Shown here piece by piece: positions 1 through 33,156 of a stretch of 33,156 nt of DNA. The position numbers and the translations under genes are program-made. Under the pieces are notes generated by a model. The model saw only the letters and a list, made by a program, of their open reading frames with translations, was not told the origin of the DNA and did not search any database. Numbering within the stretch: position 1 is the stretch's first letter; every line of letters begins with the position of its first letter. The stretch comes from Bacillota bacterium. GTDB taxonomy: Bacteria > Bacillota > Sulfobacillia > JAIMAT01. The stretch lies in NCBI GenBank assembly GCA_023511835.1, contig JAIMAT010000016.1:1-33156 (forward strand). The letters run 5' to 3'.

Positions 1-464
1 GCCCCCCGCTCGGCGGGATTGAAGCCGCTCTCGCGGCGGATGACGGCGTAGACCAGCCACGGGTCGAGCCCGTACCGCGCCGCCGCACGGGCGATGCTGG
101 CGGCCACCGCCGCCACCTGCTCCGCGTCCATGGGCGTCCCGCCGGCGAGGATGGCCTCGGCCAGGTTGGCGGCGAGCCCGTCCCGCGAGCCGGCGTCCGC
201 GACCGCCGCTCCCGGCCCCGGCGCCGGCGCGGTCCCCGCCGCCCGCCTCCCCGCCCCTCCGACCGGCGGGGAGGGGCGTAAGTGCGGATCCTCCTTGGCC
301 GCGGCCCGCCCGCCCGCCTGCCGCGCGCCTCCAGCCGGGCCGCGCCCGGCCTCGGCCGCCACCGCAGCGCGCGGCGCCAGCGCCCGCGCCAGCGCCGCCC
401 CCCCGGCGGCCGAAACGGCCACGGTGACGACGAGCAGACCGGTCATCACCGCCCGCCCAGGCAT
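1..464 (-). CDS. Lytic transglycosylase (SLT domain), N-terminal part, cut by the window edge
   Basis: Predicted exported peptidoglycan lytic transglycosylase, which cleaves the MurNAc-GlcNAc bond of the wall. The ATG at 464-462 follows a GGAGG about 8 nt upstream, and the frame is open for 154 codons to the window edge. The N-terminus has a signal peptide or membrane anchor (about residues 5-25, GLLVVTVAVSAAGG). A low-complexity Ala/Pro/Gly linker of roughly 80 residues follows, and the SLT domain begins near residue 115 with QVAAVAASIARAAARYGLDP. The motif AVIRRESGFNPAERG fits the start of SLT domains, with Glu145 in ESGFNP as the expected catalytic acid. The rest of the domain lies outside the window. 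It has a structured leader (520-555) and is separated from the upstream regulator gene by a terminator hairpin. The family call is firm; the specific paralogue cannot be named. Confidence 0.85.
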   Translation of the reverse strand, partial: MPGRAVMTGLLVVTVAVSAAGGAALARALAPRAAVAAEAGRGPAGGARQAGGRAAAKEDPHLRPSPPVGGAGRRAAGTAPAPGPGAAVADAGSRDGLAANLAEAILAGGTPMDAEQVAAVAASIARAAARYGLDPWLVYAVIRRESGFNPAERG

Positions 465-519
465 GAAGAAAGCCTCCTTTCGCCGCAACCTCCGCGGGAG
501 CGTGCTTCCCACGGCACGT

Positions 520-569
520 GGCGAGTATGTGCGGGGAACTTCAAACTTACTCGCCAGTCGAGGTTCCGC
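520..569 (-). promoter_or_regulatory. Structured leader upstream of the lytic transglycosylase: mutually exclusive helices
   Basis: On the minus strand GGCGAGTA (555-548) can pair with TACTCGCC (527-520), an 8-bp perfect stem around a 20-nt loop. An alternative small hairpin pairs CTCG (562-559) with CGAG (553-550), using the same CGAG. A third partial pairing is GCGGAAC (569-563) with GTTCC/GC near 532-540. The element sits about 55-105 nt upstream of the ATG. The shared segments suggest a switchable or regulated leader, but it matches no riboswitch consensus I can recall. Confidence 0.35.
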
Positions 570-626
570 AGCTACTTGAAGGCTTGTCGCAATCAACTTG
601 ACGCCCTAAGAGCCTGTAGACGTGGA

Positions 627-654
627 AAGACGGCCCGTCTCCTCGGGCCGTCTT
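627..654 (-). terminator. Strong intrinsic-terminator-like hairpin
   Basis: A perfect 11-bp stem, AAGACGGCCCG (627-637) and CGGGCCGTCTT (644-654), around a 6-nt loop. It lies 36 nt after the stop of the minus-strand regulator gene and is followed on that strand by TTTCC. It probably ends regulator transcription before the lytic transglycosylase gene. The U-tract is short. Confidence 0.7.
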
Positions 655-690
655 CCGTCCTCCCGCGCTTGTTTCGACAAGGTCCGCCCC

Positions 691-1113
691 TCAGGCGCCG
701 GGAATCTCCGCCTTCTCGGGCAGCCGGTTGCCGCAGTGATAGCAGTACCGCCATTCCTCCGCCACCGGCGCGCCGCACCAGGGGCAGAAGAGCCTTCCCT
801 CGGCGGCCGAGGCCGCCACCTCCGCCGCCTGCCGCCCCCGCCGGCCGCGCGCGGCCGGGCGGGCGGCGGCGCGGGCGCGGGCGCGACCGGCCGGACGCGC
901 CACGCCGCTGCCCGGGCGGCCGATCTCCATGCCCAGGCGGCCCCGGTTGCGCGTCTCGAGCTGGCCCTTCTCACGCCATTTGTTCAGCAGGTAGTAAAGC
1001 TTGCTCCGCTCCACGCCCAGCGTCTCCGCCAGCTCCTGAACGGGGACGGAGAACTTGCCCCCTCCCTCGTCGCATCGCCGCAAGATTTCCTCGAGCAGTT
1101 GCTGTTCGTCCAT
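691..1113 (-). CDS. Small HTH/zinc-ribbon putative DNA-binding protein
   Basis: A 140-aa protein with two recognisable parts. Residues 1-60 look like a winged or simple helix-turn-helix (FSVPVQELAETLGVERSKLY, then YLLNKWREKGQLETR). Residues 110-127 form a zinc ribbon with two CxxC pairs (CPWCGAPV...YCYHCG). The middle (about 60-105) is a basic Arg/Ala/Gly-rich linker that could bind nucleic acid non-specifically. The ATG at 1113-1111 was chosen because GGGGGAG precedes it by 5 nt; an in-frame TTG at 1134 lacks a good site and adds only seven residues. A promoter-like sequence lies at 1154-1182, giving a very short leader. The gene ends at the hairpin at 627-654, so it is probably monocistronic. 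The target is unknown; a transcriptional regulator is an inference from the domains. Confidence 0.7.
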   Translation of the reverse strand: MDEQQLLEEILRRCDEGGGKFSVPVQELAETLGVERSKLYYLLNKWREKGQLETRNRGRLGMEIGRPGSGVARPAGRARARAAARPAARGRRGRQAAEVAASAAEGRLFCPWCGAPVAEEWRYCYHCGNRLPEKAEIPGA

Positions 1114-1153
1114 CCATGCTCCCCCTCGTGCCAAAGCTTGCGCTTACCCTGGA

Positions 1154-1182
1154 AAGATATTCGATGGGAGGGATGCATGCAA
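1154..1182 (-). promoter_or_regulatory. Candidate housekeeping promoter for the HTH/zinc-ribbon gene
   Basis: On the minus strand TTGCAT (1182-1177) and TATCTT (1159-1154) are separated by exactly 17 nt, inside an AT-rich patch that stands out from the GC-rich surroundings. It lies about 40 nt upstream of the ATG at 1113. Matches to the -35 (3 of 6) and -10 (4 of 6) consensus are moderate. Confidence 0.4.
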
Positions 1183-1244
1183 AGGGAATTTTTCAAGCCG
1201 CCTCCGCACGGGGTGCCGCCGGCGCCCTCCTGAACCCGGCGCGC

Positions 1245-2399
1245 TCAGGAGACGTCGGCGAGGCTGCGGTAGAGCTGCTCGTAGGCCCCCACCACCGCCC
1301 GGACGCCGAAGTGGCGCAGCGCCCGCCGGCGTGCCGCCCGCCCCATGGCGCGGCGCCGCTCGGGGTCGCGCGCCAGGGCGACGACGGCCTCGGCCATGGC
1401 TTCCTCCGCCTCCGGGGGAAAGAGAAAGCCGGTCTCGCCGTCGCTCACCACCTCGGGCAGGCCGCCCCGGTCGGAGGCGACCACCACCGCCTCCGCCGCC
1501 ATCGCCTCCAGCGCCACCAGCCCGAAGCTTTCCGTCGCCGAGGGGAGGAGGAGGACGTCGGCCTCGCCCAGGATGTCGGCCACGTCGTCGCGGCGCCCCA
1601 GGAAGTGCACCCGCTCCCCGACGCCCAGCGCGTCCACCTCGGCCTCGGCGGCGCCCAGCTCCGGGCCGTCACCGGCCATCAGGAGGCGCGCGGGCACCGC
1701 CGCCGCAACGCGGGCGAAGATGCGGACGACCGCGTCCACCCGCTTTACCGGCCGGAAATTGGAGACGTGGCAGACCAGCAGCTCCCCCTCCGCGGCCAGT
1801 CTCCGCTGGGGGCGGCGCCGGTAGACGGCGGCGTCCACGAAGTTGGGGATGACCAGCGGCGGCGGCACCGCCAGCTGGCGGGCGGTCTCCTCCGCCAGCC
1901 AGCGGGAGACGGCGGTCACGGCGTCGCTCCGGCGGATGCTGTGGGCGGTCACCTCGCGGAAAGAAGGATCCCGACCGATCAGGCTGATGTCCGTGCCGTG
2001 GAGCGTGGTCACCACCGGCAGCCGCCGCGGAGCCAGGATCTCGCGCGCCAGCTCGGCGGCGGCGGCGTGGGGGATGGCGTAGTGGACGTGGAAGAGGTCG
2101 ATCTGCTGCCGCCGGGCGACGTCGACCAGCTTGTTGGTCAGCGCCAGCTCGTAGGGAGGGTAGTCGAAGAGCGGATATCGCGGCACCTCCACGCGATGGA
2201 AGCGGATCAGCCGCTCCGCCTCGGCGCCGACCCTCCGCAGCCGGAAGGGCAGCTCGTAGCTGACCAAATGGACCTCGTGACCCCGCCGCGCCAGGGCGAG
2301 GCCCAGCTCGGCGGCCACCACGCCGCTGCCGCCGTAGGCGGGGTAGCCGACCATGGCGATGCGCAACGCTTCGGAACCCGCCTTTCCCGCCCGCCTCAC
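1245..2399 (-). CDS. bshA: N-acetyl-alpha-D-glucosaminyl L-malate synthase (BshA-type GT4 glycosyltransferase)
   Basis: The first step of bacillithiol synthesis is transfer of GlcNAc from UDP-GlcNAc to L-malate in the cytosol. The protein aligns along its length with the BshA pattern: IAMVGYPAYGGSGVVAAELG at the N-terminus, FDYPPYELALTNKL, and HVHYAIPHAAAAELAREIL. The C-terminal GT-B half carries the ESFGLVALE sugar-nucleotide signature (ESFGLVALEAMA) followed by SDRGGLPEVVSDGETGFLF. Length is 384 aa, typical. The GTG at 2399 overlaps the upstream TGA by 4 nt (GTGA) and has GAGG 7 nt before it. An in-frame TTG at 2366 would give the more family-like start MRIAMVGYP but has a weaker site. It is last in an apparent run SLH-GH18, HD protein, bshA. 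A generic GT4 enzyme is the alternative, but the PPYELAL and HYAIPHA segments favour BshA. Confidence 0.85.
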   Translation of the reverse strand: MRRAGKAGSEALRIAMVGYPAYGGSGVVAAELGLALARRGHEVHLVSYELPFRLRRVGAEAERLIRFHRVEVPRYPLFDYPPYELALTNKLVDVARRQQIDLFHVHYAIPHAAAAELAREILAPRRLPVVTTLHGTDISLIGRDPSFREVTAHSIRRSDAVTAVSRWLAEETARQLAVPPPLVIPNFVDAAVYRRRPQRRLAAEGELLVCHVSNFRPVKRVDAVVRIFARVAAAVPARLLMAGDGPELGAAEAEVDALGVGERVHFLGRRDDVADILGEADVLLLPSATESFGLVALEAMAAEAVVVASDRGGLPEVVSDGETGFLFPPEAEEAMAEAVVALARDPERRRAMGRAARRRALRHFGVRAVVGAYEQLYRSLADVS

Positions 2400-3673
2400 C
2401 CTTCCGCCTCAGCCATGGCGCGCTCCAGCAGCGGGGCGAGCCTCTCCCGCAGCTCTTCCGGAGCGTACCAGACCACCGCCTCGCGGGGGACGGTCAGCGC
2501 AGCCACGGCGGGCGAGAGCTCCTCCAGCGGCACCGGCCTCCCGCGCTCGTCCTCCACCCAGATGGGGGCCCCGCCCGCGCCCGCCCCGCGGTAGGGCGCG
2601 TAGCCGGGCCGGCCCCGGCGGTCGAGGTGGAGGTAGGCGTCCGGGTCGTAGCCGGCCGAGCGCACCTCGCGGGCGGCCAGCTCGTGCGCGCGGCGCAGGG
2701 CTTGCTCGTCCAGGCCGCGGAAGCTCCGGCGGTAGACCGGCTTGAGCAGCCGACGCTCCAGGAGACGGCGGCTGAGGTCGGCCAGGACCGGGTCGTCCGC
2801 CTCCCGCCAGCGCTTCAGGGCGACCCAGAGCTCGGCGTCATCCACCTCCAGGTACTCCGCCACCCCGGCCTCTCCCAGGAGGAGGGCGGGAAGGGGGCCT
2901 CGGGCCTCGAGCCGCCCCTCGGCGTAGGCGCGCCGCGCCCGCGCCGCCGCCGCCTGCAGGAGGCGCTCGGCGCCGCGGGTGGTCTTGTGGTGGTAGACCT
3001 GCTGGTACATGTAGTAGCGGGCGAAGACGTACTCCTCCACCGTCCAGAGGCCCTTGTTGCGGACCACCGGGTGCGCCTGGTGTACGCCGCCCAGGACGTG
3101 GATGAGCTGGCCCGCGTCGAAGTGGCCGGCGCTGGCGCCGGTGAAGAGCGAGTCGCGGATCAGGTAGTCCATGCGGTCCACGTCCAGCTGGCTGGAAATG
3201 AGGTGGTGGAGGAGCGGCTGCTCGCGCCCCTCCAGCACGGCCGCGATCCGCTCCGGAAGGCGGCGGTCGAGCGCCTCCAGGCGGCGGTGGATCTCGGTCT
3301 CCCCCAGCAGGATGCGCCGCCCCCACGCCTCGTGCCCCAGCCCGCCCGTGCTCTCCGCCTCGAGCGCGTGGGAGAGCGGACCGTGGCCCACGTCGTGGAG
3401 GAGCGCGGCCAGCGCCCCCACCAGGCGCGACTCGGGCGGGAGCGGCAGCCCCACCCGCTCCAGCTGCTCGGCCACCTCGCCGAAGAGGTACATGGCGCCC
3501 AGGGCGTGGCCGAAACGGGAGTGCTCGGCGCCATGGAAGGTGAGCGGGCTCATCCCCAGCTGGGCGATGCGGCGCAGCCGCTGCAGCTCGGGCGCGTCGA
3601 CCACGGCCACGATCTCGGGCGGCAGGCGGATCAGCCCGTGCACCGGGTCGCGCAAGACCTTGTCGCCGGGAAT
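2396..3673 (-). CDS. HD-domain phosphohydrolase (YwfO/dGTPase-like family)
   Basis: A cytosolic metal-dependent HD hydrolase; family members act on (d)NTPs or related nucleotides. Visible signatures are DPVHGLIRL, ELQRLRRIAQLG, TFHGAEHSRFGHALG, the HD pair in LLHDVGHGPLSHALE, and SSQLDVDRMDYLIRDSLFTG. The last is diagnostic for the YwfO-like branch. Length is about 425 aa from the start used here, close to the family. That start is the ATT codon at 3673-3671, placed 9 nt after GGGGGAGG. Conventional options are GTG at 3730, which would add 19 poorly conserved residues read through two GC-rich hairpins, and TTG at 3655, without a good site. The stop overlaps the bshA GTG, implying translational coupling. 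Substrate is not deducible. Confidence 0.85.
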   Translation of the reverse strand: MPGDKVLRDPVHGLIRLPPEIVAVVDAPELQRLRRIAQLGMSPLTFHGAEHSRFGHALGAMYLFGEVAEQLERVGLPLPPESRLVGALAALLHDVGHGPLSHALEAESTGGLGHEAWGRRILLGETEIHRRLEALDRRLPERIAAVLEGREQPLLHHLISSQLDVDRMDYLIRDSLFTGASAGHFDAGQLIHVLGGVHQAHPVVRNKGLWTVEEYVFARYYMYQQVYHHKTTRGAERLLQAAAARARRAYAEGRLEARGPLPALLLGEAGVAEYLEVDDAELWVALKRWREADDPVLADLSRRLLERRLLKPVYRRSFRGLDEQALRRAHELAAREVRSAGYDPDAYLHLDRRGRPGYAPYRGAGAGGAPIWVEDERGRPVPLEELSPAVAALTVPREAVVWYAPEELRERLAPLLERAMAEAEG

Positions 3674-3761
3674 GCTCGCACACCTCCCCCGCCAACGGCG
3701 GGCGCGGGGGGACGCCCCGCCGCCCGGCACGCCCTCCCGCCCGCCGTCCGGGGAGGGCCGC

Positions 3762-5402
3762 CTAGTGCAGCACCTGGCGGAAGACGCCCCACCAGTCCGG
3801 CGTCTCGTAGCCGAACTTCCAGACCGCCGCGCCGGCGAGGTGGAACTGCTGGACCAGGGCCAGCTTGGCCGCCAGGCCGGAGCTGTCGGTGAACCAGACC
3901 TCGTGCCGCACGCCCTGGCTGTCCGTATAGAAGAACTGCGTCTCGCCCAGGTCGGAGTGCGCGACGGGCTGGGCCTGGTAGCGGGCGATCAGGTTGAGCG
4001 CCCCTTCAATATACCAGGCGCGCGTCGGCTCCCCCTGGGCCCAGTCGTAGGCATAGGCCGGAATGCCCAGCAGGATCTTCTGCGCCGGCGCCTGGCTGAC
4101 CGCCCAGGCCAGTCCCTGGGCCATCCAGGGTATGGAGCCGATGGGGCCGGGAGCGCTGGTGGCGTAGTGCTGGTCGTAGGTCATGACGATGAGGTAGTCG
4201 GCCACGCGGCCCAGGGCGACGTAGTCGAAGTCGTGCCCCCAGGTGCTGGCGGCCGCCTGGTCGCGCCAGGGGAGGTCGATGGTCAGGAGCAGCCCCTGCG
4301 CGTGCAGCTGCTGGGCCAGGGCCGTGGCGAACTGGGTGAAGAGGTCCCGGTCGGCGTTCTGCAGGTATTCGAAGTCGAGGTTGACGCCTCCGTAACCGCG
4401 GTCGACCACGGTCATGATGTTCTGCACCAGGCGGGCCCGGACCTGGGCGTCGGCCAGCACCGCGTGGATGGCGGGGCCGCCCATCAGGCTGACGCGGACC
4501 AGGAGCGGCTTCTGGTGGTCGCGCGCCCACTGGAAGAGCGCCGGGCTGTCCGCACCCACTAGGCCCCCCGCCCCGCTGGCGGAGCTGTCGACCGTGTAGC
4601 CGGAGGCGATCACCCAGCTGACGCGGTCGGCCCCCAGGTTGAGCGAGGCCAGGTCCTGCGCGGTGGCCCAGCCGGTCAGGAGGGTGCCCGCCTGGGGCAC
4701 CGGCTTGGGCGCCGGCTGTACGCCGAGAAGCTGGAAGCGGGCGTTCATGAAGCGGACCAGCATGGTGACCGTCTCCGCCCGCGTGGTCGTGGCATACGGG
4801 GCGTAGAGGGCCAGCTGGCCCGGCTGGGAGGGCCGCCCCAGGATGATGCCCTCTTTGACGGCGGCGCTGGCGTCGGCCGCCCAGGTCGGGATGGCCGCCC
4901 GGTCACCGAACTCGTAGAAGTAACGGGGCTCCGCCGTCACCCCCAGCTTCTCCAGCGCGCGTCCGAAGATGACACCCATCTCCGCCCGGTTGAGTGACCG
5001 ATTGGGCTGGAAGCTTCCGTCAGGGTAGCCTTTCAGCACGCCCGCCTGCACCGCCGCGGCCACCAGGCCCTGCTGGTCGGCGGGGATGCTGGTCCAGTCG
5101 GTGAAGGGCGGCCTGGCCGGGGTGACCGGCTGGAGTTCCATCGCCCGGGCCATCCAGACGGCGAAGTCGAGACGGGTGATGGGCTGGTCCGGGCGAAACT
5201 TGCCGTCGTCGGGGACGGTGACGACGCCTGCGGCCTGCGCGGCCAGGATGAAGGGCTCGGCCCAGTGGCCGCTGATGTCGGTGAAGCGGGTGGGGGACTG
5301 GGCGGAGGCGGTGCCCGCCGGGAGCGCGGAGGCCAGCACCGCCACCAGGGCGACGACCGCCAGCAGACGGCCGACGCCTCTTCTGCGATGAGGAGAAGAC
5401 AA
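3762..5402 (-). CDS. Secreted S-layer-homology protein with GH18 glycosidase domain
   Basis: A 546-aa exported wall enzyme. The TTG at 5402 follows GGGGAGG by 8 nt. Residues 1-34 form a signal peptide (basic start, hydrophobic VVALVAVLASALPA, cleavage near ASA). Three SLH domains cover about residues 37-95, 98-155 and 163-222 (for example FTDISGHWAEPFI, GVLKGYPDGSFQPNRSLNRA, TRAETVTMLVRFM). They should hold the protein on a pyruvylated wall polymer, made with the help of CsaB (23954-25069). The GH18 barrel spans about 240-546 and contains GGVNLDFEYL, with Asp343 and Glu345 at the catalytic end of the DxxDxDxE motif (the first Asp is Gly here, as I recall for SleL/YdhD-like members), and VMTYDQHY as a substrate-site motif. 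It probably cleaves peptidoglycan or related GlcNAc polymers. A role in spore-cortex lysis is possible but unproven. Confidence 0.9.
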   Translation of the reverse strand: MSSPHRRRGVGRLLAVVALVAVLASALPAGTASAQSPTRFTDISGHWAEPFILAAQAAGVVTVPDDGKFRPDQPITRLDFAVWMARAMELQPVTPARPPFTDWTSIPADQQGLVAAAVQAGVLKGYPDGSFQPNRSLNRAEMGVIFGRALEKLGVTAEPRYFYEFGDRAAIPTWAADASAAVKEGIILGRPSQPGQLALYAPYATTTRAETVTMLVRFMNARFQLLGVQPAPKPVPQAGTLLTGWATAQDLASLNLGADRVSWVIASGYTVDSSASGAGGLVGADSPALFQWARDHQKPLLVRVSLMGGPAIHAVLADAQVRARLVQNIMTVVDRGYGGVNLDFEYLQNADRDLFTQFATALAQQLHAQGLLLTIDLPWRDQAAASTWGHDFDYVALGRVADYLIVMTYDQHYATSAPGPIGSIPWMAQGLAWAVSQAPAQKILLGIPAYAYDWAQGEPTRAWYIEGALNLIARYQAQPVAHSDLGETQFFYTDSQGVRHEVWFTDSSGLAAKLALVQQFHLAGAAVWKFGYETPDWWGVFRQVLH

Positions 5403-5745
5403 CGGCTCGACCTCCCCAGGGGTCCAGGCGCCGCCAGGAATTCGCGCCTCCTCGTGGCGCCCGCGGCGGCCTGGAGCGGAGGCACGCGGAACGGCTCTGG
5501 GCGCCTCCGGTCGACCGGCTTCCGTTCGACCGGTTCCGCAAGGCAGGCTATCATGGCGCGAAAGAGAGGCTCAATTGAAGAAGCGTGAACGTAACCGAGC
5601 TGTAATCCGCCGGCGCGGGCTGCGACCGGCGGCCGGATTCTTACCCGCCTCTCAGCTTCCGCTTGGTCGCGCGTGAGAAGTGGCGGATAACCTCTGGCAC
5701 GAGCCCGGATCCGGGGAAAGGGCTCCGGGAGGGGAGCGTGAACCG
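5403..5745. other. Divergent intergenic region, 343 bp, no gene seen
   Basis: Separates the minus-strand SLH-GH18 gene from the plus-strand redox operon, so it must hold both promoters. It is less GC-rich in 5540-5620. A near-consensus -10 on the plus strand is TGTAAT near 5600, but no -35 sits at the right distance. The tandem near-repeat at 5511-5537 is described separately. No convincing small ORF or RNA was found. Confidence 0.5.
5511..5537. repeat. Tandem near-identical 12-13-mer, possible operator
   Basis: TCGACCGGCTTCC (5511-5523) and TCGACCGGTTCC (5526-5537) repeat with a 15-nt period. The centre of each copy contains TCGACCG, so two half-sites lie on one helical face about 1.4 turns apart. 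Located between divergent genes, it could be a regulator binding site; this is inference from position only. Confidence 0.35.
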
Positions 5746-6225
5746 ATGGCACGGGTAGGACGCACGCTGGCGGTTCTGGGCGCAGCCGGGGCGTTCGTGG
5801 CGGGCGGCGCCGCCGCACTCCGGCAGGCGCCGGGGGTGGTACAGGCGGCGCCCAGCGTCTCCTCCTCGTCCTCGCTCTCGACCAGCCAGCTGGCCGCGGT
5901 GCAGAGCAAGCTGGCGCAGCAGGTGGCCGCCGAGGAGCGCTCCGTGGCCTCGCTCAACCAGCGCGAACAGCAGCTGGAGCAGGCGCTGGCCGCGGCCCGG
6001 CAGCAGCTCCAGCAGGAGCTGGCCGCCGTGGCGGCCGCCCGCTCGCGCCTCGCCCAGCTCCAGGCCCAGCAGCAGCAATTGCAGCGGCAGTCCACCCAGG
6101 CGCCCAACGTCGACACCTTCACCGGCGCCTCGGCCGGCGGAGGTCAGCGTGAGCACGAGAACGAGGGCGGCATCTGGCTCTTCGGCTCGGGCGGCGGCGA
6201 GGGCTCCGAGGGGTGGGGCGAGTGA
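5746..6225 (+). CDS. Membrane-anchored coiled-coil protein with ApbE-type flavinylation motif (DTFTGAS)
   Basis: A 159-aa protein with no homologue I recognise. The ATG at 5746 follows GGGAGGGGAG by about 10 nt. Residues 7-27 (TLAVLGAAGAFVAGGAAAL) form one signal-anchor segment after a short basic start, so the rest should be outside the membrane. Residues 48-116 are a Gln/Ala/Leu-rich coiled coil (SKLAQQVAAEERSVASLNQR, then LEQALAAARQQLQQELAAV). Residues 123-129 read D-T-F-T-G-A-S, matching the Dxx[S/T]GA[T/S] consensus where ApbE enzymes attach FMN covalently, with Ser129 as predicted acceptor. The last 30 residues are Gly/Glu-rich with a single WLF. The next gene overlaps by 4 nt and carries a similar motif; ApbE follows. 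I infer a minimal flavin carrier on a stalk. Without that motif it would be just a hypothetical coiled-coil protein. Confidence 0.7.
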   Translation: MARVGRTLAVLGAAGAFVAGGAAALRQAPGVVQAAPSVSSSSSLSTSQLAAVQSKLAQQVAAEERSVASLNQREQQLEQALAAARQQLQQELAAVAAARSRLAQLQAQQQQLQRQSTQAPNVDTFTGASAGGGQREHENEGGIWLFGSGGGEGSEGWGE

Positions 6226-6599
6226 GGCGCGCCGCACGCAGGACGCTGGAACAGCGACGCAAACGCATGGCCCGCTGGACTGCGGGCTGGGTGGCCGCCT
6301 CCCTCACCCTCTTCGGGGGCGCCGTCGCCTGGGCCGGCGGGCACACGCCGCGGCCGGCCCACCCCGTGGCCGCGCAGAGCGCGAAGCTCGAGACGGCCAA
6401 GCTTCCGCCGGAGACGCGGAAACTCTTGGAGCAGTCGCGACAGCTGGACGCCCGCATCCGCTCCGTCCAGTCGCAGGTGGACCAGCTGGGCCAGAAGGTG
6501 CAGCAGGTGGCCGGCGAGGCCGCCAGCCTCCCGGCGCCCGCCGCGCCGCCCAGCCTGCCGCCCATGCCCCAGATCCAGACCATGACGGGAGCCAGCTGA
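6222..6599 (+). CDS. Second small anchored coiled-coil protein ending in a TGAS flavinylation-like motif
   Basis: A 125-aa protein starting at GTG 6222, which overlaps the previous stop (GTGA) and has GAGGGG 8 nt upstream; an in-frame GTG at 6213 is the alternative. A very basic N-terminus (RRAARRTLEQRRKRMAR) precedes one membrane segment (residues 19-39, WTAGWVAASLTLFGGAVAWA), giving an N-in, C-out topology. A short coiled coil follows (about 62-98, LLEQSRQLDARIRSVQSQVD), then a Pro/Ala linker, and the chain ends exactly at QTMTGAS. This is the same heptad as in the preceding protein except Gln replaces the leading Asp, so Ser125, the final residue, would be the FMN acceptor. The twin arrangement suggests two interacting or alternative carriers for the downstream ApbE. 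Whether the motif lacking Asp is modified is uncertain. Confidence 0.65.
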   Translation: MRRAARRTLEQRRKRMARWTAGWVAASLTLFGGAVAWAGGHTPRPAHPVAAQSAKLETAKLPPETRKLLEQSRQLDARIRSVQSQVDQLGQKVQQVAGEAASLPAPAAPPSLPPMPQIQTMTGAS

Positions 6600-6613
6600 A
6601 GGAAGGGAGTCGC

Positions 6614-7546
6614 GTGGGCGAGTGGCACGGCCGGGCCATGGCCACCGCGATCCTCATCCGCGACCTCGACGCCCGGCCCGGCGTCGAGGAGGCGGCGAGG
6701 AGGGCCTTCGGCCGCTTCGCCGAGGTGGAGCGGGTCTGCACCCGCTTTCGCGACGACTCGCCCCTCATGCGCTTCAACGCCGAGCCCGGCCGCTGGCGCG
6801 AGGTGGAGCCGCTGCTCTACGAGGTCGTCAACCTGGCCCGTCGCGCCTGGCGGCGGACCGGCGGCCGCTTCGACCCGCGCGTCCTGGAGGCGCTGGTACG
6901 CATCGGCTACGACCGGACCCTGCCGCTGGACGAGGAGCCGCTCCGGCTGCCGGCTCCGCGCGGCAGGCCGCGCGCGGCGCGCCGCGGCGCCTGGCTGGAG
7001 CGGCGGCCCCGGGCGCGGCAGCTCCGCCTGCGCGGGGCCGCGCTCGACCTGGGCGGCATCGGCAAGGGGTATGCCGTCCGCCTCGCCGCGCGCGAGATGG
7101 CGGGCGCCAGCGGCAACTTCCTGGTCAACGCCGGCGGCGACCTCTACTGCCGCGGCGGCGGGCCCCGGGGCGACGGCTGGCACGTGGGCGTGGAGGACCC
7201 GCGCGGCGGCGAGCAGCCGGTGGCGGTCCTGGCGGTGCGCGACCGCGCGGTCTGCACCTCCTCCGTCCGGCGGCGCAGCTGGCTGGCCGGGGGGGAGCGG
7301 GTGCACCACCTGATCGACCCCCGTACCGGCGAGCCGGCCGACTCGGGACTGCTGGCGGTCACCGTCGTCGGCGCCGACCCGGCCTGGTGCGAGGTCTGGT
7401 CCAAGGCGCTCTTCGTGGAGGGCCTGGAGGGCATCGGTGCGCTGGCCGAGCGCGAGCGACTCGCCGCGCTCTGGGTGACGGAGGAGGGGAGGCTGGGCTG
7501 GAGCCCGGCTATGGACCCCTGGCTGATCTGGAGGGTGGTCGCATGA
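6614..7546 (+). CDS. apbE: FAD:protein FMN transferase (ApbE family)
   Basis: Transfers FMN from FAD to a Ser/Thr of target proteins. The 310-aa product has the family order: RFRDDSPLMRFNAE (44-57), TGGRFDPRVLEAL (82-93), DLGGIGKGYAV (145-155), NAGGDLY (172-178), TSSVRRRSW (215-223), HHLIDPRTGEP (231-241) and CEVWSKALFVEG (259-270). In the last motif Glu and Lys stand where many homologues have the metal-binding Asp and Thr; I believe similar variants occur in actinobacterial-type ApbE. The GTG at 6614 has GGAAGGGAG just upstream and keeps the conserved WHGRAMAT start; an ATG at 6638 is less likely. No signal peptide or lipobox is visible, so the enzyme looks cytosolic, unlike many ApbE proteins. 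It lies 14 nt after the second TGAS protein, which makes those two proteins its likely substrates, and overlaps the reductase by ATGA. Confidence 0.9.
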   Translation: MGEWHGRAMATAILIRDLDARPGVEEAARRAFGRFAEVERVCTRFRDDSPLMRFNAEPGRWREVEPLLYEVVNLARRAWRRTGGRFDPRVLEALVRIGYDRTLPLDEEPLRLPAPRGRPRAARRGAWLERRPRARQLRLRGAALDLGGIGKGYAVRLAAREMAGASGNFLVNAGGDLYCRGGGPRGDGWHVGVEDPRGGEQPVAVLAVRDRAVCTSSVRRRSWLAGGERVHHLIDPRTGEPADSGLLAVTVVGADPAWCEVWSKALFVEGLEGIGALAERERLAALWVTEEGRLGWSPAMDPWLIWRVVA

Positions 7547-8358
7547 ACGCGGATCGAACCGGGCGCACGGCGTCCGACTGGGCAGAAGAAGAGCGTCCGG
7601 CGGTCTCGCTGGGGGCGCTCTTCCTGTGGATGACGGCCGGCTGGCTGGTGGGCTACCTGCTGGCGACGCTGGCCTCGCCGCTGCTGGGGAACCGCATGTT
7701 CCCGTGGATCGTGGCCCGGGCGGCCGGGATGACCGCCTATCTGCTGCTGGAGCTGGCGGTGATGGTGGGCGTCTGGCTCTCCCACCCCTGGCGGCTGGGG
7801 AGGCGGCGCCCGTCGCCCGACTTCCTCTACCGGACGCACACCGTCCTCTCGGTGGCCGCCCTGGTGCTGGTGGCCGCCCACGCCACCGCCCTGGCGCTCG
7901 ACCCCTACGTCCAGGTGGGCTGGAAGGGGGCGGTCATCCCGGGAGCCTCCGGCTACCGCGCCGGTCCCGTGGCGGCCGGGGTGCTGGCGGCTTACCTGGC
8001 GCTCGTGGCGGCGCTGAGCGCGGGCCTGGGGCCGCGCATGGCCCGCCGCTGGAGCCCGCAGGTGGCGCGCCGCCTCTGGCTTCCGCTCCACCGCCTCTCG
8101 GCGGTGGCCTGGGCGGCCGCCTGGTTCCACGGCGTGCTGGCGGGCAGCGACACACCGGCCTTCCGGCTCTTCTACGCGGCCAGCGGGGCGGCGCTCCTGC
8201 TGCTGGCCGCCACCCGCTATCTGGCCTCGCCACCCGCCCCGGCCGCGGCGGCCAGCTCCCGCCAGAGCGCCAGCTGGAGCTCCGGCGGCACGGTGCTCCG
8301 CGCCGACGGGTTGGGCAGGCAGGCGACGGGGAGACGGCCCCAGGAGCAGTCCAACTGA
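7543..8358 (+). CDS. Ferric-reductase-like transmembrane protein (four-His, probable bis-heme b)
   Basis: A 271-aa integral membrane protein. The ATG at 7543 overlaps the apbE stop (ATGA). Six hydrophobic helices are visible at about 23-43, 56-80, 98-118, 141-161, 183-203 and 206-225. Paired histidines sit in two helices: His99 and His113 (THTVLSVAALVLVAAH) and His183 and His196 (LHRLSAVAWAAAWFH). This is the pattern for two b hemes stacked across the membrane in the ferric reductase-like/MsrQ superfamily. There is no fused FAD/NAD(P)H domain, so electrons must come from quinol or a separate reductase. As last gene of the operon it is the likely electron donor to the flavinylated small proteins outside. 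The Ala/Ser-rich tail after residue 228 reads into the oppositely oriented glycosylase gene for 142 bp. Confidence 0.8.
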   Translation: MNADRTGRTASDWAEEERPAVSLGALFLWMTAGWLVGYLLATLASPLLGNRMFPWIVARAAGMTAYLLLELAVMVGVWLSHPWRLGRRRPSPDFLYRTHTVLSVAALVLVAAHATALALDPYVQVGWKGAVIPGASGYRAGPVAAGVLAAYLALVAALSAGLGPRMARRWSPQVARRLWLPLHRLSAVAWAAAWFHGVLAGSDTPAFRLFYAASGAALLLLAATRYLASPPAPAAAASSRQSASWSSGGTVLRADGLGRQATGRRPQEQSN

Positions 8359-8777
8359 CCGGCCTCCGGCGACCACTCCAGGGGGGCGGCCCGCGCCCGT
8401 CCCAGGACGGCGCGGGCCACGTCCTTCCCCAGGCAGGCCAGCCGGCGCGGGCGCCAGCGCTCGGCCAGGGCGCGGACGCGCCGTCCCCCCTCCACCATCT
8501 CCGACCAGCTCAGGTCGGCGGAACCGGGCGTCACGCGGTCGACCAGGTTGACGATGCCCAGGCCGTAGCGGGGCAGCTCCCGGTCCTGCTCCGGGCGAAG
8601 CTCGGCGGGCGTCCAGCCCGAGGCGGCCAGGAGGCGCCAGAAGCGGTTGCCCGGGCCGGCGAAGTGGTGGCCGGTGGCGCCGCTTCGACGGCCCGGGTTG
8701 TAGCCCACCACCAGCAGCGCCAGCCCCTGCGCCAGGACGGGCGGGACGGGGCGCGGCGCCGCGGGGCCGGCGCTCAC
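8217..8777 (-). CDS. Mismatch-specific uracil/thymine DNA glycosylase (Mug/TDG-type)
   Basis: Base-excision repair enzyme that removes U or T from G:U and G:T mismatches. It is 186 aa from GTG 8777, which overlaps the upstream stop (GTGA). Motif 1 is LLVVGYNPGRRSGATGHHFA followed by GPGNRFWRLLAASG; the Asn of GYNPG corresponds to the catalytic Asn of the Mug family (GINPG). Motif 2 is LPNPSARS near residue 155, matching the NPS loop. The segment RYGLGIVNLVDRVTPGSADL also fits the family. It ends a minus-strand run of overlapping genes; its 3' end overlaps the convergent reductase gene by 142 bp. Functional link to its metabolic neighbours is not evident; it is probably just co-transcribed. 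Confidence 0.85.
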   Translation of the reverse strand: MSAGPAAPRPVPPVLAQGLALLVVGYNPGRRSGATGHHFAGPGNRFWRLLAASGWTPAELRPEQDRELPRYGLGIVNLVDRVTPGSADLSWSEMVEGGRRVRALAERWRPRRLACLGKDVARAVLGRARAAPLEWSPEAGQLDCSWGRLPVACLPNPSARSTVPPELQLALWRELAAAAGAGGEAR

Positions 8778-10639
8778 GCCCGTCCCTCCAGCGCCAGGAG
8801 CAGGGCGTGGCCCAGCCAGCCGGCGCAGGTGGCGAAGGCGGCGCCGGTAGCCGCCGAGCCGTCCTCCTCCCGCACCGTCTCGCAGGCGAGGCCGCCGTCC
8901 AGGGGGGCCGCCGCCACTTCCTCGAGGCGGCGCTCCACCTCCCAGCCCGCCAGGATGTCGCTGATCGCCGCCAGCAGCCAGGGGTGGTCGGCGTGGGCGG
9001 AGCGGGGCCAGGCGAAGCGGCCGCGGGGACCGAACGGGTTGGCGGGCGAGTGGATCCAGCGCGCCGTGGCGTGCTGCACGGGGTCGCCACCCTCCGCCAG
9101 GCCGTAGTAGGGGAGGAGCATCAGGCTTCCCGCCGGCTCGTCGCCCGGCCTCCGCCCGCCGCGGCCGTCGAAGGACCACGCCCACATGGGCCCGAAGGGG
9201 CCGTCCAGCACCGCCTCGCGGCGGAGCTCCGCCAGGATCGCCTCCGCCTCCCGCCGCCTCAGGAAGGCGCCGGCGCGGTCGCCCTCGCCCTCGCGCGCCT
9301 CCGCCAGCGCGCGCCAGGCGGCCGCCGCCAGCGCCAGGTCGTAGGTGAGGTAGGGCTCCTGGACGGGGTCGTCGCTGGGGTTGAGAAACGTCCGGTAGAG
9401 CGCCCGCCCCTCCTCGCGCGCGGCCAGAAGGCGCGACTCCAGCTCCGGCAGCCGCTCGCGCACCTCGGGCTCGCGCCAGACGGCCCGGTCGCCCGTGGCG
9501 CGCGCGTAGAGCGCCGTCGCCAGCGGGAAGGCGGCCAGCTGGTCCAGCTCGAAGCCCGGGTAGAGCACGGTCCCGTCGAGGTAGAGGCTGTGCTCGCCGG
9601 CATTCCGCCCGTAGACCGCCCAGGCGGCCAGGAGCCAGCGGCGGGCCCGCGCCGGGTCGAGGCGCAGGAGGCCGGGCAGGCTCCAGAGGAGCGCGTCCCG
9701 GCTCCAGTGGGCGCCTGCCACGTAGTAGCGGGGGGAGCGCGAGGTGACCCATACCGGCTCCTCGCCGTCGAGCGTCCGCCCCGTGGCGAAGTGCAGGTTG
9801 AAGAGCAGGTTGCGCACGGCGCGCAGGGCGACGGGGTCGCTCCGCCAGCGCCCGCCGCTGGCGCGGTCGGCCCGGCTCCGGGCGGACTCCTCCGCCTCGC
9901 GCCAGAGCGCCGCGAAGCCGCGTCGCGCCAGGTGGACGGCGCCCGTCGACGCCCCGTCCGCCTCGCGCGCGACGGCCACGTAGGCGACGAGCCGCGCCTC
10001 CTCGCCGGGGGCGATGGCCGCCCGCACCGCCACCCCGGCTCCTTCCTCCCCCTCCTCCCCTCCCGGCGGCTCCAGCCTCGCCCCGGCGGGCTCGGCGCGG
10101 AAAGCGAGGGCCAGGATGGGCCCCGGGCGGGCCTCGGCCACCCAGGCGCCGGTCCAGCGGTCGAGGGCGCCCTCCACCCGGCCCCCGCCGGGGCGGCTGC
10201 GCAGTGCGGCGTAGGCGGGGGCGGCCAGCGACCAGCGGAGCCCGAGCTCCACGTCGCCGACCGAGCCGCCCGGGGCGCGGGCGGAGAGCGCCAGCGCGAA
10301 GCCCCGCTCCTCCTCCGGCGCCACGATCTCCCAGAGGAAGTTCCAGCCGCCCGCCTCGCCCGCCAGGCGGAGGGCCCAGAGCGGCCCCTCCGGCCAGCTG
10401 CGGGGGCGCCAGCGGACGGGGAGCGGGCGCCCCTCCAGGCGGATCTCGGGCAGGACCAGCGGCCGGCCGCCCGCGCCCCGCCACTCCAGCAGCCCCGCCA
10501 GCCGTCCGTGGAGGACGCCGGCCGAGAGGACCGCGCCGTCGCCCGCGCGCACCTCGGGCAACGTCACATAGGCGTTGCCGGTCACCAGGGGCGGCTCGGC
10601 CTCCGGCAGCGCCTCCGGCGTGGTGCGGACGAGGCTCAA
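8774..10639 (-). CDS. Six-hairpin (alpha/alpha)6 glycosidase-like protein, possibly GH125-related
   Basis: A 621-aa cytosolic protein without signal peptide. The first half (about 1-260) is beta-rich with alternating LRLAGEAGGWNFLWEIV-like strands, as in the N-terminal sandwich of glycogen-debranching-type enzymes. The second half is an alpha/alpha toroid containing YYVAGAHWSRDALLWSLPGL, YPGFELDQLAAFPLATALY, FLNPSDDPVQEPYLTYD and SLMLLPYYG. The WSRDALLW and PSDDP/FELDQ segments remind me of family GH125 alpha-mannosidases and of debranching enzymes, but I cannot assign substrate or catalytic acids with confidence. The TTG at 10639 overlaps the upstream stop as TTGA. It is in one run with PlsC-like and penicillin-acylase-like genes, which does not reveal its job. 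Confidence 0.65.
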   Translation of the reverse strand: MSLVRTTPEALPEAEPPLVTGNAYVTLPEVRAGDGAVLSAGVLHGRLAGLLEWRGAGGRPLVLPEIRLEGRPLPVRWRPRSWPEGPLWALRLAGEAGGWNFLWEIVAPEEERGFALALSARAPGGSVGDVELGLRWSLAAPAYAALRSRPGGGRVEGALDRWTGAWVAEARPGPILALAFRAEPAGARLEPPGGEEGEEGAGVAVRAAIAPGEEARLVAYVAVAREADGASTGAVHLARRGFAALWREAEESARSRADRASGGRWRSDPVALRAVRNLLFNLHFATGRTLDGEEPVWVTSRSPRYYVAGAHWSRDALLWSLPGLLRLDPARARRWLLAAWAVYGRNAGEHSLYLDGTVLYPGFELDQLAAFPLATALYARATGDRAVWREPEVRERLPELESRLLAAREEGRALYRTFLNPSDDPVQEPYLTYDLALAAAAWRALAEAREGEGDRAGAFLRRREAEAILAELRREAVLDGPFGPMWAWSFDGRGGRRPGDEPAGSLMLLPYYGLAEGGDPVQHATARWIHSPANPFGPRGRFAWPRSAHADHPWLLAAISDILAGWEVERRLEEVAAAPLDGGLACETVREEDGSAATGAAFATCAGWLGHALLLALEGRA

Positions 10640-11226
10640 CCCTCCACCCCCCCGCGCAGCGGCTCGCCGATCCCCGCCAGGCGGCGGAGACGCCGGCGCA
10701 TGGCCTCCACCTCGGCCGCCACGCGCGCCGCCACGCGCCCGTGGTCGGCCGCCTCCTCGCGCGAGAAGCGGAGCGGCTTGCCGAACCAGACCCAGGCGCG
10801 CGACGGGAAGGGCTGGTTGGTCCCCTCCACCGCCACCGGCACCACCGGCGCGCCGCTGTGCTCCACCAGGAAGCCCACCCCCTGGCGCGGCCTGAGCGGT
10901 ACCCCGCTGCGGCTGCGCGTCCCCTCGTAGTGGACGCCCACCACGCCCCCCTCGCCGAGGACGCGGAGCGACTGCCGCATGGCGCCCGGGTCGGCCCGGC
11001 TGCGGTCGACGGGGATGGCGAAGACGCCGACCACGGGGCCCACCAGCGGGTAGCGCAGCAGCTCGCGCTTGGCGATGAAGTGCACCCGGCGCGGGCAGAC
11101 GACGGCGATCAGGACGGGGTCGGCGGCGCTGATGTGGTTGGCGGCCAGGATGACGGGCCCCCGGGCGGGCACGTTCTCCCATCCGTAGACGCGGCTCCTG
11201 TACCGCAGCCAGAGGGCGGCGCGCAC
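10636..11226 (-). CDS. plsC: 1-acyl-glycerol-3-phosphate acyltransferase (PlsC-like)
   Basis: Membrane-associated acyltransferase that adds an acyl chain to lysophosphatidic acid in phospholipid synthesis. Motif I is NHISAADP (HxxxxD, H and D catalytic), motif II is near IPVDRSRADP, motif III is YEGTRSRSG (usually PEGTRS, so Tyr replaces Pro), and motif IV is APVVPVAVEG. The GTG at 11226 is the first ordinary start in frame but has no ribosome binding site and leaves out family-like upstream residues (ERLYALLKPP). The real start may be a CTG at 11250 or 11265, behind the GAGGAGGG that follows the upstream stop. From 11226 it is 196 aa, somewhat short for the family, which supports an upstream start. 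Confidence 0.8.
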   Translation of the reverse strand: MRAALWLRYRSRVYGWENVPARGPVILAANHISAADPVLIAVVCPRRVHFIAKRELLRYPLVGPVVGVFAIPVDRSRADPGAMRQSLRVLGEGGVVGVHYEGTRSRSGVPLRPRQGVGFLVEHSGAPVVPVAVEGTNQPFPSRAWVWFGKPLRFSREEAADHGRVAARVAAEVEAMRRRLRRLAGIGEPLRGGVEG

Positions 11227-11271
11227 GGGCGGTTTGAGGAGCGCGTACAGCCTCTCGCGGAGCAGCCCTCC

Positions 11272-13395
11272 TCACCTCCCGCCGCGCGCCCGGGGGCGCA
11301 GGATCTGCCGGACGGTGCCGCGGCGCGAGGCGACGCGCACCGGATCCAGCTCGAAGCGGTGCAGGACCGCCCCCGCCCCCTCGCGCAGCCCCTCGTCGAG
11401 GCGGACGCCGCCGGGTCCGCCGCCCGCCCCGCCGAGAAGGCGTCCCTCCAGGTGGTCGGCGGCGCCCAGGTCGGCCACCATGCTCCAGACCGCCCCGGCC
11501 GTCACCAGGAAGGGCCGCGCCGGGTCGGCCACGGTCGCCTGCAGGGTGGTCTCCGACCCGGGCAGCGCCTGGGGCCCCCGCGGCGCCCGCGCCGGGCGGA
11601 CGGGGAACTCCTCGGCCCGCTCCGGCGGCTGCAGGACGTGCAGGCGGCCCCAGCGCCAGCGCCCGGGCTCCGGCCCCTGCCTCCGCTCCAGCCAGGCCAC
11701 CGCACGCCGGAAGGCGGCCGGGAGCTCGGCCAGGCTCTCCGGGCTCCCGACGAGCAGGCGGGCGGCGCCGGCCGGCGCGGCCAGGGCGCGCAGCCGGTGG
11801 AGCCGCAGCCGTTCGGGCAGCCGGCCGCCGTCCAGCGCCGCGGCCAGCTCGCAGAGCAGGAGGTGCCAGAGGGCGGGGGCCGCTTCCTCGGTCCCCTCGG
11901 GCGCGCCGGCGGCGACCCAGGCCTCCACCAGCGCCAGCGCCTCCGCCTCGCGCGCCGTCCAGGCCTCGCCCCGCAGCACCGGGGCCATGCGCGGCCAGAG
12001 CCGGACCGGCAGGGGGTCGTGCAGGTCCGCCAGCAGCTCCGCCATGCCGCCGGCCGACCAGTCGTCGCGGGCGCGGAGCAGCTCCACCAGGCGGTCGTAG
12101 CGGACGCTGCCCCGCACCCAGGAGGGCCGCCCCAGGCCGTCCCCCTCCCCCCCCTCCAGCACGGGCTGGCCGGCCACCGCGATCCAGGCCGCCTGCGGAT
12201 CCTCCACCGCCGGTACCGACTCCCGCGGCGACGGGCCGCCCGGTCCCAGCAGCCGGTAGAGGATGTGGTCCGCGCGGTCGGCCGCCACCAGGTGGAGGGG
12301 GCCGGGGGGCGCCTCGGCCAGGAAGTCCGCCAGCTGCCGGGCGCTCTCGGCGCGCAGGCCGCGGAGAAGGCCGGCCAGGCGATCCCTCGGTGCCAGCCCC
12401 GGCCACTCCAGGCAGAGGGGGCCCAGGTAGCGGCTCAGCGCGTCGTCCAGAGCCACCGCCGCGGTCCCGGGGGCCGCCCTCCCGAGCCGCAGGTGCGCGC
12501 CGCCCGGCCCCGCGGGCACCGCCAGCCAGGCGACGGCCGGGTTGCGCCCGGCCCAGAGGCCGGGCAGTCCGGCGAGGGCGACGCCGGCGGCGTTGATGCG
12601 GCCGTCCAGGCTGACCAGGTGGACGGGGTGGAGGAGCGGCGGCAGCCGCAGCGGCAGCTCCAGGCTGCCGGCCAGGAGCGGCCGCCCCCCCTGGGCGCGC
12701 CGCCCCGCCACGGCCCAGGCCACGCCGCCGCGGCTCCCCGGCCAGCCCGTGCCCGTGCGCAGGAGGAGATCGGCCAGGTCGAGCGCCGCCTCCAGCGTCT
12801 CGCCGCGCTCGGCCAGCCGGGTGGAGAGCTCGACCAGCTCGCCGTAGATCTGCCCTCCCTCCAGCCACCAGGCGAAGAGCCGCTCGACGGCCAGCGAGTC
12901 CTCCACGCTCCAGGGCCGGAAGAGGCCGGGCCCCGACAGGCGGAGGCCCGGCCCGGCGCTGCCGGCGGCGAGGGCGGCGTTGACGCCGTCGGCGTAGGCC
13001 TCCAGGGCCAGGCGGCTCTCCGGGCCGAGGCGCGCGGCCGACTCGCGCGCCACCCGGCGGAGGTCGAGGGTGCGCATCCAGCGGTCGAGCGGCCGCGCCG
13101 CCGGGCCGTCGAGCTCGGCCAGGCGCCCGTCGACCCAGCGCCGCAGCCGCTCCAGCTGCCAGAGCCGGTCCTGGGCGGTGCAGTAGCCCTGGGTGAAGAA
13201 GAGGTCCCAGTCGGTGCGCGCGATGACGTGCGCCCAGCCGCGGGCGTCGCGCGCGATCTCTGCCTCGGAGTCGAGGCCGGGCAGGCTCCGGTTCATGCCG
13301 GCGCGGCGCAGCCAGCGCTCGGTGGCCGCCACCAGCAGCCCGGCGGCCCCCGCCGTCACCCATCGCGACAGCCCGCGTGCCTCCCCCATCGCCAC
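11272..13395 (-). CDS. Penicillin acylase family protein (Ntn-hydrolase fold), divergent nucleophile region
   Basis: A 707-aa homologue of penicillin G acylases and acyl-homoserine-lactone or cyclic-lipopeptide acylases. The alpha-chain region is clear: IARDARGWAHVIARTDWDLF, FTQGYCTAQDRLWQLERLRR, GRLAELDG and LEAYADGVNAAL (residues 47-142). The linker and beta-chain start are unusual. Where the family has G-S-N-x-W with Ser as self-cleaving nucleophile, residues 219-230 read PGSRGGVAWAVA, so Ser221 is four residues too far from the Trp, and the following NDPH is replaced by GSLELP (243-248). PGLWAGRNPAVAW still follows (278-290). A hydrophobic segment (15-24) may be a weak signal anchor. GTG 13395 or ATG 13389 could start it. 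Activity is therefore doubtful; it may be an inactive or differently processed member. Confidence 0.75.
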   Translation of the reverse strand: MAMGEARGLSRWVTAGAAGLLVAATERWLRRAGMNRSLPGLDSEAEIARDARGWAHVIARTDWDLFFTQGYCTAQDRLWQLERLRRWVDGRLAELDGPAARPLDRWMRTLDLRRVARESAARLGPESRLALEAYADGVNAALAAGSAGPGLRLSGPGLFRPWSVEDSLAVERLFAWWLEGGQIYGELVELSTRLAERGETLEAALDLADLLLRTGTGWPGSRGGVAWAVAGRRAQGGRPLLAGSLELPLRLPPLLHPVHLVSLDGRINAAGVALAGLPGLWAGRNPAVAWLAVPAGPGGAHLRLGRAAPGTAAVALDDALSRYLGPLCLEWPGLAPRDRLAGLLRGLRAESARQLADFLAEAPPGPLHLVAADRADHILYRLLGPGGPSPRESVPAVEDPQAAWIAVAGQPVLEGGEGDGLGRPSWVRGSVRYDRLVELLRARDDWSAGGMAELLADLHDPLPVRLWPRMAPVLRGEAWTAREAEALALVEAWVAAGAPEGTEEAAPALWHLLLCELAAALDGGRLPERLRLHRLRALAAPAGAARLLVGSPESLAELPAAFRRAVAWLERRQGPEPGRWRWGRLHVLQPPERAEEFPVRPARAPRGPQALPGSETTLQATVADPARPFLVTAGAVWSMVADLGAADHLEGRLLGGAGGGPGGVRLDEGLREGAGAVLHRFELDPVRVASRRGTVRQILRPRARGGR

Positions 13396-13417
13396 CGCCT
13401 CGCCCGCCCGTCCGTTC

Positions 13418-14416
13418 CTATTCTTGCGCCCGGTTCCGGAAGGGAGGCAGGTCGCGGAGGACCGGCTTCCTCTCGGGGTGGTGGAAGGCCCGGACCCTCC
13501 GAACCGTGCCCGTCCAGGCCCGCATCACCAGCGTCTCCGTCTCCGCGCCCTGGCGGGTGAAGCGGACGCCGCGCAGGAGGCTGCCCGGCGTGATGCCGGT
13601 GGCGCTGAAGATGACGTCGTCGCCGCGCACCAGCTCGCGCATGGTCAGCACCTGGCGGGGGTCGCCGAGACCCATGGCGACGCAGCGCTCCCTCTCCTCC
13701 TCGCTCTGGGGCAGGAGGCGCGCCTGCATCTCGCCCCCCAGGCAGCGCAGGGCGGCGGCCGCCAGCACGCCCTCCGGCGCGCCGCCGGTGCCCAGCATCA
13801 GGTCGACGCCGCTTTCGGGCAGCGCCGTCGCCAGCGCAGCCGCCACGTCGCCGTCGGGGATGAAGCGGATGCGGGCGCCGATCCGCCGCAGCTCGCGCAC
13901 GATCCCCTCGTGGCGGGGCCGGTCGAGGAGGATGACCGTCACCTGCGAGACGTCCTTGCCGAGGGCCTTGGCCACCCTGCGCACGTTCTCCGCCGGCGGC
14001 GCGTCCAGCTCCACGCGGCCCGCCGCCTCCGGGCCGACGGCGATCTTCTCCATGTACATGTCCGGCGCGTGAAGCAGCGTCCCCCGCGGGGCCACGGCCA
14101 CCACCGCCACGGCGTCCGGAAGGCCGCGGGCGACCAGGTTGGTCCCCTCCACCGGGTCGACGGCCACGTCGACGGCCGGCCCGCGCCCGGTGCCCAGCCG
14201 CTCGCCGATGTAGAGCATGGGCGCCTCGTCCATCTCGCCCTCGCCGATGACCACCGTCCCGTCGATGTCCACGGTGTCGAAGAGGGCGCGCATGGCCTCC
14301 ACCGCGGCGCCGTCGACCGCCTCCTTCTCGCCGCGGCCCATCCAGGGGGCGGCCGCCAGCGCGGCGCCCTCGGTCACCCGCACGAACTCCAGCGCCAGCT
14401 CCCGCTCCAGGGGCAA
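13418..14416 (-). CDS. glpX: Class II fructose-1,6-bisphosphatase (GlpX)
   Basis: Gluconeogenic hydrolysis of fructose-1,6-bisphosphate to fructose-6-phosphate; some homologues also act on sedoheptulose-1,7-bisphosphate. The 332-aa product follows the GlpX pattern: [54 protein letters not shown] (56-72), the metal and phosphate motif VDPVEGTN (86-93), [13 protein letters not shown], and [11 protein letters not shown] with [21 protein letters not shown] 14416 is the only start that keeps the family N-terminus, though its ribosome binding site is weak (AGAGG about 14 nt away). It stands apart from the genes on both sides, so it probably has its own promoter. It fits with the transketolase genes (29119-30995) in sugar-phosphate metabolism. 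Confidence 0.92.
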
Positions 14417-14532
14417 AGGGAGATCGCCGTCCTCTCTCGAATCTCGCCAACCATATCCGACCCGGCCGGCGACCCGCCCGGCGAGAGCCGCGGTCGCGAC
14501 GCCGCCGGTCGCCTCCGACGGGGGGTTGCCGC

Positions 14533-15537
14533 TTGCCCGGCCCCGCTCCGGCCTCCACGCGCCCGCCCGAGCCCGCGGCGGCGGCCGCTCCCACCCTGGC
14601 GCTCCTGGTGGGTGTGGCGGCCATCTCCTCCGCCGCCATCCTGACCCGGGCCTCGGCCTCCGACCCGCTCCTGGTGGCGCTCTGGCGCCTCCTGCTGGCG
14701 GCGCTCCTGCTCCTCCCGGCCGCCCTCCTCCGCCACGGCGCCGGCGCCCTGCGGCTCGGCCGGCAGGCGCTGCCCACCCTGGCCTCGGGGTTGGCGCTGG
14801 CCGTTCATTTCGCCGCCTGGAACCAGTCGCTCCTGCTGACGAGCGTGGCCAGCTCGGTGACGCTGGTCACCATCCATCCCGTCTTCATCCTGTTCTGGGA
14901 CCGCTGGCGGCTGCGCCGCCCGGCGCCCGCCACCGCCTGGTGGGGGAGCGCCCTGGCGGTGGCCGGAAGCGGCCTGGTGGGCGGCGCCGACTGGGGCTTC
15001 TCGCCCCGGGCGCTCGAGGGCGACCTGCTGGCCGTGGCCGGGGCGCTGGCCATGGCCGCCTACCTGCTCCTGGGCCGGCGCGTCCGCGGGGAGACCGAGA
15101 CGCTGCCCTACTCGGTGGTGGTCTACCTGACCGCCTCGGCGCTCCTGGCCGGCTGGCTCGCCCTGAGCGGCCGTCCTCTCCTGCCCGCGGGCGGGCGGGA
15201 GTGGGCGCTGATGGCGGGCCTCGCCGTCGGTCCCACCATCTTCGGCCACACCCTCTTCAGCTGGGCGCTGGGCTGGCTGCCCGCGCAGCTGGTCTCGGTC
15301 AGCATCCTGGGCGAGCCGGTGGGCGCCGGCCTGCTGGCCTGGCTCCTCCTGGGCGAGCGCCCCTCGGTGGGGGCGGTGGCGGGCGACCTGATGATCCTGA
15401 CCGGGATCGCTCTCAGCCTGCGGCTGCCGCCCGCCGCCCGCCGCCTGCACGCGGACGGCCGCACCGGCGGAGCCGCCGCCTCAGGGGCAGAGGCCGCCTC
15501 CCGACCGCGCCCGCTCGGCCACCAGCGCCAGGGCTAG
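14533..15537 (+). CDS. EamA/DMT-superfamily transporter
   Basis: A 334-aa, ten-helix membrane exporter of the drug/metabolite transporter superfamily. It has two EamA halves: about residues 20-150 ([40 protein letters not shown]) and about 165-300 ([40 protein letters not shown]). [18 protein letters not shown] matches the conserved end of the second half. TTG 14533 follows a GGGGGG stretch by about 8 nt. Substrate cannot be predicted. It is the only plus-strand gene between two minus-strand blocks and its 3' end overlaps the next convergent gene by 57 bp, so the last 20 or so residues are probably free tail. Confidence 0.85.
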
Positions 15538-16422
15538 CGTGGCCAGCCCTTCCTCCCCCGCCGGTTCCAGCTCCGTCAGCCGCACCCGTCGTTCCTCCGC
15601 GGCCTCGGGCCGCCCCGCGCAGAGGAGCGCCCAGGCCTCCAGCGCAAGGCCGACCGCGTCCCGCCGCCCCGCCGGGCTCTCGCCCAGCTGGCGCTCCAGC
15701 AGCGCCCGGTAGGCGGCGCCGCGCGGGTCGACCACGTCGAAGGGCACCCCCGCCACCAGCAGGGGGGCGCGCACGGCGGCGGGGAGCACCGCCGAGGCGG
15801 CCGCCTCCACGGCCGCCGACACTTCCTTCCAGAGGCGGACCAGGCGGCCGGCGAGCGGGGCCAGCGCGAACCAGCGATCCATGGCGTTGAGCCCGGCGAA
15901 GACGGCCGCCAGGGCGGCCGCCCGCTCCGCCGCCGCGACACCCGCCGGCTCCTCCTCGCCCTCCGGGAGCGCCCCGGCCAGCTCGAGGAGCGCCGTGACG
16001 GCCGCCCTCACGGGCTGCGCCAGCCTCCCAGGGACGGCGGCCAGGCCATGACGCTCCAGGTGGCGGGCCAGCGTCCAGAGCCAGGTGCCCGTCGCCGCCG
16101 CGCCCGAGAGGCCTCCCGCCTCCGGTCCGCCCCTCCCCCCCGGCGCCAGCCGATAGGCGGAGGGAAGCCAGGCACCGCCCGCCCGGCCCCTCCCGCCGCC
16201 CGCCCCCTCGGCCGCCCGGCGGAGGAGACGGCCCGCCCAGAGGTGGAAGGCCCGCGCCCGCTCCCCCTCGCCGGCCAGGTCCAGCGCCCAGGCCGCCCAG
16301 GCGCCCGCCGTCAGCGGCGCCCGCCCCTCCCCGGCCAGGAAGGCCCCGTTGGCCCGCTGCCGCGCCCGCAGCGCGGCGGCCAGCGCCTCCGCGCCCGCGG
16401 GCAGGCGGTCCGGCTCAGCCAT
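15481..16422 (-). CDS. Uncharacterised alpha/alpha-toroid-like protein (distant GH15-like pattern)
   Basis: A 313-aa helical, Ala/Leu/Arg-rich protein that I do not recognise by family. The ATG at 16422 follows GGGGAGGAG by 4 nt and overlaps the upstream stop by 8 nt. Its N-terminal half resembles the helix pairs of glucoamylase-type toroids: ANGAFLAGEGRAPLTAGAWA, AWALDLAGEGERARAFHLWA, and ATGTWLWTLARHLERHGLAA. The usual catalytic Glu motifs of that group are not visible, so it may have a binding or regulatory role. No signal peptide is seen. It is the last gene of a run with an S41 protease, a metallo-hydrolase and a beta-lactamase-fold enzyme, so it may work on the same envelope or glycan substrates; this is an inference from position only. 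Confidence 0.6.
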   Translation of the reverse strand: MAEPDRLPAGAEALAAALRARQRANGAFLAGEGRAPLTAGAWAAWALDLAGEGERARAFHLWAGRLLRRAAEGAGGGRGRAGGAWLPSAYRLAPGGRGGPEAGGLSGAAATGTWLWTLARHLERHGLAAVPGRLAQPVRAAVTALLELAGALPEGEEEPAGVAAAERAAALAAVFAGLNAMDRWFALAPLAGRLVRLWKEVSAAVEAAASAVLPAAVRAPLLVAGVPFDVVDPRGAAYRALLERQLGESPAGRRDAVGLALEAWALLCAGRPEAAEERRVRLTELEPAGEEGLATLALALVAERARSGGGLCP

Positions 16423-17284
16423 CCCGCTCCTCCCCGGGCGCGTCGCCCGCCTCCAGGAGCTCCCGGTAGAGCAGCTCGCCCGCGGCCGCCAGGACGGCCC
16501 GGGCCTCCTCCGGGTGGGCGAAGCCCTCGGTGAAGGCGGCCACCGCCCAGACGCCGTTGGGCAGGTAGAGGAGGCCCGCGTCGTGCAGCCGGCCCCGCAC
16601 CCAGCCCGTCTTGTGCGCCCAGCGCCAGCGCGGGGCCTGCCCCACTTCCTCGGGGTCGGGGTCGGGCAGGCGGGCCGCCAAGTCCAGGTCCAGCTGCTGC
16701 GCCTCCAGGATGGCCACCATACGCCGGCAGGCATCGTAGGAGACGACCCGGCCGAGGCCGATCAGCCGCAGCAGGCGGGCCGTCTCGCCGGCCGTCATCT
16801 CGTTCCGCGGCCCCGGGGGGACCGGCACCACCTGGAGCTTCTGGCGCACGGCGATGCCCGGCAGGCCGAGCGCGCGCATGCGCGCGCTGATGGCCTCCGC
16901 GCCCAGACGGTCGATGAGCACGTTGGTGGCGGTGTTGTCGCTGACGATCATCATCAGCGTCACCAGGTCGACCAGGGGGTAGCGCCGCCCGGGGAGCAGG
17001 TACTGGAGGACCCCCGAGCCGGTCACCATGTCGGCGGCGCGGACCGGCAGCTCCTCCTCCAGGTCGACGCGCCCCTCCGCAGCCTGGGCGAAGGCCTCCA
17101 CCATCACCGCCAGCTTGATCACGCTGGCGGGATAGAAGGGCCTCTCCGCCTCTCGCGCGTAGAGACGGCCGCGGTGCAGCCCCTCCACCACCAGCGCCAC
17201 GCGCCCCGGCGCCGCCTCCAGGAGCGGGTCGAGGCGCGCCGCCAACCGCCCCGCCAGCCCGTTCCCCGTCTCCATCCCGCTCAT
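16415..17284 (-). CDS. Class A beta-lactamase-fold serine hydrolase
   Basis: A 289-aa member of the serine beta-lactamase/PBP superfamily. All three hallmark motifs are present: SVIK (Ser54, Lys57), SDN (115-117) and KTG (225-227, in AHKTGWVRG). An omega-loop-like RNEMTAGETA (160-169) puts Asn161 and Glu162 near the position of the deacylating Glu166 of true class A enzymes, but the ExxxN spacing is not reproduced. No signal peptide is visible, which is odd because most such enzymes work outside the cell; a start further upstream would run into the metallo-hydrolase gene. The ATG at 17284 overlaps the preceding stop (ATGA) and has GGAGG 9 nt upstream. It could be a beta-lactamase, an esterase-like relative or a peptidoglycan amidohydrolase. 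Confidence 0.8.
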   Translation of the reverse strand: MSGMETGNGLAGRLAARLDPLLEAAPGRVALVVEGLHRGRLYAREAERPFYPASVIKLAVMVEAFAQAAEGRVDLEEELPVRAADMVTGSGVLQYLLPGRRYPLVDLVTLMMIVSDNTATNVLIDRLGAEAISARMRALGLPGIAVRQKLQVVPVPPGPRNEMTAGETARLLRLIGLGRVVSYDACRRMVAILEAQQLDLDLAARLPDPDPEEVGQAPRWRWAHKTGWVRGRLHDAGLLYLPNGVWAVAAFTEGFAHPEEARAVLAAAGELLYRELLEAGDAPGEERDG

Positions 17285-18156
17285 CCCGTCCCCCCTCCCG
17301 GCATCAAGAAGCCGAAGCCCCCCACCTCCACCCGCAGTGCGCCCTCCTGGCCCGCCGCCGCCCCCTCCGGAGCGCCTCGCGCGGCTCGCTCGCGCGCCTG
17401 CTCGAAGGCGGCGCGCAGCTCCTCCAGCATGCTCGGCGACTGGGCAACCAGGTCGTGGCCGCCGAAGAGCGCGCGCACCCCGTCCAGCGCCCGCAGGCGG
17501 TCGAGGCTGCGCGCGTAGGCGTCCAGGTCGGCCTCCGCCTCCTGGAGCCAGAGAAGCCCGCCGCGGTAGGCCAGGTCCGCCGGGAAGAGCCAGCCCTCCG
17601 GCTCCACCAGCAGGCTGAGGCTGCCCGGCGTGTGGCCGGGCGTGTGCAGCAGGCGGGCGCGCCGCCCGCCCAGCTCCAGCACCCCCTCCTCCGCGGCGCC
17701 CGCCGCCAGGGGCGCCAGGTGGCCCTCGCCGGGCAGGTCCTCCGGGGCGAGGCGGCCGCGGCGCACCTCCTCCTCCAGCGCCCGGCGGAGCCACTCGCCC
17801 GGCTCGCCGGCGGCCAGCGCCGCCGCATCGGCGGGATGGGCCAGCACCTCCCGCACGCGAGGGGCCAGCCGCCGCGCGCCGCCGGCGTGGTCCCAGTGCG
17901 CATGGCTGACCACCACCGTCAGGGGCAGGTCGCAGAGAAGCGCGACCACCGCCTCCAGCGGCCCGACGCCGATGCCGCTGTCGAAGAGCAGCGCCCGGCG
18001 CTCGCCCGCCACCAGAAAGGCGTTGACCCACTCGACGCCCCACTCGCCGGTCCGCCCGATCGGCTCCGCCAGGCGCCAGAGCCCCCGCTCCAGCGGTTCC
18101 ACGACGCCCCAGGAAGTGAGCCAACGGAGCGCCGCCTGGCTCGATCCGGCCGTCAT
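17281..18156 (-). CDS. Metallo-beta-lactamase-fold hydrolase
   Basis: A 291-aa cytosolic protein with the metal-binding signature SHAHWDHAGG (His85, His87, Asp89, His90). The later ligands are in LLHTPGHTPGSLSLL, FPADLAYRGG and FGGHD. These are the hydroxyacylglutathione-hydrolase-type order, so a thiolester hydrolase or another general MBL enzyme fits better than an antibiotic lactamase. The N-terminal WGVVEPLERGLWRLAEP and WVNAFLVAGERRALLFDSGI are common to the family. The ATG at 18156 overlaps the S41 protease stop (ATGA) and its ribosome binding site GGGAGG is directly adjacent. In this run it is followed by another hydrolase with the beta-lactamase fold of a different superfamily. Exact substrate is unknown. 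Confidence 0.85.
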   Translation of the reverse strand: MTAGSSQAALRWLTSWGVVEPLERGLWRLAEPIGRTGEWGVEWVNAFLVAGERRALLFDSGIGVGPLEAVVALLCDLPLTVVVSHAHWDHAGGARRLAPRVREVLAHPADAAALAAGEPGEWLRRALEEEVRRGRLAPEDLPGEGHLAPLAAGAAEEGVLELGGRRARLLHTPGHTPGSLSLLVEPEGWLFPADLAYRGGLLWLQEAEADLDAYARSLDRLRALDGVRALFGGHDLVAQSPSMLEELRAAFEQARERAARGAPEGAAAGQEGALRVEVGGFGFLMPGGGTG

Positions 18157-19523
18157 CCTCCCGCCCCCCCGCGCAGCTGCTGTTCGAGGAGCCCGAGCGC
18201 CGCGTCCAGCTGCGGGTCCTGCCCCGGCTTGCCCATCAGCGACGTGTCCCAATTGCTGGGCGCCTTGACGGTGACGTTGGGCTGGATGCCGCCCACCGTC
18301 TGCCCGGTGCGCGGGTCGACGTGCTTGTTGATATCGCGGCCGGAGGCGGTCAGGTAGCGCTCCACGGTCAGCTTGATGCCGGTCCCGTCGGGGAAGGGGT
18401 AGATCTGCTGGACCAGGCCCTTGCCGAAGGTGCGCTCGCCGACCAGCGTCCCCACGCCCAGGTCCTGGAGCGCACCGGAGAGGATCTCCGAGGCGCTGGC
18501 GCTGGCGCCGTTGACGAGGACGGCCAGCGGCACCCCGATTCCCTTGCCGTCCCCCGGTACCGTCGCCGTCTGGCGGCGGCCGCTCCGGTCGACCGTGTGC
18601 ACGATGGGGCTCCCGCCCGGCAGGAACATGCCGGCGATCTGCTCGACGGCGTCCAGCGAGCCGCCCGGATTGTAGCGCAGGTCGAGGACCAGCGCGCGCA
18701 TGCCCTGGCCGCGGAGGCGGTCCAGCGCCTGCCGGACCAGCGGCGGAGTCTTCTCGGTGAACTGGCTGATCTGGAGGTAGCCGACGGAGCCGGGGAGCAT
18801 CTTGGACTGGACGGTGGGCACCACCACGTTGGCGCGCACCATGCGGAAGACCAGGTGCTGCACGTCATGGCCGCCCGGCAGAGGGCGGTCGACGCCCAGC
18901 ACCACGGTCGTGCCCGGCTTCCCGCGGATCATCTGCGCTACCGCATCCACGCCGGTCCCGGTCACGTTCCGCCCGTCCACCTGGACGATGCGGTCGCCGG
19001 GCCTCAGGCCCACCGGATCGCCGGGCTTGGCCCCCTCGTATGGGGTGGTGGCGCTGGGCGTCTTCGGGAAAGGCGTCTGCACCACCACGTAGCTGCCCTG
19101 CTCGGTCACCTGCACGCCGATGCCGCCGTACTCGCCGGTGGTGTCGCTGCTGAAGCTGGTGAAGGCGCTCCGGTCGAAGTAGACCGAGTACGGGTCGTGG
19201 AGGGCCGCCAGCGCCCCGCTGGTGGCGCCCGCGAGCACCTTCTGCATGTCGGGCGCGTCGACGTAACGGGTGCGGATCAGGGTGAGCGTCTGCAGGAAGT
19301 CCTGGAAGGCGGGCGTGCCCTGGAGCTGCCGCAGGGTCGCCGCGTCCTCGCTGGTGGTGGGCAGGCCGCGCAGCGCGCTGGCGAGCCGCTGGTCCGCCAC
19401 CGCGTAGCCCAGCGACCCCGCGAGCAGCGCGATCAGGAGGGCGCCGGCGACGGCCGCCCGCCACGACGGGCCGGGCCGGCGGGGAGGCGCGGGAGGCTCC
19501 TGCCCGGCGAAGGGTTGGGACAT
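18153..19523 (-). CDS. Carboxy-terminal processing protease (S41 family, CtpA/CtpB-like)
   Basis: A 456-aa membrane-anchored serine protease. Domains in order: signal anchor (about 22-44, WRAAVAGALLIALLAGSLGY), a helical segment, an embedded PDZ domain (about 130-215, GIGVQVT, GLRPGDRIVQVDGRNVTG), and the S41 core (245-390). Catalytic residues are Ser343 inside SASASE and Lys368 in GERTFGKG. LVLDLRYNPGGSLDAVEQI is also typical. The ATG at 19523 has a GGCGGTGAG-type site. Next to ftsE, ftsX and a LytM protein, this is the standard Gram-positive order; I expect it to trim wall hydrolases or their regulators. In spore-formers, CtpB relatives also cut sporulation proteins. The gene is first in the short run with the downstream hydrolases. 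Confidence 0.9.
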   Translation of the reverse strand: MSQPFAGQEPPAPPRRPGPSWRAAVAGALLIALLAGSLGYAVADQRLASALRGLPTTSEDAATLRQLQGTPAFQDFLQTLTLIRTRYVDAPDMQKVLAGATSGALAALHDPYSVYFDRSAFTSFSSDTTGEYGGIGVQVTEQGSYVVVQTPFPKTPSATTPYEGAKPGDPVGLRPGDRIVQVDGRNVTGTGVDAVAQMIRGKPGTTVVLGVDRPLPGGHDVQHLVFRMVRANVVVPTVQSKMLPGSVGYLQISQFTEKTPPLVRQALDRLRGQGMRALVLDLRYNPGGSLDAVEQIAGMFLPGGSPIVHTVDRSGRRQTATVPGDGKGIGVPLAVLVNGASASASEILSGALQDLGVGTLVGERTFGKGLVQQIYPFPDGTGIKLTVERYLTASGRDINKHVDPRTGQTVGGIQPNVTVKAPSNWDTSLMGKPGQDPQLDAALGLLEQQLRGGAGG

Positions 19524-19579
19524 CCGCTCACCGCCTTTCGAAGACCATCATTATAGGTCCGGCCGCGCGAAGAGACGAA

Positions 19580-19606
19580 GCGGCCCCGGCCGCTCGCCGG
19601 GGCCGC
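19580..19606 (-). terminator. Terminator-like hairpin after the LytM gene
   Basis: Perfect 11-bp stem GCGGCCCCGGC (19580-19590) and GCCGGGGCCGC (19596-19606) with a 5-nt loop, 17 nt beyond the minus-strand stop at 19623. No long T-tract follows on either strand, so it may only partly stop transcription before the S41 gene. Confidence 0.6.
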
Positions 19607-19622
19607 CTCGTGCCGCCTCCCC

Positions 19623-20834
19623 CTAGCGGATGACCCTGCCCACGTAGTCCTGAGGATTGACCGGCGTCCCGTTGACGCGCACCTCGAAGTGCAGGTGCGG
19701 GCCGGTGGCCAGGCCCGTCATGCCGACCAGCCCGATCACCTGGCCGGCCGAGACCTGCTGGTTGGCCTGCACCAGGATCTGCGACATGTGGCCGTAGAGC
19801 GTGGAGATGCCGTTTCCGTGGACCAGGATGACCGTGTTGCCGTAACCCGACATCCAGCCGGCATAGAAGACGACGCCCGGCGCCGCCGCGTGGATGGGCG
19901 TCCCCGACGGGGCGGCCAGGTCCATGCCGGTATGCATGCGCCACTGCTTCAGGATCGGATGGTAGCGCGAGCCGAAGGTCGAGGTGACGACGAAGGAGCT
20001 GAGCGGCCACTCCAACACCACCGCGCCCGAGAGGCGGAGCGCCTCCTCGTACTGCCGCTGCAGGCGCTGGAGCTCCGCCTGCACCTCCTGGCTGGCTCGT
20101 TCTTCCTCGTCCAAGGCCGCCTGCAACTCGGCCGCGCTCTGCTGATACTCCAGCGTCACCTGCTGCTGCTGGGCGGTCTTCTGGTCCAGCGCCTGCTTGG
20201 CCGACGCCACCTGCCGGGTGAGCTCGCTGATCCGGGCCACCTGCTGCTCCTGCAACTGCGTCTGACGCGCCACCTCGGCGCGCTGCGCCTGCACCTGGTG
20301 GAGCAGGTCGACGTCGGCGGCCACGATGCGCTCCAGCAGCTGGAAGCGGGTGACGAAGTCGGCGAAGTTCCGCGCCGCCAGGAGGACCTCCAGGTAGGAG
20401 ACGGTCCCCGCCTCGTAGGTGGCGCGCAGGCGGTCGCCCAGCCGCTGCTGCTGGCTCTCCAGACGTGCCTGGGCCGCCGCGAGCGCCGCCTGCAGCTGGT
20501 CCAGCCGCTGCCTGGCCTGGGCCAGCTCGTTCTGGCGACGCGCCAGCTCCTGGCGCGTCACCTGGAGCTGCTGCCGGAGCTGGTTCAGCTTGCTCTGCGC
20601 CGCCGCCGCCCGGCTCTGCACCGTCGACAGCTGCTGGCGCGTCCGGCTCGCCTGCGACTGCATCTGGCTGAGCCGCTGCTGGGTGCGCTGGATCTCCTGC
20701 AGGATGGCGCCGGGGTCGCTGGAACTGGTGGAGCCCGCTCGCACGCCGGGCGCGGGAGCGAGCACCGCCAGTGCCAGCAGGAGCGCCGCCAGCCCGCCGG
20801 CCAACCAGTTCCTTCCTCGCTGTAGGCCTCGCAT
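19623..20834 (-). CDS. Coiled-coil LytM/M23 peptidase, FtsEX-associated wall hydrolase or activator
   Basis: A 403-aa exported protein. The signal peptide (about 8-33) is followed by two long coiled coils (about 40-135 and 170-265) and a C-terminal M23 domain (about 280-400). The zinc and catalytic residues are all present: His301 and Asp305 (HTGMD), His349 (YGHMS), His380 and His382 (GPHLHFEV). It therefore looks like an active endopeptidase, unlike E. coli EnvC, which lost these residues and only activates amidases. The coiled-coil part is the segment that docks on FtsX in such proteins. Directly downstream of ftsE and ftsX in the same orientation, it is the probable effector of that complex. 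The ATG at 20834 follows GGAGGAGAGG. B. subtilis CwlO-like roles are the nearest comparison. Confidence 0.9.
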   Translation of the reverse strand: MRGLQRGRNWLAGGLAALLLALAVLAPAPGVRAGSTSSSDPGAILQEIQRTQQRLSQMQSQASRTRQQLSTVQSRAAAAQSKLNQLRQQLQVTRQELARRQNELAQARQRLDQLQAALAAAQARLESQQQRLGDRLRATYEAGTVSYLEVLLAARNFADFVTRFQLLERIVAADVDLLHQVQAQRAEVARQTQLQEQQVARISELTRQVASAKQALDQKTAQQQQVTLEYQQSAAELQAALDEEERASQEVQAELQRLQRQYEEALRLSGAVVLEWPLSSFVVTSTFGSRYHPILKQWRMHTGMDLAAPSGTPIHAAAPGVVFYAGWMSGYGNTVILVHGNGISTLYGHMSQILVQANQQVSAGQVIGLVGMTGLATGPHLHFEVRVNGTPVNPQDYVGRVIR

Positions 20835-20909
20835 CCTCTCCTCCTCCGCCTCCGCGGCTCCGCCCCCCGCGCTACGCACTCGCGCCCGCGCGCTCCGCCG
20901 GCGGCCGGC

Positions 20910-21797
20910 TCAGACGCGCAGATAGCGATGGAGTGAAAGGCCGGAGCCGAGCATGCCGATGAGAAGACCCGCGACCACGATCTCCAGCGCCGTCGCCCGG
21001 AGGATCGCCCGCGCCGGCAGCAGAGGCAGGAAGGGCAGGCTCTGGGTGACACGCTGGTAGATCCAGGAGTACCCGGCCCAGGCGACGCCCAGGGCGGCCA
21101 GCGAGCCCACGAGGCCCAGCACCGCCCCTTCGACGACGAAGGGCCAGCGGATGAGCGCGTCGGTGGCGCCGACCAGCTTCATGATGGCGATCTCGTGGCG
21201 GCGTGCGTGGACCGTCACCCGGATCGTGTTCGCGATGAGGAAGACCGTCGCCGCCCCCAGCAGCGCGGCCAGCACGATGCCGGCGTTGCGCAACCATCCG
21301 GCCAGCGCGTCCAGCCGGTGGAGCGTCTCCGCGGGGTAGCTGACGTTCTCCACCACGCCCAGCGCTTTCAGCTGGCGGGCCACCGCGTCCACCCTGCCGG
21401 GGTCGGGTACGTGCACGTCCAGCTCGTCGCGCAGCGGATTCATGTCCTGAACCGAGTCGAGGAGCGCCGCCTGGTCGCCGAACTGGGCGCGCAACCGGTC
21501 CAGCGCCTGCTCCCGGGTCACGAAGGTGACCGACCGCACCCCCGGGATCCGCCGCACCTGGGCGAGCAGACCGGGGACGTCGCTGCGCTGGAAGGTGGGC
21601 TTCAGATAGGCCACCACCTGGACCTGCGCCTCCAGCACCTGGGTCATGTGGCTCAGGTTGAGCGCCGCCAGGACAAAGAGGAAGAGGATGAGCAGCGTCA
21701 CCGCCGCCGTCCCGGCGGAGGCCAGGCTCATGGTCGAGTTCCGGCGCAGCGAGAGACCGCCCTCGCGCAGGACGAAGCCCCATGTCCTAGCCTTCAA
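20910..21797 (-). CDS. ftsX: Cell-division ABC transporter permease FtsX
   Basis: A 295-aa four-helix membrane protein that couples FtsE ATPase activity to an extracellular wall hydrolase. First helix near 22-46 (SLASAGTAAVTLLILFLFVL), a large outer loop (50-170, including VQDMNPLRDELDVHVPDP and VENVSYPAETLHRLD), then three helices (about 170-195, 220-245 and 260-285). The FtsX signature TIRVTVHARRHEIAIMKLVG is intact. TTG 21797 has GGGGAGG 7 nt upstream and overlaps the ftsE stop by 11 nt, so translation is coupled. It forms a unit with ftsE and the LytM gene. Confidence 0.92.
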   Translation of the reverse strand: MKARTWGFVLREGGLSLRRNSTMSLASAGTAAVTLLILFLFVLAALNLSHMTQVLEAQVQVVAYLKPTFQRSDVPGLLAQVRRIPGVRSVTFVTREQALDRLRAQFGDQAALLDSVQDMNPLRDELDVHVPDPGRVDAVARQLKALGVVENVSYPAETLHRLDALAGWLRNAGIVLAALLGAATVFLIANTIRVTVHARRHEIAIMKLVGATDALIRWPFVVEGAVLGLVGSLAALGVAWAGYSWIYQRVTQSLPFLPLLPARAILRATALEIVVAGLLIGMLGSGLSLHRYLRV

Positions 21798-22473
21798 GCG
21801 AGTACCTCCCCGCCACTTCGTCGCGCACGATGGTTCCGTGGGCCAGCTGGACCACGCGCTTGTTCATGGCGTTGACGATGTTCTCGGCGTGGGTGGCCAT
21901 CAGGATCGTCGTACCGCTCTGGTTGATCTCCTGGAGGAGCTCCATCAGCCCCCAGGCGGTGGCCGGGTCCAGGTTGCCGGTGGGCTCGTCCGCGATCAGG
22001 ATGGGCGGCGAGTTGACCATCGCCCGGGCCAGGGCCACCCGCTGCTGCTCGCCGCCCGAGAGCTGGCGGGGGTAGTCGCGCGCGCGGTGGCGGAGCCCGA
22101 CCATCTCCAGGACCGCCGGCACCTTGCGCTGGATCTCCCGCCGCGACGCCTCCGTCACCACCAGCGCGAAGGCCACGTTGTCGAAGACCGTGCGATCCGG
22201 AAGCAACCGAAAATCCTGGAAGACCACGCCGACGCGGCGGCGCAGCAGGGGCACCTGGTTCCGGCGCATGGTGCGGAGGCGGTAGCCGGCGACCACGATC
22301 TCGCCCGCCGTCGGCACCTCCTCCCGGTAGAGGAGGCGGATCATGGTCGACTTTCCCGCCCCGCTCGGTCCCACCAGAAAGACGAACTCGCCCTTCTCCA
22401 CCCGAAGATTGATGTCGTGCAGGGCCACGACCCGGTTAGGGTAGACCTTGCTGACACCGGACATTTCGATCAA
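21787..22473 (-). CDS. ftsE: Cell-division ATP-binding protein FtsE
   Basis: The ATPase half of FtsEX, which uses ATP to switch on wall hydrolysis at the division site or side wall. A 228-aa product, the usual FtsE length, starting at TTG 22473 as MIEMSGVSKVYPN with GAGG 8-9 nt upstream. Longer readings from 22536 add non-conserved residues. Walker A is GPSGAGKST (35-43), the Q-loop is VFQDFRLLPDRTV, the signature is LSGGEQQR, Walker B is ILIADEPTGNLD and the H-loop is MATH. The gene is first in the ftsE, ftsX, LytM, S41 order, so a promoter should lie in 22474-22652. Confidence 0.93.
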   Translation of the reverse strand: MIEMSGVSKVYPNRVVALHDINLRVEKGEFVFLVGPSGAGKSTMIRLLYREEVPTAGEIVVAGYRLRTMRRNQVPLLRRRVGVVFQDFRLLPDRTVFDNVAFALVVTEASRREIQRKVPAVLEMVGLRHRARDYPRQLSGGEQQRVALARAMVNSPPILIADEPTGNLDPATAWGLMELLQEINQSGTTILMATHAENIVNAMNKRVVQLAHGTIVRDEVAGRYSLEG

Positions 22474-22652
22474 CGACGACACCTCGGTAACTGGACGGGG
22501 TGGGCCGGCGGTTACGTTGCCGTAAAATGGGCGCACAGAAGCGGCCCACGACTAGCGCTTTTCGACGCCTGGAGGACAAGTCCTGTCCATGCGGAGCCGT
22601 TTCTGTCGACCAATTCCAGGATCGCCAGGCTTTCGTCAACACCTTTCGCCGC
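22474..22652. other. Divergent intergenic region between ftsE and the glycosyltransferase
   Basis: A relatively AT-rich 179-bp gap. It holds TAAAAT (22523-22528, plus strand), a good -10 without a matching -35, and TTGACG on the minus strand (22639-22634), a good -35 without a matching -10. A small hairpin, GGACA-AGTCC-TGTCC, lies at 22573-22587. Promoters for both directions are expected here but I cannot place them. Confidence 0.35.
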
Positions 22653-23957
22653 ATGACATGGAACGCGCCGGCAGGTGAGCGGGCGAAGCCGGCCGTAGCA
22701 GGAGACGGAAGGAGGGGAGGATCCGCGAAGGCACCCGGCGGCGCCGGTTCCCCCGAGCTCACGCGCACGGACGCCAGCCCGGCCGCACCGGGCCCGCGTC
22801 GCGTGCTCCTGGCCGCCATGGCGCTCGACCTGGGCGGGGCCGAGACGCACGTGGTCAGTTTGGCCCGCGCCCTGCGACGGCGCGGTCTGGAGGCGGAGGT
22901 GGTCTCCGGTGGCGGCCGGCTGGTGGCACGGTTGGCAGAGGCCGGCATCCCGCATCACTTCCTGCCGCTGGCCAGCCGTCAGCCCTGGCGGCTGGCCAGC
23001 GCGGTGAAGGGCCTGCGGGCGCTGGTCCGCCGGCGGGGTATCGAGCTGGTCCACGCCCACGCCCGCATCCCCGCCTGGGTGGCCGACCACGCGCTGGCAG
23101 GCAGCGACGTCCCCCTGGTCACCACCTACCACGGCCTCTACCAGGGCGGCTGGTTCTGGCGGCGCGTCACCCGCTGGGGAGAGCTGGTCATCGCGGTCAG
23201 CGAGGACGTCCGCGACCACCTGGTCCGACGCCTGGGCGCGGACCCCTCGCGCGTGCTGGTGATCCCCAACGGCATCGACCTGCAGGAGTACGCCCCCGCC
23301 TCCGCCACGCCGGCGCCGGCGGGCCTCGACCTGCCCGCGGACGCTCCCCTCGTCCTGCACGTCAGCCGGCTGAGTGAGTTCACGGAGACGGCGCTGGCCC
23401 TGGCCGAGGTCGCGCCGCGGTTGGCCGCCGAGGTGCCCGGCGCCCGCGTCCTGGTGGCCGGCGCGGGCCACGCGCTGGAACGGGTGCGCCGGGCGGCCGA
23501 GGAGGCCAACGCGCGCGCCGGGCGGACCGTGGTGGAGGCGCCGGGGGCCCGCCAGGACGTCCCCGCCCTTTTGCTCCGCGCCTGGCTGGTGGTGGCCGTG
23601 GGACGCTCGGCCCTGGAGGCGATGGCGGCCGGCCGCCCGGTGATCATCTCCGGCAACGGCGGTTACGGCGGCATCTTGAGCGAGGAGCGACTGGCCGACT
23701 TCGAGGCCCGCAACTTCACCGCCCGCGGCTTCGGCCGGCCCATCGAGGCCGCCAACCTCCTCCCCGACCTGCTCCGCCTGCTGCGCGACGAGCCGCTGCG
23801 CCGGCGCCTGGGGGCACTGGGACGCGAGACGGTCCACCGGCGGTATTCCGTGGAGCAGACGGCCGCCCGGGTGGAGGAGGTCTACCGCAGGGCCGTGGCG
23901 GCACGCGCCGGGCGCGCGCTGGCCGGCGGGACGAGGGGGGGCGCGGGGAAGCCGTGA
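22653..23957 (+). CDS. GT4-family glycosyltransferase
   Basis: A GT-B glycosyltransferase of about 435 aa if it starts at ATG 22653. The conserved part begins at about 22800 (RVLLAAMALDLGGAETHVVS), with LVTTYHGLYQGGW, VSEDVRDHLVRRLGADPSRV and LVIPNGIDLQEY. The acceptor end has AGAGHALERVRRAAEEAN and VVAVGRSALEAMAAGRPVII; note GRSALEAMA where the family often has EGFGLTxLEA, a form I recall in CsaB-linked enzymes. The first 50 residues are low-complexity. A strong SD-like AGGAGGGGAGG at about 22710-22720 is not followed by an in-frame start, so the true start remains open. The csaB start overlaps the stop (GTGA), so both probably act on the same wall polymer. No signal peptide. Confidence 0.82.
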   Translation: MTWNAPAGERAKPAVAGDGRRGGSAKAPGGAGSPELTRTDASPAAPGPRRVLLAAMALDLGGAETHVVSLARALRRRGLEAEVVSGGGRLVARLAEAGIPHHFLPLASRQPWRLASAVKGLRALVRRRGIELVHAHARIPAWVADHALAGSDVPLVTTYHGLYQGGWFWRRVTRWGELVIAVSEDVRDHLVRRLGADPSRVLVIPNGIDLQEYAPASATPAPAGLDLPADAPLVLHVSRLSEFTETALALAEVAPRLAAEVPGARVLVAGAGHALERVRRAAEEANARAGRTVVEAPGARQDVPALLLRAWLVVAVGRSALEAMAAGRPVIISGNGGYGGILSEERLADFEARNFTARGFGRPIEAANLLPDLLRLLRDEPLRRRLGALGRETVHRRYSVEQTAARVEEVYRRAVAARAGRALAGGTRGGAGKP

Positions 23958-25069
23958 GCCGGGTGGTGGTGGCGGGGTACTACGGCTTCGGCAACACGGG
24001 CGACGAGGCGCTCCTCACCGCCATGGTGGACGCGCTCCGCGCTGAGCTGCCGGGGGTGGATCTGGTCGTGCTCTCCGCCCACCCCGAGGCGACGCGCCAA
24101 GCCCTGGGCGTGGAGGCCGTGGACCGCTGGAGCCTGCCGGCGGTGCGGCGGGCGCTGGCCGGAGCCGACCTCTTCATCTCCGGCGGCGGCAGCCTGTTGC
24201 AGGACGCCACCAGCTTCCGCTCGCTCCTCTATTACGCCGGCCTCATCCTCTGGGCACACCGCCTGGGGCGTCCGGTGATGATCTACGCCAACGGCATCGG
24301 CCCGCTGCGCACCCGCCTGGCACGACGACTGGCGCGCGAGGCGCTGGCCGCCGCCACGCGCGTGACGGTACGGGACAGCGGCTCGCTCCACCTCCTCCAC
24401 CAGCTGGCCCCGGAGGTGGCGGCGCGGGCGGAGCTCACCTCCGACCCGGCCGTCGCCCTGGAACCGCTGGAACCGGCGCCGGCGCGCGCTCTGCGCTCGG
24501 AGCTGGGCCTGGGCGGGGGTCCCCTGGCGCTCTTCTGCGTCCGTCCCTGGCGGCCCTCGCCGCGCTCGGAGGAGGCGGTGGCGCGGACCGCCGACCACCT
24601 GGCGGAGCAGGGCCTCGAGGTGGCCTTCGTCCCCATGCAGCTGCCCGGCGACCTGGCCGCCGCGCGCTCCATCGCCGCCCGCTGCCGCCGGCCGGTCCGC
24701 CTGGTCGAGCGCCTGCTGCCGCCGCGCGCTTTTGCATCGCTCGTCGGCCAGGCCGACCTCCTGGTGGCCATGCGCCTCCACGCCCTCATCCTCGCCTTTG
24801 CGCGGCGCGTCCCCTCCGTGGGGCTGGCCTACGACCCGAAGGTGGAAGGCTTTCTCCGGGACGTCCGCCTGCCCACGCTGGGCCCCTGGGAGGCGCTGGA
24901 GGCGGAGCCGCTGATCGCGGCGGTCGATACCCTGCTGGACCGGCGGGAGGAGACCGTCGCCGCCCTGGAGGAGCGGCTCGCCCGCGCCCTGCCGTTGGCC
25001 CGCCGCAACGCGGTCATCGCTGCGCAGATGGTCGGGGACCCCGCGCGCCCCGTCTCCCGGCTCGGCTAG
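23954..25069 (+). CDS. csaB: Polysaccharide pyruvyl transferase CsaB
   Basis: Adds a pyruvate ketal from PEP to the secondary wall polymer that SLH domains bind, and so is needed to hold the S-layer on the cell. The 371-aa product starts at GTG 23954, overlapping the glycosyltransferase stop. Signatures: VVVAGYYGFGNTGDEALLTA at the N-terminus, FISGGGSLLQDATSFRSLLY (about 75-95), NGIGPL, and MRLHALILAF near residue 275. These match the CsaB branch of the PS_pyruv_trans family. The partner in this window is the SLH-GH18 protein at 3762-5402. The gene is cotranscribed with the glycosyltransferase, and a PBP gene follows 89 nt later with its own ribosome binding site. Confidence 0.92.
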   Translation: MSRVVVAGYYGFGNTGDEALLTAMVDALRAELPGVDLVVLSAHPEATRQALGVEAVDRWSLPAVRRALAGADLFISGGGSLLQDATSFRSLLYYAGLILWAHRLGRPVMIYANGIGPLRTRLARRLAREALAAATRVTVRDSGSLHLLHQLAPEVAARAELTSDPAVALEPLEPAPARALRSELGLGGGPLALFCVRPWRPSPRSEEAVARTADHLAEQGLEVAFVPMQLPGDLAAARSIAARCRRPVRLVERLLPPRAFASLVGQADLLVAMRLHALILAFARRVPSVGLAYDPKVEGFLRDVRLPTLGPWEALEAEPLIAAVDTLLDRREETVAALEERLARALPLARRNAVIAAQMVGDPARPVSRLG

Positions 25070-25158
25070 CTTCCGCCCCCGTCCGGCCCCCCTGCCGGCC
25101 CCCGCGGTTCGTCTGCGCGGCGGCCTGTCGTACCCTTTGGTGAGGAAGGAGGCTGGCC

Positions 25159-28100
25159 ATGCGCGAAAGCGGGGGTCGGACTCCCGGTTCGCTTCCTGGC
25201 GGGCGCCGGAACGGAGGCCGCGGCGGCCGGTCGGAGGGAGGTGCGGGGCGCGGCGGCTTCCGCCGCGCCGCCTGGACCGTTCTCTGGCTGGCCCTGGGCG
25301 CCGTCCTGGCTGTCGGCTCGGGCCTTCTCCTCTATGCCGAGGTCGGCCCGTTGCCGGGCATCTCGCCAGCGCAGCTGATGGGCGCCTCCGCCACGCTGGT
25401 TTACGATCGCAACGGCCGGGAGGTGGGCGCCCTTCCCGGGACCGCCAACCGGAAACCGGTCCCGCTGGACCAGATCGCTCCCTCCATGCAGCAGGCCATC
25501 GTGGCGGTGGAGGACCGGAACTTCTGGACGGAGCCGCCCATCGATCCGCTGGCGGTGGTGCGCGCCCTCTGGGCGGACATCCGCGCCGGCCGCATCGTGC
25601 AGGGCGGTTCCACCATCACCCAGCAGCTGGCCAAGAACGCCGTCGTCGGCAGCCAGGTCTCGCTCTCGCGAAAGGTGCGCGAGGCGCTCTACGCCATCCG
25701 CATCGCCCGTCTCTACAGCAAGCGCCAGATCCTGGAGTTCTATCTGAACCAGGTCTACTTCGGCCACGGCGCCTACGGCGTCGAGGCGGCGGCGCAGACC
25801 TACTTCGGGAAGCCTGCCTCGCAGTTGACGCTGGCCCAGTCGGCGCTCCTGGCCGGCCTGGTCAACGCGCCTTCGGCGCTGGACCCGCTGGTCTCCGACC
25901 CGCAGCTGCGGGCCGAGCACCAGAAGCTGGCGCTGGAGCGGCGGGACGTGGTGCTGAACGCCATGGTCCGCGCCGGCGCCATCACCCCGGCCGAGGCGCG
26001 GGCGGCGGCCGCCCAGGGCTTCGCCCAGATGGGCCTGGCCAGCGAGAAACAGGCGGCCGTCTCCTATCCCTGGTTCCTGGAGTACGTGGACGTGGAGCTG
26101 GCCCGCCTCAGCGCCAGCGGAGAGCTGCCGGTCAGCCCGACGCTCCTCCACACCGGCGGTTACAAGATCTACACCACCCTGGACCCGGGCGTGCAGCAGG
26201 CGGTGGAGAGCCTCTACCAGCCGGGCCACAACGGAAGCATCCTGGGCGCGCTCCGGGCGGATCGCAACCTGGATTCCTCCACCGTCGTGCTCGATCCCAG
26301 GAACGGCGCCGTGCGGGCTATCTACGGCTCCTACCAGACGGCCAACCCCTTCAGCCAGGGGTTCGTCCCCGCCTGGTCGGGCGCCATGCAGCCCGGTTCG
26401 GCCATCAAGCCGCTGACGGTCTACGGGCCCGCCCTGGACGTGGGCAAGCTGACGGTGGTCTCCCAGGTCTCCGACGCCAGCGACGTGGTGGCCGAGGGGG
26501 CGCCTGTGCGCAACTACCCGGGCGACCCCTACCTGCCGCTGGTGCCGGTCAGCCGGGCGATCGGCGCCTCCTTCAACGTCTCGGCGGTCTGGACGCTCCA
26601 GCAGATCGGCGCCTCCACCGCATCGCGCTACGCCCAGGCCTTCGGTATCCTCAGCGGCCCCGGCGACAGCCAGGACTGGAACAACCCGCGCCGCCTGGCG
26701 CTGGGCGACCTGGACCGCGGCGTCAACCTGCTGCAGATGGCCGGCGCCTATACGGCCTTCGCCAACGGCGGCCTCCGCTCGGAGCCCTTCGCCGTGGAGC
26801 GCGTCGTCGGGCCGGAGGGGAACGTCCTCTACCAGCACCAGCTGGTCCAGAAGCAGGTGGTCCAGCCGTCCACGGCCTACCTGATGACCTACCTGCTCCG
26901 CTTCCCGCTCCTGCCGCCCGACGGGACCGCCCGGGGAGCCGCCGCGCAGACCGGCGTCGGCCCCGACTGGCCGGCGGCGGGCAAGACGGGTACGGCCAGC
27001 CGCGCGCTCCCCTCGGGCGGCACGTCCACCGGCCACGTCTGGTTCTGCGGCTACACGCCGGAGCTGGTGGGCTGTTCCTGGATCGGCCTCTGGCGCCCGG
27101 ACCAGGGCCGCTGGCCGAGCGGCATCACGAGCGACAGCGCGGCGCAGCTGCTGCTCGAGGTCTTCCGCCAGATGGGGCGGCCCTCCCGCGGCTTCGCCGT
27201 CCCCCCCAACGTGGTGGTGGTCGACGGCGTGCCCTTCGTCAAGGGGACGGTGCCGGCCGGCTTCCTGCTCGGGCAGCAGAACGTGATCCAGGGGACGGTG
27301 GCTGCGGTCTCGTCGCTCTCGCTGACGCTGGACACCACCCTGGGGCCGGTGGACGTCCCGCTGGCTCCGGGCGCGGTGGCGGTGGGACCCGGGGGGAGCG
27401 GAGACGTTCCCTCGCTGGTCCAGGTGGGCGATAGCGTCACCGTCTGGCTCTCCAACGGCCAGGCGGTGCTGGTGGTGGACGCGCAGGGAAAGGGAAGCCT
27501 CTCCCTGAGCGGCACCCTGGACGCGCTAAACGCCACGCAGGTGACGCTCACCCTGGCGGGAGGAGGCCAGGTCACGCTCCCCCTGGCGCCTGATGCCGCC
27601 GTCACCGCCCAGGGCCAGCCCGTCGACCCGGCCCAGGTCCTGCCGGGTGCTCCCGCCGTCGCCCAGCTGGACGCCTCGGGGCGCGTGACGGCCCTGGACC
27701 TGACGTTGGCCGCCACCCCGGGCACCAGCGGCACCATCGTCTCGCTGGAGGCCGGCAGTCTCGTCTTCAGCCCCGCCTCGGGCGGCGGCCCCGAGATCCT
27801 GACCCTGGACCCGCAGGTGCGTGTGACGCTGGACGGCCAGCCCTCCAGCCTTGCGGCGCTCCGGCCGGGGATGGCCGCCACCCTCCTCACCGACCCCCGC
27901 AGCGGGGCGGTGACCGCCATCGAGGCCTCGTCGGGCGGTCCGTCCGGCGCGCCGGCGGGCGGCTCCGCCACCCAGGGCGCCACGCTCAGCGGCTGGCTGG
28001 TGGGGACGTCGGGCGGGGAGCTGCTGCTCTGGAGCGGCGGCTCGCTCCAGCAGGCGACGCTGGCGCCGGGGGCGCGGATCAGCTTCGACGGCCTGGCCGT

Positions 28101-28404
28101 CTCGCCCGACCAGCTGGCCGCCTACGTCGGCGAGCAGGCGACGCTCGCCCTGGACGCCGGCGGGCAGGCCAGCCGGGTGGCGCTCAGCCAGCCGCCCGGG
28201 CAGCTCTCGGGCGCGGTGGCCGGCCGCCGGGGGTCGACCCTCCTCCTCCAGGCCGGGCAGCAGCCGGTCCAGGTGGACTTGGGCGCCTCGCCCGTGGTGG
28301 TGGCGGGCGGTCAGCTGGCCGGTCTGGGCGTGCTCAAACCGGGCGTGCAGGTGGTGGTGGACCCGGGGGTGGCCGGTGCCTCCGCCCTGGTGGTCCTCCG
28401 CTGA
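25159..28404 (+). CDS. Class A penicillin-binding protein with five-repeat C-terminal extension
   Basis: Bifunctional peptidoglycan polymerase and crosslinker, 1081 aa. A Gly/Arg-rich cytosolic tail (1-35) and one membrane helix (38-60) come first. The GT51 transglycosylase covers about 75-250: Glu118 in VEDRNFW, GGSTITQQLAKN (149-160), and RIARLYSKRQILEFYLNQVY (181-200); the His usual after EDxxFxxH is missing (EPPIDP). The transpeptidase covers about 370-680 with Ser414-Lys417 (SAIK), Ser471-Asn473 (SFN) and Lys609-Gly611 (KTGT). Residues 712-1081 hold five imperfect repeats of about 65 residues (712-775, 784-848, 858-922, 944-1009, 1017-1081), each beta-rich with GTLxxL, LAPxxxV and LRPG-type turns. 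The ATG at 25159 has AAGGAGG 6 nt upstream. It likely needs no partner gene nearby; a hairpin follows (28411-28438). Confidence 0.9.
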   Translation: MRESGGRTPGSLPGGRRNGGRGGRSEGGAGRGGFRRAAWTVLWLALGAVLAVGSGLLLYAEVGPLPGISPAQLMGASATLVYDRNGREVGALPGTANRKPVPLDQIAPSMQQAIVAVEDRNFWTEPPIDPLAVVRALWADIRAGRIVQGGSTITQQLAKNAVVGSQVSLSRKVREALYAIRIARLYSKRQILEFYLNQVYFGHGAYGVEAAAQTYFGKPASQLTLAQSALLAGLVNAPSALDPLVSDPQLRAEHQKLALERRDVVLNAMVRAGAITPAEARAAAAQGFAQMGLASEKQAAVSYPWFLEYVDVELARLSASGELPVSPTLLHTGGYKIYTTLDPGVQQAVESLYQPGHNGSILGALRADRNLDSSTVVLDPRNGAVRAIYGSYQTANPFSQGFVPAWSGAMQPGSAIKPLTVYGPALDVGKLTVVSQVSDASDVVAEGAPVRNYPGDPYLPLVPVSRAIGASFNVSAVWTLQQIGASTASRYAQAFGILSGPGDSQDWNNPRRLALGDLDRGVNLLQMAGAYTAFANGGLRSEPFAVERVVGPEGNVLYQHQLVQKQVVQPSTAYLMTYLLRFPLLPPDGTARGAAAQTGVGPDWPAAGKTGTASRALPSGGTSTGHVWFCGYTPELVGCSWIGLWRPDQGRWPSGITSDSAAQLLLEVFRQMGRPSRGFAVPPNVVVVDGVPFVKGTVPAGFLLGQQNVIQGTVAAVSSLSLTLDTTLGPVDVPLAPGAVAVGPGGSGDVPSLVQVGDSVTVWLSNGQAVLVVDAQGKGSLSLSGTLDALNATQVTLTLAGGGQVTLPLAPDAAVTAQGQPVDPAQVLPGAPAVAQLDASGRVTALDLTLAATPGTSGTIVSLEAGSLVFSPASGGGPEILTLDPQVRVTLDGQPSSLAALRPGMAATLLTDPRSGAVTAIEASSGGPSGAPAGGSATQGATLSGWLVGTSGGELLLWSGGSLQQATLAPGARISFDGLAVSPDQLAAYVGEQATLALDAGGQASRVALSQPPGQLSGAVAGRRGSTLLLQAGQQPVQVDLGASPVVVAGGQLAGLGVLKPGVQVVVDPGVAGASALVVLR

Positions 28405-28410
28405 AAGAGG

Positions 28411-28438
28411 GCGGCGCCGGTTCCCCCGCCGGCGCCGC
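28411..28438. terminator. Bidirectional terminator-like hairpin between PBP and mobA
   Basis: GCGGCGCCGG (28411-28420) pairs with CCGGCGCCGC (28429-28438) around an 8-nt loop. It lies 6 nt after the PBP stop and 18 nt after the convergent mobA stop, so it can serve both strands. No long T-run follows. Confidence 0.65.
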
Positions 28439-28456
28439 TCCGCCAACCCGGTCCGC

Positions 28457-29122
28457 TCAGGACCCCGTCCCGCCCGCCTCCTCCGTCTCCCCCGCCTCCT
28501 CCAGCGCCTGCCGGTACTCCTCCGGGCGGTTGACGTTGGCCAGGAGAAGCCCAGGCGATCCGCAGGCGGCGATCTCCGCCTCCTCCAGGCGGCGCAGGCG
28601 ACGGCCGGCCAGGAAGTCCAGCGGGCGCCGCACGCCGGCTGCCAGCGCCGCCGCCACGTCCGGGGCGAGCGCGCGCCGGTAGGCGGCGAAAAGCGGGTGC
28701 TCGCGCCCCCCGGGGGCGGGCAGGGCCGCTTCCCAGCCTTCCTGCAGAGGGGCCAGGAGCAGGCGGGCGAGGCAGGGCGAGGCAAAGGGCATGTCGCAGG
28801 CGACCAGCAGGCAGGACTCCCGGGTGGCCGCCCGCATCCCCGCCAGCAGGCCGGCCAACGGTCCCTCGCCCTCCAGGCCCAGCGGGTCGGGCACGACCCG
28901 GAAGCCGAGCCGGAGGTAGGGTTCGGGGCGGTTGGCCACCACCACCACCTCGGCCGCCACGGGCGCGAGCCTGCGCGCGATGCGGGTGATCAGCGGCTCG
29001 CCGCCGAAAGGCAGGAGCGCTTTGTCGCGTCCCATGCGCCGGCTCGCACCGCCGGCCAGAAGGATGAGGGAGGCCTCCGGCCCCTCCTCCCGGGGCGCGC
29101 CGGGGAGCCCCTGCGCGCTCAC
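28457..29122 (-). CDS. mobA: Molybdenum cofactor guanylyltransferase MobA
   Basis: Attaches GMP from GTP to molybdopterin to make the guanine dinucleotide form of Moco. A 221-aa product from GTG 29122, overlapping the transketolase C-half stop (GTGA). The nucleotidyltransferase signature LLAGGASRRMGRDKALLPFG is at about residues 21-40. The loop EGEGPLAGLLAGM and the metal-binding VACDMPFA follow. HPLFAAYRRAL and ANVNRPEEYRQ also match the family end (LxNxNTPEDL). No other Moco gene is in the window, so its presence says only that a molybdoenzyme is likely elsewhere. It is cotranscribed with the transketolase genes, perhaps by chance. Confidence 0.9.
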   Translation of the reverse strand: MSAQGLPGAPREEGPEASLILLAGGASRRMGRDKALLPFGGEPLITRIARRLAPVAAEVVVVANRPEPYLRLGFRVVPDPLGLEGEGPLAGLLAGMRAATRESCLLVACDMPFASPCLARLLLAPLQEGWEAALPAPGGREHPLFAAYRRALAPDVAAALAAGVRRPLDFLAGRRLRRLEEAEIAACGSPGLLLANVNRPEEYRQALEEAGETEEAGGTGS

Positions 29123-30087
29123 GCCCGGGCGGCGGGGCGCGCCCGCTTGCGCGCCAGCACCCGCCGCGCGGCCTCGGCCACGGCCTCCGCGGTCAGGCCG
29201 TACTTCCTGAGGAGCTCCTCCGGCTTGCCCGACTCGGCGAAGGTGTCGCGGATGGCGACGAACTCCACGGGCACCGGCTCCTCCTCGGCCAGCGCCAGGG
29301 CGACGCTGGAGCCCAGGCCGCCGAAGATCTGGTGCTCCTCGGCCACCACCAGCGCCCCCGTCTCGCGGGCGGCATGGACCAGCGCCTGCCGGTCGAGCGG
29401 CTTGACCGAGGCCATGTCCAGCACGCGGCAGGCGATGCCCTCCCCGGCCAGGCGCTCGGCCGCCTCCAGGGCGGCGGCCACCAGCAGGCCGTCGGCCACC
29501 AGGGTGACGTCGCGGCCCTCGCGCAGGAGCTGGGCGCGCCCGATGCGGAATTCGAAGGGGCGCTCGTAGACGACCGGCGCCTTGGGGCGGCCCACCCGGA
29601 TGAAGACGGGGCCGGGATGGCGGGCCGCGGCTCGTACCGCCTGGCGCGTCGCCTCGGCGTCGGCCGGGACGAGGACGGTGAAGCCGGGCAGCACCTGGGC
29701 CAGGGCCACGTCCTCGATGGACATCTGCGAGACGCCGTCCTCGCCGATGGAGATGCCGCCGTGGCTGCCGACGATCTTGACGTTGGCGCCGCTGTAGGCC
29801 ACGGCCAGGCGCAGCTGGTCGAAGGCCTTGGACATGACGAAGGTGGCGAAGCTGGAGACGAAGGGCACCTTGCCGGAGAGCGCCAGACCGGCGGCGGCCC
29901 CGACCATGTTGGCCTCCTGGATGCCCATGTCGAAGAAGCGCTCGGGGAAGGCCTCGGCGAACTTTTTCGTGTAGGTCGACTTGGCCAGGTCGGCGTCCAG
30001 CACCACCAGCTCGGGCATCTCCCGGCCCAGCTCGACCAGCACCTCGCCGTAGGCCTCGCGCGTGGCCGGGCCCAGCGCCAGCGCCAT
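29119..30087 (-). CDS. Transketolase, C-terminal half (split form)
   Basis: A 322-aa pyrimidine-binding and C-terminal domain half of split transketolase. FFDMGIQEANMVGAAAGLAL carries the Glu that activates thiamine diphosphate, with VGSHGGISIGEDGVSQMSIE and the VLVPADAEATRQAVRAAA following. The C-terminal part has LVADGLLVAAALEAAERLA and EEHQIFGGLGSSVALALAE. ATG 30087 shares one base with the N-half stop (TGATG), which should give near-equal translation of both subunits. It works with the N-half in non-oxidative pentose phosphate metabolism; a DXS function is less likely because DXS is normally a single chain. mobA overlaps its end. Confidence 0.9.
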   Translation of the reverse strand: MALALGPATREAYGEVLVELGREMPELVVLDADLAKSTYTKKFAEAFPERFFDMGIQEANMVGAAAGLALSGKVPFVSSFATFVMSKAFDQLRLAVAYSGANVKIVGSHGGISIGEDGVSQMSIEDVALAQVLPGFTVLVPADAEATRQAVRAAARHPGPVFIRVGRPKAPVVYERPFEFRIGRAQLLREGRDVTLVADGLLVAAALEAAERLAGEGIACRVLDMASVKPLDRQALVHAARETGALVVAEEHQIFGGLGSSVALALAEEEPVPVEFVAIRDTFAESGKPEELLRKYGLTAEAVAEAARRVLARKRARPAARA

Positions 30088-30995
30088 CAGGCCTCACCCC
30101 CCAGCTCGGCCAGGGCGCGCGCCGCCTCTTCGTGCGTGGGCGCGCGGCCGTGGAAGTCGTTGTTCCCCTCCATGAAGGAGACGCCCTTCCCCTTTACCGT
30201 CCGCGCCACCACCGCCGCCGGCCGGCCGGCACGCCGCTCGGGCAGCGGGAGGCGCCCGTCCGGGGCGGCCCGGCCCCGCTCCTCCGCCCCGGCGGAGCCG
30301 CGGCGCGCCGCCCAGAGGAGCGCGCGCAGCACCTGGGCCATGTCGTGGCCGTCGATCTCGACCACGTCCCAGCCGAACTGGCGCCACTTCTCGGCCAGCG
30401 GTTCGAGCGGCAGGATCTCGCCCACCGGCCCGTCCAGCTGAAGCCCGTTGGAGTCGACGATGGCCACCAGGTTCTCCAGCTGCCAGCGCGGCGCCGAGAG
30501 GGCGGCCTCCCAGACCTGCCCCTCCTGGAGCTCGCCGTCACCCAGCAGGACGAAGACGCGGTAGTCACGGCCGTCCAGCCGCCCCGCCAGCGCCATGCCC
30601 AGGCCGATGGAGAGCCCCTGGCCCAGCGAGCCGGTGGAGGCTTCCACGGCGGGCAGGTCGCGGTGCGAGGGATGGCCCTGCAGACGGCTGTCGATGCGGC
30701 GGAGCGTCCCCAGCTCCTCGCGCGGGAAGTAGCCGGCCTCGGCCAGCGCTGCGTAGAGGACGGGGACGGCGTGGCCCTTGGAGAGGATGAAGCGGTCCCG
30801 GTCGGGCCAGTCGGGCCGTTCGGGATCGTGGCGCAGGACGCCGAAGTAGAGCGCGGCCACGAGGTCGGCGGCCGAGAGCGAACCCCCGGGATGGCCGGAG
30901 CCCGCTTCCTCCAACATGCGGATGACGTCCCGGCGGAGCGTCTGCGCGCGGCGGCGCAGGAGGTCGACGTCCAACGTGGTCTGAAGCAGGCTCAA
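30087..30995 (-). CDS. Transketolase, N-terminal half (split form)
   Basis: A 302-aa thiamine-diphosphate-binding half. GSGHPGGSLSAADLVAALYF near residue 33, SKGHAVPVLYAALAEAGYF, and the cofactor motif LGDGELQEGQVWEAALSA ending in DSNGLQLDG match N-terminal transketolase subunits. A C-terminal VKGKGVSFMEGNNDFHGRAP is also conserved. TTG 30995 was chosen because GGAGG lies 8 nt upstream (the first GTG at 31004 and TTG at 31001 sit too close to it). An insertion of about 30 residues rich in Ala/Arg/Gly (about 235-265) separates the two ends of the domain. Partner is the next gene, sharing one base. Confidence 0.9.
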   Translation of the reverse strand: MSLLQTTLDVDLLRRRAQTLRRDVIRMLEEAGSGHPGGSLSAADLVAALYFGVLRHDPERPDWPDRDRFILSKGHAVPVLYAALAEAGYFPREELGTLRRIDSRLQGHPSHRDLPAVEASTGSLGQGLSIGLGMALAGRLDGRDYRVFVLLGDGELQEGQVWEAALSAPRWQLENLVAIVDSNGLQLDGPVGEILPLEPLAEKWRQFGWDVVEIDGHDMAQVLRALLWAARRGSAGAEERGRAAPDGRLPLPERRAGRPAAVVARTVKGKGVSFMEGNNDFHGRAPTHEEAARALAELGGEA

Positions 30996-31047
30996 GACCA
31001 ACACCTCCGGCGTGATGGGGCGGCTCGGGCGCGCCGCCTCGAGGCCT

Positions 31048-31114
31048 ATTCTACCGCCCGCGGCCCCCGGGACCGGACGGGCGGTTTGACCGGCGGCGGC
31101 CGGCACCGCAAGAT
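31048..31114. promoter_or_regulatory. Divergent promoter/operator region between transketolase and asparaginase
   Basis: TAGAAT (31053-31048, minus strand) fits a -10 for the transketolase run, without a good -35. A TTGACC at 31086-31091 and CAAGAT at 31109-31114 (17-nt spacing) fit a weak plus-strand promoter. Between them an inverted repeat, ACCGCCCG (31053-31060) and CGGGCGGT (31078-31085), could bind a regulator acting on both. Confidence 0.35.
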
Positions 31115-31144
31115 GGAGCCGCAAAGGCCGAGGAGGGGAGAGCG

Positions 31145-32038
31145 ATGGCGGGCATCGTGGTGCACGGGGGCGTGGGCCACGGGGGCGACCCGGACGGGCG
31201 GCTCCGCGCCGGGGTGGAGGCGGCGGCGCGGGCCGGCTGGCAGGTCCTCTCCGCGGGCGGGGAGGCGCTGGAGGCCGTGCTGGCCGCGGTCCGCACCCTG
31301 GAGGACGACCCGCACTTCAACGCCGGCACGGGCGCCGTCCTCAACCTGGCGGGCGAGGTGGAGATGGACGCCGCGGTCGCCACCGGCGAGGGCGGCTTCG
31401 GCGCGGTGGCCGCGCTGCCGCGGGTTCGCCATCCCGTCGACGTCGCCCGGGCGGTGATGGAGGAGACGGACCACCTGCTGCTGGCCGGCCTGGGAGCGCT
31501 GGAGTTCGCCCGTGCGCGCGGCTTCGAGCCGTACAACCCGGTGACCGTGGAGCGGCTGGAGCGCTGGCAGCGCGACCGCCGCCTGCTGGAGGCGGGTGAG
31601 TCGCCCTACTGGAGGCGGCTGGCAGAGCAGGCGGCCCGCGAGCGGCACTACTCCACCGTGGGCGCGGCGGCGGTGGACGCCCGTGGCCGTGTGGCCGCCG
31701 CCACGTCCACGGGCGGCATCTCCCTCAAGCTGCCCGGCCGCGTGGGCGACACGCCGGTGATGGGCGCAGGCACCTTCGCCTCCGCCCTGGGCGCCGCCTC
31801 GGCCACCGGACACGGCGAGGGCATCCTCCGCCTTGGCCTCACCCGCCTGGCGGTGGAGCGGATGGAGCGGGAGGACGCCATGAGCGCCGTGCGGGCGGTG
31901 GTGGAGCTGGCCGGGCGCGCCGGCGTGGAGGCCGGTCTGATCGGCGTGGACGCCCGCGGCGGACTGGGTTTCGCCTTCAACACGGGGCGCATGGCCTGGG
32001 CCCGCGCCGGCGAGGAGGGCCTGGAGGCCGGGGCCTGA
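31145..32038 (+). CDS. Isoaspartyl peptidase/L-asparaginase (Ntn-hydrolase)
   Basis: Plant-type asparaginase family: a proenzyme that cuts itself before a Thr to make alpha and beta chains and hydrolyses isoaspartyl dipeptides and asparagine. The 297-aa product has VVHGGVG (5-11), FNAGTGAVLNLAGEVEMDA (58-76) and the cleavage site YSTVGAAAVDARGRVAAATS with Thr171 as nucleophile. STGGISLKLPGRVGDTPVMG then GAGTFAS line the substrate site; TGHGEGILR is also conserved. The ATG at 31145 follows GAGGAGGGGAG. The catalytic Thr is preceded by Ser rather than the Gly or His usual before it; still in range for the family. The next gene follows 35 nt later with its own ribosome binding site. Confidence 0.9.
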   Translation: MAGIVVHGGVGHGGDPDGRLRAGVEAAARAGWQVLSAGGEALEAVLAAVRTLEDDPHFNAGTGAVLNLAGEVEMDAAVATGEGGFGAVAALPRVRHPVDVARAVMEETDHLLLAGLGALEFARARGFEPYNPVTVERLERWQRDRRLLEAGESPYWRRLAEQAARERHYSTVGAAAVDARGRVAAATSTGGISLKLPGRVGDTPVMGAGTFASALGAASATGHGEGILRLGLTRLAVERMEREDAMSAVRAVVELAGRAGVEAGLIGVDARGGLGFAFNTGRMAWARAGEEGLEAGA

Positions 32039-32073
32039 GGCGGAGGCCGGCGCCTGAGAGGGAGGGAGGATCC

Positions 32074-32370
32074 ATGGCGGTTCTGGACCGGGCCGAGGTG
32101 GAGCGCCGGCTGGCGGCGCTGCCGGGATGGGAGTGGGCGGAGGGCGCCATCCGCCGCCGCTACCGCTTCCCCGACTTCGTGGCGGCCATGGGCTTCGTGC
32201 AGCAGGTGGCCCTGCTGGCGGAGAAGGCGGACCACCATCCCGACCTGCTCGTCCGCTACGGCGAGGTGACGCTGACGCTGGCCACGCACAGCGAGGGCGG
32301 CGTCACGGAGAAGGATCTGGAGCTGGCGGCCCGCATCGAGCGGCTCGGGGCGGCCGGCACGGTCGCCTAG
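32074..32370 (+). CDS. Pterin-4a-carbinolamine dehydratase
   Basis: A 98-aa enzyme that dehydrates 4a-hydroxytetrahydropterin, normally to recycle the cofactor of aromatic amino acid hydroxylases. The motif EKADHHPDLLVRYGEVTLTL (50-69) followed by ATHSEGGVTEKDLELAARI contains the three-His-type active site (His54, His55, His72). The ATG at 32074 follows GAGGGAGGAGG by 4 nt. No aromatic amino acid hydroxylase is in the window; homologues in bacteria without one may serve another pterin, including Moco-type chemistry (mobA is 3 kb away), but this is speculation. Its TAG and the stop of the convergent gene share the palindrome CTAG. Confidence 0.92.
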   Translation: MAVLDRAEVERRLAALPGWEWAEGAIRRRYRFPDFVAAMGFVQQVALLAEKADHHPDLLVRYGEVTLTLATHSEGGVTEKDLELAARIERLGAAGTVA

Positions 32371-33156
32371 ACGCGCTCCCCCGGGGCCGCCGTCCCGCGT
32401 TCCGCCCCGCCGGGGCCAGCCAGCAGGGCGGCGGCCCGCTCGCGCTCCAGCAGGAGCTCCTCCAGGCGGGCGGCCAGATCGCGCCCGCCGGCCGTCTCCG
32501 CCTCCCCTAGCCGCCCGGCCGGCAGCTCCCGGACGGCCGCCTCCAGCGCCGCCTCCAGCGCCTCGCGGCCCGCGCCGGCCGGCGTCGCGCCCGCCTTCCC
32601 CTCCCCGGCCCCCGCGCCGCTCTCGCCAAGGAGCGCCAGCACCTCGCGCTCCGCGGACAGGAGCCGGTCGAGCGCCCCCCCGCCGCTGGCGCCGGCTGCC
32701 CGGGCCGCCGCCAGCGCCTCTTCCAGGCGCTCGCCCTGCGCGCGCCACCTCTCCAGGAAGCGCGACCGCCACCGTTCCCCGCCCACCCGGGCCGCCACCC
32801 GTTCGGCCAGGGAGCTGCTGCTCCGGCCCTCCAGCAGCGGCAGGAGGACCACGCGACCGCCGTAGGCCTCCACCACCGGCCGCTCCGGCAGCGGGCGGCC
32901 GGCGTAGTCGCCCCCCTTGGCGTAGATCTCCGGTCGCAGGCGGGCGATGAGCCCGGCCGGGCTGGCCTCGTCGAAGAGGACGACGAAGTCGACGGCGGCC
33001 AGCGCGGCCAGCAGCTCGGCCCGCTCGGCCGCGGGGACGAAGGGCCTGAGCGGCCCCTTCAGGCGGCGGACGCTCGCGTCTCCGTTGACCGCCACCACCA
33101 GCAGGTCGCCCAGCGCGCGCGCCGCCTCCAGGTAGCGGACGTGGCCGGCGTGGAGC
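32367..33156 (-). CDS. RfaE2-type heptose-1-phosphate nucleotidyltransferase with long C-terminal extension, partial
   Basis: The chain enters from the window edge, so its start is missing. The visible first part has the cytidylyltransferase-like fold: HAGHVRYLEAARALGDLLVV, AVNGDASVRRLKGPLRPF, KGGDYAGRPLPERPVVEAYG and VLLPLLEGRSSSSLAER. These match RfaE/HldE C-terminal domains, which add a nucleotide to D-glycero-D-manno-heptose 1-phosphate. Normally the protein would end near that point, but here about 165 further residues follow. They are Ala/Glu/Arg-rich and helical (WRSRFLERWRAQGERLEEAL, LDRLLSAEREVLALLG), with no recognised domain. In a Gram-positive the heptose would go to S-layer or wall glycan rather than LPS. 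The final stop is shared as CTAG with the dehydratase gene. Confidence 0.8.
   Translation of the reverse strand, partial: LHAGHVRYLEAARALGDLLVVAVNGDASVRRLKGPLRPFVPAAERAELLAALAAVDFVVLFDEASPAGLIARLRPEIYAKGGDYAGRPLPERPVVEAYGGRVVLLPLLEGRSSSSLAERVAARVGGERWRSRFLERWRAQGERLEEALAAARAAGASGGGALDRLLSAEREVLALLGESGAGAGEGKAGATPAGAGREALEAALEAAVRELPAGRLGEAETAGGRDLAARLEELLLERERAAALLAGPGGAERGTAAPGERV

Follow-up and report, generated by a model that had tools for sequence, protein, structure and literature searches.

Bare-tailed small proteins as probable ApbE substrates without a flavin-binding domain, encoded next to a predicted bis-heme ferric-reductase-domain protein

Among the closest described systems are the MsrQ-like/ferric-reductase flavinylation clusters (Meheust et al., 2021; PMC8238504): there, as by prediction at the locus analyzed here, the neighbors of ApbE are a heme-carrying conduit in the membrane and a flavin carrier that is exported. 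In those clusters the carrier has an FMN_bind domain, whereas here the carrier is domain-less, the cluster holds no FMN_bind gene and ApbE has no signal peptide. The actinobacterial triad of a ferric-reductase-domain (FRD) protein, FMN_bind and ApbE, represented by locus L228 (C2) of Streptomyces iakyrus, is similar in its FRD protein, its N-terminally anchored carrier and its ApbE without signal peptide, but the carrier is an FMN_bind protein with the motif DTVSGAT and the ApbE belongs to another clade. The Lactococcus FMN_red proteins (Huang et al., 2024; PMC10979944/PMC11334425) resemble our carriers A and B in bearing a motif-like sequence on a C-terminal extension that is unstructured. 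Flavinylation was shown experimentally for FMN_red and is predicted for A and B; the flavin of FMN_red docks in a flavodoxin-like flavin site, a fold absent from A and B. That a bare terminal motif of seven residues is enough for ApbE is the principle behind the flavin-tag (Tong et al., 2021, as presented in PMC12052999); the tag is engineered, and A and B would be its natural version. According to PMC12052999 the seven-residue tag is sufficient for ApbE and works best at a terminus; in published mutants of another ApbE substrate the exchange of Asp for Ala had a minor effect and Ser was accepted, and replacement of Gly by Ala or of Ala by Val left about 50% flavinylation. A description of bare-tail carriers was not found in the mostly open-access literature searched. 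The survey of Meheust et al. (2021) sought ApbE and FMN_bind genes and dropped those without signal peptide or lipidation site, a requirement that the ApbE of this locus would fail and that would explain why the tail carriers were missed.

The locus is located in a 33,156-nucleotide stretch of DNA from a Bacillota bacterium (GCA_023511835.1, positions 1 to 33,156 of contig JAIMAT010000016.1), referred to as the window. Coordinates and motifs were re-read from the sequence, and the overlapping four-gene operon A-B-apbE-Red was found as the preliminary description had claimed:

5746-6225, + strand: carrier A, 159 aa; signal-peptide/anchor-like N-terminus, Gln/Ala-rich coil, DTFTGAS, acidic Gly-rich tail
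6112-6132, + strand: motif DTFTGAS in A (residues 123-129), ApbE-type; predicted FMN site Ser129
6133-6222, + strand: tail of A 3' of the motif, acidic and Gly-rich; variable in length and sequence among homologues, with Gly and Asp-Glu richness retained
6222-6599, + strand: carrier B, 125 aa, GTG start; N-terminus strongly basic, then a single TM helix, a coiled coil and a Pro-rich tail
6576-6596, + strand: motif QTMTGAS in B (residues 119-125, the very C-terminus), ApbE-type; predicted FMN site Ser125
6600-6609, + strand: AGGAAGGGAG, ribosome-binding site of apbE, read from the sequence
6614-7546, + strand: ApbE, FAD:protein FMN transferase without signal peptide, GTG start; PF02424 E 1.3e-55
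7543-8358, + strand: Red, six-helix ferric-reductase-domain protein, ATG start; His99/113/183/196; no NAD(P)H/FAD domain

The reading frames of A and B share 4 nt (GTGA), those of ApbE and Red likewise share 4 nt, and 14 nt separate B from ApbE. The genome of the window, a 2.36-Mb draft that is 96% complete, contained a single ApbE in profile searches and no FMN_bind gene detectable with PF04205; in four genomes (G000, G001, G002 and G009) the same searches gave one ApbE each and zero FMN_bind. Profile searches undercount FMN_bind, since in two genomes (G124 and G125) a divergent FMN_bind-like protein with VVTGAT beside a second ApbE (E 8.8e-4) falls under the PF04205 cut-off; the absence of FMN_bind therefore means that none was detectable. 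Genes for S-layer-homology (SLH) proteins adjoin several TGAS loci, hinting at a connection to the cell surface: the window copy (3762-5402, - strand) combines SLH with GH18, the copies at L075 (2812-5049) and L078 (4838-9307) combine SLH with CAP and SLH with TIG, and L071 looks alike by eye.

We consider it likely that A-B-ApbE-Red is a small extracytosolic electron-transfer module carrying FMN on bare tails, with the covalent FMN inferred. A Red profile search across the class gave matches in 37 of 154 genomes, and the loci were then inspected. The A and B pair was present in 12 genomes, and a further one (G089) had a TGAS-bearing B beside an A-like protein without TGAS, six families being represented altogether. 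Both other genomes of the window genus retain the pair, with DTVTGAS/QTTTGAS and DTTTGAS/QTTTGAS. The genes run A-B-ApbE-Red in the window genus, most other genomes have Red-A-B-ApbE, and in one genome (G101) ApbE is convergent. ApbE was present in 14/14 genomes with carriers; the expectation that TGAS proteins always stand next to it did not hold, as three genomes (G077, G078 and G133) have the corresponding ApbE on a different contig or at a different position, a point against the electron-transfer reading. Response regulator and histidine kinase genes were seen 3' of ApbE-Red at five loci from several families of the class.

A and B gave no match to any Pfam family above cut-off, in line with the earlier view that a bare motif replaces the FMN_bind domain, and the FMN_bind profile did not match them at E ≤ 1. 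Matches to Taxilin, HrpB7, SMC and other coiled-coil families were compositional and below cut-offs, and these assignments were rejected. So was the assignment as divergent FMN_bind proteins, with no profile match and no globular part in the model of B; the AlphaFold2 model of B consists of two long helices and 24 unstructured C-terminal residues. One membrane anchor had been assigned to each carrier. This stands for B, which looks truly bitopic, but for A it was refined to a short, signal-peptide-like N-terminus. Since most A homologues also have AxA-like sites in this region, A is perhaps cleaved and released.

Both proteins are of low complexity, and 6% of the composition shuffles of A yield one [ST]GA[ST], which would favor reading TGAS in both neighbors as a matter of chance or composition beside an ordinary apbE. 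Both A and B had a [ST]GA[ST] in 0.15% of the shuffles, and [DQ]TxTGAS came up in 0.01% for either protein considered singly. Conservation among homologues appears to be the stronger evidence. In the alignment TGAS is identical in 12/12 A-type homologues; in B-type homologues GAS is kept in 13/13 and preceded by T or, once, S (T column at 85%). The check proposed beforehand, conservation of TGAS, thus came out positive: in both carriers only this block is strongly conserved, with GAS invariant in these 12 A-type and 13 B-type proteins from 13 genomes, while mean identity in the other columns is 32% (A-type) and 25% (B-type) and the coils diverge. Invariance in six families, 100% versus 25-32% elsewhere, refutes chance, the probability of which we regard as negligible. 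In A-type proteins a Gly/acidic tail follows the motif; the C-terminus of B-type proteins is TGAS itself or TGASGxP/TGASGG. When 299 genomes of the phylum were scanned at the DNA level for TGAS/TGxS directly followed by a stop codon, hits turned up almost everywhere at the frequency expected by chance and carried no information.

The Asp that opens the canonical motif, by contrast with the core, is not conserved: D, Q, H, V or P occur at its place, so Asp is not required in this carrier family, which agrees with the published substitutions in another ApbE substrate (PMC12052999). The strict form Dxx[ST]GA[ST] is found only in A of the window genus, B having Q for D, which counts against the electron-transfer reading. 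Homologues that keep the coil and lose TGAS, named beforehand as the refuting case, occur at the edges (TRAS in Alicyclobacillus, TGSS in Nanopelagicales, TRGS in G051 and the A protein of G089), and most of them keep a serine in the form [ST]xxS; TGAS proper is conserved only inside one ApbE clade. Such variants in relatives (TRAS, TxVS, TRRS), together with the weak, coiled-coil-only profile similarity of A and B, would also suit a reading in which A and B help to assemble or support Red, or are coiled-coil proteins of a divisome-like kind, with a TGAS or Ser tail that binds, say, ApbE or Red and bears no flavin. The conserved residues are, however, exactly the ApbE acceptor motif, with nothing else strongly conserved, and a search for alternative substrates of the genome's only ApbE, which covered the FMN_bind family, yielded no candidate. 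We therefore judge a purely structural role to be very unlikely.

The membrane protein encoded by the fourth gene is, as first described, a four-His protein of the ferric-reductase type; it is NOX/STEAP-like, and the four His are invariant. Seven residues are invariant in 45 Red relatives (H99, H113, H183, H196, W55, R59 and D120). The AlphaFold2 model of Red has six long helices at a mean pLDDT of 82; among solved structures Foldseek places it closest to the transmembrane domain of NOX5 (TM-score by target length 0.64, probability 1.00, E 0.02), with STEAP1 also among the best. PF01794 was matched by 35/45 relatives (best 5.2e-12), the window Red itself being below threshold. Red has no NAD(P)H/FAD domain; a Streptomyces relative apparently precedes a domain of this type, read by eye as a longer open frame with a 2Fe-2S-like end. 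Red is best read as a bis-heme b ferric-reductase-domain conduit with predicted hemes.

ApbE matched solved ApbE/Ftp structures at E 2e-27, and the motifs HHxIDPxTG, GGD and DxGGIxKG are kept in 33/33 or nearly so. Its metal site, D-x3-T in the canonical form, reads E252-x3-K256 in the window by alignment to 4xdt (numbered from the Met at 6638), which again counts against the electron-transfer reading. ApbEs of minimal carriers often have ExxxK or DxxxK at this place; FMN_bind-linked ApbEs retain DxxxT. An N-terminal signal peptide or lipobox is typical of characterised ApbEs. Both are absent from the window protein, which begins MGEWHGRAMATAIL with no room upstream. At loci where both ends were located, only 6-34 codons lie between the carrier stop and the ApbE motif FxAM (a single value of -151 was a motif mis-hit), and the ApbEs of minimal carriers therefore lack signal peptides.

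For the carriers an N-in/C-out orientation is predicted by the positive-inside rule: among 62 carriers the mean charge of the N-flank was +3.4 and that of the C-flank +0.4, the N-flank being the more positive in 56/62. An ApbE without signal peptide and carriers with the C-terminus outside would be in different compartments unless flavinylation precedes export, a point that weighs against the electron-transfer module. The alternative is that the tails are flavinylated but cytosolic and relay electrons of a soluble reductase to Red for outward transfer. This would agree with the missing signal peptide and short spacing of ApbE, with the lack of a cytosolic flavin domain in Red, and with the fact that FRD proteins such as NOX and STEAP classically take electrons from cytosolic flavin. 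It is opposed by the charge distribution, by A-type N-termini that resemble cleavable signal peptides, and by the FMN_bind-linked ApbEs of Actinomycetota, which have no signal peptide either; we regard cytosolic tails as unlikely. With an extracytosolic module, an ApbE without signal peptide and C-out carriers together imply that flavinylation of the tail would probably take place in the cytosol and precede export, an order that an unfolded tail would suit. SecYEG tolerates bulky adducts.

An ApbE tree was built and its tips labelled by neighbor (FMN_bind, TGAS or Ser-tail). FMN_bind-linked ApbEs of Bacillota, Chloroflexota and Actinomycetota formed one group (97/94), TGAS-type ApbEs with those of Alicyclobacillus and Nanopelagicales formed a separate group (97/97), and the Ser-tail ApbEs were placed between the two (68/90). 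The labels changed 2 times on the tree versus 21 in shuffles, and an earlier tree agrees. As read from these trees, carrier type tracks ApbE lineage and not phylum or taxonomy, which is expected for an enzyme and its substrate.

The arrangement recurs more broadly than first seen, namely in two phyla. At other ApbE-Red loci of Bacillota and Actinomycetota a small one-TM protein is encoded directly 5' of apbE. Its tails in the class include STVS, TTVS, TSVS, TNVS, SRVS, THVS, STLS, TRRS, TRHS, SRRS, RSSGS and similar ones; in Actinomycetota, sampled with 296 genomes drawn across the phylum (77 with Red matches), TRSSGS, TRSRGS, TRSNGS, SSGAS, TKSRAS, TAVS and others were found. Ser is C-terminal in 45/62 distinct tails, 44 of these 45 ending in [ST]xxS-COOH (Ser/Thr at -4), and nearly all remaining tails have [ST]x[GAS]S at most 6 residues from the end; 12/188 control ORFs end in Ser. 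These counts come from automatic gene picks (three of them, L213, L207 and L130, in wrong frames), tails that are 24% Ser/Thr and relatives that are non-independent. Alicyclobacillus (ALC3) has a coiled-coil pair with VQSVTRAS at the TGAS position of both proteins, and DTWTGSS stands in both carriers of a Nanopelagicales MAG; these variants connect TGAS with the looser pattern [ST]xxS. Both kinds of locus occur in Streptomyces iakyrus, FRD-FMN_bind-ApbE (C2) and ApbE-Red with a one-TM protein ending in TRSSGS-COOH just 5' of apbE (C10), so the small tail protein occupies the place of the FMN_bind carrier. There is about an even chance that an ApbE lineage of Bacillota and Actinomycetota flavinylates, in the cytosol before export, the C-terminal or near-C-terminal Ser of disordered one-TM tails ([ST]-x-x-S-COOH, with TGAS as one form) in substrates without a flavin-binding fold.

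At four Streptomyces and Nocardia loci a heavy-metal P-type ATPase (E1-E2 ATPase and HMA at L121) is encoded 5' of ApbE-Red, several of them also with a Met-rich secreted protein, neighbors suggesting copper handling. In an actinomycetotal MAG (L126) ApbE-Red is flanked by small one-TM proteins that come in pairs, in two tandem sets; the pair 5' of apbE has no Ser end, and one protein of the second pair ends in QTRTS.

In the proposed mechanism ApbE would transfer FMN from FAD to the last Ser of TGAS in the tails of A and B, which have no FMN-binding domain, and the unfolded tail would receive it in the cytosol before or during export. On their coiled-coil stalks the tails would act as flexible one-flavin carriers. 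Red would conduct electrons through the membrane to B, the anchored carrier, from which they would pass to A, perhaps released into the wall, and to a final acceptor that might be, for example, a metal or an oxidant.

If this is true, a flavin-binding fold would be unnecessary for protein flavinylation, a bare tail being enough in nature, and the accepted ApbE motif would be relaxed. Many ApbEs would gain candidate substrates, and cytosolic flavin transferases serving extracytosolic carriers would pose a puzzle. The module would then be a widespread, overlooked route of electron transfer in two Gram-positive phyla, Streptomyces and Nocardia included.

Follow-up and report, generated by a model that had tools for sequence, protein, structure and literature searches.

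There is no agreed account of how bacteria match their S-layer to the growing wall. New S-layer appears in Caulobacter crescentus and Clostridioides difficile mainly at sites of new peptidoglycan insertion, according to the available part of PMC12337289, and self-assembly at lattice defects is argued in the accessible text of PMC6588578 to be able to guide S-layer growth. The window analyzed here, a 33,156-nucleotide stretch of DNA from a Bacillota bacterium, encodes a penicillin-binding protein (PBP) that ends in a long repeat array. It raises the question of whether a wall synthase can itself be tied to the surface coat.

The gene (25159..28404, + strand, as are all features of the window below) encodes a class A PBP of 1081 aa with a C-terminal OB-repeat array. 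Two Pfam domains scored over the cut-off on the single chain, the arrangement that defines class A: Transgly (PF00912; E 7.2e-62, 208 bits) at residues 87-269 (25417..25965) and Transpeptidase (PF00905; E 7.1e-29, 101 bits) at residues 374-635 (26278..27063). The transglycosylase motifs E118-D119, GGSTITQQ (149-156), and RKxRE (171-175) and the transpeptidase motifs SAIK (414-417), SFN (471-473), and KTGT (609-612) were unchanged across three species of the genus. The catalytic motifs had been called complete in the preliminary description, and this was confirmed; the protein is probably a bifunctional class A enzyme whose motifs look intact. A hydrophobic stretch judged by eye, at residues ~39-61 (25273..25341), is the probable membrane anchor. 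Full-length orthologues occur in two further species of the genus at 79% and 71% identity, and no SLH domain was matched in any of the three array PBPs.

The tail covers residues 708-1081 and consists of five tandem modules of 69-76 residues each. These are R1 (708-779; 27280..27495), R2 (780-851; 27496..27711), R3 (852-927; 27712..27939), R4 (941-1012; 27979..28194), and the terminal cap R5 (1013-1081; 28195..28401). A Gly/Ser/Ala/Pro-rich linker of 13 residues, variable in length and sequence, separates R3 from R4 (928-940; 27940..27978). The modules are supported by repeat HMMs and, for R3, also by the tail model. Five repeats of about 65 residues at 712-1081 had been proposed; the number held, and the units proved longer, with the array starting at residue 708 (base 27280), four residues earlier. 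The array had also been said to double the outer part of the protein. The 374-residue tail adds only about 60% to the remaining ectodomain, taken as about residues 62-707 with the anchor placed by eye.

The repeats were compared with those of SLH proteins using an HMM whose training set was 12 repeats from three such proteins and no PBP sequence. This HMM scored the tail at 97.7 bits over five domains (R1-R4, 14.6, 39.9, 32.4, and 19.3 bits; R5, partial, 9.4 bits), compared with a best score of 12.6 bits among the 1930 of 2000 shuffles that scored and -3.6 bits for the reversed tail. In a profile comparison by hhalign, PBP repeats matched SLH-protein repeats with a probability of 98.2 and a score of 72.0, and the best of 200 column-shuffled controls reached 9.5.

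Two module types were distinguished. When repeats from the three species were scored singly, R1-R4 gave 28.6-60.3 bits with the internal-repeat HMM (R1 of this protein, 33.7 bits) and at most 14.6 bits with the cap HMM. R5 gave 35.3 bits with the cap HMM here and 46.4 and 49.7 bits in the two orthologues, while it still scored 19.3-33.3 bits with the internal HMM. All matches of R1-R4 to the internal type and of R5 to the cap type were above the shuffles (n = 1200; best 11.4 bits internal and 8.5 bits cap, with 1199 giving a cap score). The cap set comprised eight sequences; for one of them (L066), the ORF is truncated before it reaches any SLH domain. The cap type of R5 also terminates array proteins in three other families. 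These profile scores show the PBP tail to be a complete array of the type found after SLH domains, with four internal modules and a terminal cap.

The relation to known families was then limited to the profile level. Searched against the tail and against each repeat alone (E up to 1), the Pfam DUF5666 model (PF18914) gave no match. By hhalign, DUF5666 aligned with the repeat profile at a probability of 90 and a score of 40 over 65-66 of 73 columns (controls at most 10.3) when 15 of the 19 fetched over-cut-off regions were used; with all 19 the score was 39.9, and the best of the 98 of 100 controls that scored was 7.3. The tail repeats are apparently related to DUF5666 at the profile-to-profile level only. 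DUF5666 matches over the cut-off were found in SLH proteins bearing such repeats (L113, L116, L125, L128, and L133). PASTA and FN3, known PBP tail domains, matched neither the tail nor single repeats (Pfam, E up to 1). No Pfam or NCBIfam model exceeded its cut-off on the tail; two sub-threshold Pfam lines, RodZ_C (E 0.056) and Prot_ATP_ID_OB_C (E 0.03), were disregarded. Sequence searches of the PDB with the tail profile (best E 0.18) and a 27-row repeat profile (best E 0.046) returned unrelated partial matches and no credible relative.

The single-repeat model of R2 (pLDDT 90.7) was a five-stranded OB-like barrel. In the tail model, residues up to the end of R1 were below pLDDT 50, which leaves sequence as the one line of evidence for the fold of R1; elsewhere the models gave an OB-like fold. 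The earlier suggestion of an OB-like or DUF5666-type unit therefore stands for the predicted fold and the profile-profile comparison, and fails at the level of a direct Pfam match. For R4, the best VIA fold match was 9fs9_A (Z 9.1, 72 residues, 2.7 A). In the S-layer of Viridibacillus arvi, this domain makes up the four-fold axis, as far as the accessible text of PMC11410804 describes it. For the R2 single model, 9fs9_A (Z 7.8) and CusF (Z 8.1) were tied, which the tool rated as possibly just a common arrangement, and Foldseek alone gave no match for a single repeat at E 0.001 or better. The 27-row repeat profile found no sequence link to 9fs9_A. The PBP modules, as modelled, may share with this self-assembly domain (PDB 9FS9; SymProFold, available part of PMC11410804) a small OB-like barrel on a surface protein, but with no sequence relation found and CusF scoring as well the likeness of the PBP tail is at the fold level only. 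CusF-like copper binding, considered because CusF is a top fold match, was rejected because R1-R5 have a single Met and lack His and Cys altogether.

The hosts of related repeats were collected with the tail profile in the class outside the genus. Among the matches listed, 51 of 66 host ORFs carried SLH domains, 12 lacked them, and three were truncated; none was a PBP. The class search scored the best 11 candidates or fewer per genome, so that these counts may miss further hosts. To call SLH domains, a local HMM was made from 13 such domains of this genome. Among the 12 hosts without SLH domains, one has masked letters, and whether these hosts are secreted or membrane-anchored was assessed by eye. 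Duplicate host rows were dropped (L071 = L149, L055 = L075, L066 = L193, L146_3 = L067, L087 = L192, and L081 = L191), and L056, which came from a separate search, was left out. With 12 of 66 hosts lacking an SLH domain, occurrence of the repeats is not confined to SLH proteins. In a wider phylum sample of 398 genomes, with the best four candidates or fewer scored per genome (E up to 1e-6), a further three hosts came from outside the class, all with SLH domains; this is a weak test. The tail modules thus appear to reside otherwise mainly on surface-coat proteins of related bacteria.

In this genome, an SLH protein on contig C40 (about 6417-7823) bears repeats of this type and a cap. Each of the three species of the genus has an SLH protein with three repeats of this type, a cap being the last. 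A cap module was also marked at the end of several SLH proteins. The SLH proteins with OB arrays (that of C40, families f38, f43, and f44, and others of the class) share the repeat profile and the internal and cap types with the PBP. Like the PBP, they place the envelope anchor N-terminally and the array distally, whereas their anchor is made of SLH domains without a PBP enzyme and that of the PBP is probably a membrane helix, joined to a wall synthase. In the cap tree most forks were open, and the f38 caps formed a separate, more distant group (100/97). The pairwise closest cap outside the PBPs was one of family f44, not that of the genus's own SLH protein. The cap sequences give no clear sign that the fusion stems from the latter.

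The array was found in three of 82 class A PBPs read, all three from this genus. The best domain in these three scored 50.8-52.5 bits, compared with at most 5.2 bits in the other 79, which include the six other class A PBPs of the genus. This census covered 82 distinct ORFs from 90 loci, a part of the PBP matches, and one ORF was cut at the C-terminus. In a smaller motif-filtered census, 43 of 50 loci were read, and R5 of the window PBP fell below the 8-bit threshold used. Class A PBPs of the class with other tails, such as cupredoxin-like or Pro/Gly-rich ones, share the catalytic core; cupredoxin domains were over the Pfam cut-off in three of four PBPs tested. In the available text of open-licence papers, a PBP whose tail is of the SLH or DUF5666 type was not found described. 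The fusion of a PBP with an SLH-type array is well shown by these comparisons.

The PBP neighbourhood is kept in all three species. The polysaccharide pyruvyl transferase gene csaB (23954..25069; TIGR03609, 282 bits against a cut-off of 213) ends with its stop 89 bp upstream of the PBP start codon, an adjacency kept in 3/3 species. Each of the three draft genomes yielded a single csaB copy, in this genome the one next to the PBP gene. A family 4 glycosyltransferase gene (22500..23957), identified by Pfam and synteny, overlaps csaB by four bases. The csaB adjacency and the array fusion may be a single event in one lineage. Pyruvate has a role in the binding of wall polymer by SLH domains, and OB folds bind sugars in other proteins. 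With csaB and the glycosyltransferase gene directly upstream and a basic R5 (pI 10.7 in this species) facing an anionic polymer, the modules might target peptidoglycan or a pyruvylated wall polymer made with the csaB product. We consider this improbable: R1-R4 are acidic (pI 4.1-4.3), and R1-R3 and R5 have zero or one aromatic residue each (R4 has four), a scarcity that speaks mildly against classical sugar stacking. The wall-polymer binders reported in the available part of PMC6081394 are SLH domains, not repeats.

Conservation differed along the array. Conservation is highest in R1 (85-96% identity between species, dN/dS 0.12-0.18); its dN/dS is at or below that of both catalytic domains in the same species pairs, and conservation falls further out. 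The distal repeats evolve fast, and R4 is the least conserved (51-53% identity, dN/dS 0.46-1.02). The gradient would fit a regulatory handle, in which R1 and perhaps R2 control the enzyme, either by lying against the transpeptidase domain or by binding an activator, and the outer repeats merely decorate the protein. This explanation is improbable, and it leaves unexplained the whole SLH-type array with its cap, kept in three species. The looser constraint on R3-R5, the variable linker at 928-940, and the wide range of repeat numbers on SLH proteins (2-11 detected) are what would be expected of a passive spacer. On this account a stiff arm of interchangeable barrels sets how far the enzyme or its end extends into the wall with no specific partner, and the array was taken over simply because arms of this sort were available. 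A spacer does not need a terminal cap, yet R5 retains the cap signature, and the conservation of R1 equals that of the catalytic domains; we regard the spacer as unlikely.

The reading that we prefer, with a rough probability of 45%, is that the synthase docks to the SLH/S-layer coat through a borrowed S-layer-type arm. The five repeats found by a PBP-free HMM, the SLH-type cap, and the restriction of array PBPs to this genus among the 82 read count for it, as do the hhalign match to SLH-protein repeats, the capped SLH protein of each species, and the fold match of R4 to 9fs9_A. The suggested S-layer link is supported circumstantially by the prevalence of the repeats on SLH proteins (51/66 among the matches listed), the cap, and the csaB neighbour. 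Several results count against docking, namely the fast evolution of R4, as expected of a loosely constrained spacer, the fold-level nature of the 9fs9_A match, the 12 of 66 hosts lacking SLH domains, the chance that csaB adjacency and fusion go back to one event, and the position of the genus's own SLH cap, which is not the closest. S-layers can also grow by self-assembly at lattice defects, as stated in the accessible part of PMC6588578.

In the docking mechanism, the N-terminal anchor would keep the enzyme in the membrane while glycan is polymerised and cross-linked in the wall. The array would reach outward with the polarity of the SLH proteins, the cap lying farthest from the anchor, and the strongly conserved R1 may pack on the transpeptidase domain. 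The distal modules and cap would contact whatever the caps and modules of the SLH protein contact, most simply those coat modules themselves. A synthase tethered in this way could make wall synthesis and coat insertion simultaneous; alternatively, the array might keep the coat at a fixed height. It is possible, if doubtful, that the PBP is itself a coat component whose array and cap co-assemble with the SLH-OB protein; one polypeptide would then run from the membrane synthase to the coat and couple wall and coat growth directly.

The C-terminal ends of class A PBPs vary widely inside one class, from cupredoxin-like and Pro-rich ends to an OB array. The array suggests, and does not prove, a physical tie of wall growth to the surface coat. 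A synthase with a coat-type array and cap would make such a physical link directly testable using two purified proteins.

The class A PBP is encoded by an ORF of 1081 residues at 25159-28404 on the forward strand. Both the Transgly and Transpeptidase domains scored over the Pfam cut-off, and the catalytic motifs, reported as complete in the preliminary description, were confirmed to be so and were invariant across the three species (the genome under study and two sister species of its genus). The transpeptidase domain was followed by a short junction and five tandem modules, R1 (residues 708-779), R2 (780-851), R3 (852-927), R4 (941-1012) and R5 (1013-1081), with a short linker between R3 and R4. 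None of these modules matched a family over cut-off in the Pfam or NCBIfam scans.

A repeat HMM built from 12 repeats of three SLH proteins, with no PBP sequence included, detected five domains in the tail (97.7 bits in total), the fifth being partial at 9.4 bits. The best of the 1930 shuffles that scored, out of 2000, reached 12.6 bits, and the reversed tail gave -3.6. The five tandem repeats proposed earlier were thus borne out. They diverged strongly from one another (24-36% identity to R2). In a profile-profile comparison, the PBP repeats aligned with the SLH-protein repeats at a probability of 98.2 and a score of 72.0, with 200 column-shuffled controls at or below 9.5.

The single-repeat model, based on ten aligned rows, had a pLDDT of 90.7 and a pTM of 0.74. 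Its predicted strands span residues 3-12, 16-20, 26-39, 54-59 and 65-70, with a short helical turn after the third. This is the order of an OB fold, so the OB-like fold suggested initially held. The whole-tail model, based on two aligned rows, had a mean pLDDT of 66.9; most ten-residue blocks of R2-R5 lay at 60-89, and the linker and everything from the start of the model through R1 were below 50. Matches of the repeat models by Foldseek and VIA-align were mainly OB folds, with no Foldseek match at E 0.001 or better for the single repeat. For R4, VIA-align placed first the Viridibacillus arvi S-layer self-assembly domain, 9fs9_A (Z 9.1 over 72 residues at 2.7 A); with R2 alone this domain ranked third at Z 7.8, level with CusF (8.1). 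Because the repeat profile did not recover 9fs9_A by sequence, the modelled likeness points to a common fold and does not imply homology.

The tail repeats had also been likened to DUF5666-type barrels. Kinship stood and membership did not, since the Pfam DUF5666 model had no match in the tail, whereas the alignment between DUF5666 regions of the class and the repeats of the PBP spanned 65-66 columns at a probability of 90 and a score of 40 (the best of 199 controls reached 10.3, and the best of 98 reached 7.3 when all 19 fetched over-cut-off regions were included), and over-cut-off DUF5666 matches occurred on SLH proteins also bearing such repeats (loci L113, L116, L125, L128 and L133).

In three families of array proteins (f38, f43 and f44), the last repeat was a special type, or cap, reaching the C-terminus and often ending in GSALLV or GSLLLV. 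A cap profile was made from eight caps, of which seven belong to ORFs that have SLH domains and one to an ORF truncated before reaching any, and an internal profile from 44 internal repeats; the best shuffles scored 8.5 and 11.4, respectively. Against the cap profile, R5 of the three PBPs scored 35.3, 46.4 and 49.7 bits and R1-R4 at most 14.6, while against the internal profile R1-R4 scored 28.6-60.3 and R5 19.3-33.3. Some R1-R4 cap scores exceeded the best shuffle, as is expected from the sequences of one family. The split was sharper in the SLH protein of the genus, in which the first two repeats were internal and the third was a cap (38.6-47.8 versus 1.8-10.6). By these scores, the tail of the PBP is a complete array with a proper end rather than a random succession of beta hairpins.

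Across the 154 genomes of the class, with at most 11 candidates scored in each, the tail profile matched (E up to 1e-3) in at least 51, including the three of this genus. Outside the genus, the matches fell on at least 66 host ORFs: 51 carried SLH domains, 12 had neither SLH nor PBP motifs and appeared by eye to be secreted or membrane-anchored, 3 were cut short with neither motif seen, and none was a PBP. Among the hosts without SLH domains, family f6 (L191, L192 and L178) appeared membrane-anchored by eye and family f7 (L164, L181 and L189) secreted. A phylum sample of 398 genomes, scored more coarsely, added at least three hosts outside the class at E up to 1e-6, each of which has SLH domains. 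The genome itself encodes one SLH protein of this type, which combines three SLH domains with three of the repeats and is retained in both sister species.

Among 82 distinct class A PBPs examined in the class, three bore the array, with best domain scores of 50.8-52.5 bits and at most 5.2 in the other 79. All three came from this genus, to which the fusion is limited among the PBPs examined, and formed a single clade with full support and a long stem in a tree built on 43 PBP cores. The two further class A PBPs of the genome have tails of other kinds. Separately, a cupredoxin-like domain forms the C-terminus of several other class A PBPs in the class (L009, L020, L033 and also L027), and of the four such tails tested, three matched PF13473 over cut-off; L104, L106 and L107 look alike by eye, the second PBP of this genome (G000:C12) has a tail of similar appearance, and one literature search listed no report of a cupredoxin-PBP fusion.

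The csaB gene ends 89 bp upstream of the PBP start and was identified by TIGR03609 (282 bits, cut-off 213). Its product pyruvylates the wall polymer bound by SLH domains. Of the 154 class genomes, 105 had a csaB match at E up to 1e-20. The three species have one copy each and all keep the order glycosyltransferase-csaB-PBP-mobA-transketolase. By eye, from contig positions among the matches listed, no csaB directly adjoining a PBP was seen in the other 58 relatives, many of them fragmented and some without csaB. What the analysis shows is a class A PBP, its motifs complete, in fusion with a whole SLH-type OB array that ends in a cap, encoded beside csaB. On the reverse strand of the window lie an SLH protein that also has a glycoside hydrolase family 18 domain (3762-5402), a 1529-residue ORF whose GH125-like match is confined to residues 1320-1520 near the C-terminus (8774-13363), and a CtpB-like S41 protease adjoining an M23 peptidase that bears a PcsB-like coiled coil (18153-20879); this last pair lies within a few kilobases of the PBP and is kept in both sister species.

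The array would point outward and dock on the SLH/S-layer coat, a reading to which we assign a probability of roughly 45%. Binding of polymer by the array is improbable. The modules contain no His or Cys, which argues against copper binding, and 0 or 1 aromatic residues each in R1-R3 and R5 (4 in R4), a scarcity that argues against classical sugar stacking. Between species, R1 equalled the catalytic domains in conservation (85-96% identity, dN/dS 0.12-0.18), and identity was lower further out (R2 69-81%, R3 58-72%, R4 51-53%, R5 55-70%); R1 may therefore make a constant contact, possibly to the transpeptidase domain, and the outer modules may drift in the manner of exposed modules. That the array is a passive spacer is less likely than docking, and that it is a regulatory handle is the least probable reading. 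Docking on the coat would make a direct link between wall and coat. Such a link, if true, would matter because passages of one report describe S-layer growth that, in some bacteria, coincides with growth of the wall (PMC12337289), and passages of another argue for self-assembly as the route of S-layer growth in Caulobacter (PMC6588578).
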